Positions 1 through 51,056 of a stretch of DNA of 51,056 bases are shown in pieces. A program made the translations under genes and the position numbers. Numbering within the stretch: position 1 is the first letter of the stretch; every line of letters starts with the position of its first letter. The DNA is from a virus. Under the pieces are notes generated by a model. It was given only the letters and a program-made list of their open reading frames with translations. It had not been told where the DNA came from and made no database searches. The DNA lies in IMG/VR virus record IMGVR_UViG_3300025010_000084, positions 1-51,056 of that record; one strand, written 5' to 3'.

Positions 1-2
1 GG

Positions 3-3000
3 ATATTATCAACAGCTGATAGTATAATTGAAGATGTTAAAAAACAAGTGTTTAAAAAAGGTACTCCATTCAGGGCTGATAATAAAGGTCGTGGAAGGAT
101 TCTTTATGCTAAACATCAGTTAGCTGAGGCTCGTACTTTTAAGAATAAGATGAATGCTGATCAATATGGTGGTTATCGTGTTTGGAGAGAAAGACAATGG
201 CAGGATGGTGTCGAAATGTATCTTGACAGAGACGAATTGATGAGATTCTTTGCCAGAGGAGACCAGGAAAGAAGAGAGCAGTTTTATAAGATAAACAATA
301 TTCCATTTGAAAAAAGTGCTGTAATAGAGAACAATAATAATCTTATCATTGAGAATACCGTTGAAGACAATAAACTGGAAGAAGCAGTAGCAGGTGCAAC
401 AAAGATTTATTCCTCAGAGAAGAACATGGAATCTCTTATTGACAGTATGATAAAGCGTAGTAAGAGTTCACGCAGAAGCAAGTTATTAACAACTCTTAAG
501 AAAAGAATATTACAACAGGATCTTAAGATACGTGTTGGTGATCTTATTAAAGTAGGTAAATATGGAGAATGGGATTATGATGGTAATATAACTCTTGATC
601 TTGTTAACCTTTATGAAGATGATGGTCGGCTTGACATTGATAAGATAGACAGGATTCTCTTTCATGAGATAGTTCATGGATTATCGGTACTTGGTTTGCT
701 TGAAGATGCTAAATTTAGTGAAGATATAATGGCTCTTATAAATGAACACTTTAGCATAGATAGCAAGACAGGCAATCTAATATCGCTTCCTCATGCTAAA
801 ATTGCAATACAGGAGTATCTTGTTGATAACGGTTATGATCCTGATACATCAACAAAGGATCTTATGTTATTTATGGGATTAAGGACAAAAGAAGAATTTA
901 TAGCTGAACTGTTATCTAATGATGAGTTTGCCAGGATAATGAACCGGGTCAAAAGAGAAGGAGAAGAGAAGTCATTACTGAGAAAGATTATAGACAAGAT
1001 ACTTGAATTCTTTAATATAGGAAAGGATTTGTCATATGATTTCTTGCAGATAATACTTCATAGTCCTTATACTCCATCATTTACTAAAGAAGGAGAGATA
1101 TTCCGTAGTGCCTCTGGAAAGGCATATAGTAAGGTTTCTATGCCTTTTGAGGTAGAAGTGGAATCGGTAGTAGCAACGAACGTGGATGAGGTCAGAAAGG
1201 CTGTATTGGAGCGTGCTAAGAAGATTCAGGAGATATCATCCAGGGTAAAAGTAGATACTGATGCTACAGGAAGAGAGCTTTCAACATATTCTGTTAATGG
1301 TATTACACGTAAGATAAGAAGGATCACTGATAATGTAGGCGGTGCAATGTCATGGTTCAGCAATACAAAAATTGATCCTAATGTATCTTTTGGCCAGCAT
1401 ATGGCAGATCTTCGCTGGGGAACAGTGCCTCATGATCATAAATTTACTATTGATGGTATTGAGCAGAACTATGACCAATACAAAGAGAGAAGAGAGAAAG
1501 ACTTTATGCAGGGTATGATAAAAGGTAATATCATGCACCTTTATTTCAAGAAGATGTTTAATAAGATATTCAATCTCGGGTATAATGAAACAGATATACT
1601 CAAGAAGATGAATGATATTGCATCCATGAGTGAAGGGTCAACCAGGCCGGAACATTACTCCTGGCTTGAAGATAAAGGCATACAGGACCGTATATTAAGT
1701 CAGGCAGGAGTGAACATACTTAAAGATCCTGGTAGGTTCCCTGATGCTTTGAGAGATATAATAGCTTTACCTGAACAATCAATATATAGTGAGCTCCTTG
1801 GTATAGGCGGTACGACAGACTCTATGATATTCCATTCAGATGGTAAAGTTAGTATTATAGACTGGAAGACCGGTCAGAATTTTGGTAAGAGATTCAACGC
1901 TGAAGCAATGAAATATGGTATTCAGGATATATATATTTCAGACAATCAGAGAGAGAGAGCAAAGCTTCAGGTTATGTGGTATGCATTCCTTTACAAGCTT
2001 GAGTTTCCTGATATGAAATTCAGGGATCTTATGACAGTATGGGTCCCGGGAAGATTTGTTGCTGAAAGAGAAGACATGGACAGGTTTGTTGAAGTATCAT
2101 CATACCTGAGTATGATAAAGATGTTCCTTAATGACAAACAGGCTCTTAAAGATGCTGGTATTGATCCTAATGTTATGAAGAAGATTCTTGAAAAGAGTCC
2201 TAAGATATTTAATGTAGGAGAATATACCGATAAGGCAGGTGATGAATTATTCGAGAACCTTAAAGATTCACCTTTTCGCCCTGAAGAAGAATATAGAAGA
2301 AGAGTAAATGAGATCCAGATAATACTTGGAAAGTTTGTAACTGACAGGAAGATACGTGTTGATGAGCTTCCGGAATGGGAAAAGAAAAGGCTTGCACAGC
2401 TCTATAGAGAGATAGCGCATATAAAATCTGATCCTTCCCTGCAGCTCGATGTATATCCACAGGGAGATATTGGATGGGCAACACAATGGATAGGTAACTA
2501 TTCTGATGTTAACATGGGAATATTCCAGCCTTGGGTAAAAATACGTAATGAGAGATGGAATGCATATACCCAGAAACATGAAATGGATCTTCTCAGGCTC
2601 AATACATTTGTAGAACCTATTCTTAAAGAGTATATGAAAGGAAAGTTAAATATTTCCAGGGGAGGATATAGCAGGGTGGCTAATGTTAATTATGCAGAGC
2701 TCTTTGGATTTATGTATAAAGAATTCGAAAAGAATGGAGTTAAAGAAGAAAGATTATTAACAGAAACAGATCCGGAATGGAAAGGACTTAATAAGAATAA
2801 GCAAGATCTTCTTACGTTTCTTAATAATACATTTGCTTCATGGTTCGTTGGAGAAAAAGCTTATCTTAATCAGCAGGCTACAGTAATGAAAGGTAAGTCT
2901 TATTCCTGGCTCGATATATTCAATAAGAATAAGACAGAAGAGAGTAAGATGAAATATTATCCCGGATGGTTTCCAAAAACTATGAAGACCTATGAAGAAA

Positions 3001-4865
3001 TAAATTATGAAGAGGGAGCAAAGATTCTTGGAAAGATTCCTGGACATGGTGATATAATGGGAGCTAATATTATTGGACGATTTTCAGCTAAAAGAATAAA
3101 AGAAGCTGCCAAGAGACAGTTTACATGGTTCACGGAACAGGAGTTTGAGATGTATAATGATGTTACCATGTCTCTTCCTTTGAAATACATGGATAATCCT
3201 ATAGTTATCAATGACCGTAACTATACCAAGAATGCAGTATATATGTTCGATCAGTTCAATAAGTCAATGTTACATAAACAGTATATGGATAATGTATATG
3301 TAGTTGGAGAAGCATTAAAAGTATATCTTGAATTGCAGAAGTATTCCAATGGTCAACCTATGTTTGAAAATACTGCTAAGTTTCTTGAGAAGAAGCTTAT
3401 TGCTGATATTCAAAATAGGGTAGAGCCAATTAAATATACCGGCAAGCCTATAACATTTGGCAAAGCAAATATATCTCCTGATAAGATCCTTGAAGCATTA
3501 GTCCATTGGACAAGTGCTTCTATAATGTGGTTAAGACCTGTTCAGGGTACCGGTAATGCTATATTTGCCAAGATGCTTACCCATAGAGAGGCACTTAAAG
3601 GTACGATAGCAAGCAAGTTCCTTCATATAGATGGCGATGCTATTGACTTTACAGTATCGGATAATGCTTTTGCTGATGGAGTGTACTGGGGATCATTTAT
3701 AAAAGATGCAATGATAGGAGATCTTCGTAAGAATAAGATGTTCCTGCTTGCAAGGAAATTAAATTACATCCCTGATAACTATGATTATGCTACTAACAGA
3801 AGGTTTCTTTTATCTACTCGTAACCAGGCATTATCAGAATCATCAATGTATAAATTTTATAGTATAGGTGAAGAATATGTATCACTTACTACTATGACAG
3901 CCCAGATGAAACATCTTAAGCATCCCAAGACAGGAAAGTCATTATGGGATTCTTATGAGGTAAGAACAGAAAATGGAATAACAGATGTTTACTGGATAGG
4001 TGGTACCAGGGGATATGAAAAATCAGGTAAGAGTGGTGCAGCATCTTATACACCGATAACAGAATTAACAGGTCATGAGATAGCAAAACTAAAGAAAGTA
4101 CATGAAAGAATGCAGGGGGGATATCGCAAGGAAGAAGCTGCCAACCTGGAACTGTATGTGCTTGGGAAAGCTTTTGTCCAGTTTAAGAGATATTTCATGA
4201 GGCTTGTAATAAATGCCCTTGGCAGTAAACGCGAAGAGGTGGATCTTGGAACATATAAAAAGATGGAAGAATCACGTATAGATCCAGTAACAGGAGAGAA
4301 GATGGATGTGTATGAATGGCTTGCAAGAACTAATGAAGGACGATGGAGAACACTTATTAATGTTATTCTTACAGCTCTTAAAATTGGTAGTCCTGATTAT
4401 AAATGGAGTTCATTATCTACAGAACAAAAACAGAATATTGTCGATGCTATTCTCAGTATTGGAATGATAGCTCTTTCATATGCTGGTTATTTAGCATTAT
4501 TCGATGACAAAGACGATGATGATACATTTAAAAAATGGTGGATGAATTATATTATACAGAACCAGTCACAGCAGTATAATCCTATAGAGATGCTTCGTAC
4601 AATGGAGACAGTAACAAGACCTGTATCATTTGCCAGAGCATTTAAGTTTACTGAAGCATTTGGTCAGATGATGCTTGCCTCAGCAAACCTTGCACTTGGA
4701 GATAAAGAATCTGCTTTCACTCAGAAAGGACAGTTAAGAGGCTGGAATGAGTTTATGAGATCCGTACCATATGCTTCTGCCTGGCATGATATGGCAATGA
4801 AATTGCAAAATGCATCACAGACAGAAGCATGGTGGACTGAACATTGGGCTAATAAATGGCGTTAA
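3..4865 (+). CDS. Giant multidomain virion/cargo-type protein (5' end outside window): HExxH metallopeptidase motif plus PD-(D/E)XK-like nuclease motif
   Basis: The frame is open to the first base of the window, so the true start lies upstream; the first start-like codon inside is a GTG at 48, used for numbering here. At least 1,605 residues are present. A zincin-type motif HEIVH lies at residues 206-210. A GGTTDS segment (D591) followed by IIDWKTG (D605, K607) looks like the core of a RecB/Cas4-like PD-(D/E)XK nuclease. One hydrophobic helix lies near residues 1475-1495, just before an Asp-rich patch. Crassvirales carry very large proteins with such domains that are packed in the virion and ejected, so a cargo role is inferred from family knowledge and size. 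Its stop overlaps the stop of the convergent gene at 4862. No RNA polymerase DxDxD motif was identified. Confidence 0.75.
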   Translation: MLSTADSIIEDVKKQVFKKGTPFRADNKGRGRILYAKHQLAEARTFKNKMNADQYGGYRVWRERQWQDGVEMYLDRDELMRFFARGDQERREQFYKINNIPFEKSAVIENNNNLIIENTVEDNKLEEAVAGATKIYSSEKNMESLIDSMIKRSKSSRRSKLLTTLKKRILQQDLKIRVGDLIKVGKYGEWDYDGNITLDLVNLYEDDGRLDIDKIDRILFHEIVHGLSVLGLLEDAKFSEDIMALINEHFSIDSKTGNLISLPHAKIAIQEYLVDNGYDPDTSTKDLMLFMGLRTKEEFIAELLSNDEFARIMNRVKREGEEKSLLRKIIDKILEFFNIGKDLSYDFLQIILHSPYTPSFTKEGEIFRSASGKAYSKVSMPFEVEVESVVATNVDEVRKAVLERAKKIQEISSRVKVDTDATGRELSTYSVNGITRKIRRITDNVGGAMSWFSNTKIDPNVSFGQHMADLRWGTVPHDHKFTIDGIEQNYDQYKERREKDFMQGMIKGNIMHLYFKKMFNKIFNLGYNETDILKKMNDIASMSEGSTRPEHYSWLEDKGIQDRILSQAGVNILKDPGRFPDALRDIIALPEQSIYSELLGIGGTTDSMIFHSDGKVSIIDWKTGQNFGKRFNAEAMKYGIQDIYISDNQRERAKLQVMWYAFLYKLEFPDMKFRDLMTVWVPGRFVAEREDMDRFVEVSSYLSMIKMFLNDKQALKDAGIDPNVMKKILEKSPKIFNVGEYTDKAGDELFENLKDSPFRPEEEYRRRVNEIQIILGKFVTDRKIRVDELPEWEKKRLAQLYREIAHIKSDPSLQLDVYPQGDIGWATQWIGNYSDVNMGIFQPWVKIRNERWNAYTQKHEMDLLRLNTFVEPILKEYMKGKLNISRGGYSRVANVNYAELFGFMYKEFEKNGVKEERLLTETDPEWKGLNKNKQDLLTFLNNTFASWFVGEKAYLNQQATVMKGKSYSWLDIFNKNKTEESKMKYYPGWFPKTMKTYEEINYEEGAKILGKIPGHGDIMGANIIGRFSAKRIKEAAKRQFTWFTEQEFEMYNDVTMSLPLKYMDNPIVINDRNYTKNAVYMFDQFNKSMLHKQYMDNVYVVGEALKVYLELQKYSNGQPMFENTAKFLEKKLIADIQNRVEPIKYTGKPITFGKANISPDKILEALVHWTSASIMWLRPVQGTGNAIFAKMLTHREALKGTIASKFLHIDGDAIDFTVSDNAFADGVYWGSFIKDAMIGDLRKNKMFLLARKLNYIPDNYDYATNRRFLLSTRNQALSESSMYKFYSIGEEYVSLTTMTAQMKHLKHPKTGKSLWDSYEVRTENGITDVYWIGGTRGYEKSGKSGAASYTPITELTGHEIAKLKKVHERMQGGYRKEEAANLELYVLGKAFVQFKRYFMRLVINALGSKREEVDLGTYKKMEESRIDPVTGEKMDVYEWLARTNEGRWRTLINVILTALKIGSPDYKWSSLSTEQKQNIVDAILSIGMIALSYAGYLALFDDKDDDDTFKKWWMNYIIQNQSQQYNPIEMLRTMETVTRPVSFARAFKFTEAFGQMMLASANLALGDKESAFTQKGQLRGWNEFMRSVPYASAWHDMAMKLQNASQTEAWWTEHWANKWR

Positions 4866-5263
4866 AACAACAATTCTGTATCATCAACTTTCTTTTCAGG
4901 GACCGGTTCTTCAACCGGTTCTTCTTTTTGTCTGAGCTCATCCTTTAGAATATAAAGATTACCATCTTTAAAATATTTAAGCATTTTATTCATGTCTGTA
5001 TAGGGTTGTAATATCCGGTAATAATATCTACTTTCTGATTGTACATGAATAAGTACATCAAGCCCTTCAAAGATCTCAAGATTATCTTTATTATCGCTTC
5101 TTTTATGTTTTTTAAGACGATAAAGATCCCGGAAATTAAGGCATTTGGTAAAATGGTCCGGTAATTCATCAAAGTAACTACAAAGAATAGGTGTCTCCGG
5201 ATCATCACCATATGGCATATGTAATCCAAGAAGTTTCATATCATGACTTAATACTTCATTCAT
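4862..5263 (-). CDS. Hypothetical protein, 133 aa, acidic Glu/Pro-rich tail
   Basis: No recognisable domain. The body is mixed alpha/beta with many aromatic residues. The last 25 residues are a Glu/Pro/Lys-rich tail with repeated EEPV units, encoded by a doubled GAACCGGTT sequence. The start ATG overlaps the TGA of the lysozyme-like gene (ATGA), so the two are translationally coupled. It is the most promoter-distal gene of the minus block, and its stop overlaps that of the convergent giant gene, so no intergenic terminator separates the two strands here. Confidence 0.7.
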   Translation of the reverse strand: MNEVLSHDMKLLGLHMPYGDDPETPILCSYFDELPDHFTKCLNFRDLYRLKKHKRSDNKDNLEIFEGLDVLIHVQSESRYYYRILQPYTDMNKMLKYFKDGNLYILKDELRQKEEPVEEPVPEKKVDDTELLF

Positions 5264-5691
5264 AAGTGCTCTTTTATCTTAAGGTAATATTTATATGTTG
5301 ATTTCTTTTGCATTCCTTTAGGGCCACCATTCCAATCTCTGCTTATACGTTCTGATTCAGAATAATGATTTTTTACTGCATAATGAATAAAAACCTGTTT
5401 TGACTTCACCGGACAAAACATATCAGTCTCATAATATCTGATCCCGGTCTGTTTGTAAAAGTCATCAAGCCGGGATAATCTTATCTGAACAATACCATAT
5501 GACCATTTTTTCATGTGCTTATCCCCGATTGCATAGGGATTGAAGTTACTTTCTATAGCACAGGTAGCGTTCCATAGTGCCTCATAGGGCTTTATCTCTG
5601 ATGGTGCGAATATTACCATGGTTGGAGATGGAGGAGCCGTTAAAAGGGCACAAAACAAGCTGATTATTAAAGTTAGTGTCATAATTTTCAT
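5260..5691 (-). CDS. Secreted lysozyme / lytic transglycosylase-like protein (143 aa)
   Basis: The N-terminus (residues 1-20) is a hydrophobic signal peptide or anchor. It is followed by an SLT/lysozyme-like core: AIESNFNP (candidate catalytic E47), then a YGIVQIR segment and a late RDWNGGP motif, the arrangement seen in goose-type lysozyme and soluble lytic transglycosylase folds. The expected role is cleavage of peptidoglycan in the periplasm, either at lysis or at entry. The domain is short for the family. Placement next to the end of the giant virion gene fits either role. The fold assignment rests on motif spacing only. Confidence 0.65.
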   Translation of the reverse strand: MKIMTLTLIISLFCALLTAPPSPTMVIFAPSEIKPYEALWNATCAIESNFNPYAIGDKHMKKWSYGIVQIRLSRLDDFYKQTGIRYYETDMFCPVKSKQVFIHYAVKNHYSESERISRDWNGGPKGMQKKSTYKYYLKIKEHL

Positions 5692-5725
5692 ATCGCTTTT
5701 TTAAGTGAATATTATAAATGGAAAA

Positions 5726-5754
5726 TGGATCTTAGCACTCAAGGGTTCGATCCA
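5726..5754. repeat. Short inverted repeat in the lysozyme-RusA gap
   Basis: TGGATC (5726-5731) and GATCCA (5749-5754) are perfectly complementary around a 17-nt loop. The 89-bp gap between the genes at 5691 and 5781 holds nothing else. There is no T-run, so this is not a canonical terminator. It may be a processing or regulatory hairpin, or chance. Confidence 0.25.
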
Positions 5755-5780
5755 GTTCCATCCTAATTAAACCAATTAAA

Positions 5781-6164
5781 TTAGTCGTTTGTCCCGATAA
5801 GTATCTTACCGGTATATCCCCACATCTTAGATAGATTTCTGATTTGCCAAATATAACTGTCATCTTCTTCACACAGACAATCAAAAAAGCTTTTTGTGAA
5901 GTTATCCAGGTCAGGACGTTGTTTATGTGGTTTACCCTCATAAGCTACCTTTTTCTTTTGCGACCAGCTTTCTGGCATTGGAATTACAAAGATAAGATAT
6001 TCTATGGAATCGGGTAATGTTTTCAATCCGTACTTATTGGCTTGTAGCCTGAAAAGATCTTTAAAAGCCCAATAATGATCTGTTACATGACGTTTTTTCC
6101 ATTTATCAGATCGTACCATTCTCGGTTTAGCTACCGGATCTATTTCAAATATAAAATTTCTCAT
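5781..6164 (-). CDS. rusA: RusA-family Holliday junction resolvase (127 aa)
   Basis: RusA cleaves four-way DNA junctions, using a dimeric acidic active site, to resolve recombination intermediates before packaging. The signature is clear: a KPRM start segment (residues 13-16), KPHKQRPDLDN at residues 78-88 with D85 and D87 (the counterparts of the E. coli catalytic Asp pair), K91 in FTKSFFD, a conserved DD at 101-102, and a late K113-containing strand. Length matches the family (about 120 aa). It lies just after the winged-helix gene in the minus block, consistent with a replication/recombination role. Confidence 0.85.
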   Translation of the reverse strand: MRNFIFEIDPVAKPRMVRSDKWKKRHVTDHYWAFKDLFRLQANKYGLKTLPDSIEYLIFVIPMPESWSQKKKVAYEGKPHKQRPDLDNFTKSFFDCLCEEDDSYIWQIRNLSKMWGYTGKILIGTND

Positions 6165-6166
6165 TT

Positions 6167-6631
6167 TTAATAGGTTAATTCACCATTAGCGAATGATATT
6201 TGTCTTTGTATTCCTTCAGGCTTCTTCCCCCATTCTTTCATTTGACGTTTAAGGGCTCTGCGGATCTGGTAGATCGATCTTAACCGGTCATCAATACTTC
6301 CTATGTAATTCTCTATTTCCTCTTTCTCATTAGAGATAAAGTACCCTACAGCTGTAGCTACAAGGAAAGGGATAGTATCTGTTACCCGGAGTATATGTAT
6401 CATATGTCTTATCCTTGCTGGTCTTGTTTTAATTATCCATGAAAGATCAGGATCTTCATTATCCGGTTTATACATAGGATTTAAAACATTTATATCTTTT
6501 AGAATTTGATCATTTTTAACCGCCTTATCCTTGCCTATTGCAAGAGTAAGTATCTTTAAAATTCTTGGCATGATATAATTTGCCTCATCTTCTGTTAATT
6601 CAGAAGTATAGTCTTCAAATGTCCTGATCAT
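6167..6631 (-). CDS. Putative winged-helix DNA-binding protein (154 aa)
   Basis: I start it at the ATG at 6631 (MIRTFEDY) rather than the upstream TTG at 6655. The pattern is a helical N-terminus, a DQILKDINVL segment, then RPARIRHMIHILRVT and LVATAVGYFIS, followed by a basic helix (RALKRQMKEW). This resembles a small winged-helix family common in phage replication cassettes (helix, recognition helix, wing with GYF/Y, then a coiled C-terminus). Function is unproven; DNA binding or regulation is inferred. It overlaps the 39-aa membrane peptide gene by 17 bp. Confidence 0.65.
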   Translation of the reverse strand: MIRTFEDYTSELTEDEANYIMPRILKILTLAIGKDKAVKNDQILKDINVLNPMYKPDNEDPDLSWIIKTRPARIRHMIHILRVTDTIPFLVATAVGYFISNEKEEIENYIGSIDDRLRSIYQIRRALKRQMKEWGKKPEGIQRQISFANGELTY

Positions 6632-6734
6632 AATACTTATTATAAAGTTCAACAACTATCCAGGCGAAAACAAATAAAGCTATTACTCCAAAAACTATCA
6701 AAGTAATTATTGTCAAAGGATTTAATTTTACCAT
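6615..6734 (-). CDS. Small single-pass membrane peptide (39 aa)
   Basis: ATG at 6734 and TGA at 6615-6617 give a 39-residue peptide with one strongly hydrophobic helix (residues about 7-28, rich in Ile, Val, Leu and Phe) and a charged, Tyr-rich C-terminus. It fills an otherwise empty gap and overlaps the next gene by 17 bp, as expected in a compact operon. It could be a small inner-membrane regulator or a holin/spanin-type peptide; nothing decides between these. Confidence 0.5.
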   Translation of the reverse strand: MVKLNPLTIITLIVFGVIALFVFAWIVVELYNKYYDQDI

Positions 6735-6735
6735 A

Positions 6736-7053
6736 TCAAATTATATTTAATGGTGGATTCCAATGTGTTATAGTTCCATCAGGATTTATTGATGCTTCGG
6801 CCCATTGAGCTAATCCTTCAGATTGAAGCTTTCTCATCTGAATACAACTATTAAAGGGTCCTACGATTATTATCTTTTCAGATGGTTTTCCCGGATCAAG
6901 TATTTCTGGTACAATCACTAAGTTTTTATCCTTGCAGATAAACATCTTAATTGTTTTGTTTATTTTGAGGTCTTTGCCAGGATGGAGATATGGACATCTC
7001 CTTCCCTGACAAATAGACCGGCAATCAAATTCTAATATCTGACTCATTATCAT
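6736..7053 (-). CDS. Hypothetical Cys-containing protein (105 aa)
   Basis: The N-terminal 40 residues contain C11, C15, C20 and C40, the first three spaced like a metal site (CRSICQGRRC), so a zinc or FeS site is possible but not shown. The remainder is beta-rich with a WAEASINPDGTI segment. Starts at residue 1 (7053) or Met3 (7047) are both possible. No family recognised. Confidence 0.55.
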   Translation of the reverse strand: MIMSQILEFDCRSICQGRRCPYLHPGKDLKINKTIKMFICKDKNLVIVPEILDPGKPSEKIIIVGPFNSCIQMRKLQSEGLAQWAEASINPDGTITHWNPPLNII

Positions 7054-7070
7054 ACGTTAAATATACAAAA

Positions 7071-7310
7071 TTAATAGAGATTATTAACAATGATAGTGTT
7101 TTCACAATCACGTATCCTTTTACGATAAGTTTTTCTACGGAATTTATCAGATCATAGATTTTCTCTTTCTACAATTTTTTGTAGCCAATGTCTTATTTCA
7201 AAGCCATCCCAGTTTTCAGGAACACTTCCTTTCTCAAGTTTTTCAACCATATAATCAGTAATATCTTTTGTTATTGCTCTTGTAAGAGCAATCTGTTCGT
7301 TTTTATTCAT
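7071..7310 (-). pseudogene. Small conserved-type phage protein interrupted by an in-frame TGA
   Basis: From the ATG at 7310 the frame encodes 52 residues (MNKNEQIALTRAI..., including NWDGFEIRHWL) and stops at TGA (7152-7154). The same frame then continues for 26 clearly protein-like basic residues (SDKFRRKTYRKRIRDCENTI...) to TAA at 7071. No start codon precedes the second part. Phage proteins of this look usually run on through such a basic tail, so a single substitution (for example CGA to TGA) probably broke the gene; readthrough cannot be excluded. TGA is an ordinary stop elsewhere in the window. Confidence 0.65.
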
Positions 7311-7546
7311 CTGATTTTTATTAATTGATATTTACCCCAACCAAATTCAATGAATTTACAGTTATGAAGTCTTGCAAGATGATGAATATGTTCTCTGCAT
7401 CTTCTTTTTTCTGAGAAATAGAATGTTATTAATCCCGGATCTGCAAGCATTTCACAACTAAGATCATCAACAGATGTCATTACCTGTGCTATTCGTGGTC
7501 GATTTGCATCTATATAATCGACATATATACCAAAATAATATTTCAT
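7307..7546 (-). CDS. Hypothetical protein (79 aa)
   Basis: Small alpha/beta protein with no recognised domain; it contains an HIHHLARLHNC segment. Its TGA overlaps the ATG of the interrupted gene at 7310, and its own ATG overlaps the TGA of the upstream gene, so it is translated as part of the coupled minus-strand series. Confidence 0.65.
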   Translation of the reverse strand: MKYYFGIYVDYIDANRPRIAQVMTSVDDLSCEMLADPGLITFYFSEKRRCREHIHHLARLHNCKFIEFGWGKYQLIKIR

Positions 7547-7986
7547 ATGATAAATTTATATTGTCCGTTTTTTTCTCTCAGTTTAACCAATTTATTACAT
7601 GGAAATAATTCTTCCATATTAGGAATAAGTAACTTATCCTGAACACTTAAGATATGTTCAATGCTGTTCCAATCATGAAATTTATAATAGATATATCTAT
7701 TGTTAAGATGATCATCTTTCATGAATTCTGGTAGATCAAACATTAAAGTAGGAGTGGCCCAACCTTTATGAACAATACTTCTCTTACTCGATGCATAATC
7801 AGCTATTGAAAATATTGCTACTGCAAGTAAATAATTATGATTACGCAGAGATAGTTTTTTACGATAGTACACCATCATGAAAGGGAATGTGATTTCTAGT
7901 GGAATAATAGGTTCTTCTGGAATGGGATTTTTGTTGATAAAATCAATGAGTTGTCGATCCCATTCTTCTTTTTCAAGTTGTTTCAT
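7543..7986 (-). CDS. Hypothetical protein (147 aa)
   Basis: I prefer the ATG at 7986 (MKQLEKEEWD), which overlaps the preceding gene by 14 bp; an in-frame ATG at 8016 would add ten residues and a longer overlap. The middle part (YLLAVAIFSIADYASS) is moderately hydrophobic but does not look like a clear membrane helix. No family recognised. Confidence 0.6.
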   Translation of the reverse strand: MKQLEKEEWDRQLIDFINKNPIPEEPIIPLEITFPFMMVYYRKKLSLRNHNYLLAVAIFSIADYASSKRSIVHKGWATPTLMFDLPEFMKDDHLNNRYIYYKFHDWNSIEHILSVQDKLLIPNMEELFPCNKLVKLREKNGQYKFII

Positions 7987-8758
7987 CTGATTCAGTTTTT
8001 TCAAATTCTTTTTCAAAACTGATTAATTCACATTTTAATCTTTCGAGTTTTGCAATTACATTGTTATATTGAGGATCATCTTCAATAGGAAATAATTCGT
8101 TCCATTGTTGCTTAACATAATTAAATTTGTTTGTGAACTCAGTTATTTTTCTCTTTTTGGCAATAATTTTATTTTTAAGATCATGTAGTTTTTTTTCTTT
8201 AGGAGAAAGTTTTGAAAAGTTACCCCATGTCATTTCAACATATTTCTTAGGATTTTGTACCTGAAGAAGCGCAGCTCTGTATTTGAAATACCAGTTATAT
8301 TTAAGTCTTAATGTCCATGGAACTTCCCAATATAACCTGGTTATTTCTGCGCTTCCAAGAGTATCTGAAACTAAAATTCTTACCCAATGTACTCTTTGTC
8401 CGGTAATTGTTTCATCAATTTCCATTATTTTTAGAGGTAATATTATAGGTTCAGGATCTTTTTTCTTATTATTTTCCATAAACTCTAACCTGGCAGTAGA
8501 TGTTTCTTTTGATACTGGTTCAGTAATAGATTTGATTCCTGAATAATTGAAATCATCCATATGTCTTTTATTAAAGTCCTGAATTACTCCAAGAGTGGAT
8601 GCTCTTAGTCCTTTGAGATCATTAAGATCAGCTGTTAAAATCTTTACTAATGATGGTTCAGATATACTCATTTCATGATAAACATACTTTTTTTGTTTAC
8701 CTTTTTCTTTTGTAAGAATCGTATAGATCTTACGAAATTTTAATATATCGTCTTTCAT
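7973..8758 (-). CDS. Hypothetical protein with C-terminal coiled coil (261 aa)
   Basis: The N-terminal third is helical (a possible HTH around residues 30-60: SEPSLVKILTADLNDLKGLRA), the centre is beta-rich (residues about 100-165), and residues about 185-255 are a Lys/Glu-rich heptad-like region consistent with coiled coil. The start ATG overlaps the end of the HNH gene. Function unknown; its place among replication genes is the only clue. Confidence 0.6.
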   Translation of the reverse strand: MKDDILKFRKIYTILTKEKGKQKKYVYHEMSISEPSLVKILTADLNDLKGLRASTLGVIQDFNKRHMDDFNYSGIKSITEPVSKETSTARLEFMENNKKKDPEPIILPLKIMEIDETITGQRVHWVRILVSDTLGSAEITRLYWEVPWTLRLKYNWYFKYRAALLQVQNPKKYVEMTWGNFSKLSPKEKKLHDLKNKIIAKKRKITEFTNKFNYVKQQWNELFPIEDDPQYNNVIAKLERLKCELISFEKEFEKTESDETT

Positions 8759-9225
8759 TTTTCCATTTTTCTTAATTCTTTTTGATAAATATGTGGATGT
8801 GAGATCTTAATATTTTTAATATAATCCATCCACCATATTAATTTTCTCCATGGCATAGAATCATAATCCATATGGCACTTATGATGTGCCAGCGACCAGT
8901 CATCTTTATTGAGTAGTTTATCTTCATCTCTTCCATCCAGATGATGACAATCAGGTTCTTTTCCTATTTCTCCCTGACAAAAGATACAGAATATTCTTCC
9001 CTGTGGATCTTTAGCTCTTTCGTCCTCTATAAACAACTTTCTGTCTATGGAATACTGTCGCTCTTCTTTTGCACGATCTTCTGTCCTGTGTGGTATTACA
9101 TAGGTCTTTTTAACCTTTTTATCCTCTTTAGGCTTAAGATATTTCTGTTTATAATGGTTTATACACCATCCTCTTGCATAAAGAGGTTGAATACAGCCAG
9201 GTTCAGAACATAGTTTATTTGACAT
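8755..9225 (-). CDS. HNH-type nuclease-like protein with N-terminal zinc finger (156 aa)
   Basis: The start is set at the ATG at 9225; a longer frame upstream runs through a terminator and is rejected. Residues 6-24 form a C-x4-C-x9-C-x2-H zinc motif. The core has C80-x2-C83, PDCHHLDGR (H94, H95), W110 and HHKCH (H114, H115, C117, H118), the layout of an HNH (beta-beta-alpha-metal) nuclease with a structural zinc. It could act on phage DNA in recombination or packaging, or be a free-standing homing nuclease. The gene is the first after a strong terminator. Confidence 0.7.
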   Translation of the reverse strand: MSNKLCSEPGCIQPLYARGWCINHYKQKYLKPKEDKKVKKTYVIPHRTEDRAKEERQYSIDRKLFIEDERAKDPQGRIFCIFCQGEIGKEPDCHHLDGRDEDKLLNKDDWSLAHHKCHMDYDSMPWRKLIWWMDYIKNIKISHPHIYQKELRKMEK

Positions 9226-9243
9226 TTTAATTGGTTTAGTTAA

Positions 9244-9284
9244 TAAAAAAAGAAGGGATGCCGCCTCGGTAGTAACATCCCTTC
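9244..9284 (-). terminator. Rho-independent terminator
   Basis: A perfect 9-bp stem (GAAGGGATG at 9252-9260 with CATCCCTTC at 9276-9284) with a 15-nt loop is followed on the minus strand by seven U (the A-run at 9245-9251). It closes the transcript carrying the genes from 9347 upward and separates it from the HNH gene. Confidence 0.85.
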
Positions 9285-9346
9285 CAACCATATTTCACTC
9301 TTGTAATCTAAAAACTCTCCGGGGCTAATCCTCTATTGAGGACATA

Positions 9347-9526
9347 TTATCTTGTCTTATAGACATTCAATCCAATAAATGTATCTTCTGTACCATCAAC
9401 TTTTTTGTTTCCAAGAGTTGAGGCAAGAACAATACTTTTACCTGATTTACTTGGAGATCCTTTTACTGATAAATCTACAGTAATTGTAAGGATGTTTCCT
9501 TTCTTTTCAAACTTTACGTTTTCCAT
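9347..9526 (-). CDS. Small beta-rich conserved-type phage protein (59 aa)
   Basis: The start is the ATG at 9526 (MENVKFEKKGNILTI), placed between the Cas4-like gene and a terminator. The sequence is basic and beta-rich: alternating strands ITVDLSV, SIVLAST and a closing FIGLNVYK. Proteins of this look are frequent in Bacteroidota phages next to recombination genes, but I know no assigned function. Confidence 0.65.
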   Translation of the reverse strand: MENVKFEKKGNILTITVDLSVKGSPSKSGKSIVLASTLGNKKVDGTEDTFIGLNVYKTR

Positions 9527-9540
9527 ATTAAATGATTTAA

Positions 9541-10473
9541 TTAAACTGTTTGTATACGAACACGGTCTGGACAAGCAAACCAGGGACATGATTTACATAG
9601 ATGAAATACCGGGTTTGTTGGCCAATCGAGTTTTTCACCTGCTTCCAGGCTACTTACTGTTTTACGGATACTCTCATGTAATTCTGCTTCTTTTGTTTTA
9701 TCCCAGGAGACATCAATGAATTTATCTTCAAGGACATCTTTTTTATATCCGAAGACCCATAACAGAAATACAATAAGATTCTTATCAATAAGACTTTGTA
9801 TTGTATTTGTTATCAACCCGGATAATGTAGGATTAAACTTCTTGTTGATGTTCCGAACCACATAATGATACATCTTAGCCTGAATAAGATCCAGGTATTG
9901 GGGACTACCATAACAGTAATCTCCATATGTAGCATTTATATCTGCAGTAAGCTTAAGATCGATAATAGCAGCATAAAGCCTTGGTTCCACATCATCTTTT
10001 AACTTAATAAGTATAGTGGTAGGAAATACATCAAGCTCTGCACTTAGTAGTACATCAGGATCCTGATCCCATACTGTAAGTATAGGTACCTGAACATTAT
10101 GATCAGCTATTATAATCTTATGTTGTTTTATAAGAGCATTAAACCTGTTTATCTGATCATCAACCCTGATATGATCAAGGTACTTTTCTCCGGGAAGCAA
10201 AGGTTTCCCTTCTGCTTTCCGTACTGCATTTTCTGCTTCCATCTTTTTGGTAAGTTTCTTTCGTGGAAGATCTTTAACATCATATCCTGAACTTTTGCCA
10301 AGACACTTTGTTTCGAAGTACTTACCATAAAGCATAGGATCAGAAGGAACTTCTTTCAGGGATCTTTTTATTTTAGTAATATAGATCCTTCTGAAACAAT
10401 ACTCCTTTTCTTCTCCATTATGCAGAAATGTCCGTATTATGGACTGGTTTATAGGAAAATCGTGGAAGTTCAT
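9541..10473 (-). CDS. Cas4/RecB-like PD-(D/E)XK nuclease with probable 4Fe-4S cluster (310 aa)
   Basis: The protein carries a RecB-type nuclease core, with a LSAELDVF strand followed by AAIIDLKLTAD (Asp-x-Lys of the PD-(D/E)XK motif), flanked by C26 and a C-terminal C293-x2-C296-x4-C301 set. One distant N-terminal Cys plus three C-terminal Cys is the iron-sulfur arrangement of Cas4 and AddB-type nucleases. The likely job is exonucleolytic end resection in phage recombination or replication. Neighbours on either side (OB-fold-like protein, Rad50-like ATPase) support a recombination cassette, and no CRISPR array is present. It overlaps the next gene upstream by 4 bp. Confidence 0.8.
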   Translation of the reverse strand: MNFHDFPINQSIIRTFLHNGEEKEYCFRRIYITKIKRSLKEVPSDPMLYGKYFETKCLGKSSGYDVKDLPRKKLTKKMEAENAVRKAEGKPLLPGEKYLDHIRVDDQINRFNALIKQHKIIIADHNVQVPILTVWDQDPDVLLSAELDVFPTTILIKLKDDVEPRLYAAIIDLKLTADINATYGDYCYGSPQYLDLIQAKMYHYVVRNINKKFNPTLSGLITNTIQSLIDKNLIVFLLWVFGYKKDVLEDKFIDVSWDKTKEAELHESIRKTVSSLEAGEKLDWPTNPVFHLCKSCPWFACPDRVRIQTV

Positions 10474-11093
10474 TTTGCCTGTGTCATTTTCATTTGTAGG
10501 AATGAAACTTCAAGATCGACATATCTGAGAATATCATCTGTACTCTTAATATTAAGGCTTGGATAATCCATAAGTGTACCAACAACCTCTTTAAGCCGGC
10601 TTTGATAGTTAATAGAAAGTTGGCGATCACCATTACTTTTCTCCATGATATGTTTAAAGAATTTATTGGCTATTGCATGTAAAGCAACAAGATCTTCTTT
10701 CACCTGATCTGCTTTACCTGTTTTAAGGATACATATAGCAGCTGAATCAAGACATACACTTGCTGTGATACTTGCTTCCACTTCTGGACTCATGTGGCTT
10801 CCTGAGCCTCTATTGCCCCCTCCTGTACCACCTTTACCTGCGTTAGGATCTTTTGCTATGTCAATCTTAAAATATTCACCACGTGTATTAGTCTTTACTT
10901 CTGTGGTAAACTTCACTTCTTTTCCGATAGTGAACTTAGTCTGGTTCTTTTTCGTTGTTGAGAACTGACCTTTAGTTAAATCATCATCATCAAATTCGAT
11001 GTCGAAATAATGAACTGTTCCATTGGGTCCTTCCCATTCACGGTTCCATTCAATACTTACCGGTTTACCGGTTTTTTCTGTTAGTGTTGCCAT
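10470..11093 (-). CDS. Putative OB-fold ssDNA-binding/recombination protein (207 aa)
   Basis: The N-terminal 80 residues are strand-rich with many charged and aromatic residues (EWEGPNGTVHYFDIEF, then GKEVKFTTEV and GEYFKIDIA), suggesting an OB fold. A Gly-rich linker follows (residues about 85-100: GKGGTGGGNRGSGSH), then a helical C-terminal domain. It sits between a Cas4-like nuclease and a Rad50-like ATPase, so ssDNA binding in recombination is a reasonable inference, but no diagnostic motif is present. A second, better SSB-like candidate lies at 39675. Confidence 0.5.
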   Translation of the reverse strand: MATLTEKTGKPVSIEWNREWEGPNGTVHYFDIEFDDDDLTKGQFSTTKKNQTKFTIGKEVKFTTEVKTNTRGEYFKIDIAKDPNAGKGGTGGGNRGSGSHMSPEVEASITASVCLDSAAICILKTGKADQVKEDLVALHAIANKFFKHIMEKSNGDRQLSINYQSRLKEVVGTLMDYPSLNIKSTDDILRYVDLEVSFLQMKMTQAK

Positions 11094-11117
11094 TTGCTTT
11101 TCGGCTTTTAATTAATA

Positions 11118-12614
11118 CTAAAATAATGTTGAAGGTTCTTCATTTTCACCACCCTCTGGCGTTTTATCTTCATTAGGATTATTATCGTAAATATCCTTTG
11201 CTGTTGGTTCAGTAAGATCTTTTTCAACCTTTACTTCTTTTTTTGGTTTTGGTTCTTTCTTCTTTCCCTTTCCATCAAGCTTTTTGAAATTGCTTTCCAT
11301 ATCTGCTTTAACAAGGTCTTCATAACCTACCACAACCATATCATTTGCATTTCTTACAACTTCATCAACAAACATAACCTTATTGTTTGCTTCTGCTATA
11401 TCATTAAGCATGTCAAGTTTAACTGAATCAAGGATACTTGCATCACCTATGATCTGAATAGGTCCAGGATTAATCTTTGCAAGGATATTGGCAAGAATAA
11501 GAACTGCATCACTCTCACATATCTGATTTTCTTTAAACTGATAACCATCAATAGTAAGAAATCCATCATCGAATGATATGTTTTCTACAGGAAGATCGGA
11601 TCCGGAAACAATAGCAGCTTTAGAATCCCTGCAATTATTGATCCCCATAGTTATTTCTTCACTTTTCTTTTTGTTTTCGTCAAACTTTACCTGCCATTCT
11701 TTTTTAAGATCAGTTTTAGTTGACAGTGATGTAATCTTAGTTATGATCTCATTTCCTTTCTCAAGTTTTAATGCCAGATCTTCATCTGTAAGATTATTAT
11801 ATTTCTCAACAGCTTTATTTCCTTCTTTGATAGCTTCTTCTCCCTTCCCAATTTCTTCATTGATATATTTAAGATCAAATTCAAGTCTTTCTTTTCGTAA
11901 CTTAAGATCATTAATCTTTTCCTGAATAGGTTTATTTGATTTTCTCAGATCTATTATGTTTCGATAAAGAGTAATAAGATCTCTTGCCTCTTTTTCCCTG
12001 GGAATTAATGCTTCATCTTCCTTATTGAGAACAATAGATTTGATAGTACTTTCAGCTGTTTCAACTTTTTTGTTTACTTCAGTTCTTTCATTATAATAAC
12101 CTGTCTCAAGGAGATCAAGATCATTAAATGCTTTCCTGTCAGTATCAGTAAGAAGTTTAAGGATTACATCTCTTTGTTTTCTTCTTCCTTCAGCTGAATT
12201 ACTCCATGCAAAGAATTCATTTACATTGATAGGAGTATAGTTAAACAATCTACGTATCTCAGTTACTTGTGATATCTTTGTGCCATCTTCTTTTATTGCA
12301 AAGAATTTACCTTTACCATCTGCAGTAAACTCATGACGGATAGTAAGAAGTTCTCCATCGGCTGCAGGAATAGTTGTCTCATAATATCCTTCTGCTTCAT
12401 CACTACCACGTGTTACTTTATCAGGAGTATCATCATTTGCTATCATAAGACTTGTAAGAGCCTTAAGAAATGAAGTTTTACCAACTTTGTTTGGACCTTG
12501 AACAAAATAAATGTTCGATCCTTTCAGAACAAATTCTTTGTCTTGAAGAAGTTTGTAATTATGAAATAGAATAGGTACTTCAAGTGATTTTATAGATATT
12601 TTTTCGTTTTTCAT
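11118..12614 (-). CDS. Rad50/SbcC/RecF-like ABC-type ATPase (498 aa)
   Basis: A Walker A motif GPNKVGKT is at residues 40-47 directly after YFVQ, as in RecF/Rad50-type ATPases. The centre (residues about 175-310) is a Glu/Lys-rich coiled coil. Near residues 390-430 is a strand-Asp segment (IIGDASILDSV) then MFVDEVV, which may correspond to the Walker B/D-loop region. The C-terminal tail is charged and Pro-rich. It is short for SbcC and keeps only a compact coiled coil. It most likely helps a nuclease act on DNA ends, with the Cas4-like protein two genes downstream as candidate partner. Confidence 0.75.
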   Translation of the reverse strand: MKNEKISIKSLEVPILFHNYKLLQDKEFVLKGSNIYFVQGPNKVGKTSFLKALTSLMIANDDTPDKVTRGSDEAEGYYETTIPAADGELLTIRHEFTADGKGKFFAIKEDGTKISQVTEIRRLFNYTPINVNEFFAWSNSAEGRRKQRDVILKLLTDTDRKAFNDLDLLETGYYNERTEVNKKVETAESTIKSIVLNKEDEALIPREKEARDLITLYRNIIDLRKSNKPIQEKINDLKLRKERLEFDLKYINEEIGKGEEAIKEGNKAVEKYNNLTDEDLALKLEKGNEIITKITSLSTKTDLKKEWQVKFDENKKKSEEITMGINNCRDSKAAIVSGSDLPVENISFDDGFLTIDGYQFKENQICESDAVLILANILAKINPGPIQIIGDASILDSVKLDMLNDIAEANNKVMFVDEVVRNANDMVVVGYEDLVKADMESNFKKLDGKGKKKEPKPKKEVKVEKDLTEPTAKDIYDNNPNEDKTPEGGENEEPSTLF

Positions 12615-12616
12615 TA

Positions 12617-13123
12617 TTATTTAAAATTTAAATTAGCAAACTCATTTTTATACTTAATTGCTGCTTTATCATATGCTTTTGCAGCAAGTTCTTCAGTTTC
12701 AAACACACCTAAATAAATTCTTTTTTTATTTATAGTTATTGCAGCTTGAATAGATATTTTTTTACCGTTTAAATTATTGAAATAAACACCCATGTATTTA
12801 GATTTTCCGATTGGTTTTTTATTTCTCTGATTATCGCTTGAACTGCAATTTCTTAAATTAGGTTTTAATATATCATCAATTTCAATGAATTTACGATTAT
12901 CTAATCCATTATGAAATGCATGATCGCATACCATTCCTATAGGTGTATTCATTATATCCCTATGCATTAGTATATGAATAACTTTTTGATTAATCCAAAT
13001 AGCTCGACTGGCATAATAAGTATAAGGCGTTTTAAATACTTGCCATTTAAATTGATTTAAATATTCATAATCATCATTGTCAACCAATGCAAACATTCCT
13101 TTAGTTAAAGTAATTTGTTTCAT
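12617..13123 (-). CDS. HNH homing endonuclease with AP2 DNA-binding domain (168 aa)
   Basis: The N-terminal half is an HNH_3-like nuclease: D67-H68, N72, LDNR at 74-77 and NLRNC at 89-93, although the stretch between LDNR and NLR is longer than usual (about 11 extra residues). Residues 108-168 form an AP2 domain (KYMGVYFN, WxxA-like AAI, IYLGVFETEELAAKAYD, FANLNF). This is the standard architecture of phage free-standing homing endonucleases. It sits between the Rad50-like ATPase and the DnaB helicase, typical of a selfish insertion beside conserved genes. Confidence 0.85.
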   Translation of the reverse strand: MKQITLTKGMFALVDNDDYEYLNQFKWQVFKTPYTYYASRAIWINQKVIHILMHRDIMNTPIGMVCDHAFHNGLDNRKFIEIDDILKPNLRNCSSSDNQRNKKPIGKSKYMGVYFNNLNGKKISIQAAITINKKRIYLGVFETEELAAKAYDKAAIKYKNEFANLNFK

Positions 13124-13143
13124 ATTCCAGTTTATTAATAATT

Positions 13144-13177
13144 CCAGAACAAAAATAGAATTGGAAAGGAGTTCTGG
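13144..13177. repeat. Inverted repeat upstream of the homing endonuclease gene
   Basis: CCAGAAC (13144-13150) and GTTCTGG (13171-13177) form a perfect 7-bp stem with a 20-nt loop in the leader of the HNH-AP2 gene. It may be a weak regulatory hairpin limiting expression, as seen with other phage homing endonucleases; that role is inference. Confidence 0.35.
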
Positions 13178-13207
13178 TTTCCCTTGTTATCAGGCAATTA
13201 CCCCCGA

Positions 13208-13441
13208 CTATCCAATTCTAAAGATACGTAATATTATGGAAATGAATTGGAATTTCCAAACTTTGAATTGAATTCTTAGTTTTTGCCATTTTGTAAATTT
13301 TAATTGGTTTTCAAAATATCTCTGTCTTTCTAATTCTTGTTGTTCAGTGCACCATTTATTATACTGGTACTCATAGTCATCAGTTTCTCTTGATGCTCTT
13401 TCGATTTCATCATGAAAAAACTCTTTAATTTTTCCCATCAT
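13208..13441 (-). CDS. Small helical hypothetical protein (77 aa)
   Basis: The start overlaps the end of dnaB by 14-17 bp (two ATG choices). Residues 1-50 are charged and helical, with repeated Glu/Arg. The C-terminal 25 residues are basic and hydrophobic (VWKFQFISIILRIFRIG), resembling an amphipathic or membrane-touching helix. No family recognised. It ends just before the homing endonuclease leader. Confidence 0.5.
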   Translation of the reverse strand: MMGKIKEFFHDEIERASRETDDYEYQYNKWCTEQQELERQRYFENQLKFTKWQKLRIQFKVWKFQFISIILRIFRIG

Positions 13442-15260
13442 TACTGTTTTTAAGTTCTTCCCATCCGGAATCTGTCATTGGAATAAATATATTATAATCC
13501 AGGTTGGCATTATACCGGATAATATTCATGTCATCAATATCACTACCATCTCTATTTTTTACACATTCGGCAATAAACAGGTTTTGGATAAATTGCGCTC
13601 TGCTTATATCATTGCCATATAAATAGAATGTCCTTGAACTTGGTTGTGGTTTATAGTCTTCCTTGAACTTTTTATGGTTCAGGAATGTATAGATACTGAA
13701 TTTCTCTGATTGATATTTTACTTCTCTGTTACGGTTTACTTCATCAATTGATATGGAATACTCAATATACTTTCTCATAAGATAACCTACTGTGATAGGC
13801 ATTCCATCATCAAGTGTTTCGGATCCGCAAACAAACTTAAGTTCATTCCAGGTGTTATCAAACAGATCGGTTATTGCTTTAGTATTTTTATCTCCTTTTG
13901 GATTAATAGACCAGAATTCGTTTTTAAATCTTTCTACATTAAACTTTCCTTTTATCTCTTTAGCATTAAACATTTCAGCCTTCTTCTTTTCTTCAGAGAC
14001 AAGATCTTTATATTTACGCGGAAGATTAACAAGTATAGCCTGTTGTATATAGTCAAGAATACGGGTAGATCCTTTAATATATTCTGATCTTGGTCTGTAT
14101 CCTTCATTGATATTAAGCTTGTTTTTACTCTCTTTTGTTATATGATGAAGAATAAACATACATGCTTCGGTAGTATCATAAATATCTTTTAGCTTACCAG
14201 CCAGGTAATCATCTTTCTCATTGCCTCTATAAAATGAATCTGTTTCAATAAGGCCCAGGTTGTCAACGACAATTACTAAAAGACATTCTTTATGTTTTTC
14301 CCGGTAGCTACGTGATTTACGCATTATAGTAGCAATAGAACATACCCGGTCAATAAATTCAATGTTATAATCTTCAAATTGGTTAACTGCATCATTTATT
14401 CTTGTCCAGTCGTCATCTTTAATTGTATAGTTTACACTCTGCATTTGTTTGGTAGTAAGTTTGCATCCCATTGAGATAAAACTTCTGACAATTTGTTCTT
14501 TTGAATCTTCCATTGAAAACCAGAGGACGCGGACATTTTCATTATTATCCAGGATAGATTTAACAATATAAGAAACATATTTAGTTTTACCTGAACTCTC
14601 TGCACCAGCAATAAGAATACCGCTTCTTGCTCGGAATGATATCTTGCTGTCTATTTCTGAATCTCCTGTTTTAATGAATGCACTAACAAGACCTTTTGCT
14701 TTATTTGTTATATCCATCATAGTAGAATAAAGAGCATCTTTAAATGTAGCCCTGCCTTCAATATCCAGGTCAAACTTATTCATCAATTCTTCTTCAGCCC
14801 ATTGGGCTATTTCCATTGGATCATTAGTTTCATCAAATGCTTTTGTTTGTATTTCTGCACTTATTCTTATTAACTCTCGCAAAAGATATTTATCAGTAAT
14901 GATCATACAATGAAATTCAACATTGGCAGATGTAACAATTTTACTTGTTAACTGAGTAAGATATAATGGGCCACCAACAGATTCAAGCTCATTATTACTT
15001 CTTAATTTATCAGTAACAAGAAGAAGGTCAATTGCCATTTTATTTTTATGAAGATCTATTATAGCAGCAAGGATCTTTTGATGGGCTTCTTTATACATTT
15101 TATCAGGAGCATCCAAAAGGTAAGCTACTCTTGTATAAGCATCTCCGTCAATCATTAAAGCACCGAGAATGGCTTCTTCAAGATCAATTGCAGTTGGTGG
15201 AACTTTACCATAATCTATCAATGGTAAGGGTTTTATTTTTTTATCTTTAAAATCAGCCAT
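13425..15260 (-). CDS. dnaB: Replicative DNA helicase, DnaB family (611 aa)
   Basis: DnaB unwinds the fork ahead of replication as a hexameric ATPase. The N-terminal domain matches the family (LEEAILGALMIDGDAY near residues 27-42, MYKEAHQKILAAIIDL at 55-70, and GGPLYLTQL at 96-104). The RecA-like motor has Walker A GAESSGKT (219-226), an SMED segment after it, and Walker B LLVIVVDNLGLIE. The protein is about 130 residues longer than bacterial DnaB (about 470), with the extra length in the C-terminal part. It is the clearest replication gene of the minus block. Confidence 0.9.
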   Translation of the reverse strand: MADFKDKKIKPLPLIDYGKVPPTAIDLEEAILGALMIDGDAYTRVAYLLDAPDKMYKEAHQKILAAIIDLHKNKMAIDLLLVTDKLRSNNELESVGGPLYLTQLTSKIVTSANVEFHCMIITDKYLLRELIRISAEIQTKAFDETNDPMEIAQWAEEELMNKFDLDIEGRATFKDALYSTMMDITNKAKGLVSAFIKTGDSEIDSKISFRARSGILIAGAESSGKTKYVSYIVKSILDNNENVRVLWFSMEDSKEQIVRSFISMGCKLTTKQMQSVNYTIKDDDWTRINDAVNQFEDYNIEFIDRVCSIATIMRKSRSYREKHKECLLVIVVDNLGLIETDSFYRGNEKDDYLAGKLKDIYDTTEACMFILHHITKESKNKLNINEGYRPRSEYIKGSTRILDYIQQAILVNLPRKYKDLVSEEKKKAEMFNAKEIKGKFNVERFKNEFWSINPKGDKNTKAITDLFDNTWNELKFVCGSETLDDGMPITVGYLMRKYIEYSISIDEVNRNREVKYQSEKFSIYTFLNHKKFKEDYKPQPSSRTFYLYGNDISRAQFIQNLFIAECVKNRDGSDIDDMNIIRYNANLDYNIFIPMTDSGWEELKNSNDGKN

Positions 15261-15277
15261 ATATTATTTATTTATAT

Positions 15278-15625
15278 TCATTGTTTTACCTCCTTCTGCC
15301 AATATTCGTGCAGTTCGCCAAGAGTGTATTTTTTCTTACTCCCTTCGGCAAATTTGATAAACAACACTGGGGTTGAAAATGCCTCTATTGCAAATTCCAT
15401 TAATCCTTTTGTAAACCACCACCCTACAAATTCTCGTTCATACGCCTCTGCTTCGACAAACCCGGCATTTAAAGAGTCAAGTAATACTTTTGATCTATCT
15501 TTAGGGCATAGGCATATTAATACAGGAGGGTTTGTTAAACTCATTATTCCTGATTCATCCGTACCGTTAATATTTGTACCGAAAACGTAATTATCGGCTT
15601 TCACTCGTTTATAATACTTACTCAT
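15278..15625 (-). CDS. Hypothetical protein (115 aa)
   Basis: Small alpha/beta protein with no recognised motif. A Cys pair (ICLCPKD) and a WWF segment are the only notable features. It overlaps the upstream gene by 4 bp (ATGA), so it is coupled to it. Confidence 0.65.
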   Translation of the reverse strand: MSKYYKRVKADNYVFGTNINGTDESGIMSLTNPPVLICLCPKDRSKVLLDSLNAGFVEAEAYEREFVGWWFTKGLMEFAIEAFSTPVLFIKFAEGSKKKYTLGELHEYWQKEVKQ

Positions 15626-16029
15626 GGCTCATATGTTAATTCGTTTCCAGTCAAAGCAAATATAAAGTTCTGATACTCATGAACAAATTCAATCTTTGTG
15701 AGAAATTCTTTATGGTTACTCGTCATTACGTACCAGTATTTATAATTTTCTTTCCAGATGAATAAAAAGCGATCATAAATAGTTATTTCATTTGGGAATC
15801 TTGTACTTTTCTCTATGTCCTCATTTAGATGAAACTTCAGCAACCACTCTTCTGTGAGGGGAATAGGCATAAAGACTGATAATTCAGCATCTGGCCTTTC
15901 ATCATTTTCTCCTGCAATTTCATTCAATATTGCAAGTGTCACCTTGGTTGATTTATACGTTTGATATGTATCAATCGTATTACCCCCAATCTTTATTAAA
16001 TTTCCAAGTCTCAGCTCTGTTGCTTTCAT
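15622..16029 (-). CDS. Conserved-type Bacteroidota phage protein (135 aa)
   Basis: It starts MKATELRLGNLI and contains the PIPLTEEWLLKF and FVHEYQNFIFALTG signatures of a family seen very often in phages and prophages of Bacteroidota. No function is assigned to that family to my knowledge. It is coupled by 4-bp overlaps on both sides. It is useful mainly as a host-range marker. Confidence 0.7.
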   Translation of the reverse strand: MKATELRLGNLIKIGGNTIDTYQTYKSTKVTLAILNEIAGENDERPDAELSVFMPIPLTEEWLLKFHLNEDIEKSTRFPNEITIYDRFLFIWKENYKYWYVMTSNHKEFLTKIEFVHEYQNFIFALTGNELTYEP

Positions 16030-16286
16030 GGCTTACCTCCCTTCTGTTTGTCCCTGGCCCACTTTGCGCCTGTTATATATCCAGTAGCCCAATCACCGAC
16101 TGATTGTTTTGCATGGAGTGTAGCAAGAACTGTTATACCATTTTCTATTTCTTCATCCGACAATGACTTTTGCTGGCATTCAGAGGCGTAATCCTGCATC
16201 ATCCCTACTGCAAACTTATCCGAATCACTCTTTGGATCTTCTCCGAATCTTTCTTTCCAGTACTCTTTTGCACTTTTAGCTTTCAT
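16026..16286 (-). CDS. Hypothetical protein (86 aa)
   Basis: Helical, charged protein with a GDWATGYITGAKWARD segment near the C-terminus; similar short proteins are common in phage early regions, with no assigned function. The stop overlaps the next start by 4 bp. Confidence 0.65.
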   Translation of the reverse strand: MKAKSAKEYWKERFGEDPKSDSDKFAVGMMQDYASECQQKSLSDEEIENGITVLATLHAKQSVGDWATGYITGAKWARDKQKGGKP

Positions 16287-16303
16287 ATCTCATCTTTTTA
16301 GTA

Positions 16304-16570
16304 TTAATAATATTTAAGATCACGTGATTTACATTTTGGACAAATTAATATCTCATCTTTTGAATGTTTGCACGTTCTATTGTCTAAATCTTTTTCTTTA
16401 CAAACATATCCGCAATCTATACATTCAATCGCATTTAAGTCTGTAAGGGCTATTTGTAGGCAAGAATTGAACCAGTTAATTTTATCTGATTCTTTAAGGC
16501 TTTCAGCTTTTTCTGGAATAGTTTCAATCCATTCCATGTTCGTTTTGTCATTACCTGCAGTTGTACTCAT
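16304..16570 (-). CDS. Small zinc-ribbon protein (88 aa)
   Basis: The C-terminal half carries CIDCGYVC and, after a spacer, CKHSKDEILICPKCKS, giving paired CxxC motifs typical of a zinc ribbon. The N-terminal half is acidic and helical. Likely a nucleic-acid or protein binding module; role unknown. Confidence 0.6.
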   Translation of the reverse strand: MSTTAGNDKTNMEWIETIPEKAESLKESDKINWFNSCLQIALTDLNAIECIDCGYVCKEKDLDNRTCKHSKDEILICPKCKSRDLKYY

Positions 16571-16582
16571 TTTTAATATATT

Positions 16583-16873
16583 TTATTCAAATGGATAATT
16601 AATTGTTAAATGACAATCCTTGCAAGTAGTAATTCCTTTATCATCACAAATAAAATTATGATTAGCTACAATGCACTTCTTCTCTTCCGGCACTTCCTTT
16701 TCTAAGGCGGATAACTCATCTGTTTCAATTACTTCTGTTACTATAACTACACCACTGCCTGAACAGGCTGGACACATTTTAGTAATGCTTGTAGTTGACG
16801 GGAATGGTTCGGATATAACTCCTGTACTTTTACAAGAATCACATACTTTTGGATAAGTTCGTATTGTTTTCAT
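16583..16873 (-). CDS. DnaJ-type zinc-finger protein (96 aa)
   Basis: Contains CDSCKSTGV and CPACSGSGV, two CxxCxGxG-like motifs as in the DnaJ cysteine-rich domain, spaced by about 20 residues, plus a second C/H set near the C-terminus (CIVANHNFIC, CKDCH). No J domain is present. Probably a structural zinc protein. Coupled to the next gene by 4 bp. Confidence 0.65.
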   Translation of the reverse strand: MKTIRTYPKVCDSCKSTGVISEPFPSTTSITKMCPACSGSGVVIVTEVIETDELSALEKEVPEEKKCIVANHNFICDDKGITTCKDCHLTINYPFE

Positions 16874-17070
16874 TGCTCTGTTGGTTTATTGCGTTTCTTT
16901 AATCTTCTTTCTCTGCGACATGCTTTACCGTCTTGGTAATCTTCAAATGATCTCTCATATATTGGCGGTGCAGTTATAATAAAAGGTTCCTGTGGCTTTA
17001 AATCAGGATATGACGTACCTTTTAATAGTTCTTTCGCATCTACTATAATTTCTATCTTTTTGTCTGACAT
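16870..17070 (-). CDS. Small basic hypothetical protein (66 aa)
   Basis: Acidic/hydrophobic N-terminus followed by a basic C-terminal stretch (CRRERRLKKRNK). No recognised domain. It starts 18 bp after the end of the coiled-coil peptide gene. Confidence 0.5.
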   Translation of the reverse strand: MSDKKIEIIVDAKELLKGTSYPDLKPQEPFIITAPPIYERSFEDYQDGKACRRERRLKKRNKPTEQ

Positions 17071-17087
17071 GGTTGTAGGTTTAGTTG

Positions 17088-17261
17088 TTAAATACCTTCC
17101 TTTTCAATCTTCCATTCATGTATGGTTCCAACTTCATAATTCAGCTCATTAACTTTTTCGGTAAGTTCATTTACCTTATCAATAAGATTATTAATAATTG
17201 CAGAATTTTCATCATTACTTGACTGGTGTAACCTGAAATTTAATTTTTCAATTGTTGTCAT
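17088..17261 (-). CDS. Small coiled-coil peptide (57 aa)
   Basis: ATG at 17259-17261 and TAA at 17088-17090. The sequence has heptad-like hydrophobic spacing from residue about 21 (IINNLIDKVNELTEKVNEL), so a short coiled coil is likely. It fills an otherwise empty 200-bp gap between two genes on the same strand. Confidence 0.5.
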   Translation of the reverse strand: MTTIEKLNFRLHQSSNDENSAIINNLIDKVNELTEKVNELNYEVGTIHEWKIEKEGI

Positions 17262-17276
17262 ATCTCTTGTTATTGG

Positions 17277-17738
17277 TTACTCTTCACTAAATATTTTATC
17301 GAATGTATCTTTTAGCTTTGGAAATACTTTATATAACCGTGACTTATAATTTTCGCTTATCTCTTTAATTTTGCCATTGGTTATTAAGTCAAAATCAGAT
17401 TTAAATTCGTCCGGCACAGCAAAAAGAAAAGTCATAAATGTAGAGTCAAAGTCATCATCGTAGTCTTTTATAAAGCCTGGAATTGCACGTATTTCATTTA
17501 TCTGCTCATAATAATCACTACGATTACCACCTCCTGTACGTGTGTATATGCTTATAGTTTTTGAATCATCGGTTTTCTTTTTGGGAATACCAAATTGATC
17601 ATCTTCATCACTATTTAACAATTCTCCGATGAAACAATCTCTAAATCTCGGATAATTATCAGGATGTTTTTCAGCTATCATCGGTAGTATAAAAAATGTT
17701 GCCGGATTTACTCCATTAATCATGTTGTATAAACTCAT
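17277..17738 (-). CDS. Conserved-type phage protein (153 aa)
   Basis: It starts MSLYNMINGVNPATFFILPM and contains YTRTGGGNR and DDDFDSTFMTFLF, signatures of a protein seen repeatedly in phages of diverse hosts; no function is assigned that I know of. The gene has its own 15-bp spacing from neighbours and normal composition. Confidence 0.7.
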   Translation of the reverse strand: MSLYNMINGVNPATFFILPMIAEKHPDNYPRFRDCFIGELLNSDEDDQFGIPKKKTDDSKTISIYTRTGGGNRSDYYEQINEIRAIPGFIKDYDDDFDSTFMTFLFAVPDEFKSDFDLITNGKIKEISENYKSRLYKVFPKLKDTFDKIFSEE

Positions 17739-17752
17739 TGTTTTAATATTTA

Positions 17753-18115
17753 TTAGTTATTACTCTTATCCTTCAGTGATGATAGTTCTCTTTTAAGTTT
17801 ATTTTTACCTTTTTCAATAAGTCTAAATGTAATTGATTTTGATGCTAAAGGACAATATTCTAAGTCATAATAAGCTATCAGCTCCTCCATCTTCTCTATA
17901 ATGGTTTTGTCGTTGCTTAACTCTGGCTGAGAAATAGGCTGTAAGTACCAGTTAACTATTGATAATAGTGTTTTTTTATCATATTCACTTAAAGGATCAA
18001 AAGTATAATTTGTAGGATATACTCTTAATTTTTCTTTTATAACATAATTGTCCTTTACTTCTGGCAAATCCTCTTCACTGTGGATAAATACCTTTTTATA
18101 TAGTTCGTCTTTCAT
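17753..18115 (-). CDS. Hypothetical protein (120 aa)
   Basis: Lys/Glu-rich helical protein with a hydrophobic centre (LLSIVNWYLQPI) and a basic C-terminus. No recognised domain. Part of the closely spaced minus-strand series. Confidence 0.6.
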   Translation of the reverse strand: MKDELYKKVFIHSEEDLPEVKDNYVIKEKLRVYPTNYTFDPLSEYDKKTLLSIVNWYLQPISQPELSNDKTIIEKMEELIAYYDLEYCPLASKSITFRLIEKGKNKLKRELSSLKDKSNN

Positions 18116-18125
18116 AGTCTATTTG

Positions 18126-18350
18126 TTAAGTTATTGTTTTCAAAATCCTTATTAAATTCCATACATCACCTTTATTTATTTGCAAATCAAATATATCGTG
18201 TCCTGTCTCTCTTGTATCAATACATAACCGATAATCATTTAAACTATCATCATGCCTTTCAGGCTTTGGTAAATAACCAACACACATTAAGTTTTGAGAA
18301 TGAGTTTTAAAATTACAATCTAAATGAGGACACCAAACCGGTCTTTTCAT
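18126..18350 (-). CDS. Small Cys/His protein (74 aa)
   Basis: The N-terminus (WCPHLDCNF, then C23 and C43) suggests one metal site. The remainder is helical. No family recognised. Confidence 0.55.
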   Translation of the reverse strand: MKRPVWCPHLDCNFKTHSQNLMCVGYLPKPERHDDSLNDYRLCIDTRETGHDIFDLQINKGDVWNLIRILKTIT

Positions 18351-18368
18351 CTTCTTTCTATTTAGTGA

Positions 18369-18569
18369 TTAAACTAATTTAAAACTGACAGAATTAAACT
18401 TACCTTTTATTCCTTTAAGATAAATTTTGGTATGCCATGAATGAACCTCAATAGATTCAATTTCATATACATCATCAGTATTTAATACTAATCTGGGATC
18501 ATCATTACTACCCCATTTAACCTGATCATCGTCAGCACTTACGAACTTTACTTTATCTCCTATTTTCAT
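18369..18569 (-). CDS. Small SH3/KOW-like beta protein (66 aa)
   Basis: MKIGDKVKFVS at the start, then YEIESIEVHSWHTKIYLKGI, a compact strand pattern like the small SH3-barrel proteins common in phage early regions. Function unknown. Confidence 0.55.
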   Translation of the reverse strand: MKIGDKVKFVSADDDQVKWGSNDDPRLVLNTDDVYEIESIEVHSWHTKIYLKGIKGKFNSVSFKLV

Positions 18570-18575
18570 CTTATT

Positions 18576-18788
18576 TTATTTTATTGTCTCTGAGTGCCTT
18601 TGCGTAATATATTTTATTAATGATTCTTTTCTATCATAAGGAAGTGTTTCATAAAGTCTTATAATTAACTCATTTAATTCGCTATAATTTCGAGTCAGTT
18701 TATTAATGAGGTTCTCCATAAAATCAACATCTCCCTCAAAGTCCATTGCAGCTTCTAAAATCTGATTTTCATCTAATTCAATTCTCAT
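18576..18788 (-). CDS. Small acidic helical protein (70 aa)
   Basis: Predominantly helical, acidic N-terminal half, with an LNELIIRLYETL segment. No recognised motif. It follows the interrupted gene at 18808. Confidence 0.55.
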   Translation of the reverse strand: MRIELDENQILEAAMDFEGDVDFMENLINKLTRNYSELNELIIRLYETLPYDRKESLIKYITQRHSETIK

Positions 18789-18807
18789 TAGTTAATCTTT
18801 TTATTGT

Positions 18808-19083
18808 TTAATCATACTCTTTATTATCTAATAAAATATCATCCTTTAAATCCGTTACAGCCTTACTGTCGGGACGGGATGCGAGGTATTCGTCAACCAA
18901 ATCAATACAATCTTTACCTTCAGGTAATTCAATTATACATTCAGACAAAAATTGAACAAGTTAACTTCGTAGGTCACTGTTCATTAGTTGAGCGAGTTCT
19001 GCAAATCCTTTCTCTGCATTGGGATGATTGTCAATATTGGCAGTCCCCCAGTTTTTTCTTAGTATTTCAAGTATCTTTTCCAT
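18808..19083 (-). pseudogene. Small gene interrupted by an in-frame TAA
   Basis: The ATG at 19083 opens a frame of 40 residues (MEKILEILRKNWGTANIDN...) ended by TAA at 18961-18963. The same frame then runs 50 more residues (LVQFLSECIIELPEGKD... to DDILLDNKEYD) before TAA at 18808. The second part has no ATG near its start and continues the same acidic helical character, so both parts are one original coding frame of about 91 codons. A CAA to TAA change would explain it. The short 40-aa product may still be made. Confidence 0.65.
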
Positions 19084-19097
19084 TGGTTAGTTGTTAG

Positions 19098-19757
19098 TTA
19101 TAATAGACCATTATTGGCGAAACTATAATGTTCTTTTTCTGATATTATTACATGGTCAAGAAGTTGTATATCCATTAATTTTCCAGCTTCTTTAATCTTC
19201 TGTGTTATATTAGAATCTGATTCACTGGGATTAAGATTACCTGATGGATGATTATGACAAACAATGATTCCGGAGGCAAGGCATTCGATCGCCTTTTTCA
19301 TCACCAGTCTGACGTCGGTAACGGTACCACTTATTCCTCCCTGGCTGAGTTTCATCTTGCCTATTACTTTATTAGATCTATTAAGAAATAGTATCCAGAA
19401 TTCTTCATGCACAAGATCTGTTAACAATGGAGACATTATATCAAATACATCTTTGGAGCATTTAATCTGATATTTTTCTTCTGCTACCTGGCTTGCTTTA
19501 CGATTAGAATAACTATTACAGGCTATTACTCTTGTTGCTTGTCCTGCAGTTAAACCTTCATTAACCAGTTCATGATATGACATTTTAGCAAGATCAACAT
19601 AATTGTAATTAACTTTTGTAAGTAATTCTTTAGCTTTATTTATTGAATTTCTTCCTGCTATTACTAATGAAAGTGTTTCAGCATCTGTTAATGAATTAAT
19701 GCCCTGGAATAATACTTGTTGCAGGGGATCTTCTGTTATTATACGATTTTTACTCAT
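19098..19757 (-). CDS. radC: RadC-family JAB/MPN domain protein (219 aa)
   Basis: The N-terminal part is an HhH-like helical region (residues 1-90). The C-terminal domain has the JAMM/MPN metal motif: H168-N-H170-P-S-G with S178 and D181, preceded by a GISGTVTDVR strand-turn segment characteristic of RadC. RadC proteins are common on phages and mobile elements; a role in DNA repair has been questioned and the true activity is unknown. It is followed at 4-bp overlap by the gene at 19754. Confidence 0.9.
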   Translation of the reverse strand: MSKNRIITEDPLQQVLFQGINSLTDAETLSLVIAGRNSINKAKELLTKVNYNYVDLAKMSYHELVNEGLTAGQATRVIACNSYSNRKASQVAEEKYQIKCSKDVFDIMSPLLTDLVHEEFWILFLNRSNKVIGKMKLSQGGISGTVTDVRLVMKKAIECLASGIIVCHNHPSGNLNPSESDSNITQKIKEAGKLMDIQLLDHVIISEKEHYSFANNGLL

Positions 19758-20095
19758 TTTGTTGCTTTTTTAATTGCTTTTGAAATTAATTTCCATGCTC
19801 TTTCATCTGAATTAGTAAGAGCACATTTATTTTGTAGATCAACAAAATAATTATTTGCTGATATTAATGCTTCAAGCATATCTGGGGCAGCTGCAATTAG
19901 CTTCATGTTACTTTCAATCTCATCTGCCTGTTTAATATAATCTTCATCTGTCTCTGGTAATATTGAGTTACAAACAAATTCAGTATACATACCACCCTGG
20001 AATTTTGTATTAATACCAACACCAGTACATATTTTCTTAGGAGCCTTTTTGTATAACTGATATACAGGTTCCCAACTACCTTTTGTATATGACAT
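19754..20095 (-). CDS. Conserved-type phage protein with AAPDMLEAL motif (113 aa)
   Basis: The NMKLIAAAPDMLEAL segment (residues about 63-77) is a widespread signature of small phage early proteins of unknown function. The N-terminus (YTKGSWEPVYQLY) is typical of the same group. Overlaps RadC by 4 bp and abuts the nucleotidyltransferase-like gene by one base. Confidence 0.65.
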   Translation of the reverse strand: MSYTKGSWEPVYQLYKKAPKKICTGVGINTKFQGGMYTEFVCNSILPETDEDYIKQADEIESNMKLIAAAPDMLEALISANNYFVDLQNKCALTNSDERAWKLISKAIKKATK

Positions 20096-21006
20096 TATTC
20101 TTCAGATTTAATTGTTTCATCTTTTTCTTCAGCATTAAGATATGCATCAACTTTATATTCTTCTGATGAATGAAAGATCTCATCAATAAGCTTCGATAAA
20201 TAATCCTGATCAACTTCTTTGATTTTATCCAATTTAAGATCTTCTTGTATTCTAAAGATCATGTATTGGAAATAATGTATATCAACACCGATTAACTGAT
20301 CATATATTGTTGAAGGATCAGTGAAGTTAAGCTTAGATACTTGAAAAGCTATTTTAAAGATGTCTCCGGCACTTATTGTCCATCCCCTGGATAAGAACTT
20401 ACGCAACCTGAATAAAGAGGCGAGAGGATACAAAGAACCTATGTAGCGCAATTCTTTTGTAAGGATACATTCAAGAGAATTAGGATTAAGATACAAATTA
20501 CCATCTTTTGACAGCCAATATGATCTTACATGAACAAAATCATAATTTTTATGAATCTCAGCAGCTGGGCCATAAAATCTTATAATAAGTTGAAACTTAT
20601 TTGTAAGAGATATAGCATTATCAGTTATCACTGCAGGGAAATATTTCTTACCTGTTGCATTTATCTTTCGTATACCATTACTTGGAATATAGAATTTAAC
20701 ACGGCCAGTATCTGGGTAAATATTACCATTAGCATCAGCAACTTGTTCTATTCTTATCATTTCAAATGATATATCTCCTTTAATAAGCAAATTCCTGTAA
20801 TATTCACATACAGTAACAACAGTTTCTTTATTAGTGAAATATACATCAAAATCATTTACCTCTTCATTTTGAATAAGAGACACAATAGCTCCACCAGTTA
20901 TAATAGAATTATCTTTAACCAGACTTCTTACCTTTTCATCGGTAATAGATTTAAGGAATTTAGCGAATGATCCGCGAAGAATTTGTTCAATAGTTTTTGC
21001 TTTCAT
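20095..21006 (-). CDS. Nucleotidyltransferase-fold protein (303 aa)
   Basis: Residues 36-57 (ITGGAIVSL...NDFDVYF) give the GG-x12-D-x-D pattern (G38, G39, D52, D54) of the polymerase-beta/CCA-adding nucleotidyltransferase superfamily. The rest is a long helical and beta region without the tRNA-binding hallmarks. Phages carry such proteins often; the substrate (tRNA, protein or small molecule) is unknown. It overlaps the DnaA-like gene by 20 bp. Confidence 0.65.
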   Translation of the reverse strand: MKAKTIEQILRGSFAKFLKSITDEKVRSLVKDNSIITGGAIVSLIQNEEVNDFDVYFTNKETVVTVCEYYRNLLIKGDISFEMIRIEQVADANGNIYPDTGRVKFYIPSNGIRKINATGKKYFPAVITDNAISLTNKFQLIIRFYGPAAEIHKNYDFVHVRSYWLSKDGNLYLNPNSLECILTKELRYIGSLYPLASLFRLRKFLSRGWTISAGDIFKIAFQVSKLNFTDPSTIYDQLIGVDIHYFQYMIFRIQEDLKLDKIKEVDQDYLSKLIDEIFHSSEEYKVDAYLNAEEKDETIKSEE

Positions 21007-21568
21007 AATTTTTTATATTTACAAGAATTAAAAGAAGTTTTTGTCTGACATCAAGAGGAACTTTATTAAGGATCCATGTTTTAACAAGTTTAGATTTACC
21101 TGGAATATTAGGCATAAGTAAAGCATTGATTTGTTCGTTAACAACCTTTATATCATAAGAAAGATATTTCTTTTTACGTATAAGTTCTTTAAGGGTAGGT
21201 TGTCTTATTTTATCTGGCCTGTTATTATTCCATGTTCTGATAAGATCTATAGATTTTTTTACATTCAATGTTACATCATGATCATTTATGTCGATAAAAT
21301 TAGTAATAGTTTTTATTGAATGTAATACTGTAGCATGATCCCTGCCGGCATGTTCAACACCAATGACAGCGAGACTAAATCTGGTAAGATCTTTAGAAAG
21401 ATACATAGATATCTGTCTTGCCATAACATATTCTTTTCTCCTTGCTCCTGGTGCTTTATTTCCAAGTAATATTAAGGATAAAGGAATTTTTGTTGCTTCT
21501 GATACTTTTTCCTGAATAACAGCAATAGGAACATCTTTTATCTGACGATATAATAAGTTATCATACAT
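20987..21568 (-). CDS. DnaA domain IV-like DNA-binding protein (193 aa)
   Basis: Residues about 42-90 match the DnaA C-terminal domain: RRKEYVMARQISMYLS, an LTRFSLAVIG segment and GRDHATVLHSIK (residues 75-86), the signature that contacts the DnaA box. No AAA+ ATPase domain precedes it. The remaining 100 residues are basic and helical. It probably recognises origin-like sites in phage or host DNA, either to recruit replication or to compete with host DnaA. A TTATCCATA sequence at 26554 is a poor match to a DnaA box. Confidence 0.8.
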   Translation of the reverse strand: MYDNLLYRQIKDVPIAVIQEKVSEATKIPLSLILLGNKAPGARRKEYVMARQISMYLSKDLTRFSLAVIGVEHAGRDHATVLHSIKTITNFIDINDHDVTLNVKKSIDLIRTWNNNRPDKIRQPTLKELIRKKKYLSYDIKVVNEQINALLMPNIPGKSKLVKTWILNKVPLDVRQKLLLILVNIKNYESKNY

Positions 21569-21628
21569 GATTATTAATATTAGTTAAAAGAAATAGGGAA
21601 TAACATATAGTCATTCCTTGTTATAAGA

Positions 21629-21859
21629 TCAATATCTCTTGAGAAGATTACTTATTACTCTTAAAGCTTTAGGTTCATCAAGAGTATGAATACGTACTAT
21701 CCGGGATTCGTTGAATGGACCTTCATTACGTACTCTTCTTTTCATTCTCTTTATTCCTTTACGTTCACTTTCGCTTACAACTCTTGTAGCTGAAGTATCA
21801 AGGAAATTATATCCGTAATGTGCGGATATATTAGCGGTAATAGCTCTGTTTTTACTCAT
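21629..21859 (-). CDS. Small basic hypothetical protein (76 aa)
   Basis: Basic, Arg-rich protein with an ERKGIKRMKRRVRNE segment that could bind nucleic acid. No recognised domain. Spacing to its neighbours is normal for the operon. Confidence 0.55.
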   Translation of the reverse strand: MSKNRAITANISAHYGYNFLDTSATRVVSESERKGIKRMKRRVRNEGPFNESRIVRIHTLDEPKALRVISNLLKRY

Positions 21860-21867
21860 GACATATT

Positions 21868-22098
21868 TTATTTAGTTGGTAATGGATCGTTATATTTTAA
21901 ACCAAGAACTTGTCTGCATTCAAGATATAAAGCCTTAGTAATATCAAAGAGAATTGTTTTACGATCAAATCGACCAATCTCTTTAGATTTTACATGAGGA
22001 TTTGCAAATAGATTATGCATACAAGCCTGCTGATATCTGGCTCTCTTAAAATCATGTTTAAAGATAGGAGCCAATCGGATAGCTATTTCTCTTGTCAT
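21868..22098 (-). CDS. Small basic hypothetical protein (76 aa)
   Basis: Helical basic protein starting MTREIAIRLAPIFKHDFKRARY; no recognised domain. Its ATG overlaps the TGA that ends the interrupted frame at 22095, which supports that longer frame being the original gene. Confidence 0.55.
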   Translation of the reverse strand: MTREIAIRLAPIFKHDFKRARYQQACMHNLFANPHVKSKEIGRFDRKTILFDITKALYLECRQVLGLKYNDPLPTK

Positions 22099-22364
22099 GA
22101 TTTGAAGTCTTTAACCATTTGTAATAATTCTCGTTGATTCAACATAAAAGACATATCTTTTCTCGTTTGTTCAATATTAAATAGTCCTTGTTTCATAAGA
22201 AGAATAAGCATACAATAATTCATCTTTATTAAAGATTCATCATCTCTGCGTTAGTGATACAGGCTCATATATTGACTCAGTTGATTCAATGTAAGGCTTA
22301 CTGTAGTTGATTTAGCTAATGCTACTAAATCATCTAATTTATAGTTTGCTTCATTAGCATCCAT
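22095..22364 (-). pseudogene. Small gene interrupted by an in-frame TAA
   Basis: The ATG at 22364 gives 37 residues (MDANEANYKLDDLVALAK... to QYMSLYH) then TAA at 22251-22253. The same frame continues for 51 residues (RRDDESLIKMNYCMLILLM... to LLQMVKDFKS) and ends in a TGA that overlaps the next ATG (ATGA at 22095-22098). That coupling shows the long frame was the functional one. One base change (for example CAA to TAA) explains the break. Confidence 0.65.
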
Positions 22365-22368
22365 ATAA

Positions 22369-22560
22369 TTATGATTTACAACATTGCTTAAACTTTCTTC
22401 CGGATCCACAGGGACATGGATCATTATTACCAGGTTTATTGCCTAATTTAATAGGTTTAGTTCTACCAAGACCTTTGATCTTATTGGAGAACTGTCTTTG
22501 TATGGGGCTCTGTTCTTTCCCCATTACAGAATTGATTGTTCGAAAACTCAATTTTTTCAT
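22369..22560 (-). CDS. SEC-C motif peptide (63 aa)
   Basis: The C-terminal 20 residues ([16 protein letters not shown]) are a textbook SEC-C zinc motif, best known from the SecA tail where it binds SecB and ribosomes. Here it is fused to a short basic N-terminus only. A host-interaction role is possible but unproven. Confidence 0.75.
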
Positions 22561-22566
22561 TATTAA

Positions 22567-22935
22567 TTATTTGTATGGCCATTTATTAATTGATTTGAAA
22601 TATGTTATTCCGACTAAACGATAAATATCACCTGAGTATGTAGTTAGTTTATAATTTGGTTCTTCGCGAGCAAGTGCAACAATAGCTTTCCCCAAACCAG
22701 ATTTTTTATAATCTCTGTGATGAACATTATCATGATCATCTCCAAATGCTTCTTTGCACAAAGTAGAATATTTCTTAACGAATTCTAATCTATGTTCATT
22801 ACGAACATGTTGACTACGATCCATTTTAATAGCAACTTTTAACTTCTTAGTTACTGCAGATGCTATTTTATCAATACTCTCAAGTAGAACATCTTTCATC
22901 ATTGCTTTAAGTTCTTCTTCAGTATGGTTTTTCAT
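22567..22935 (-). CDS. Hypothetical protein (122 aa)
   Basis: N-terminal helical region (residues 1-35), then a basic HVRNEHRLEFVKKY segment and a C-terminal beta part. No recognised domain. Overlaps the upstream gene by 4 bp. Confidence 0.6.
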   Translation of the reverse strand: MKNHTEEELKAMMKDVLLESIDKIASAVTKKLKVAIKMDRSQHVRNEHRLEFVKKYSTLCKEAFGDDHDNVHHRDYKKSGLGKAIVALAREEPNYKLTTYSGDIYRLVGITYFKSINKWPYK

Positions 22936-23117
22936 GGTCTTTTTGGTAAAGAATTATATGCAATAATATTATTATTCACTGTAACATGCTTTTTCTTCTT
23001 ATTATTTTTTGGTTTGCATCCAGAACAATGTCTTGGATAACCAGTTGCATTACCAATGTATTCACCGCATGATTGACAGAACTCACCATTAATCATACTA
23101 TCAGCTATTTCTCCCAT
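22932..23117 (-). CDS. Small zinc-ribbon protein (61 aa)
   Basis: C14-x2-C17 and C31-x2-C34 (FCQSCGEYIGNATGYPRHC, then SGCKPK) form a compact zinc ribbon seen in many phage early proteins. The C-terminal half is basic and probably unstructured. It is the first gene downstream of a terminator, so it must be transcribed by readthrough or its own promoter. Confidence 0.7.
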   Translation of the reverse strand: MGEIADSMINGEFCQSCGEYIGNATGYPRHCSGCKPKNNKKKKHVTVNNNIIAYNSLPKRP

Positions 23118-23135
23118 AATAATTTAAATATTAGA

Positions 23136-23168
23136 TAAAAAAAAGGACCGGCTTTTGACCGGTCCTTG
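23136..23168 (-). terminator. Rho-independent terminator
   Basis: An 8-bp GC-rich stem (AGGACCGG at 23144-23151 with CCGGTCCT at 23159-23166), 7-nt loop, followed on the minus strand by eight U (A-run 23136-23143). It ends the transcript of the exported protein gene at 23192. Confidence 0.9.
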
Positions 23169-23191
23169 AAATTTAAGATCTTTTAGATATG

Positions 23192-23662
23192 TTATGCTTG
23201 CCAACTCTGTCTAAGTCCATCTCTTGGCTGACGATAAACCCATGAACGGGCAGATTGAGTAGCTAAGTATTTATGAATCCTTAACTGGTTTTGCAATCGG
23301 GCAAAGGGATATTTATCTATTTGATTGATATAACCTTCCAATGGTTGCAATTTGAACTCCGGTTTTTCAATAATATAATAAGTATAGCATTGTATGTCTA
23401 ACATGTCCGTAAATAAAATGGCATCAGAGATGACTACGGATGCGTTAACCGCATATCCCGGATTAATGGTGCAAATCCATATACTGGCCGGAGAAGTGAT
23501 GTTTTCATTAATAATAGTTGGCATTAACTCACCAGGTGGTTGTACAGTCGTAACAATAGTTGAAGATTGATCAACAATATTATTACTCCGTACCATACCA
23601 CTCAGCAAAGTAACCATTGCCAACACAAGGAACCCGAGAAGAAAAGCTTTTCTTTTTTTCAT
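23192..23662 (-). CDS. Exported or membrane-anchored hypothetical protein (156 aa)
   Basis: The N-terminus is a classic signal/anchor: three basic residues then FLLGFLVLAMVTLLSGMV. The rest is Thr/Ile/Pro-rich with few Cys (C64, C92) and looks extracytoplasmic. No recognised domain. A strong terminator follows it. Exported early proteins of phages sometimes block superinfection; that is speculation here. Confidence 0.65.
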   Translation of the reverse strand: MKKRKAFLLGFLVLAMVTLLSGMVRSNNIVDQSSTIVTTVQPPGELMPTIINENITSPASIWICTINPGYAVNASVVISDAILFTDMLDIQCYTYYIIEKPEFKLQPLEGYINQIDKYPFARLQNQLRIHKYLATQSARSWVYRQPRDGLRQSWQA

Positions 23663-23732
23663 TTTCTTGCGTTTTTAATTGTTAATACTAAGTGAACTTT
23701 AAAATTATAATATTATTCAATGGAAAGCAAAG

Positions 23733-24017
23733 TTATTTCTTTTTTAGTGATTCAAGCGTATCAAGATAAGAATCAATATCGACAGAATCTTTATCATTAC
23801 ACCAATTGAATTCAATACAATTATTATTTGATCCCATTCCATCACCTGCAGGAGAATAAAATGTTCTTTGACGTATATCATCAAATTTATCTTTTTTAAG
23901 TAAATCGATAATTTCAGTAAGAACATCAATTCCATGTTGTTTCAATGCCTCAAATTGCTTTTGTTTGAGATTGTTGGCATCAATAGATAATATCTCAGCA
24001 ACATCAAGATTTTTCAT
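23733..24017 (-). CDS. Hypothetical protein (94 aa)
   Basis: Helical N-terminal 50 residues, then a Gly/Asn-rich turn (SPAGDGMGSNNN) and an acidic C-terminal helix. No recognised domain. Its leader contains AAACCAATTAAA, a motif shared with other starts in this block. Confidence 0.55.
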   Translation of the reverse strand: MKNLDVAEILSIDANNLKQKQFEALKQHGIDVLTEIIDLLKKDKFDDIRQRTFYSPAGDGMGSNNNCIEFNWCNDKDSVDIDSYLDTLESLKKK

Positions 24018-24039
24018 ATATAATAGTTTAATTGGTTTA

Positions 24040-24071
24040 AAAAGAAAAGGCCCAGGATATTATCCCGGGCC
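24040..24071 (-). terminator. Rho-independent terminator after the tRNA region
   Basis: A 9-bp stem, one G-U pair on the minus strand, between 24049-24057 and 24063-24071 with a 5-nt loop, followed by TTTTCTTTT. It closes the short minus-strand transcript that starts at the promoter near 24365 and carries the tRNA. Confidence 0.85.
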
Positions 24072-24072
24072 G

Positions 24073-24210
24073 CAGCTCCAAGTGATACCAGCTGTCTGCT
24101 ATGTCACCAACAGAAGACTGACTATATGGCCGGTAGCTCTCGGGGAACTGGACTGTTCCCCTTCCTTAATATGGCATATTTCTATGGTCCATCCAAATTA
24201 AGAGTATATT
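24073..24210 (-). ncRNA. Possible structured RNA between tRNA and terminator
   Basis: No gene is visible in this stretch. It holds a perfect 7-bp hairpin (GGGGAAC / GTTCCCC with a 6-nt loop, near 24138-24157) and a second 5-bp stem (CAGCT / AGCTG, near 24074-24095), all within a transcript bounded by a good promoter and terminator. I tested it for a second tRNA cloverleaf and found none. It may be a small RNA or only spacer. Confidence 0.3.
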
Positions 24211-24218
24211 ATTATTTG

Positions 24219-24291
24219 TAGTCCCTTCAGGGATCGAACCTGAACTCCTTAGAATCAAAATCTAATGTGTTGCCAATTACACCAAAGGACT
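24219..24291 (-). tRNA. tRNA-Gln (anticodon UUG)
   Basis: A complete 73-nt cloverleaf: acceptor AGTCCTT / AGGGACT (one G-U), D-stem GTGT / ACAC with loop AATTGGCA, anticodon stem TTAGA / TCTAA with loop TTTTGAT (anticodon TTG), 5-nt variable region, T-arm TCAGG-TTCGATC-CCTGA, discriminator A. CCA is not encoded. The phage proteins use many CAA codons, so a supply role fits. It is not an amber, ochre or opal suppressor. Confidence 0.92.
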
Positions 24292-24364
24292 ATTTGACAG
24301 TTTTTTACTTACCTAAGATGGTTATACTGTCAAACCAACCATGAGTAAAGCCCCAAATCATAAA

Positions 24365-24396
24365 CAAAATTACATCCTGTAGATAACAAAAGCAAA
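24365..24396 (-). promoter_or_regulatory. Bacteroidota-type promoter for the tRNA transcript
   Basis: On the minus strand TTTG (24393-24396), a 20-nt spacer and TAATTTTG (24365-24372) match the Bacteroidota -33/-7 consensus (TTTG, 19-21 nt, TAnnTTTG) exactly. The tRNA starts about 74 nt downstream of the -7 element and the terminator at 24040 ends the unit. Confidence 0.6.
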
Positions 24397-24416
24397 TAAA
24401 TCTACAGAGTGTAGTA

Positions 24417-24719
24417 TTAATTCATATTTTCAAAACTTTCTTTACCAACTTTGAATAACTGTTCATTACATTGTAATTCGTAATAATACCAATCATTCTC
24501 AAGTTGTTCTTTGGCTGCCAGGTCATATAATCGATTTTCTTTAACTTGATGATAGAATGCATAACCAAAGATCATCATAGAAGCCATAGAGAAGACTGCT
24601 AATGAAAGAAGTCCTACAACCTGAACACAATTAACAGGATGAATAGAAAGTATAGCAATCGAGCAAATAGCACATATAAGCCCGATAATAGCGAAGAAAA
24701 GATAAATTAATGTTTTCAT
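24417..24719 (-). CDS. Two-helix membrane protein (100 aa)
   Basis: Two hydrophobic helices at residues about 3-27 and 32-56 joined by a short loop, then a 40-residue charged, Tyr-rich tail. The layout fits a small inner-membrane protein. A holin is possible by topology but it lies among early genes far from the lysozyme-like gene, so I do not call it one. Overlaps the next gene by 4 bp. Confidence 0.65.
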   Translation of the reverse strand: MKTLIYLFFAIIGLICAICSIAILSIHPVNCVQVVGLLSLAVFSMASMMIFGYAFYHQVKENRLYDLAAKEQLENDWYYYELQCNEQLFKVGKESFENMN

Positions 24720-25153
24720 ATTGATGTATTTTTAAATGGGTTAAGAATTATACATTCAAAGATAAATTCATAATCAAAATATTCCAGAACAAAGTTTCTA
24801 TTAGTGAGTTCTGGATAATCAATTGAAACAAGATTACATTTAAGACCATCATCATCAAATCCGGACCATATTACTTTTGTCCATTTATCATTATCCTTGT
24901 CAACACCTGATTCATTTAATAATTTAAAATTAAAATAAAAAACTGTTTTATTATTATTATTAAATTCCAGTTTATTCTCTTTGATGCAAAGCCGTAATAT
25001 CATATCGACTTCAGAAAATGCCCATTGTGACCAGGATCTATTATCATTTTTGTATCGAAATCCTGATCTGGAACATTTGTATAGTTCATAGTCCTGTGCG
25101 CTTAAAACGAATGTAAGGCACAATAACGTTAAAATAAGAAATGTTTTTTTCAT
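24716..25153 (-). CDS. Secreted hypothetical protein (145 aa)
   Basis: A clear cleavable signal peptide: MKKTFLILTLLCLTFVLSAQ, with a probable signal-peptidase site after SA. The mature part is about 125 residues, beta-rich with many aromatic residues and Cys. The leader ending in a small residue followed by Gln-Asp is typical of Bacteroidota. It is probably periplasmic in the infected cell. Coupled to the two-helix membrane protein by a 4-bp overlap. Confidence 0.7.
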   Translation of the reverse strand: MKKTFLILTLLCLTFVLSAQDYELYKCSRSGFRYKNDNRSWSQWAFSEVDMILRLCIKENKLEFNNNNKTVFYFNFKLLNESGVDKDNDKWTKVIWSGFDDDGLKCNLVSIDYPELTNRNFVLEYFDYEFIFECIILNPFKNTSI

Positions 25154-25172
25154 TTGTGTGACATTATTAAAT

Positions 25173-25451
25173 TTAGAAAATTAAAGGTTCAAATGGTTTA
25201 ATATCAATTGGATTACGCAGATTATAAAAAAATCTGAATATTATGATCTTATCATGAGTCTGAAGATCTTTCCTTAATCTTGATTTAGAGAATAATGAAT
25301 AATGTGGAGTTACACGATCATTATGTATTCCATATCTGTCATTAATAATATCACGGATACTTTGTGTTTTACCAGATCTCTGATTTATGTTGTTCATCCA
25401 GATACTGTTGATCTTATTAAAAAAATCATCATCAATAGTCATAACAATCAA
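25173..25451 (-). CDS. Hypothetical protein (92 aa)
   Basis: Basic, Asn/Ile-rich protein with an RSGKTQSIRDIINDRYGI segment that could be a small DNA-binding helix pair. Start at residue 1 or Met4. No recognised domain. Confidence 0.55.
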   Translation of the reverse strand: MIVMTIDDDFFNKINSIWMNNINQRSGKTQSIRDIINDRYGIHNDRVTPHYSLFSKSRLRKDLQTHDKIIIFRFFYNLRNPIDIKPFEPLIF

Positions 25452-25474
25452 GATTTATCTATAATATAAACAAA

Positions 25475-25714
25475 TTACTCATTATAAAGCTTATTATAAG
25501 CTTGAACAGCAAGATTAAGATGATATCCTGAATATCTTATCTTTCCCAGGGCATCAATAACTCTAAATGTAGATATCATTGAAACAATATTAATTCCGGA
25601 TAATATAACCTGAGTATGATAAACAAGAGATTTATGAGGCTTATCGGGTGATTGCCAGAGAATTATGTCTTTACCATAATTCAATAGATCAAAGTTATTG
25701 ATTATATCAGCCAT
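25475..25714 (-). CDS. Hypothetical protein (79 aa)
   Basis: I start it at the ATG at 25714 (MADIINNFDLLNYG). A longer upstream extension in this frame overlaps the zinc protein gene completely and is not believable. Helical and beta mixed, no recognised domain. Confidence 0.6.
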   Translation of the reverse strand: MADIINNFDLLNYGKDIILWQSPDKPHKSLVYHTQVILSGINIVSMISTFRVIDALGKIRYSGYHLNLAVQAYNKLYNE

Positions 25715-25919
25715 GATTAACACAATTAAGATTAACACAATAGCCTGATTCAACAGGATTATCACATATAGGACAAATAATACTATCTGTAAAGAGCTGA
25801 ATAGAAGTACAGTATTTACATGGTCCGGTACAATCCTGGCCATATGAAGAGTTATGTTTACATGACCATAAATAGTTATGCTCACAACTCATAGCAAGTT
25901 TAATGTCTTTAGCAGTCAT
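25707..25919 (-). CDS. Cys-rich zinc-binding protein (70 aa)
   Basis: Nine cysteines and several histidines in 70 residues, including CTGPCKYC and ICPICDNPVESGYC, consistent with two zinc sites. Real coding is supported by this ordered Cys pattern and by coupling to the next gene (overlap at 25916-25919). Confidence 0.7.
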   Translation of the reverse strand: MTAKDIKLAMSCEHNYLWSCKHNSSYGQDCTGPCKYCTSIQLFTDSIICPICDNPVESGYCVNLNCVNHG

Positions 25920-26122
25920 GGCTTATAAGATAGTATATTATGTTTTTGAACTTCTAACAATCTTATACGATTAATATTAAGATTATTGGATTTCAATGTA
26001 TTACAAGTATAACATCTTAAGGCATTTGGATTCTTAGATAACAAATTAAGCTTAAGAGGAACATTACAATCGAGACATTTTCTGTCTGGATCTACATTAC
26101 GAAAGTTAAATGGTTTTTTCAT
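25916..26122 (-). CDS. Small zinc-ribbon protein (68 aa)
   Basis: KCLDCN and RCYTCN (two CxxC pairs about 20 residues apart) define a zinc ribbon; the C-terminus is a basic helix. It is one of at least five small zinc proteins in this block. Coupled by 4-bp overlaps on both sides. Confidence 0.7.
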   Translation of the reverse strand: MKKPFNFRNVDPDRKCLDCNVPLKLNLLSKNPNALRCYTCNTLKSNNLNINRIRLLEVQKHNILSYKP

Positions 26123-26328
26123 GACATATATTTATTGTTTAATTTTTTAAGTAATGATTTACAGTTCTTAATATGAGCCATATACAAATGCTGATTAGGA
26201 ACAAAAGCAGGATTAGCTTTCTTAAGCTTATTAAATGTATCCTGTCTTTCCTTAAGAAGCTCAGTAATAGCCACTTTAAGAGTAGTTTCTTCACTGAGAA
26301 AGCCATCAGTAATTTCAATAATTTTCAT
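26119..26328 (-). CDS. Small helical hypothetical protein (69 aa)
   Basis: Helical, Lys-rich protein with ITELLKERQDTFNKLKKAN. No recognised domain. It is the first gene after a 490-bp gene-free stretch, so a promoter should lie just upstream. Confidence 0.6.
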   Translation of the reverse strand: MKIIEITDGFLSEETTLKVAITELLKERQDTFNKLKKANPAFVPNQHLYMAHIKNCKSLLKKLNNKYMS

Positions 26329-26815
26329 GACATATAATATTAAGTTAATATTCTATTGACTAAATAAAGATAATACTCACAAGGTTGCAACCCCTGATTG
26401 AACCGGCTCTTGGATGAGAATTATCTTTTAGCTGCTATCCTGACTTTACAGCACCCTTTTCATTCAGGACTCATAAGATCATCATGTGGTATCATAATCT
26501 GAGCGTAGATTGTAATTAATAACAAATGTAGATATTTTAACTAATATCATCTTTTATCCATAATATACTTATGATAGATACATAAAGAGTATATATCTCC
26601 AATAACACTCTATGGTATCTCAGATATACTGTTCAGAGGCTTAAAAGCATCAAATGTAGGTAGAATGGCGCTTTGCGCACTGTTTACCAGTCAATAATAT
26701 TACAGCTTATATGACAATAATTGCTTAATATTATTAAATAAAAAGCCAGCTTATTTATCACTTTACGCAGTGTATTTTGTTGTATATGTAAATTTACACA
26801 GTGTAAAGTTAATAA
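26329..26815. other. Gene-free stretch with structured RNA potential
   Basis: No coding frame of note on either strand. Visible items: two hairpins whose stems interleave (GCTG 26431-26434 with CAGC 26449-26452; TCCTGA 26438-26443 with TCAGGA 26464-26469), a pseudoknot-like arrangement; two identical CAAATGTA elements (26523-26530 and 26651-26658), each equal to a minus-strand TACATTTG -7 box; a weak DnaA-box-like TTATCCATA at 26554; and the first palindromes of the array at its right end. Confidence 0.5.
26762..26807. repeat. 15-bp palindromes, pair 1
   Basis: TTTACGCAGTGTATT at 26762-26776 (one arm degenerate) and TTTACACAGTGTAAA at 26793-26807 (perfect apart from the central base), 31 bp centre to centre, about three helical turns. 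They lie just beyond the stop of the gene at 26816. A weaker relative, TTTGCGCACTGTTTA, is at 26672-26686. Confidence 0.8.
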
Positions 26816-27043
26816 TTATTTATGTATTAGATTTTGTATTCTTCCTGGAGGTGGATTAATATATCTACTTTTTATGTATCTGGGAAGAACAAGATAGTGT
26901 CCATATATGTTATCTTGTTCAAAATCAATAGTATTACGATGCTTTCCAACCATTACAGATACTTGAATCTTTGATTGTTCTATTGTAGTCTTACGTAGAT
27001 CATATAGATCTATTACTACATAATAATGTGTTTTTCTCTTCAT
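26816..27043 (-). CDS. Small protein driven by the leftward divergent promoter (75 aa)
   Basis: Three in-frame starts exist (GTG 27073, ATG 27061, ATG 27043). I choose 27043 (MKRKTHYYVVIDL) because the -7 box occupies 27073-27080, leaving about 23 nt of leader. The protein is basic with strand-rich segments (IQVSVMVGKHR, YLVLPRYIKSR). It stands alone behind a strong promoter beside the palindrome array, so a regulatory role is likely, though no HTH is recognised. Confidence 0.6.
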   Translation of the reverse strand: MKRKTHYYVVIDLYDLRKTTIEQSKIQVSVMVGKHRNTIDFEQDNIYGHYLVLPRYIKSRYINPPPGRIQNLIHK

Positions 27044-27072
27044 TTCAATTATATTAAACATGACCAACTGCA

Positions 27073-27104
27073 CAAATATAATGCATAATCACCGTATAAA
27101 CAAA
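27073..27104 (-). promoter_or_regulatory. Leftward Bacteroidota-type promoter
   Basis: On the minus strand TTTG (27101-27104), 20-nt spacer, TATATTTG (27073-27080): an exact match to the Bacteroidota consensus. It drives the small gene at 26816-27043 and is back to back with a rightward -7 box at 27114. Confidence 0.7.
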
Positions 27105-27113
27105 AAATAGCAT

Positions 27114-27121
27114 TATCTTTG
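27114..27121 (+). promoter_or_regulatory. Rightward -7 box (TATCTTTG)
   Basis: TATCTTTG matches TAnnTTTG and lies 20 bp before the ATG at 27141; the -33 element is not obvious. The same TATCTTTG octamer recurs before the genes at 28361 and 28989, which supports it as a real rightward promoter element. Confidence 0.5.
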
Positions 27122-27140
27122 AATTCTAATATTATATATC

Positions 27141-27332
27141 ATGGAAACAAAAAGCTTATTACAAGGAAAGAAAACATTGATTATTGAAAGAAAATATATT
27201 ATTCTTATTGATAATCAACAGGGTATATTAATTGAAAAGGAAATTCTTAATCAAACAGAATTGGATCAATTAATAAAAGACAATCCTGAATTATATCCTA
27301 TATATATAGGTATAGTTTGTATTATTAGTTAA
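27141..27332 (+). CDS. Small hypothetical protein (63 aa), divergent from the 26816 gene
   Basis: METKSLLQGKKTLIIERKYI..., hydrophobic and charged residues alternate as in a small beta protein; no recognised domain. Support is its TATCTTTG promoter element and position in a divergent pair. It ends 6 bp before the next palindrome cluster. Confidence 0.5.
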   Translation: METKSLLQGKKTLIIERKYIILIDNQQGILIEKEILNQTELDQLIKDNPELYPIYIGIVCIIS

Positions 27333-27338
27333 TATCAC

Positions 27339-27523
27339 AATACACCGTGTAAATTAACAATAATATTAAAATACACAGTGTAAAGTGACATTATCAGCCT
27401 TGAGCAGTAATAGTAATAAAAAAGCACACCTATATATAATAAGGTATACCTTAATATTATATTAGAGACAATATCACTTTACGTAGTGTAAATTAATGCA
27501 ATAATAACTTTACGGCATGTAAA
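27339..27523. repeat. 15-bp palindromes, cluster 2 (four copies)
   Basis: AATACACCGTGTAAA (27339-27353), AATACACAGTGTAAA (27370-27384), TTTACGTAGTGTAAA (27478-27492), TTTACGGCATGTAAA (27509-27523). Spacing within each pair is 31 bp, the same as in cluster 1, so the copies come as phased doublets. The doublets flank an AT-rich stretch of about 90 bp with a separate 12-bp palindrome. Confidence 0.85.
27441..27452. repeat. Perfect 12-bp palindrome AAGGTATACCTT
   Basis: It sits in the AT-rich centre of palindrome cluster 2 and differs from the 15-bp family. It could be an operator for another protein or part of an unwinding region. Confidence 0.5.
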
Positions 27524-27547
27524 TTAACCTTAAGCAGCTGATAATAT

Positions 27548-27569
27548 AAAAAAAGGGGATTTCTCCCCT
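27548..27569 (-). terminator. Rho-independent terminator
   Basis: A 6-bp stem (27554-27559 with 27564-27569), loop TTTC, followed by seven U on the minus strand. It lies directly after the stop of the gene at 27574 and isolates the palindrome cluster from that transcript. Confidence 0.8.
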
Positions 27570-27573
27570 CTTC

Positions 27574-28005
27574 TTAATTAATCTCTGTTGCCGTCAGTGC
27601 TTTCAGTTCCTTAGTTGTCAAAGGTACAAGATCAAGACTTGAATAACCTTTGTCATTGGTAACTTTCATTCTTAACACTGATTTGAGCGGTACATCTTTG
27701 AAATCCAAAGTTACTGAAGTATCAATGGTTTTCTTTGTTGTCTGTTCAAACCCGGTGTTAAGCATTATCCAACGTGAATCCGTTGGAATTGGTTTCTCTG
27801 ACTTACTGACAGCATCAAAGTAAGTAAATTTGCCGTTACTATCTTTAACGGCCTGCCATACTTTAGGTGCAATTTCCACAATGATATTATAATCATTGTT
27901 TTTCTTCTCAAACCTGTAATGAGTTCCCTGTGGTAAAACAGTCCTTTGTCCTATTGGTGAACTTGTCATACCTTTAGCAAAGTTGCTAATACTAACTTCA
28001 TTCAT
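27574..28005 (-). CDS. Hypothetical protein (143 aa)
   Basis: Strand-rich, Lys/Thr-rich protein: MNEVSISNFAKGMTSSPIG..., centre with YNIIVEIAPKVWQAV and a C-terminal LDLVPLTTKELKALTA. No recognised domain. It has its own terminator, and its leader carries AAACCAAT, the start-proximal motif shared with several minus-strand genes. Confidence 0.65.
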   Translation of the reverse strand: MNEVSISNFAKGMTSSPIGQRTVLPQGTHYRFEKKNNDYNIIVEIAPKVWQAVKDSNGKFTYFDAVSKSEKPIPTDSRWIMLNTGFEQTTKKTIDTSVTLDFKDVPLKSVLRMKVTNDKGYSSLDLVPLTTKELKALTATEIN

Positions 28006-28022
28006 AATAATAATGTATTGGT

Positions 28023-28217
28023 TTAATTATTTTCCTCCATATCTATATTCCGTTTGGAAGAGTCCTGCGGAAGCACCACGGGGGAGGCCCTGCGGAGCAG
28101 AGACATACCGGGGTTTGGTGAGGCATTACGCGTGTTCTGATATATCCCCGGGATTGATCCAGGTCGTTCATCTGGTTTTTTGAGGATGGTTGCCCCCTGG
28201 GGCTTCTCTGGTCGCAT
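28023..28217 (-). CDS. Possible small Pro/Arg-rich peptide in a GC-rich island (64 aa)
   Basis: MRPEKPQGATILKKPDERPG... ends 18 bp before the next start. The stretch 28040-28280 is visibly richer in G and C than all its surroundings, so the frame may be open simply because stops are rare in GC-rich DNA. It is either a short disordered protein or a transferred or RNA-coding segment. Confidence 0.4.
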   Translation of the reverse strand: MRPEKPQGATILKKPDERPGSIPGIYQNTRNASPNPGMSLLRRASPVVLPQDSSKRNIDMEENN

Positions 28218-28274
28218 GAGGTATAGGGGAGTGGTTTTTATCGGCTTGTTTGGGGTGTAATGTGCGCGGAGCCA

Positions 28275-28307
28275 TTGAATGTTATTTGGATTAATTGTTT
28301 ATCTTTG
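28275..28307 (+). promoter_or_regulatory. Rightward Bacteroidota-type promoter
   Basis: TTG (28275-28277), 22-nt spacer and TATCTTTG (28300-28307). The -7 box is exact; the spacer is slightly long. It lies 53 bp upstream of the ATG at 28361. Confidence 0.6.
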
Positions 28308-28360
28308 TATTTAGAAGCAGTCGAAATAGAATTAGTAGTAATCATTAAAAATCAGAAATC

Positions 28361-28684
28361 ATGTTAACATTAAAAGTAGTCACTACAGACCTTGAAGGTC
28401 AGGCAGAAACCCACATTCTAAATGGGGATTCAATTGTTCATAAGGAATATTTTAGTTCCGATCATTGTATTGCCGCTAAGACAAAAGAAAAGAATTCAGA
28501 TACCTGGATTCTTGGCGATATGGTAGAAACTTCAGGTACACAGAAATTTACTGTCTCCGAAGTTAATATATATGATGAAGATCGTTGTTTAAAAAACGAC
28601 TTACTTATTTTGCCAAAAGCAGAGTGTTATATCATGGATAATGGAAAAACGGTAGATGTGTTTTTTTGTTTCTTTGAAGAATAA
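28361..28684 (+). CDS. Hypothetical protein (107 aa), monocistronic
   Basis: Beta-rich acidic protein (MLTLKVVTTDLEGQAETHIL...) with four Cys; no recognised domain. It has its own promoter (28275-28307) and terminator (28704-28731), so it is expressed independently, probably early, as the first rightward gene beside the control region. Confidence 0.7.
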   Translation: MLTLKVVTTDLEGQAETHILNGDSIVHKEYFSSDHCIAAKTKEKNSDTWILGDMVETSGTQKFTVSEVNIYDEDRCLKNDLLILPKAECYIMDNGKTVDVFFCFFEE

Positions 28685-28703
28685 TCATTAAAAGACTGTT
28701 TCT

Positions 28704-28731
28704 AACCCTTTCAGAAATGGAAGGGTTTTTT
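28704..28731 (+). terminator. Rho-independent terminator
   Basis: AACCCTT (28704-28710) and AAGGGTT (28721-28727) with a 10-nt loop, followed by a T-run to 28731. It ends the transcript of the gene at 28361. Confidence 0.85.
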
Positions 28732-28734
28732 CAT

Positions 28735-28780
28735 TTAACGTGGTGTAAATTAATGTAATGATAACTTTACGGTCTGTAAA
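28735..28780. repeat. 15-bp palindromes, cluster 3 (two copies)
   Basis: TTAACGTGGTGTAAA (28735-28749) and TTTACGGTCTGTAAA (28766-28780), again 31 bp apart, placed immediately after a terminator. The intervening sequence TTAATG-AATAAC is nearly the same as in the right half of cluster 2, so this looks like a duplicated doublet. Confidence 0.85.
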
Positions 28781-28884
28781 TTATTGTTAATAAGGGTGGG
28801 GTGGGGGTGTTTTTGGGACCAGCTGAAGACGGCGGGGGTTTACAGATAAAGGGGTGGGTGCTCTTATGTACAGGGGAATGTTAC
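28781..28884. other. G-rich gene-free stretch
   Basis: Runs such as GGGTGGGGTGGGGG near 28794-28807 and GGCGGGGG near 28831 on the plus strand contrast with the AT-rich genome. No coding frame. Several closely spaced G-runs could form a quadruplex. It lies between palindrome clusters 3 and 4. Confidence 0.4.
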
Positions 28885-28985
28885 TTTACATGCCGTGTGT
28901 TGATAAGTTTATCATTTTACATGCCGTAAATTGTTATTTTCTGTTTTATCTTTGTATTGATGAATTAAAAAATACATAGTGTAAA
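28885..28985. repeat. 15-bp palindromes, cluster 4 (three copies)
   Basis: TTTACATGCCGTGTG (28885-28899), TTTACATGCCGTAAA (28916-28930) and AATACATAGTGTAAA (28971-28985). The first two are again 31 bp apart. The second covers the place expected for the -33 box of the promoter at 28947, and the third lies between that promoter and the ATG at 28989, so binding here would block transcription of the rightward block. Confidence 0.85.
28947..28954 (+). promoter_or_regulatory. Rightward -7 box (TATCTTTG) for the 28989 operon
   Basis: Exact TAnnTTTG match 35 bp upstream of the ATG at 28989, bracketed by palindromes on both sides. No good TTTG lies at the right distance; the palindrome at 28916-28930 covers that position, which suggests control by the palindrome-binding protein. 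Confidence 0.6.
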
Positions 28986-28988
28986 GTT

Positions 28989-29302
28989 ATGGCAAAGATT
29001 ACAAAAGAAGAACTTCATAAGATCCTGATTAAACCAAAAGTGGCCAGGTTACAATCACCTCTTATGTAAGGAAGCGCTTTGGTAAGTGGTACTTAATACC
29101 AGTTATCACGAAGGAAGAGTATAAGGAGCCCTGGCATGATATGTCAGGAGCTGTTGTAAGACACAACATAGAAGCATATAAGATACTTCTCTTCTGGAAG
29201 TTTAATAAGAATGCTGTTGAGGCTGAAAGTGGCAGACCTATTTGTCAACTGCTGGACGAGAACCAGGAGAATGAACTTAAACGATTAGGAATAGGATTAT
29301 GA
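28989..29302 (+). pseudogene. Small basic protein gene broken by a one-base frameshift
   Basis: The ATG at 28989 encodes about 20 residues (MAKITKEELHKILIKPKVA) and then stops soon after (TAA near 29067). In the next frame, from about 29048, an uninterrupted 84-codon sequence (VTITSYVRKRFGKWYLIPV... to NELKRLGIGL) runs to a TGA that overlaps the next ATG (ATGA, 29299-29302). Loss of one base near 29046-29048 joins the two parts exactly. The site is not a slippery heptamer. Sequencing error is possible. Confidence 0.65.
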
Positions 29303-29469
29303 AAAAGAAAAGATCCATCATTGAATTAATGATACCTTATTATAATATGTATAACCAAGCAATGATATATATTGCAAGTTATTTTAATAAGAATTCTATT
29401 CCGCCAAAAGAATTACCTGAACACGATTATAAATGGAACATACAAAAAGAACAAGATGGCACTAAATAA
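29299..29469 (+). CDS. Small hypothetical protein (56 aa)
   Basis: The ATG at 29299 overlaps the TGA of the frameshifted gene and the frame ends at TAA 29467. Helical N-terminus with several Met/Tyr, charged C-terminus. It overlaps the radical SAM start at 29456 by 14 bp, so it is part of a coupled operon. Confidence 0.6.
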   Translation: MKKKRSIIELMIPYYNMYNQAMIYIASYFNKNSIPPKELPEHDYKWNIQKEQDGTK

Positions 29470-30154
29470 AGTCAAACCAGGATCTAACATGTACCAATTT
29501 ATAACTCATACCTGGAACCCTCTTGCCGGAGAATGTTCTCATAAGTGTACTTATTGTAGTACTTATAAGCTGTCAAAGAGATATCCTGTTATAGCAAAGA
29601 AGTATTCAGGACCTCTTCATCTTGATGACTCTTGTATGAAGGATGTGTTCACCAGTGATCAGTTTATCTTTGTAGCAGCCCAGAATGATCTATTCTCGTA
29701 TGAAGTATCAGGATGTGTCATCCTTGATGTTCTCAATCACTGCAGGAAGTATGATGCAAAGTATCTATTTCAGACAAAGAATCCAGGGAGGATCCTTGAC
29801 TACCTGGGTCAGATACCTAAGAATTCCGTGATATGTACTACAATAGAGACTAACAGGTGGTATCCTGAGATAATGGGAAATTGTCCCAGACCTATACAGA
29901 GATCAGGAGCCATGGATAGGATCTCAAAGTACTTTAAGACATATGTAACTATCGAACCTATCATGGACTTTGATTTGTAGTCAATGGTTGGGCTTATTAA
30001 GGTATGTCATCCTCAGCAGGTCAATATAGGTGCTGATAGTGGTAATAATGATATGCCTGAACCATCATCTGTTAATATACAGTTACTTATAGAACAGCTT
30101 AAGATGTTCACTACAATAGATAAGAAGTATAACTTAAAACGATTATTAAAATGA
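29456..30154 (+). pseudogene. DUF5131-like phage radical SAM protein with an in-frame TAG
   Basis: The start is the ATG at 29456. The radical SAM cluster motif is C27-x3-C31-x2-C34 (GECSHKCTYC), preceded by THTWNPLAG, and followed by FVAAQNDLFS, LFQTKNPGR, TTIETNR and EPIMDFDL, the signature order of the phage radical SAM family sometimes called Gp37/Gp68 or DUF5131. After 174 codons a TAG (29978-29980) interrupts, but the same frame continues 57 codons (SMVGLIKVCHPQQVNIGADSG... to LKRLLK), matching the usual C-terminus, and ends in ATGA overlap with 30151. TAG is a normal stop in other genes here. A CAG to TAG change is the simplest cause. Family function is unknown. Confidence 0.8.
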
Positions 30155-30729
30155 AAGAAGAATTCTATCGCCCTGTAAACATTGAGTTTGCTATTTCAAA
30201 TGACGGAACAGGAGTTCCGGAATCTCTTGGAGAATTCCCTGATTGGGATGAAGCTGCAAAGTTTCTTGGTACTCATTTCACTTCATTTAATCAACCGGTA
30301 ACAACCAACCGGTTAATGGATACTCATGAGAAGGTTGAATTAAGAAGGAACTATACAGAGATACTCGAAGATGTTCTTCCTAAGTTTGGTGAAGCATTAT
30401 CAAAAGCCGAACTGGAATTATCAGCAGCTAAGGAGAATCAGAAGCGGGCTCTTGAAGCTTACAATGTAACAGTACAGAATGTAAAGGATACAGCTGCAAA
30501 GATCAAAAGAGGACTGGTAGAGATGAACCTGGATGAGAAGTTCACTGCGCGACTTGCATACAAGGGCCGATATTACTTCTTTACTTACATTGATAAGCAG
30601 TTAAGGCTTTGTAAGATTAAGGATATACCTGATTATGAAAAGACTGAGATATGGAATCAGATGGCCGGCAACGAAGAATTCCTTGATAATGTATTCGGAA
30701 AAGAAAAGACAGACAAAAAGAAAAAATAA
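30151..30729 (+). CDS. Hypothetical protein with coiled coil (192 aa)
   Basis: Residues about 60-130 form a Glu/Ala/Lys-rich helix (KAELELSAAKENQKRALEAY) consistent with a coiled coil. The C-terminal domain (residues about 130-170) is strand-rich (GRYYFFTYIDKQLRLCKI). Function unknown. Its start overlaps the end of the radical SAM frame and its stop overlaps the next start (TAATG). Confidence 0.65.
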   Translation: MKEEFYRPVNIEFAISNDGTGVPESLGEFPDWDEAAKFLGTHFTSFNQPVTTNRLMDTHEKVELRRNYTEILEDVLPKFGEALSKAELELSAAKENQKRALEAYNVTVQNVKDTAAKIKRGLVEMNLDEKFTARLAYKGRYYFFTYIDKQLRLCKIKDIPDYEKTEIWNQMAGNEEFLDNVFGKEKTDKKKK

Positions 30730-31082
30730 TGACATTTTTTTACTACGAAATACAAACCCGGAGATTCATCCAGAGCACAAACATCCGTGCCCTGGAAGAG
30801 TTTTCAGGTATATCGTATAACAAGATACGAGGTTGGTTCATTAATGGTAATGTACTCTATGTTGATGAATCGGTAATCTGTGGATGTTCAGATCTGGTCC
30901 GGGGAAAACAACGAATACAGAAAGTCGGACGAATCGAAAGACGAGAAGTAAGAAGTAACGATAATACCGGACCTATTGAACATATAAAGCAATCTGAGCA
31001 AGTTAAAGTCCGGAGAGAAACCAGGCAGCCGGATAAGAGAGATGGTAGTGGATTTGATGATTTTTTTAAAGAAGTAAAATGA
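30729..31082 (+). CDS. Putative small DNA-binding protein with disordered basic tail (117 aa)
   Basis: Residues 18-45 (STNIRALEEFSGISYNKIRGWF) read like a helix-turn-helix with a GISYNKIRGW recognition helix. Residues 60-117 are Arg/Glu-rich and probably disordered. Function unknown; a regulatory role is inferred from the HTH-like segment only. Confidence 0.5.
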   Translation: MTFFYYEIQTRRFIQSTNIRALEEFSGISYNKIRGWFINGNVLYVDESVICGCSDLVRGKQRIQKVGRIERREVRSNDNTGPIEHIKQSEQVKVRRETRQPDKRDGSGFDDFFKEVK

Positions 31083-31279
31083 TAAGGATTGATTACATAG
31101 AAGAGGCAGGACAGTACTATTATCAGTGTGTAGAGGAGATTCAGTTTATGAATCTTATTGCAACTTCTATATCTTATTTCGATCATAATGATAACCTCTA
31201 TAGTATCATTCATAATGGAACTACTATCAGAAGGAGAAGAAGCGGAAAGAAAAGAATCTTTAATTATTCAATGAGTTAA
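31079..31279 (+). CDS. Small hypothetical protein (66 aa)
   Basis: Alternating strand pattern (YYYQCVEEIQFMNLIATSISYF) and an Arg-rich turn (TTIRRRRSGKKR). It overlaps the previous gene by 4 bp and abuts the next. No recognised domain. Confidence 0.55.
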   Translation: MIRIDYIEEAGQYYYQCVEEIQFMNLIATSISYFDHNDNLYSIIHNGTTIRRRRSGKKRIFNYSMS

Positions 31280-31663
31280 ATGGAAATATTATATTTATTA
31301 CCAATATTCGTTGCAATCTATTTTTATATTAAATGGAGTGATATGAATAATAATATTAAATCAGACAAAGAATATCGTGAATGTATGTCTGAGATTGAAT
31401 CGAACAGAGAAAAAATACATGAAGAATTCAGACAGAGAAATATCGAAAGACAACGATTCAGAAAAGAATTAAATGAATGTTTTATATGGTCAAAACGATG
31501 TACTGATATAATGTTTCATTTTGCTGAATATTTACCACGAGAAGTTTTTTATGACTTTATGATGTCTACAGAAATAACTGCGTATCTGCCTATCGAAATA
31601 GGTGAGATAATAAAAAAAAGGAGAGAATTAGGGATATATGATATTTCATTAATTTATGGATAG
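31280..31663 (+). CDS. Membrane-anchored coiled-coil protein (127 aa)
   Basis: One N-terminal hydrophobic helix (ILYLLPIFVAIYFYIKW, residues about 3-19) followed by a long charged helix (residues about 25-70) and a C-terminal helical part. The layout fits an inner-membrane anchored coiled coil. The ATG follows directly on the stop codon of the gene ending at 31279. It ends in TAG, so TAG serves as an ordinary stop here. Confidence 0.6.
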   Translation: MEILYLLPIFVAIYFYIKWSDMNNNIKSDKEYRECMSEIESNREKIHEEFRQRNIERQRFRKELNECFIWSKRCTDIMFHFAEYLPREVFYDFMMSTEITAYLPIEIGEIIKKRRELGIYDISLIYG

Positions 31664-31934
31664 ACGAAAATTTCTCAGGTTAATCCCTGCAGTTGTAGCA
31701 GCTGGTGTTATTGCACCAAAACTACTTATTCCAGAAGAACCTGTCAAACTTGCCCCTATGCAACTTGTACAACCTATCAATTGGAAGAACAAGTTATCTA
31801 CAATAAGAGATAATTATTATATTGGTTGTGATCCTGTAGTTTCAGATAGAGTTTATATAATGTTTACTGGAAAACAGGGATTGATCAATTTCAATAAAGC
31901 GATTGATGAATATGCAAAATATTATATTAAATGA
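31656..31934 (+). CDS. Small protein with twin-arginine signal (92 aa)
   Basis: The N-terminus MDRRKFLRLIPAVVAAGVIA fits a Tat signal: D-R-R-K-F-L-R, then a mildly hydrophobic Ala/Val core. The mature part is only about 65 residues (GCDPVVSDRVYIMFTGKQGL). A Tat signal implies folding, perhaps with a metal, before export, or mere use as an anchor. No family recognised. It overlaps the previous gene by 8 bp. Confidence 0.6.
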   Translation: MDRRKFLRLIPAVVAAGVIAPKLLIPEEPVKLAPMQLVQPINWKNKLSTIRDNYYIGCDPVVSDRVYIMFTGKQGLINFNKAIDEYAKYYIK

Positions 31935-32239
31935 TACTACTACAGATATATATTGTCGATACTTCAAAGAAAGAAAAGATACAGAAACTTCTGGATGAAA
32001 ATGAGACTATGGGCTTTGAGAAAAACAAAGTCACAAAAGCAGATCTTGATGTTAAAGAGAAACTTACTGATTTATATATTGATGAAAATGAGATCGGCGC
32101 TTTTTGGGTTGACCCGGATATAGATGATGACACTATGACAAGAGATATTATATTCTATGCTTTTGGTACAAGTTTCAGGACTCCATATACTGCTGAGAAA
32201 GTTATAATATTTAAGAATTTAATAATGAAAAAAATATGA
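31931..32239 (+). CDS. Hypothetical protein (102 aa)
   Basis: An acidic protein with a KIQKLLDENETMGFEKNKV segment and a DPDIDDDTMTRDI stretch. No recognised domain. It sits in a run of 4-bp overlaps leading straight into the glycosyltransferase cassette. Confidence 0.6.
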   Translation: MILLQIYIVDTSKKEKIQKLLDENETMGFEKNKVTKADLDVKEKLTDLYIDENEIGAFWVDPDIDDDTMTRDIIFYAFGTSFRTPYTAEKVIIFKNLIMKKI

Positions 32240-32985
32240 AGATAGCTATCCTTACACCAACAAGACAAAGACCAAAAGAGCTTTACAGGTTTTTTGACAG
32301 TATTAATAAGACTGTAAGCCGGCAAAATAAAATCTATTTCCTGTTTGGAATAGATTCAGATGATCCAGGGAAAAAAGACTATTATGATATACTTCGTATG
32401 ATGCAGGATCATAGTCATGACAATATTATAATGACCATGATTGAAGAGGAACGCCGGCCGATAGGTAAGATCTGGAATGAACTGGCCAGAATGAAAGCAT
32501 GGAACGATAGTCCTGATGTATTTATAATGGGAAATGATGATCTTGTTTATATCACACCTGATTGGGATATTATCCTTGAAGAAAGACTGATGGCAGCAGA
32601 ACATCCATTTTTCTGTTATTATTTTGATGATAGTATAAATGGTGAAAAGCATTGTGCGTTTCCTATAGTTACAAAACATTGGGTCGGGGCCCTGGGATAT
32701 TTCGTTCCTGATTGCTTCCATTTCTTCTATCATGATACCTGGGTGTTCGATATTGCAAAAAAAACAGGAGTAACAAAGTATATTCCTGAGGTAGTAATAA
32801 AACATCTTCATTTCAGTAATGGCAGTTCACCAAGAGACAATACCTACATGCAGTGGAGAAACAATGATACTCATAATGTAGATACAACAGTATTCAAGTT
32901 ATCCGATAAGAACCGGATGGCTACAGCAGAAATGATCACGGAGAGAATCGAGAAATACTTAAACCTTAAAAACACAGCAAAATGA
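32236..32985 (+). CDS. Glycosyltransferase family 2-like protein (249 aa)
   Basis: MKIAILTPTRQRPKELYRFF is the typical first strand and helix of a GT-A fold. FLFGIDSDDPGK follows at about residues 37-48, and the metal-binding MGNDDLV (DxD equivalent) at about residues 95-101. A KHWVGALGYF segment and a late IKHLHF fit the acceptor part. It should transfer a sugar from a nucleotide donor. It is the first gene of a cassette with a second transferase-like gene, radical SAM enzymes and a nucleotide-sugar dehydrogenase. Acceptor unknown. Confidence 0.8.
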   Translation: MKIAILTPTRQRPKELYRFFDSINKTVSRQNKIYFLFGIDSDDPGKKDYYDILRMMQDHSHDNIIMTMIEEERRPIGKIWNELARMKAWNDSPDVFIMGNDDLVYITPDWDIILEERLMAAEHPFFCYYFDDSINGEKHCAFPIVTKHWVGALGYFVPDCFHFFYHDTWVFDIAKKTGVTKYIPEVVIKHLHFSNGSSPRDNTYMQWRNNDTHNVDTTVFKLSDKNRMATAEMITERIEKYLNLKNTAK

Positions 32986-33203
32986 CAAACATTATTTTAC
33001 GTTATTTAAAAGAAAATATGACTTCAACTATTATCTGGCTAACAACCATTCTTGCCTGGTTACTTTGGTTCCTTGGTATACCAAGAATTGGTCACTGGTT
33101 ACTTGTATCCGGGATGACAATATTTGTACTTATAATGGTTATTGGCCAGCTTAAGGATAGGATAAAGGAACTGCAGGAGAAACTTGACAGGTTTAAGATA
33201 TGA
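32982..33203 (+). CDS. Small two-helix membrane protein with cytoplasmic coil (73 aa)
   Basis: Two hydrophobic helices (about residues 15-32 and 38-56) and a short charged C-terminal helix (KDRIKELQEKLDRF). The 4-bp overlaps with the transferase genes on both sides tie it to that cassette, so it may anchor a transferase or flip a lipid-linked sugar. A holin would also have this topology but the position argues against it. Confidence 0.6.
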   Translation: MTNIILRYLKENMTSTIIWLTTILAWLLWFLGIPRIGHWLLVSGMTIFVLIMVIGQLKDRIKELQEKLDRFKI

Positions 33204-34069
33204 TAACATACGCGGTCTACCGGTGTCTCTATGGGGAAGATTACATTCAGGAATCTATATTATCGATCATTGATCACGTTGATAGAATATTTGTATTCTG
33301 GACAAACAAACCCTGGGGAAATGTATCTGAGTGTATATATAAAGGTGTAAAGATTAAGTTTCCTGAGAAGTTTGATGACGTGGTTCAAAAGATCAGGGAT
33401 CTTAATAATTCGAAGATAATCCTTATCGAGCAGACTAAAGAGATGAATCCTTATTCCGTACCCTGGAATCTTTACACCACACTTATAAACAACTATGTCA
33501 TTCCCAATCATGGCAAACCTGATATATTTATTATCCCGGAAGTTGATCATGTATTTCGAAAGGACCAGGTTGAAGCATCCTTTAATGAGTTTATCGAGAA
33601 AGGATATCAATCCGCGAAGACAAAACAGGTAGAGTTATGGAAGACTCATTTATTTCGTATTCCGGAAAGACCAGCCAGGACAGGAGTAGTATTCTGGAAC
33701 ATGACAAACTTATCAAAATTACCGGTAACAAAAGGAAATGGAGAGACAAGTAACATAAAAGTCCTCAATAGCTTTGTTCATAATTTCGGATTTGCTATAT
33801 CAGAGAAGGTGATGTACTGGAAGCATCTTACAGCCCTCGCGTTCTCTGCCGTGATAAGAGACTCGATCCCTGATGAAAACTGGCTTGATATGTGGATGAC
33901 ATGGGATTATGAAACTAATAACAGGGATCTTGAGATATCAAAACAATACAGGTCCTCAATATCCCGTGCAATACCATATAATGGAAGGGAGTTGCCGGAA
34001 AAAATCTTACTCAAAATATATAATGAAACAAATCCTTCTGATATCGCCGCATTCTTCGAACAGACTTAA
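33200..34069 (+). CDS. Glycosyltransferase-like protein (289 aa)
   Basis: N-terminal ITYAVYRCLYGEDYIQESILSII and HVDRIFVFWTNK suggest a GT-A-like Rossmann core; IFIIPEVDHVF (residues about 110-120) contains the E-x-D metal motif position. The C-terminal part includes FAISEKVMYWKH and GRELPEKI. Probably a second sugar transferase. The assignment is weaker than for the gene at 32236. Its 3' end overlaps the next gene by 47 bp. Confidence 0.6.
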   Translation: MITYAVYRCLYGEDYIQESILSIIDHVDRIFVFWTNKPWGNVSECIYKGVKIKFPEKFDDVVQKIRDLNNSKIILIEQTKEMNPYSVPWNLYTTLINNYVIPNHGKPDIFIIPEVDHVFRKDQVEASFNEFIEKGYQSAKTKQVELWKTHLFRIPERPARTGVVFWNMTNLSKLPVTKGNGETSNIKVLNSFVHNFGFAISEKVMYWKHLTALAFSAVIRDSIPDENWLDMWMTWDYETNNRDLEISKQYRSSISRAIPYNGRELPEKILLKIYNETNPSDIAAFFEQT

Positions 34070-35513
34070 TGAAAGCAGGTATGTAAGTCCTGCTATGGGT
34101 GTTAACAGGATAGCAGGAGTACTTAATGCCAATGGTCATTATGCAGAGGCATTCGATCCTAACCTCCATGATCTTAGTGATTCTTATATGTCTGTTGAAG
34201 ATAAACTCAAAGAGAAAGATTGGGATATAATAGGATTCTCCTGTCTTGAAGAGACACTTGCTAAAGATCTCAGTAATGTTTGGACCACAAGAGATATTCT
34301 TCCAAATGCAATGCTTATTGCCGGTGGCATAGAAGCTCAGTACAACTACCAGACAATACTCGATAAGTCTCCATGCGATATAGTTGTAATTGGAGAAGGA
34401 GAGATGCCTATGCTATTAATATGTGATGAGTATGATCTTGAGTTAATACCCGGAATAATCATTAAGAATAAAGCAAGAAGTCTAAGCCAGGAAGAATTCG
34501 AGATATTTACTTCTCAGATAGATTGGGAAAATATAAATTATGAAACATATTGGGATTATTATCTTAAGAAATATGGAGACAATATTACCGATGAGATACT
34601 TCAGCAGATCTATACAATAAGGATATACTCGCGTAACATGTGCCCTCATCATTGTAAGTTCTGTACATCTACGAATCAGTTACCTGATGCTGCAGGATGT
34701 AATGTAGTTTCTTATGGGATTGATGCCGATATATTGACGGATCTGATCTTAAGAATAAGGAAGGCACATCCTCTTGTACGGACCATATATATTACCGATG
34801 ACGATTTTTGCATCAATAAGAAAACTGTTATGCAGTTCTGTCAAAGAGTAATTGATAAAGGACTTGATGATTTATCGTACATGTGTTTTGCCCGGGCCGA
34901 TGATATCAATGACGATATCCTTCCTATAATGAAAAAGGCAGGGTTCAGAAGACTCAATATCGGTATAGAATCATTCTCCGATAATGTACTTATTGAGATA
35001 GGAAAAAAGTGCACTGCAGAAAAGAATATCGAAGCACTTGTCAAATTGAAGGAATACAATATTGAAACATTCATGACATTGATGCTTATAACACCCGGAA
35101 CGCTATTATGGGATCTTGAAGAAACAATAGAGAAGACAATAGAATTTATTCAGGATCCTTTTTATACATGTGGGTTATCATTGGGGATAAGACCTACAAA
35201 AGGTTCTCAGTTCTATGAAGAGTATTTTGATTTTGAAACTTATGTCACTAAAATTGAAAATACAGGAAACAAAACTATCTTTATAAAAGAGAACAAGATG
35301 ATATATGCTATCGACTCTACAGTTAAAGAGATACAGATAGAATATAAAAACAGGGAAGGGATTTATATGAATAAGATATTAAGAGAAGAAAAAATCAAAC
35401 ATGCCACTTATTCTAATATTGCCCACTATCAATTGAAGCTTTTACAGGTATGTATAGATGTTGTAAGATATAGACTTGGTTATCCTAAGAGACTATGGAG
35501 AATACGATTATGA
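34023..35513 (+). CDS. B12-binding-type radical SAM protein (496 aa)
   Basis: I start it at the ATG at 34023 (MKQILLISPHS), 47 bp inside the previous gene. Residues 1-130 form a Rossmann-like cobalamin-binding-type domain (LISPH, GFSCLEETL, IVVIGEGEMP). The radical SAM motif is C207-x3-C211-x2-C214 (CPHHCKFC), followed by YITDDDF and GIESFSD, typical of the family. The B12 His motif (DxHxxG) is not visible, so actual cobalamin binding is uncertain. Such enzymes methylate unactivated carbons or rearrange sugars and lipids; in this cassette a sugar or glycolipid substrate is plausible. Confidence 0.8.
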   Translation: MKQILLISPHSSNRLNESRYVSPAMGVNRIAGVLNANGHYAEAFDPNLHDLSDSYMSVEDKLKEKDWDIIGFSCLEETLAKDLSNVWTTRDILPNAMLIAGGIEAQYNYQTILDKSPCDIVVIGEGEMPMLLICDEYDLELIPGIIIKNKARSLSQEEFEIFTSQIDWENINYETYWDYYLKKYGDNITDEILQQIYTIRIYSRNMCPHHCKFCTSTNQLPDAAGCNVVSYGIDADILTDLILRIRKAHPLVRTIYITDDDFCINKKTVMQFCQRVIDKGLDDLSYMCFARADDINDDILPIMKKAGFRRLNIGIESFSDNVLIEIGKKCTAEKNIEALVKLKEYNIETFMTLMLITPGTLLWDLEETIEKTIEFIQDPFYTCGLSLGIRPTKGSQFYEEYFDFETYVTKIENTGNKTIFIKENKMIYAIDSTVKEIQIEYKNREGIYMNKILREEKIKHATYSNIAHYQLKLLQVCIDVVRYRLGYPKRLWRIRL

Positions 35514-36508
35514 GAAATATAGACATATATACTTCAACAGGATTGAAGTTTTTCAGACATAAATCTCAGATGGAGAATTACAAAAAAGGTTATTCACGAA
35601 CAATAGTCTCAACTCATATATCACCTGAAGGCCGATGTAATCTTAAATGTAAGTATTGTAGTGTTATAAAAAGGGCAAAACATGAACGATTAGAACTCGA
35701 TGTTATTAAAAGATACATTGAAGATGTAGTTGATCTTGGCTGTAAAGCTGTCATATTAACCGGTGGTGGTGAACCTACATTATATCCTCAGTTTGATAAA
35801 CTTATTCATTTACTCAGAAGTCACAGATCTGGAATAAAAGAAATAGCTCTTATAACAAATGGAACAACCATACCTTATATATATATGTATCCTTTCTCCT
35901 GGGTGCGCGTAAGTGTCAATTATGATGATTACTGGATACGCTCCTTCATGGATAATAGTAAGCAATTTGGAAAGAATACCACTGTAGGACTGAGTTTCGT
36001 TTATTCAGGGGAAAATAAAAGATTCGCTCCGGATGATCTTGTAACAATAGCGGATCATATAAATGCAAAGTATATCAGGGTACTTCCAGATTGTCTGCAA
36101 ACAGACGAAGAAATTGAAGATAGTTATAAAGAGATCGATCAATGGCTTGGAAGAGAATATGACAACAGGTTCTTTATTCAACATAAGAAGAAAGAAGCAC
36201 CAGTAAGTAATATCTGTCATCAGTCATATTTTCGTCCATATTTAAGTGAGATCTTTGGTGGCATAGTATTTCCTTGTGATAGCATACCATTAAACGATAA
36301 TTCAGGATATTTTGATATGAAATATGCATTATGCGTGGCAAAAGATATAAAGCAATATATGAGTAGAAGTATAGATCAGCCTTTCAATGCAAACAGAGAT
36401 TGCCAGGGATGTGTATTCACTCATAATGTCAATATGCTTGAAGGGTTTATGCATAACGATAATCCTATATGGATCAAAGAAAAGATTGAATATGAAAACT
36501 TTATATGA
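35510..36508 (+). CDS. Radical SAM protein, MoaA/SPASM-like (332 aa)
   Basis: The ATG at 35510 overlaps the previous TGA (ATGA), so I prefer it to one 15 bp upstream. The motif is C43-x3-C47-x2-C50 (RCNLKCKYC), then ILTGGGEPTL (the GGE-P SAM-binding motif) and ITNGT. Near the C-terminus several Cys (CHQSYF, FPCDSI, and NRDCQGCVF) suggest an auxiliary FeS site of SPASM/twitch type. It probably acts with the neighbouring B12-type enzyme on a small or carbohydrate substrate. It overlaps the methyltransferase by 4 bp. Confidence 0.8.
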   Translation: MRNIDIYTSTGLKFFRHKSQMENYKKGYSRTIVSTHISPEGRCNLKCKYCSVIKRAKHERLELDVIKRYIEDVVDLGCKAVILTGGGEPTLYPQFDKLIHLLRSHRSGIKEIALITNGTTIPYIYMYPFSWVRVSVNYDDYWIRSFMDNSKQFGKNTTVGLSFVYSGENKRFAPDDLVTIADHINAKYIRVLPDCLQTDEEIEDSYKEIDQWLGREYDNRFFIQHKKKEAPVSNICHQSYFRPYLSEIFGGIVFPCDSIPLNDNSGYFDMKYALCVAKDIKQYMSRSIDQPFNANRDCQGCVFTHNVNMLEGFMHNDNPIWIKEKIEYENFI

Positions 36509-37134
36509 TGGAAAAGTACGATGAGGATTATTACATCAGGGGATTAGAAACGGGAAAGAGTCTTTATTCTCAGTACCGGTGGATGCCTGAATTAACAATA
36601 CCATTGGCATACAGACTATCAAATGAACTTGTAATACTTGATGAAGATACCATCTTGGATTTTGGTTGCGCAATGGGATATCTTGTTAAGGCTTTCCGAT
36701 TACTTGGTTTTAATGCCTATGGATATGATATAAGCGAATATGCTCTTGAGAATGTACCTGTTGATATAGATGAATATATTTATAGCGGAGAATTCTGGAA
36801 AAAGAAAAGATGGAACTGGATCATCTGTAAAGATGTTCTTGAGCATATTGGTTATGATAAGATCAATGATATAATAAAAGAGATCCGATCTTGTTCAGAT
36901 AATATCTTCGTTATAGTACCACTGTCTAATAATGGCATGACATATAACGAACCAGCATACGAACTTGATTCAACACATATAATAAGAGAAGATATTACAT
37001 GGTGGAGTAATACATTCCAGAGTCATCTTATTGAAGTAGTATGGTCCGGATATAGTATGAAAGGGATAAAAGAGAACTGGAACTCGAATAAAGAATCTAA
37101 TGGATTTTTTAAACTTAAAACTCATATATTATGA
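36505..37134 (+). CDS. Class I SAM-dependent methyltransferase (209 aa)
   Basis: Motif I is ILDFGCAMGYLVKAF (residues about 50-64) with an acidic residue ending the second strand (AYGYDISEYAL). Then comes CKDVLEHI, which matches the motif typical of the UbiE/type-11 group. The N-terminal YDEDYYIRGLETG is common in sugar O-methyltransferases of glycan clusters. Coupled to both neighbours by 4-bp overlaps. Confidence 0.8.
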   Translation: MMEKYDEDYYIRGLETGKSLYSQYRWMPELTIPLAYRLSNELVILDEDTILDFGCAMGYLVKAFRLLGFNAYGYDISEYALENVPVDIDEYIYSGEFWKKKRWNWIICKDVLEHIGYDKINDIIKEIRSCSDNIFVIVPLSNNGMTYNEPAYELDSTHIIREDITWWSNTFQSHLIEVVWSGYSMKGIKENWNSNKESNGFFKLKTHIL

Positions 37135-39650
37135 AAATCGGTTTTGTGGCTTTAGGTAAGTTGGGCTTGCCCTGTGCTCTCGCTGTAGAGTCAAGAGGCT
37201 ATCAGGTATGTGGATATGATGTTAATCCACAAATACAAAGATACATCGATGAAAAGAAGATTCCGTATCGCGAAGAGGGAGCGGAAGAGTTACTTCAAAA
37301 AACGAAAATAGAAGTAAAGAATCTATTTTCTGTGCTTACAGAAAGTGATATCTGTTTTGTATCTATCCAGACACCACATGATCCCAGGTATGAAGGAATA
37401 ACACCTCTTCCGAAAGAAAGGGTGGATTTCGACTATTCATATCTTATTGCCGGAATGAAGGATATCATTCAGGAGATTGTTCATTATAATGAATATATAA
37501 ATGGTATGATTTTGGATGGAATGTCTGATGAAACAGAAAGGAAGCAATTCGTTGTAAGTATAATATCAACGGTGCTTCCCGGAACGATGTACCGCGAGAT
37601 ATTTCCTTTAGTACCAAAAGAATTAACTAATCTACATATTGTTTATAATCCATTCTTTATTGCAATGGGTACTACAATACAGGATTTCCTTTATCCGGAA
37701 TTCGTTCTCCTGGGGGTTGATGATCCTTATGCTGCAGAAATTGTTAAGGATTTCTATAAAAAAGTATTAAATCCATTTCCACGGGAAGCTGATTATTTTC
37801 CTAAAGTGTTTGAATGCTCTATCAATACAGCTGAGGCAATCAAGGTCCTATACAATACTTACATTACAGGTAAGATCTGCTTTGCTAATGCAGCTATGGA
37901 GTTATGTGAAAAGACCGGAGCCGATGTGGATCATCTTATTGATGCTTTATCCTTAGCTGATAGGAGAATCATTTCAGCTTCATATATGAGAGCAGGAATG
38001 GGGGATGGAGGCGGCTGTTTTCCTGCAGGACAACTTGTAATGACATATAATGGAATGAAACCTATCGAAGAAATAAATGAAGGAGACATGGTGCTTTCGG
38101 GAAATGGTGAATTTTGCAAAGTAATAAAAACATATGTAAGGGATTATGAAGGAGATATGATTTTGTTAAAAACAAAAGGACTTCCTCATACATTAATGAC
38201 TGCTGATCATCCTGTTATTGCTTCAACTGATTTGAGAACAAGGGTTCCTGATGGGAGAAGGAATACTTTATTAAAGATATCAGAATTGATGTCAGATGAC
38301 AATGAGATAAAAGCATCAGATCTAACATATGATAATATGTTGTATTGGCCTAAGATTAACGAAGGAAGAGAACCTGGAATGCCTCCTGAATATCTTGAAC
38401 TTGCAGGTTGGTATTTAAGCGAGGGATCTCTTGAATTAAATTCGAGAAGGGGAAGAATAAGATTCGATTTGCATGCAAAAGAAATGATGTATGCTGAACG
38501 AATTAAAGAATTAATTGAAAGAATAACATCAGAGAGATTTGGTCTTATTCCAAAAAGGAAAAATTTAAGAGGTCTTTTTTCAAGAGTTACTATTAAAATA
38601 GAAGGGAATAGTTTATCTGTAAGATTTGGATCAAAAAGACTTGCAGAATTATTATTTAATGATTTTGGTAAAGGCGCAGCTACAAAATATATTCCTCCTC
38701 AAATTTTATGGTCAAAACAATCGCTATTGCTTTTGAAAGGATTAATTCTTGGAGATGGACATAGAAATAAGAATGGAATTTCATATAGTACAATTTCGAA
38801 AGATCTTGCTTGGGGGAGTTTTATAATACTACATCGTCTTGATCTTTGTCCTTCGTTGAGGGTTATCCCACCAAGAGGTATTCATAAGAAAGCATATGAA
38901 GTAAGAGTTAGAAATAAATATCTTGCTTCTAAATTATGTGATATTATTGGATGGGATAAAATTGAAAATCCAGTAGACATTCAAAACTATGTAGTCACCA
39001 ATAAAGGAACTTTTCGTCATATAATACAGATACATAAAACATGGTTTAAAGGACCAGTTTATAATCTCTGGATTGATAGACATAATACTTATGTTGTACC
39101 TTGTGGTACAGTTCATAATTGTCATCCCAGGGATAATATTGCCCTGAGTCATATTGCAAAGAAACTCAATATCTCTTATGACTGGTGGGAGAATCTTATG
39201 ATGGCCCGGGAGAAACAGACAGAATGGCTTGCTCAGCTTATAGAAGATGAGTATTTCAATAATGACTGTAATCTTGATATTATGATCCTTGGCTATACAT
39301 TCAAACCGGAAACAAATCTTACCATAGGTAGTCCATCTCTTTTATTAAAAGAACTTTTATTAATTGACAGAGGGATAGACGAGAAACAAATAAAGATGTA
39401 TGATCCATGGGTTGATCCTGTATATATGTTCAGCAAGAGCAGAGAATTGGATCCAAATTCAGGTCAGAAAGAAAATGAGCTATATCAATTTCTTGGTGAT
39501 GCAAGAATATTCTTTATAGGAACTAAGCATGAAGTGTTCAGGAACTGCATGTTTCCTGCAGGAAGTATAGTGATAGATCCTTTCAGATATATTTCTGATC
39601 AGGATGGAGTAACTGTAAAAAGAATTGGGCAAGCAAAAAGTAATTCTTAA
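37131..39650 (+). CDS. UDP-glucose/GDP-mannose-type nucleotide-sugar dehydrogenase interrupted by an intein (839 aa precursor, 471 aa after splicing)
   Basis: N-extein: a Rossmann start (MKIGFVALGKLGLPCALAVESRGYQVCGYDV), VSIQTPHDP, IISTVLPGT and a NTAEAIKVLYNTYITGK segment, all diagnostic of the UDP-glucose 6-dehydrogenase family. The catalytic motif (GGxCFPKD in the family) is split: GDGGG ends the N-extein at residue 295, the intein spans residues 296-663, and CHPRDN opens the C-extein at Cys664. Splicing regenerates GDGGGCHPRDN, so the catalytic Cys is the intein's +1 residue. The C-extein ends with the third dehydrogenase domain (ILGYTFKPETNLTIGSPSLLL, MYDPWVD). The expected reaction is oxidation of a sugar nucleotide to a uronic acid. 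It closes the sugar cassette. Confidence 0.9.
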   Translation: MKIGFVALGKLGLPCALAVESRGYQVCGYDVNPQIQRYIDEKKIPYREEGAEELLQKTKIEVKNLFSVLTESDICFVSIQTPHDPRYEGITPLPKERVDFDYSYLIAGMKDIIQEIVHYNEYINGMILDGMSDETERKQFVVSIISTVLPGTMYREIFPLVPKELTNLHIVYNPFFIAMGTTIQDFLYPEFVLLGVDDPYAAEIVKDFYKKVLNPFPREADYFPKVFECSINTAEAIKVLYNTYITGKICFANAAMELCEKTGADVDHLIDALSLADRRIISASYMRAGMGDGGGCFPAGQLVMTYNGMKPIEEINEGDMVLSGNGEFCKVIKTYVRDYEGDMILLKTKGLPHTLMTADHPVIASTDLRTRVPDGRRNTLLKISELMSDDNEIKASDLTYDNMLYWPKINEGREPGMPPEYLELAGWYLSEGSLELNSRRGRIRFDLHAKEMMYAERIKELIERITSERFGLIPKRKNLRGLFSRVTIKIEGNSLSVRFGSKRLAELLFNDFGKGAATKYIPPQILWSKQSLLLLKGLILGDGHRNKNGISYSTISKDLAWGSFIILHRLDLCPSLRVIPPRGIHKKAYEVRVRNKYLASKLCDIIGWDKIENPVDIQNYVVTNKGTFRHIIQIHKTWFKGPVYNLWIDRHNTYVVPCGTVHNCHPRDNIALSHIAKKLNISYDWWENLMMAREKQTEWLAQLIEDEYFNNDCNLDIMILGYTFKPETNLTIGSPSLLLKELLLIDRGIDEKQIKMYDPWVDPVYMFSKSRELDPNSGQKENELYQFLGDARIFFIGTKHEVFRNCMFPAGSIVIDPFRYISDQDGVTVKRIGQAKSNS
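38016..39119 (+). mobile_element. Intein with LAGLIDADG homing endonuclease domain (368 aa) in the dehydrogenase gene
   Basis: Block A begins at Cys1 (CFPAGQLVMTYNGMKPIEEI). Block B is HTLMTADHPV (the T-x-x-H motif). Two DOD motifs appear: LAGWYLSEGSL and LKGLILGDGH, so the endonuclease core is present. Block F/G is YNLWIDRHNTYVVPCGTVHN, ending His-Asn, followed by Cys+1. All splicing residues (Cys1, block B His, penultimate His, terminal Asn, Cys+1) are intact. The DNA reads as one continuous open frame. The endonuclease would copy the intein into empty alleles. Confidence 0.92.
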
Positions 39651-39675
39651 TTTTATAAATCTCAATTTTATAAAA
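39649..39675 (+). promoter_or_regulatory. Doubled TTTATAAA-type element before the SSB-like gene
   Basis: ATTTTATAAAT (about 39650-39660) and TTTTATAAAA (39665-39674), about 16 bp apart. The same doubled element occurs at three other boundaries in the late region. It is a candidate late promoter or regulator site; the standard TAnnTTTG box is absent here. Confidence 0.45.
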
Positions 39676-40118
39676 TGCAAATTTATACAGAGAAAGGAAA
39701 GATCTATAAGATCATGGAGCCACAGGTTAAATCAGATAAGTTCAAAAAGCAGGAACTTATTATCCAGGTCAACAACCCTACCGAAAAAGGGACATTCATT
39801 GAATACTTGAGATTCCAATGTATCAATGAAATAATGAGTCAGTTAGATGGTGCAAAGAAAGGAGACTTTGTAATCTGTAAGTTTAAGATCTCCGGGAGAA
39901 AGATAGGAAAGGATGAAGAAGAATCATTCTACACCAATCTTGATGTAATGGAGATCAAGATAATCAATAAGGCTGATGACATCATCAAAGCAGATATAAG
40001 ACCACAGTCTAACAGTTATTCAGATCAGTTCCCTGGAATTGATAGCGATGATGAGGATGATATATTGTCAGTGAAATCCGATAATGCTACTCCTATAGAA
40101 GATGATCTCTCGTTTTAA
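39675..40118 (+). CDS. SSB-like protein with OB fold (DUF3127-like) and acidic tip (147 aa)
   Basis: GKIYKIMEPQVKSDKFKKQELIIQV, then YLRFQCINEIMSQL, GDFVICKFKISGRK and FYTNLDVMEI match the strand order of the DUF3127 OB-fold family of Bacteroidota. The tail is Asp-rich (GIDSDDEDDIL) and ends EDDLSF, like the DDDIPF tip by which SSB recruits partners. It likely coats single-stranded phage DNA. It is first in a two-gene unit with the co-chaperonin. Confidence 0.7.
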   Translation: MQIYTEKGKIYKIMEPQVKSDKFKKQELIIQVNNPTEKGTFIEYLRFQCINEIMSQLDGAKKGDFVICKFKISGRKIGKDEEESFYTNLDVMEIKIINKADDIIKADIRPQSNSYSDQFPGIDSDDEDDILSVKSDNATPIEDDLSF

Positions 40119-40141
40119 TAATTAACTAATAACCAATATTT

Positions 40142-40570
40142 ATGAGTACAACAAAACAATTTCCGGTTAAACCTTGTAGTGACAATATAATAATAAGAAG
40201 GTTGCTTATCAAGGATGTAAATCAAAAACGTGCAGAGAAAGGCAAGCTTATACTTGCCGATGCTCCGGCTCCTAAGAATGCACTCGAAAGAGAACAAAGA
40301 GAAACAGCAGATGCACTTCGTTATGAGGTGGCAGATATTGAATTTAAGAATAAATGGGATGAGCATCCTAACCAGGGTGTTGTTATGGCTGTGGGCCCGG
40401 GAAGGGATATAGGTGGGGGGACACTCCTTAAACCATCTGTCAAGACAGGGGACCATATTCTATACCGTGGAAAGTCCGGAGAACCTCTTGTTATCTGCAA
40501 AGAGCTCTATTGGGTCATAAAGGATCATGATATATTCTGTACGGTTCCTGCAGCGAATCTCATAAAGTAA
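40142..40570 (+). CDS. GroES-like co-chaperonin (142 aa)
   Basis: The Cpn10 core is recognisable: FPVKPCSDNIIIRRLL at the N-terminus, then QGVVMAVGPGRDIGGGTLL, VKTGDHILYRGKSGEPLVI and ELYWVIKDHDIFCTV, in the order of GroES. Where GroES has its mobile loop (contacting GroEL through an IVL tripeptide) this protein has an expanded, charged insertion (residues about 31-75) with a KLILAD segment that could replace it. Phage co-chaperonins such as T4 gp31 adapt host GroEL to capsid folding, so help with MCP folding is the natural inference. It precedes the head genes. Confidence 0.8.
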   Translation: MSTTKQFPVKPCSDNIIIRRLLIKDVNQKRAEKGKLILADAPAPKNALEREQRETADALRYEVADIEFKNKWDEHPNQGVVMAVGPGRDIGGGTLLKPSVKTGDHILYRGKSGEPLVICKELYWVIKDHDIFCTVPAANLIK

Positions 40571-40610
40571 TTTATAAAACTGAAAAATATAAATTTGGAA
40601 TTTATAAAAA
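40571..40610 (+). promoter_or_regulatory. Doubled TTTATAAAA element after the co-chaperonin gene
   Basis: TTTATAAAA at 40571-40579 and TTTATAAAAA at 40601-40610, with AATATAAATTT between. It lies upstream of a terminator rather than directly before a gene, so its role is less clear than for the other copies. Confidence 0.35.
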
Positions 40611-40681
40611 TCAAGTTTACCTTTGACGAAGTAACTTGATTGCAGTATGGAGAATTATTAAATCATCGTCTTAAAAAACTT

Positions 40682-40713
40682 AAGCCAGGGGGGATGTTCC
40701 TCACCTGGCTTTT
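40682..40713 (+). terminator. Rho-independent terminator
   Basis: An 8-bp stem (AAGCCAGG at 40682-40689 with CCTGGCTT at 40704-40711), 14-nt loop, and a short T-run. It separates the SSB/co-chaperonin unit from the packaging genes, which start with a new TTTATAAA element. Confidence 0.8.
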
Positions 40714-40729
40714 GTGTATTAAATTGAAA

Positions 40730-40754
40730 TTTATAAATTTTGATTTTATAAAAT
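40730..40754 (+). promoter_or_regulatory. Doubled TTTATAAA element before the packaging operon
   Basis: TTTATAAATTT (40730-40740) and TTTTATAAAATTT (40744-40756) lie between the terminator at 40682 and the ATG at 40761. The position makes it the best candidate for a late promoter in the window. Confidence 0.5.
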
Positions 40755-40760
40755 TTAATC

Positions 40761-41174
40761 ATGCTCGCAGAAAATATCAATATCACAACAACCAGGGAAA
40801 AATTCTTTCTCGAGTATCTGATCCTCAAGAAGCCGGCTATAGATTCCATGCTCAAGCATATTACCGGTAATCGTAAGGCTACTCTTAGCGATAAACCTAT
40901 GAGAGTCCTTGCACAACTACTTTACTTTAATGATGAGTATAAGAATATACCTGAAAAGGATAGATCTGCTCAGCTTTTTTCAAGAGAAGTAAAGGAGATG
41001 ATCTGTGATAATCTTAAAATGAAGGAGCATCATCTTAATATATATATTTCTCAATTAAGAAATCTTGGCATTTTGGAAGGAAAGAATATTAAGCCGATAT
41101 TTGTAATATTAGCTGATGATCGTAGTTTAACTTTTACATTCAGGTTAAATGGACATCCACTCAAAACGAATTGA
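40761..41174 (+). CDS. Putative winged-helix protein (137 aa)
   Basis: The central SREVKEMICDNLKMKEHHLNIYISQLRNLGIL segment reads as a winged-helix unit (helix, helix, wing). Such a small gene commonly stands before the IHF-like gene in crAss-like phages, which is family knowledge, not proof. It overlaps the next gene by 26 bp. Confidence 0.55.
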   Translation: MLAENINITTTREKFFLEYLILKKPAIDSMLKHITGNRKATLSDKPMRVLAQLLYFNDEYKNIPEKDRSAQLFSREVKEMICDNLKMKEHHLNIYISQLRNLGILEGKNIKPIFVILADDRSLTFTFRLNGHPLKTN

Positions 41175-41472
41175 TCGCATATGCGAAGAAATAGCTAAGA
41201 AACACGGAATACATAAAAATACCGTTAAGATGATTGTCTCTGTTGAATTTGAGATGGTCAAGGAAACGATGAAGAAAGTTGATTCTTATAATAATTATTT
41301 CCCTTATGTGCGATTAGAATATTTTGGATGTTTCAAAGTGAAAAAAGGTAAGCGTAATTTCTTTGTAAACAAAAGTAAAAAAACAATAGAAGATGTTTAT
41401 TCTCAATCAGAACAAGGTAACGATAGAACCCAGGATGCTGTTGATCCCGGAGTTCAGGAAGATATGGGATAG
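41149..41472 (+). CDS. IHF/HU-family DNA-bending protein (107 aa)
   Basis: The first 80 residues have the HU/IHF pattern: DRICEEIAKKHGIHKNTVKMIVSVEFEMVKETM, then a beta arm around YVRLEYFGCFKVKKGKRNFF (the F-G-x-F core is well kept). The Pro-tipped arm is shorter than in HU. The tail after residue 85 is acidic. Such proteins fold DNA for packaging or recombination and are typical before terL in crAss-like phages. It ends in TAG. Confidence 0.75.
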   Translation: MDIHSKRIDRICEEIAKKHGIHKNTVKMIVSVEFEMVKETMKKVDSYNNYFPYVRLEYFGCFKVKKGKRNFFVNKSKKTIEDVYSQSEQGNDRTQDAVDPGVQEDMG

Positions 41473-41950
41473 AGATATTTCAAAGAATAAAGAAAAAGCG
41501 ACCAAACAACTCGCCTATGTTTATTTTGTGGCAGACTATAAAAGTGAGTATAATATTTATGGTATTGAAAAACGTTCCATGATATCCCGGGAAGTAATGG
41601 AAGATCCGGAATATGTAACTGATGATATTATTGAAGAAGCAATAAAGAAATATATTAAACTGCAGGAGACATCATCAATGAGATATCTTCGCAGTATACG
41701 TGACACTGTTGATTCAATAATCAAGTTCAATGAAGCTTTAAAGTTTAATAGTGACAATGATACCAAATCATATAACCCGGCCCTGGCCACTAAAGCATTG
41801 AAAGATGTAGGATCTATTGTTGAGGATCTTGAGAAATGGGAAAAAAAGATTTATGGTGAAGAGGATCAGATGTCAATACGCGGTGGTGGTAAAGTTGGTA
41901 TTTTCGAAGATACTGAGAAAGCAACATGGATGACAACAAGGCAATTATAG
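41393..41950 (+). CDS. Conserved protein upstream of TerL, possible terminase small subunit (185 aa)
   Basis: It starts 80 bp inside the IHF-like gene (MFILNQNKVTIEPRMLLIPEFRKIWDRD). A later start at 41435 is possible. The protein is helical with a KLQETSSMRYLRSIRDTVDSI segment. Position directly before TerL, overlapping it by 25 bp, is where a small terminase subunit would be expected, but no DNA-binding motif proves it. It ends in TAG. Confidence 0.55.
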   Translation: MFILNQNKVTIEPRMLLIPEFRKIWDRDISKNKEKATKQLAYVYFVADYKSEYNIYGIEKRSMISREVMEDPEYVTDDIIEEAIKKYIKLQETSSMRYLRSIRDTVDSIIKFNEALKFNSDNDTKSYNPALATKALKDVGSIVEDLEKWEKKIYGEEDQMSIRGGGKVGIFEDTEKATWMTTRQL

Positions 41951-44052
41951 AAACAGGTTATTTTAAGAATACATTACACTATAATACTGAGGTATGGCGC
42001 GAGAGCGCTTTACATTTTAACGAGTTTGAAAGATATACTAACTATCCTGTAAATGATCATCCGTCATCCAGGTATTATAAATTCTGGGAAGAAGAAGCAA
42101 GACGATCAGTATATGGATATGATATAGGCCGGGATAAGATCCCCGGCTATTTTTATTTCTACCTTAATTACAGTCCTATTTATAAAGCTATAGAAATTGA
42201 TATTCCTGATGATGAAACGGATCAGGATGCAGTCGCTAAACTTTACCAACAGGCAAAAGCAGATCGTGTTTTTACTCTTCCTGATTTCTGGGATGGTGAT
42301 TATCAGTATTTCTGGTATCTTGATGATGCAGAAGCAAATGGTGAACATGGCGTTGTAATTAAATCAAGACGTAGAGGATATAGTTACAAGGCTGGTTCAA
42401 TGTGCGATAGGAACTATTATCTTATTCCAGGATCCAAGAGTTTTGTATTTGCAGATGATAAAGCATTCCTTATTGAAGATGGTCTTCTCTCAAAAGCATG
42501 GGAGATGATGGATCATATCGAACAACATACACCCTGGGGAAAAAGAAGACAGAAGCATGATACTACAATGTATAAGAGATCATCTTATATAGTAGATCAG
42601 AAAGGTCTTAAGATTGAGAAAGGATTCAAGAGTGAAATAATGGGTATCTCAATGAAGAATGATTATCAAAAAGTAAGGGGGAAGGGTGGTAAACTTTTGA
42701 TCTATGAGGAATCGGGTAAGAATCCTAATCTTCTTCAGGCATGGAACATCTCGTTAAAAAGCATGCAACAGGGTCGTCTTACTCATGGTTTAGCCGTAAG
42801 TTTTGGGACCGGGGGTACGGAAGACTCTGATTTTATGGGACTTGAACAGTTATTCTACCAGGGTGATGCATATAATATTCATCAGGTTCCTAATATATGG
42901 GATGAAGGATCTTTGAATAGTAAGTGTGGTCATTTTGTTTCTATTGAACAGAATCTTGAAGGAGCAATGGATAAGGATGGAAATTCATTAAAAGATATTG
43001 CCAGGGAGATGGTTGATCATTCAAGGAATAAGATTATTAAAGCAACAAAGAACCCTGAAACCATTATAAGATTCATTGCAGAAGAACCACGTACACCCCA
43101 GGAAGCTGTTATGCGTATTGGTGGGACTATCTTTCCTATCAATGATCTTAAACATCATCTTAATCATCTTACTTCTAATCCTGAAAAATATGAAGAACAG
43201 GAATATGTTGGTTTTCTTGAGATAAATGAAGAGACACAAAAGATAGAATGGAAACCAAGTGCCGATCTTCATCCTATAAGAAGGTTCCCGGAACTTGATA
43301 AACGCAATCTGCAGGGTGCAATAATAATATACGAACAACCGGTTATTATAGATGGTGTTATTCCATGGGGTATATATATTGCCGGTAATGATACTTATGA
43401 TCATGATAAGAGTACTACTGATTCTCTTGGTAGTACATTCATAATGAACCGGATTACGGAGAGGATAGTTGCAGAATATACCGGTCGTCCCTCCACTGCA
43501 AATGAATATTATGAAGGAGTAAGAAGGTTACTAATCTATTACAGAGCTATTTGTAACTATGAAAATAACTGGAAAGGTTTATTTACATATTTAAATAACA
43601 GACACTCAGCACATTTACTATGTGATACTCCCAAGATAATCGTTGATAAGATATTCGATAAGTCTCTGTTAAACAGAGGTAAAGGAACGCCAGGAACGGC
43701 TCCTATACAGAAATGGGGAAGAGAACAAATACTTATCTGGCTGACAACATCTATAGAACCTGGTAGTGAAATATTAAATCTCCATAGAATCCGTTCAATT
43801 CCTTTATTACAGGAGTTAATATATTGGAATCCAAAGGGTAACTTTGATAGGGTTGATGCTTTACAGATGCTTATGATACTTAAAGAGGACATGCAGCATA
43901 TTCACCCTGATGACATGGATAAGAAACCACAAGATGCTTTAAGCCCTTTCTTTAAAAGGATGGAGATGTTCCAGGAAAAACTGAAACAGGAATCGAATCC
44001 ATTCTCAACAATCAATAAAAGACTTCAGTTAGAAAATCGTAATAAAAATTAA
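41926..44052 (+). CDS. terL: Large terminase subunit, ATPase-nuclease (708 aa)
   Basis: TerL powers DNA into the prohead and cuts the concatemer. Walker A-like KSRRRGYSYKAGS is at residues 146-158. Walker B with catalytic acids LLIYEES is at 257-263. The C-terminal RNase H-like nuclease shows GIYIAGNDTYDHDK (residues about 482-495, candidate catalytic D489). The length fits large terminases of crAss-like phages (about 700 aa). It overlaps the upstream gene by 25 bp and is followed 11 bp later by the portal gene. Confidence 0.9.
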   Translation: MDDNKAIIETGYFKNTLHYNTEVWRESALHFNEFERYTNYPVNDHPSSRYYKFWEEEARRSVYGYDIGRDKIPGYFYFYLNYSPIYKAIEIDIPDDETDQDAVAKLYQQAKADRVFTLPDFWDGDYQYFWYLDDAEANGEHGVVIKSRRRGYSYKAGSMCDRNYYLIPGSKSFVFADDKAFLIEDGLLSKAWEMMDHIEQHTPWGKRRQKHDTTMYKRSSYIVDQKGLKIEKGFKSEIMGISMKNDYQKVRGKGGKLLIYEESGKNPNLLQAWNISLKSMQQGRLTHGLAVSFGTGGTEDSDFMGLEQLFYQGDAYNIHQVPNIWDEGSLNSKCGHFVSIEQNLEGAMDKDGNSLKDIAREMVDHSRNKIIKATKNPETIIRFIAEEPRTPQEAVMRIGGTIFPINDLKHHLNHLTSNPEKYEEQEYVGFLEINEETQKIEWKPSADLHPIRRFPELDKRNLQGAIIIYEQPVIIDGVIPWGIYIAGNDTYDHDKSTTDSLGSTFIMNRITERIVAEYTGRPSTANEYYEGVRRLLIYYRAICNYENNWKGLFTYLNNRHSAHLLCDTPKIIVDKIFDKSLLNRGKGTPGTAPIQKWGREQILIWLTTSIEPGSEILNLHRIRSIPLLQELIYWNPKGNFDRVDALQMLMILKEDMQHIHPDDMDKKPQDALSPFFKRMEMFQEKLKQESNPFSTINKRLQLENRNKN

Positions 44053-44063
44053 ACCATACTGCA

Positions 44064-46517
44064 ATGGCAACTACAATGACTATTTACCAATTTCCTTCTC
44101 AGAAAAAACTACTTCGTGAAAAAACAGAAGAATGGGGTAAGGAATGTATTGAGGCTGGCCTGACAATAACCAATGGCGATACAAGTAAGATTCGTAAATC
44201 CCGGGTTGCAAAACAGATCAACTATGATCTTATAAATGGGATCATTGATGAGAGTGACATAGAGAAGGCATTTAATCCTATGGGAATAAAAGGAGTTAAC
44301 TTTCCTGCAAAGATCCAGAACTATCCTATCGAACTGACAAAGTTCAATGTACTAAAAGGAGAAGAGGGGAAGCGCAGGTTTGAATGGCGATTACGAAGTG
44401 TTAACCCGGATGTTGTCAGTGAGAAAGAGTTCATGATGAGGGAACAGGTCTTTGGTCTTATTTCCCAGGAGATAACCAGTGGTGGATATAATGAGGAACA
44501 GGTTGCCCGAAGGTTAAAACAATTACAACATTATCATAATTATGAATACCAGGATTACGGTGAAGTGATGGGCCAACGGATCCTTGATTATTTCTGGTAC
44601 ACTCAAAAGCTTAAGAACATATTCTCAGATGCTTTTTATGATGTTCTTGTTGGTGCCGAGGAAATATATGAGGTGCCAATACTGCATGGAGAACCGGTTG
44701 TCAGTAAACGGAATGTACTTAATATATCAACATTTGGAGGAGGAGATAGTTATAAGATAGAGGATTCAGAGATAATCATTGACAGCGGTTATGTTCCTAT
44801 CGGGAAGGTTATTGATGATTATTGGGATGTCCTTACTTCTGATGAGATTGACACCTTGGAAATAGGAGCCCGGGAAAATAGATTTGCATCAAACATAGTA
44901 TTCAGTGGACCCGTTGACAGAGATGAACCTAATGTTCGTGGTCTTGGTGCCACACAACTTATTACTGTTGATGGTCCTGATGCCCGTAACTTTGGTGGAC
45001 AGTTTGATTCAGAAGGAAATATCTTCGTTGCGAAGATTGTATGGAAGAGCAGACGTAAGATAGGGAGATTGACATATTATGATCCTAAAGGAGATGAACA
45101 GGAGACTATCGTTGATGAGAACTTCCCTATCGATCAGTTTAAGAATCTTGGCTGGAAGATCGATTGGAGATGGATAAATGAATGGTGGCAGGGGCATAAG
45201 ATAGGAGTTGATATGTATAAGCGTATTGAGTCTCTTCCCAGGATAGGAAGTAAGTTTTCCAATCCGTCAATATGTCTTCCGCCATATATAGGAACAATAT
45301 ATTCGATAGGTGGAGGCACAGGTGTATCGCTTATGGACCGTGTTAAACCATATAAATACCTTTATAATGTATACATGCGCAGGACGGAACTTGCATCGGC
45401 ACGTAATAAAGGAGTTATTGCAGAACTGGACCTGGCAGAGATTCCTGATGGATGGGATGAGGAACTTGTAATGATGTATGCAGAGGCCAATGGATACATG
45501 GTCACTGATTCGTTCAAGGAAGGTAAAAAAGGTATTGCCCAGGGTAAATTGTTGTCTACGATAAAACAAAGGAATTCCAATGTTCTTAATCTCAATAGTT
45601 CAGAAGTTATTCTTGCTAATCTTAAACTGGCACAATATGTAAAAAATGAACTTGGTGAAGTAGCCGGTATTACTCCTCAACGCGAAGGACAGATTGATAA
45701 CAGGGAAACATATGGAGGAGTAGAAAGATCCGTTACCCAGAGCTCACATATTACTGAAGAATGGTTTAGGGTACACGATAATACAAAACTTCGTGTACTT
45801 GAATGTCTTCTTGAGACAGCCAAGTATGCATGGAAGAATGCAACAGGAGAGAATATTAAAAAACTTCAGTATGTTGATGATGGTATGATAACACATCTCT
45901 TTGAAGTTGACGGAAGGAAGTTTGCTGAAACGGATTATGGCTATTATATATCCGATGGACAGAATGATGCAGAACTCATAGCAGCGATAAAACAATTATC
46001 TCTTGCAGCTCTTCAGAATGACAAGGCTACATTTAAAGATCTATTTACAATATATCGTGATACAAGTGTCGCTGGTATGATCCGTAAACTTGAAGATAGT
46101 GAAGAACAACGCAATCAAAGAGAAGATGATGTACGTAAAGAACAACTTGAAAGCCAGGAAAGAATTCAACAGGCATTGAATGAACTTGAACTCATGAAAC
46201 TTGAACAGGCAGAAAGAATTGAGAATAACCGGCTTGATGCTGAGATCTACATGAAAGAGATGCAGATAGAAGTTGAATACGCTAAGCTTGGAGAAGATAA
46301 GGATCTCGGTAAGATCACGGATGATGAATCAGAAAAACGCGAGTTTGAACTTGAAAAGCTTCGCCTGCAGCTCGCGCAGCGTAAAGAAGAGATGAAAGAG
46401 AAGATCCGACAGTTCAATGAGAAACTTAAAGAACAAAGAAATATCGTGCGAATGCAGGTTCAGAGTGCTGAGAAAATCGCGAGATCAAGACCAAAACCTG
46501 CAACTATAAAAAAATAA
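44064..46517 (+). CDS. Portal protein (817 aa)
   Basis: Portal proteins form the dodecameric ring through which DNA enters the head. The call rests on position directly after TerL, length (about 800 aa, usual for crAss-like portals), a DVLVGAEEIYEVPILHGEPV core and a VAGITPQREGQIDNRETYGG segment, and a C-terminal coiled coil (residues about 680-810: Glu/Gln/Lys-rich) that fits the barrel or tail helices of a portal. No close homologue comparison was possible. Confidence 0.8.
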   Translation: MATTMTIYQFPSQKKLLREKTEEWGKECIEAGLTITNGDTSKIRKSRVAKQINYDLINGIIDESDIEKAFNPMGIKGVNFPAKIQNYPIELTKFNVLKGEEGKRRFEWRLRSVNPDVVSEKEFMMREQVFGLISQEITSGGYNEEQVARRLKQLQHYHNYEYQDYGEVMGQRILDYFWYTQKLKNIFSDAFYDVLVGAEEIYEVPILHGEPVVSKRNVLNISTFGGGDSYKIEDSEIIIDSGYVPIGKVIDDYWDVLTSDEIDTLEIGARENRFASNIVFSGPVDRDEPNVRGLGATQLITVDGPDARNFGGQFDSEGNIFVAKIVWKSRRKIGRLTYYDPKGDEQETIVDENFPIDQFKNLGWKIDWRWINEWWQGHKIGVDMYKRIESLPRIGSKFSNPSICLPPYIGTIYSIGGGTGVSLMDRVKPYKYLYNVYMRRTELASARNKGVIAELDLAEIPDGWDEELVMMYAEANGYMVTDSFKEGKKGIAQGKLLSTIKQRNSNVLNLNSSEVILANLKLAQYVKNELGEVAGITPQREGQIDNRETYGGVERSVTQSSHITEEWFRVHDNTKLRVLECLLETAKYAWKNATGENIKKLQYVDDGMITHLFEVDGRKFAETDYGYYISDGQNDAELIAAIKQLSLAALQNDKATFKDLFTIYRDTSVAGMIRKLEDSEEQRNQREDDVRKEQLESQERIQQALNELELMKLEQAERIENNRLDAEIYMKEMQIEVEYAKLGEDKDLGKITDDESEKREFELEKLRLQLAQRKEEMKEKIRQFNEKLKEQRNIVRMQVQSAEKIARSRPKPATIKK

Positions 46518-46645
46518 TTTATAAAATTTAATTTTATAGTTTTTATCTATAGAAGTATTTTTTTAAAAAGACTCGTGTATGGTGATACTCTTGTCTGGTA
46601 TTAATCTAATTTCTAAACTTGTATTAATTTAAAGGAGAATTTTAA
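46518..46645 (+). promoter_or_regulatory. Intergenic promoter region before the scaffold-MCP genes
   Basis: Contains a TTTATAAAATTTA element (46518-46530) followed by TTTTATAG, then TTG (46591-46593), 20-nt spacer and TAAACTTG (46614-46621), a near match to the TTG/TAnnTTTG promoter. A strong ribosome-binding sequence AAAGGAG (46632-46638) precedes the ATG at 46646. This is the only sizeable gap among the head genes, so transcription of the capsid genes is probably boosted here. Confidence 0.5.
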
Positions 46646-47947
46646 ATGGGAAAGCAGCAAAATGACAATGACGATCTCTTTCAGAACATGGATATATCCG
46701 GTTTTGAGAGTGCTCTTCTTGATGTCGATCAACCTGTAACAGATGAACTTGACGATGAATTAAGTGTCGGGGATGAACCAGGTGACGATGAAAAGATAAA
46801 AGGGCAACCAGGTGGTGGAGCACCAGGTAAAGGTCAAAAACCCGTGAAGGATAAATCCGAACCCGGGAAGAAAGCTAAAGACGATACATTAATCGTAGAC
46901 GTACAGGATAATGAAAATCCTGATGATGATGACAATAAGAAGGACACAGTTAAACCAGGGAAAGACAAAAAGGGCGGGGGTGCGCCAGATGAAGGGAACG
47001 AATCTCCTGTCTATCTCCATGCTGCGGCTCTTCTGGAACACGGCGTACTCCCAAACTTTGATTTAAAAAGCCTTGATGGTCTGGAACCTGTAGCGGCAAT
47101 CATAAAACTTAATGAGCACATACAGACACAAATCGATGAGTCTATTCAGGAAGGTGTAGAAGAATACAAATCTACAATAGGTGATAAAGCTGTTAAGTTT
47201 ATTGCCGATCTTGAAAAGGGAATTCCATTTGAATCACTGGCTGATAATTATAGCCTTGAAGAAAGATACGGATCCATTACAAAGAAATCCCTTGCAGAAG
47301 ATGAGAAACTTCAGGAACAGGTCTACAAGGACCTTTTGACATTAAAGGGATTCTCTGAAGCAAAAATCAACAAGATGGTAGCTATAGCTAAAGAAAAGGA
47401 AGATCTTCTCGAGGAAGCTACAGAAGGACTTGGAGAGATCCAGAGTACCATCGAAGAAGAGAGAAAAGAGATGAGGATTCAGGCAGAAAGACAAAAGACT
47501 GCAAAAGATGAATCCATCAGAAAGACAAAAGAGTCTGTTCAGTCTGCAGTAAAAGCAACCAAAGAGATCATCCCTGGAATTGAAGTAACAGAAGAAGAAA
47601 AGAAAGAACTCATCAAGTCACTTACTGTTCCTGTTTATTTTACTAATAAACAAGGAGAGAAGATCCCCATGAGTGCTGCAATGGCCCAAAGAGCAAAGAA
47701 CCCTCTTGCTTTTGAACTGCGCCTGGCTTACTTTATCAAAAATGGATTCTTTGATGACAAGATTAAAGACGGGGCATTCGATGTCTTTACTAAAAAAGTT
47801 GAGACTTCAGCTACAAAACGTCTTGGAAGTATCCTCAATGGAGAGAGAAGAACTGTAGGGAAGCCAGGCTCTGAAGTAAATAAGGGTAAAGGAGAAAAAG
47901 AGGAAAAGGATGACTTTCAATTTCCACAACAGTTTATTAACATGTAA
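46646..47947 (+). CDS. Putative capsid scaffold/assembly protein (433 aa)
   Basis: Acidic N-terminal third with Asp/Gly/Lys/Pro-rich low-complexity sequence (residues about 25-115), then a helical Glu/Lys-rich body with coiled-coil character (residues about 190-310) and a compact C-terminus. This and its place between portal and MCP match a scaffolding protein. A strong AAAGGAG ribosome-binding site precedes it, in contrast to most genes here, suggesting high expression. Confidence 0.65.
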   Translation: MGKQQNDNDDLFQNMDISGFESALLDVDQPVTDELDDELSVGDEPGDDEKIKGQPGGGAPGKGQKPVKDKSEPGKKAKDDTLIVDVQDNENPDDDDNKKDTVKPGKDKKGGGAPDEGNESPVYLHAAALLEHGVLPNFDLKSLDGLEPVAAIIKLNEHIQTQIDESIQEGVEEYKSTIGDKAVKFIADLEKGIPFESLADNYSLEERYGSITKKSLAEDEKLQEQVYKDLLTLKGFSEAKINKMVAIAKEKEDLLEEATEGLGEIQSTIEEERKEMRIQAERQKTAKDESIRKTKESVQSAVKATKEIIPGIEVTEEEKKELIKSLTVPVYFTNKQGEKIPMSAAMAQRAKNPLAFELRLAYFIKNGFFDDKIKDGAFDVFTKKVETSATKRLGSILNGERRTVGKPGSEVNKGKGEKEEKDDFQFPQQFINM

Positions 47948-47972
47948 CTTAATCGTTCTAAATTAAATAAAA

Positions 47973-49457
47973 ATGCAACGAGTATCACCACTTCAGGAGT
48001 ATGAACCCAAAGACTGGTCTGGTTTAACAACCAAAAACCACTTGGGTGCGATCTATCAAAACAAACCACAGGACACGAGCCAGATGATCAACATGCTGTA
48101 TCGCGCCAACAGGGGAACAAACTTCGGTCTTGTTCTTCAGAAATTCAGTCCTCTGACCTTAAAGACAGATGACGATTTTCGTTGGAGGCTACAGGGTTCT
48201 TCAAAAAAGAACGTGCCTTTGATTGCTTGTACAGTAAATGGCAGTGCTATTTCTGCAACCTCACAGGTTGGCCGTAGCAGTGCAAGGTTTACTCTTACAT
48301 TCCCGGAACAGTATTTCTCAGACACTAACCTGATAGTTGGTGAAAAGAATTCTGTATACCCGATCAGGATTGTAGCTATACCGGTTCCAAACGGGACCAT
48401 GTGGGATTATGAATGCGAACTTTTCACAGGAGACACTGATCTCTATATTCCTTACGATGAACTCGTAGCCGGAAAAAGGTTTTCAAAAGAATGGTCCATT
48501 GTTGAAAAGACACTATCAATAAAAGGTGGAACCCCGAACTATACCAGTCCTTTCTCGATGAAGAACACCTTCTCGATGATCAGGATGCAGGACACCAGAC
48601 CAGGTAATATGATCTCAAGGCCGGTAGCTTTCTCATGGAAGGCAATGGATTCGAATGGCAAAGAGAAAATCATGACTACATGGACTCAGTATGCAGACTG
48701 GGAATTTGAAACACAGTTCCAGGATATGAAGGATAAGCTGATCAACTTTGCAACTACCAACCGTGCAGACGATGGTACTTTCAAGCAAATTGGTTACAGC
48801 GGGTTCAAGATCGAACAGGGTGCCGGCCTCGAACAGCAGATTGAAGCATCGAATGTTCTTTATTACAATGATTTTGATGTTGATATCGAATGGCTTACCG
48901 AAGCTATCATGGATCTTACCGATGATACTAAAGGTGGTTATGGTCAGACAAGAAAAGTGATCATGCGTACCGGTAAGTGGGGAGCATATAACTTCCATAA
49001 GGCAATCAAGAACTATACTACTCTCTATACACCTTTCTATTCCGGAGATGAGAAATATAAATCCGGTAATGGCTGGGGATATCATGAGAACTATGTAGAA
49101 TACTGGGGTCCTGATGGAACACAACTTGGTGTCATGGTTGATTCAACATTTGATGACAGGGAACGTAATAAGATCATGCATCCATCCGGAAAAGGTGTTG
49201 CACAGAGTTATGTATACCAGATCCTTAATGTTGGACGTACCGGTGGAGAGGATAATATCCGTCCTGTATATAATGAAGGAATGGAAGATTTCATGGGTTA
49301 TCAACCCGGTTTGAGAGATCCGTTCCAGGCACAGGGACCACGGAGATTCATGTCTTCTCCTGAAGATGGCTACACATTCCACCGTGCATTCGTTGGCGGT
49401 TGTCTGGTTAACGATCCTACCAGGTGCGCTACCATTAAACCAAGCGTATTGAATTAA
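47973..49457 (+). CDS. Major capsid protein (494 aa)
   Basis: The order portal-scaffold-MCP, the length (about 490 aa) and the sequence character (MQRVSPLQEYEPKDWSGLTTKNHLGAIY..., Trp/Tyr/Phe-rich, beta-rich body, ERNKIMHPSGKGV near the end) resemble crAss-like HK97-fold capsid proteins. No N-terminal leader or pro-domain is obvious. A co-chaperonin upstream may help it fold. Next come connector-type genes. The HK97 fold is inferred, not shown. Confidence 0.8.
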   Translation: MQRVSPLQEYEPKDWSGLTTKNHLGAIYQNKPQDTSQMINMLYRANRGTNFGLVLQKFSPLTLKTDDDFRWRLQGSSKKNVPLIACTVNGSAISATSQVGRSSARFTLTFPEQYFSDTNLIVGEKNSVYPIRIVAIPVPNGTMWDYECELFTGDTDLYIPYDELVAGKRFSKEWSIVEKTLSIKGGTPNYTSPFSMKNTFSMIRMQDTRPGNMISRPVAFSWKAMDSNGKEKIMTTWTQYADWEFETQFQDMKDKLINFATTNRADDGTFKQIGYSGFKIEQGAGLEQQIEASNVLYYNDFDVDIEWLTEAIMDLTDDTKGGYGQTRKVIMRTGKWGAYNFHKAIKNYTTLYTPFYSGDEKYKSGNGWGYHENYVEYWGPDGTQLGVMVDSTFDDRERNKIMHPSGKGVAQSYVYQILNVGRTGGEDNIRPVYNEGMEDFMGYQPGLRDPFQAQGPRRFMSSPEDGYTFHRAFVGGCLVNDPTRCATIKPSVLN

Positions 49458-49490
49458 CTGAATCTATAAATTAGTTAGGAGACTAAAAGC

Positions 49491-50453
49491 ATGGAAACAA
49501 AAAGAGGCAATACAGGTAAAGGAAAAGCCGGCGTAAAATCTACGCTGGCTCCTGAGCCTGATGTACTAAATGAAGTACTTGAAATGGAAAGACCTTATTC
49601 AATAAAGGTCAGGAATCTGCGAGAGAAGAGATATGTCGTAAGACCTATTCGCCGTAAAGGACAATGGGTGACAAGCGACCATGATTCTTCTTTCATGAAT
49701 GATGGAGCAAAGATAGGTATTGTAGTACCAGTGTTAAAAGGGAACATACTTGCCAATCCTATGCCGGAGTTTACTAAAGAGGATGTTGTTCTTCTTGCTG
49801 AAGAACTTGGTCTTGAAGATATAAAGAAACTCAATCTTTATACTCCAAAATGTTTCTGGAGAGGAAAGACAGTTACTCTTGATCGTAATGGACTGCATCT
49901 TCATCTTGACAGGATTGAAGATCTTATCAATTTTCTTGTTCTCCGTTCCGATACAGATCGCATTGCTCCAAACTGGAGTTCGAGATTTGATCGTGGGACG
50001 TACAAGTTCGCGCTTGTGGAAGAAGGAGAAGAGCTTTTGGACGATGTCAGCAACCTGGAAGAGAAGAAGAATGCATATATTCTCTTTGGCAAGATGGATT
50101 CGAGCCTTGATAAGATGAAGGACTTCCTGTATGTTTACTATCTTACTAAAAAAGATGCCAAGCAGCCACCGCGTAATGCTACACTTGACCAGTTAAGAAA
50201 AGCTATAGGACAAATTATTGAAGATGATCTTAAGACCTATCTTTCGATTCTCAATGATGACTTCTATACTTTAAAACTGTTGATCCAAAAGTCAATAGCT
50301 AATGGCTCCCTGCAGCGTAACAGGCATCTGTATTCTCTTCCCGGGTCTGATCATCCGATAGGAACAATTGAAGATCTTATCGACTTTCTTGATGATCCCA
50401 AGAACCAGGATGTACGTATGAAGTTAAAACATCAAATTGAAAACGTTGAATAA
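49491..50453 (+). CDS. Structural-region hypothetical protein (320 aa)
   Basis: An AGGAG ribosome-binding sequence (TTAGGAGACTAAAAGCATG) precedes the ATG. The N-terminal 30 residues are Gly/Lys-rich; then mixed alpha/beta (residues about 40-150) and a helical acidic C-terminal half. No recognised domain. Position after MCP suggests an auxiliary capsid or head-completion protein. Its TAA overlaps the next ATG (TAATG). Confidence 0.6.
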   Translation: METKRGNTGKGKAGVKSTLAPEPDVLNEVLEMERPYSIKVRNLREKRYVVRPIRRKGQWVTSDHDSSFMNDGAKIGIVVPVLKGNILANPMPEFTKEDVVLLAEELGLEDIKKLNLYTPKCFWRGKTVTLDRNGLHLHLDRIEDLINFLVLRSDTDRIAPNWSSRFDRGTYKFALVEEGEELLDDVSNLEEKKNAYILFGKMDSSLDKMKDFLYVYYLTKKDAKQPPRNATLDQLRKAIGQIIEDDLKTYLSILNDDFYTLKLLIQKSIANGSLQRNRHLYSLPGSDHPIGTIEDLIDFLDDPKNQDVRMKLKHQIENVE

Positions 50454-51056
50454 TGACTGTCGATCAGATGATAGAATCCTTCCTGTTGTATTATGACAGG
50501 ATAACCAGTTTCTCGGCTCCGGGATACCAGACCGCAGAGATATTGGTATTCCTTAATAATGCTCAGGATGATTTTATCAAAGATCGTATGTTCGGACAAA
50601 ATTTTCAGCCACCTGCCTTTGAAGATAACCAGAGGCGGGTTGCTGATCTCCGAACCATTGTAACAAACCTTGCTCTTACATATGTCTCTAATGACAGTCA
50701 TGGAGCAAGACAATATACATTACCTGCAAACTTTATGTTCGCGATAAAGGCATTTGCTACATGTACCAGGTCAACATATCCTCTTGTTTTAGCATCAGAG
50801 GGATTTGAATGTAACTTTATAAAGAGTGAAGATGTATCAAAGTTCATTAACACGACAACAAACAAAACTCATTTCATTAAACCATATCTGTCTATTTCCG
50901 GTACATATGCAAAACTGATAATAGACAGATTTACCACAAACACGGCATTACTTTTAAATTATATAAAGACACCCATGGCGCTTGCTTCATCAGGATCATG
51001 TGATCTTCCCGCGCATACACATCAGGAGATCATTGATATGGCAGTAAGACAGGCAC
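50453..51056 (+). CDS. Head-tail connector / ring-type protein, 3' end outside window (201 aa visible)
   Basis: The ATG at 50453 overlaps the previous TAA, and the frame is open to the window edge. MTVDQMIESFLLYYDRITSFSAPGYQTAEILVFLNNAQDDFI is the typical start of head-completion (stabilisation/ring) proteins in crAss-like phages, with a helical N-terminus then beta-rich body (YLSISGTYAKLIIDRF). Consistent with the next step after MCP in the virion module. Confidence 0.7.
   Translation, partial: MTVDQMIESFLLYYDRITSFSAPGYQTAEILVFLNNAQDDFIKDRMFGQNFQPPAFEDNQRRVADLRTIVTNLALTYVSNDSHGARQYTLPANFMFAIKAFATCTRSTYPLVLASEGFECNFIKSEDVSKFINTTTNKTHFIKPYLSISGTYAKLIIDRFTTNTALLLNYIKTPMALASSGSCDLPAHTHQEIIDMAVRQA

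What the first reader, a model, noticed from the sequence alone, without database searches (positions are those of the whole stretch)
38016..39119. Complete intein inserted exactly at the catalytic cysteine of a phage nucleotide-sugar dehydrogenase
Seen: Cys1 at residue 296, block B TADHP, two LAGLIDADG-type motifs, terminal His-Asn and Cys+1, inside an otherwise ordinary dehydrogenase. Known: the family's active site is GGxCFPKD with a nucleophilic Cys. Here the unspliced protein ends the N-part at GDGGG and the catalytic Cys becomes the intein +1 residue, so the enzyme should be inactive until splicing. Because Cys is also the splicing nucleophile, oxidising or metal conditions could in principle delay both. 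An intein in this enzyme family is recalled from Methanocaldococcus jannaschii; a phage example would be unusual.
Basis: partly seen in the sequence, partly recalled or inferred. Interest (0 to 1): 0.8.

Follow-up and report, generated by a model that had tools for sequence, protein, structure and literature searches.

The report
Self-splicing insert in phage sugar-nucleotide enzyme
A phage gene for a sugar-nucleotide-oxidising enzyme carries a self-removing protein insert placed exactly at the enzyme's catalytic cysteine; this one is an ordinary kind of insert, but the same spot in related phage genes has been hit repeatedly by quite different inserts, including split ones with an endonuclease gene in the middle.

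Summary
ORF 37131-39650 is a phage nucleotide-sugar dehydrogenase interrupted at 38016-39119 by a complete 368-aa class-1-type intein with a LAGLIDADG homing endonuclease. The predicted structure matches intein-endonucleases of the VMA/PI-SceI type (Foldseek E 1e-17). Joining the flanks gives a 471-aa enzyme (GMGDGGG|CHPRDN). Its Cys296 aligns with the catalytic cysteine of solved relatives. Syntenic relatives carry the empty site with no extra base.

The extein's catalytic Cys is the intein's +1 residue, so the precursor should be inactive until spliced. But 'a phage example would be unusual' is wrong. Fifty IMG/VR contigs (two of them this same virus) carry an intein at this exact Cys: three contiguous LAGLIDADG inteins, about 44 split inteins (most fully sequenced ones with an endonuclease gene in the gap), one fused mini-intein and one unrelated mini-intein. 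Extein trees reject a single intein-bearing clade. A UDP-glucose dehydrogenase intein ('udp') is already published in archaea and bacteria; whether it sits at the same Cys was not tested. Redox or metal control has no evidence here.

The window intein is a new member of a known kind. The hotspot, with several architectures at one catalytic residue, is the more interesting result. Splicing was not tested experimentally.

The parts
37131..39650 (+). Precursor ORF: nucleotide-sugar dehydrogenase with intein, 839 aa
   Evidence: Pfam PF03721/PF00984/PF03720 and TIGR03026; phrog_9148 UDP-glucose dehydrogenase E 4.5e-66
37131..38015 (+). N-extein, 295 aa, ending ...RAGMGDGGG; contains Lys238 and Asn242 (aligned with hUGDH K220/N224)
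38016..39119 (+). Intein, 368 aa, HINT splicing domain plus LAGLIDADG endonuclease
38016..38018 (+). Intein Cys1 (first splicing nucleophile; block A CFPAGQLV)
   Evidence: invariant in A2
38199..38210 (+). Block B Thr62-Ala-Asp-His65
   Evidence: T62 and H65 invariant in the three site homologues
38400..38426 (+). First LAGLIDADG motif LAGWYLSEG (acidic residue Glu136)
   Evidence: E in window and L099, G in L088
38721..38951 (+). Pfam LAGLIDADG_3 match, with second motif LLKGLILGDG (38730-38759, Asp247)
   Evidence: D in window and L099, H in L088
39057..39119 (+). Blocks F and G: VYNLWIDRHNTYVVPCGTVHN, ending His367-Asn368
39120..39647 (+). C-extein, 176 aa, starting with Cys296 (catalytic Cys and intein +1), CHPRDN; Asp300 follows
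   Evidence: catalytic Cys aligned with GMD Cys268 in 1mfz
36505..37134 (+). Neighbour: methyltransferase; same gene order in empty-site relatives L003/L005/L006
35495..36508 (+). Neighbour: radical SAM protein, syntenic in L003/L005/L006
41926..44052 (+). Terminase large subunit (phage identity), intein-free here but intein-bearing in L003/L005/L006

Best explanation
A class-1-type, LAGLIDADG homing intein invaded the phage nucleotide-sugar dehydrogenase gene between the codons for Gly295 and the catalytic Cys296. The whole 839-aa precursor is translated. The intein's Cys1 and the extein's own Cys296 (+1) serve as the two splicing nucleophiles, Asn368 cyclises with help from His367, and the flanks join to give the 471-aa enzyme with its catalytic Cys restored. 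The endonuclease domain would cut the empty site (the conserved GGNATGGGNGAYGGNGGNGGN|TGYCAYCCN stretch) in co-infecting phages and spread the element by repair. It keeps this site because the encoded residues are catalytic: the target cannot drift and only precise loss is tolerated. Shown: sequence anatomy, fold prediction, empty sites, homologues at the identical site in unrelated extein lineages. Inferred: splicing, endonuclease activity, homing.
For: Intact splicing residues and single open frame. Predicted fold, pLDDT 77 from 6 sequences, matches TliVMA intein 7qsu (E 1.1e-17), PI-SceI, PI-PfuI and I-DmoI. Homologous inteins at the same Cys in L088 and L099 whose exteins do not form a clade with the window's (AU p 3e-8). 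Both LAGLIDADG acidic residues kept in window and L099, lost in L088, as expected of a homing cycle. Clean in-frame empty sites in syntenic relatives. Exact Cys alignment to solved enzymes. Same virus assembled with the intein in a second record, 100% identical over the compared 31131-45119, and partly in a third. Preference of inteins for conserved sites is published (PMC2814812).
Against: No splicing or cleavage has been measured. All copies of this exact intein are identical, so no selection test is possible. No near-identical empty allele was found (nearest 65% identity), so recent homing is not shown. The quick trees have long branches (L099, L209), so L099's position is unsure.
Confidence: 0.9

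Rival explanations
1. Conditional switch: splicing is held back by oxidation, metals or host state because Cys1 and the catalytic Cys+1 are both reactive thiols, so the phage times activation of the enzyme by splicing.
For: The catalytic Cys is the +1 residue. Dual use of an enzyme residue as splicing residue, and redox or zinc control, are published for other inteins (PMC6195587, PMC7360933).
Against: Nothing in the sequence is specific to control. Close relatives manage without the intein. Patchy distribution and different unrelated inteins at the site fit a selfish element better. PMC6195587 says redox inhibition is not universal.
Confidence: 0.1
2. Decayed insert: the intein no longer splices and the dehydrogenase is dead.
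For: No direct evidence; splicing untested.
Against: All known splicing residues intact, full open frame, extein catalytic residues Lys238, Asn242, Cys296, Asp300 intact.
Confidence: 0.05
3. Assembly or chimera artefact.
For: One short contig (L080) begins 3 nt before the C-junction, which could reflect an assembly break there.
Against: A 94-kb record carries the same insert, 100% identical through it; homologues occur at the same codon in other viruses.
Confidence: 0.01

Closest known systems
'udp' intein of UDP-glucose 6-dehydrogenase in Halobacteria, Methanocaldococcus and others (PMC4071816)
   Same: Intein in the same enzyme superfamily; reported across archaea and a few bacteria.
   Different: Cellular rather than phage. 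Its insertion residue and its similarity to this intein could not be checked here. The phage enzyme belongs to a GGGCHPRDN-type subfamily only about 25% identical to classical phage UDP-glucose dehydrogenases.
Intein in phage P1 Dmt (DNA cytosine methyltransferase part)
   Same: Closest relative found in isolate genomes: full-length 24% identity, LAGLIDADG type, inserted just before the enzyme's catalytic Cys (GGTP|C...HN|CQAFS).
   Different: Different host enzyme; also widespread in P1-like plasmids.
VMA inteins / PI-SceI (TliVMA 7qsu, PI-SceI 1vde)
   Same: Best structural matches: HINT domain with inserted LAGLIDADG endonuclease.
   Different: About 15% identity; different host gene and target.
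Fractured genes with split inteins (Dassa et al. 2009, NAR gkp095; known here only from citations and memory)
   Same: Most of the relatives at this site have that layout: N-half + N-intein, free-standing endonuclease gene, C-intein + C-half.
   Different: The window's intein is contiguous. In the relatives the endonucleases resemble T7 endonuclease I or homing-endonuclease families (L115), and the host gene is a sugar-nucleotide enzyme; from memory the 2009 set was DNA synthesis and repair enzymes.

Membership tests
Class 1 intein | Cys/Ser at position 1, block B TxxH, penultimate His, terminal Asn, Cys/Ser/Thr at +1 | tested here: met
   C1, T62..H65, H367, N368, C+1
Class 1 intein | HINT fold | tested here: met
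   model pTM 0.74, full-length matches to TliVMA and PI-SceI; Pfam Hint_2 only below cut-off
Class 1 intein | Precise in-frame insertion relative to empty alleles | tested here: met
   syntenic empty sites in L003/L005/L006 with no extra or missing bases
Class 1 intein | Protein splicing activity | not testable with these tools
   needs expression
LAGLIDADG homing endonuclease | Two LAGLIDADG motifs with acidic catalytic residues | tested here: met
   E136 and D247; PF14528 above cut-off
LAGLIDADG homing endonuclease | Cuts the empty site | not testable with these tools
   needs purified protein
UDP-glucose/GDP-mannose dehydrogenase family | Three domains with catalytic Lys, Asn, Cys, Asp | tested here: met
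   PF03721 and PF00984 over cut-off, PF03720 just under it (28.6 against 30); substrate not known
'udp' intein allele of cellular UDP-glucose dehydrogenases | Same insertion residue and intein phylogeny | not tested
Fractured gene / split intein | Host gene and intein broken into two ORFs, endonuclease gene between | tested here: not met
   window ORF is continuous; the layout is met in many relatives at the same site

The most novel reading that the evidence does not exclude
The catalytic-Cys codon of phage GGGCHPRDN-type nucleotide-sugar dehydrogenases is a repeated landing site. Unrelated inteins have settled there several times and exist as fused mini-intein, split without endonuclease, split with a T7-endonuclease-I-like or other homing endonuclease gene in the gap, and contiguous LAGLIDADG. 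That gives a natural series at one residue for how inteins lose, gain and swap endonucleases and become split.
Probability: 0.65. Interest if true: 0.72.

Novelty: new member of a known kind. Interest (0 to 1): 0.55.

Why it matters
The enzyme's catalytic residue doubles as a splicing residue, so enzyme activity reports splicing directly and the element cannot be lost imprecisely without killing the enzyme. The many architectures at one site in related phages offer natural comparisons for how split inteins and 'fractured genes' arise, and a supply of new split inteins for protein engineering. Many of these dehydrogenase genes are likely missed or annotated as two broken genes.

Tried and rejected
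Single-sequence structure prediction was useless (pLDDT 37); repeated with a 6-intein alignment. Searching plasmids with the intein gave mainly P1-like methyltransferase inteins. A DNA pattern for a classical HN|C.PKD junction in 398 genomes of one archaeal phylum found nothing; this does not reach the methanogens. About 50 cellular homologues of the extein were all uninterrupted. Dassa 2009 is not in the library. No held paper describes an intein in a phage nucleotide-sugar dehydrogenase; the library is partial, so this is weak evidence of novelty. Pattern hits L084, L097, L104, L231, L236 and L238 were chance or empty sites and were dropped. A one-origin reading of all intein-bearing exteins was rejected.

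Full report
WHAT IS THERE. The window is a tailed-phage record (terminase, portal and major head protein families at 41926-49457). ORF 37131-39650 encodes 839 aa. Residues 1-295 and 664-839 are a UDP-glucose/GDP-mannose dehydrogenase family enzyme. Residues 296-663 (nt 38016-39119) are a 368-aa intein. The intein has Cys1, TADH, two LAGLIDADG motifs with acidic residues Glu136 and Asp247, His367-Asn368 and Cys+1. AlphaFold2 on six inteins gave pLDDT 77 and pTM 0.74. Foldseek against the PDB finds TliVMA intein, PI-SceI and PI-PfuI over the whole chain, and I-DmoI over the endonuclease part.

WHY IT IS AT THE CATALYTIC CYS. With the intein removed the sequence reads GMGDGGG|CHPRDN. In phmmer alignments Cys296 falls on Cys268 of GDP-mannose 6-dehydrogenase (1mfz), and Lys238/Asn242 on Lys220/Asn224 of human UGDH; that these are catalytic is established knowledge of the family. 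Across 22 aligned relatives the columns GMGDGGGCHPRD are invariant. So the precursor has intein sequence where the catalytic Cys loop should continue, and activity before splicing is unlikely (inference).

EMPTY SITES. About 78 retrieved IMG/VR relatives read straight through the site, as do about 50 homologues in bacterial and archaeal genome contigs. The nearest, L003 and L005 (65% identity), and L006 share the gene order glycosyltransferase-like, radical SAM, methyltransferase, dehydrogenase, DUF3127, Cpn10, terminase. At DNA level the insertion adds exactly the intein, with no duplicated or lost bases. The same virus is assembled in IMGVR_UViG_3300025012_000053 (100% identical over the compared 31131-45119) and in part in IMGVR_UViG_3300002727_000279.

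A HOTSPOT. DNA patterns for an interrupted site found many more. In all 50 distinct contigs, two of them the window's own virus, carry an intein at this Cys; the exact-match patterns make this a lower bound, and some contigs hold only one half of the gene. (i) Contiguous LAGLIDADG: window, L088 (351 aa), L099 (366 aa), mutually homologous at 27-35% identity. L088 has lost both acidic endonuclease residues. (ii) About 44 contigs with split inteins, at least 14 different C-halves: N-extein plus 102-107 aa, stop, then a 40-46 aa C-intein on the C-extein. Most fully sequenced gaps are 837-900 nt and hold one gene: a protein with a T7-endonuclease-I-like domain, or in L115 and its copies a protein matching a PHROG homing-endonuclease family (it looks GIY-YIG-like by eye). 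In L091 (and copies), L120 and L124 the halves are 16-30 nt apart with no endonuclease. (iii) L108, the same intein type fused, 154 aa. (iv) L209, a 150-aa mini-intein of another type ending SN|C. The window intein and L108 show no blastp similarity.

INDEPENDENT ARRIVALS. On a 30-row extein tree, holding together the three LAGLIDADG-bearing, the six split, or all intein-bearing exteins is rejected (AU p 3e-8, 4e-5, 3e-86). A larger quick tree places the window with empty L003/L006/L007 and L088 inside another empty clade. Repeated gain, or gain and loss, is needed. Branches of L099 and L209 are long and their positions uncertain.

MECHANISM. Most likely a selfish homing intein that splices efficiently: target fixed by catalytic constraint, spread by its endonuclease, decaying as in L088. 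Splicing, cutting and homing are inferred. The published preference of inteins for conserved sites (PMC2814812) and the use of an enzyme residue as a splicing residue (DnaB P-loop Ser, PMC6195587) mean neither point is new in principle. A conditional switch is possible but has no support here.

KNOWN OR NEW. An intein in UDP-glucose dehydrogenase is published: allele 'udp' in Halobacteria, Methanocaldococcus, Dictyoglomus and others (PMC4071816). Whether it sits at the same residue could not be tested. The nearest relative in isolate genomes is in phage P1 Dmt, also just before a catalytic Cys. No held paper reports inteins in phage nucleotide-sugar dehydrogenases, but the library is partial. 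The window feature is therefore a new member of a known kind; the multi-architecture hotspot is the part worth following.

Noticed in passing
L003 7940-11158; L005 10016-13234; L006 9165-12263: Terminase large subunits of the empty-site relatives carry inteins (377 aa in L003/L005; one apparently starting with Gln in L006), where the window's terminase (41926-44052) has none.
   Followed up: partly
L098 and L101: A dehydrogenase with two inteins: a contiguous one at the invariant Asn242|Thr243 (YN|C...GN|T) and a split one at the catalytic Cys.
   Followed up: partly
L109 2270-5311 (phage P1 dmt): P1 Dmt contains a full-length LAGLIDADG intein just before the cytosine-methyltransferase catalytic Cys (GGTP|C..HN|CQAFS); the same intein is in over 100 P1-like plasmid records.
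   Followed up: partly
L083, L085, L087, L098, L102, L110, L118, L121, L127 gaps: Gap ORFs of about 265-286 aa with a T7-endonuclease-I-like C-terminal domain lie between the halves of split inteins; candidate homing endonucleases.
   Followed up: partly
L080 1-4873: Contig identical to window 39117-43989 that begins exactly at the last codon of the intein; could be an assembly break at a polymorphic site, or chance.
   Followed up: no
L193 1573-5937: A portal-like open frame holding two LAGLIDADG inteins.
   Followed up: no
L069 1-2280: A radical SAM protein interrupted by a HINT element with an HNH-like stretch.
   Followed up: no
window 32236-37134: Glycosyltransferase-like, B12-binding radical SAM, radical SAM and methyltransferase genes stand directly upstream of the dehydrogenase, suggesting a phage glycan- or sugar-modifying cassette.
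   Followed up: partly
window 20987-21568: Phage ORF with a bacterial DnaA C-terminal DNA-binding domain (Pfam E 2e-16), next to genes of unknown function.
   Followed up: no
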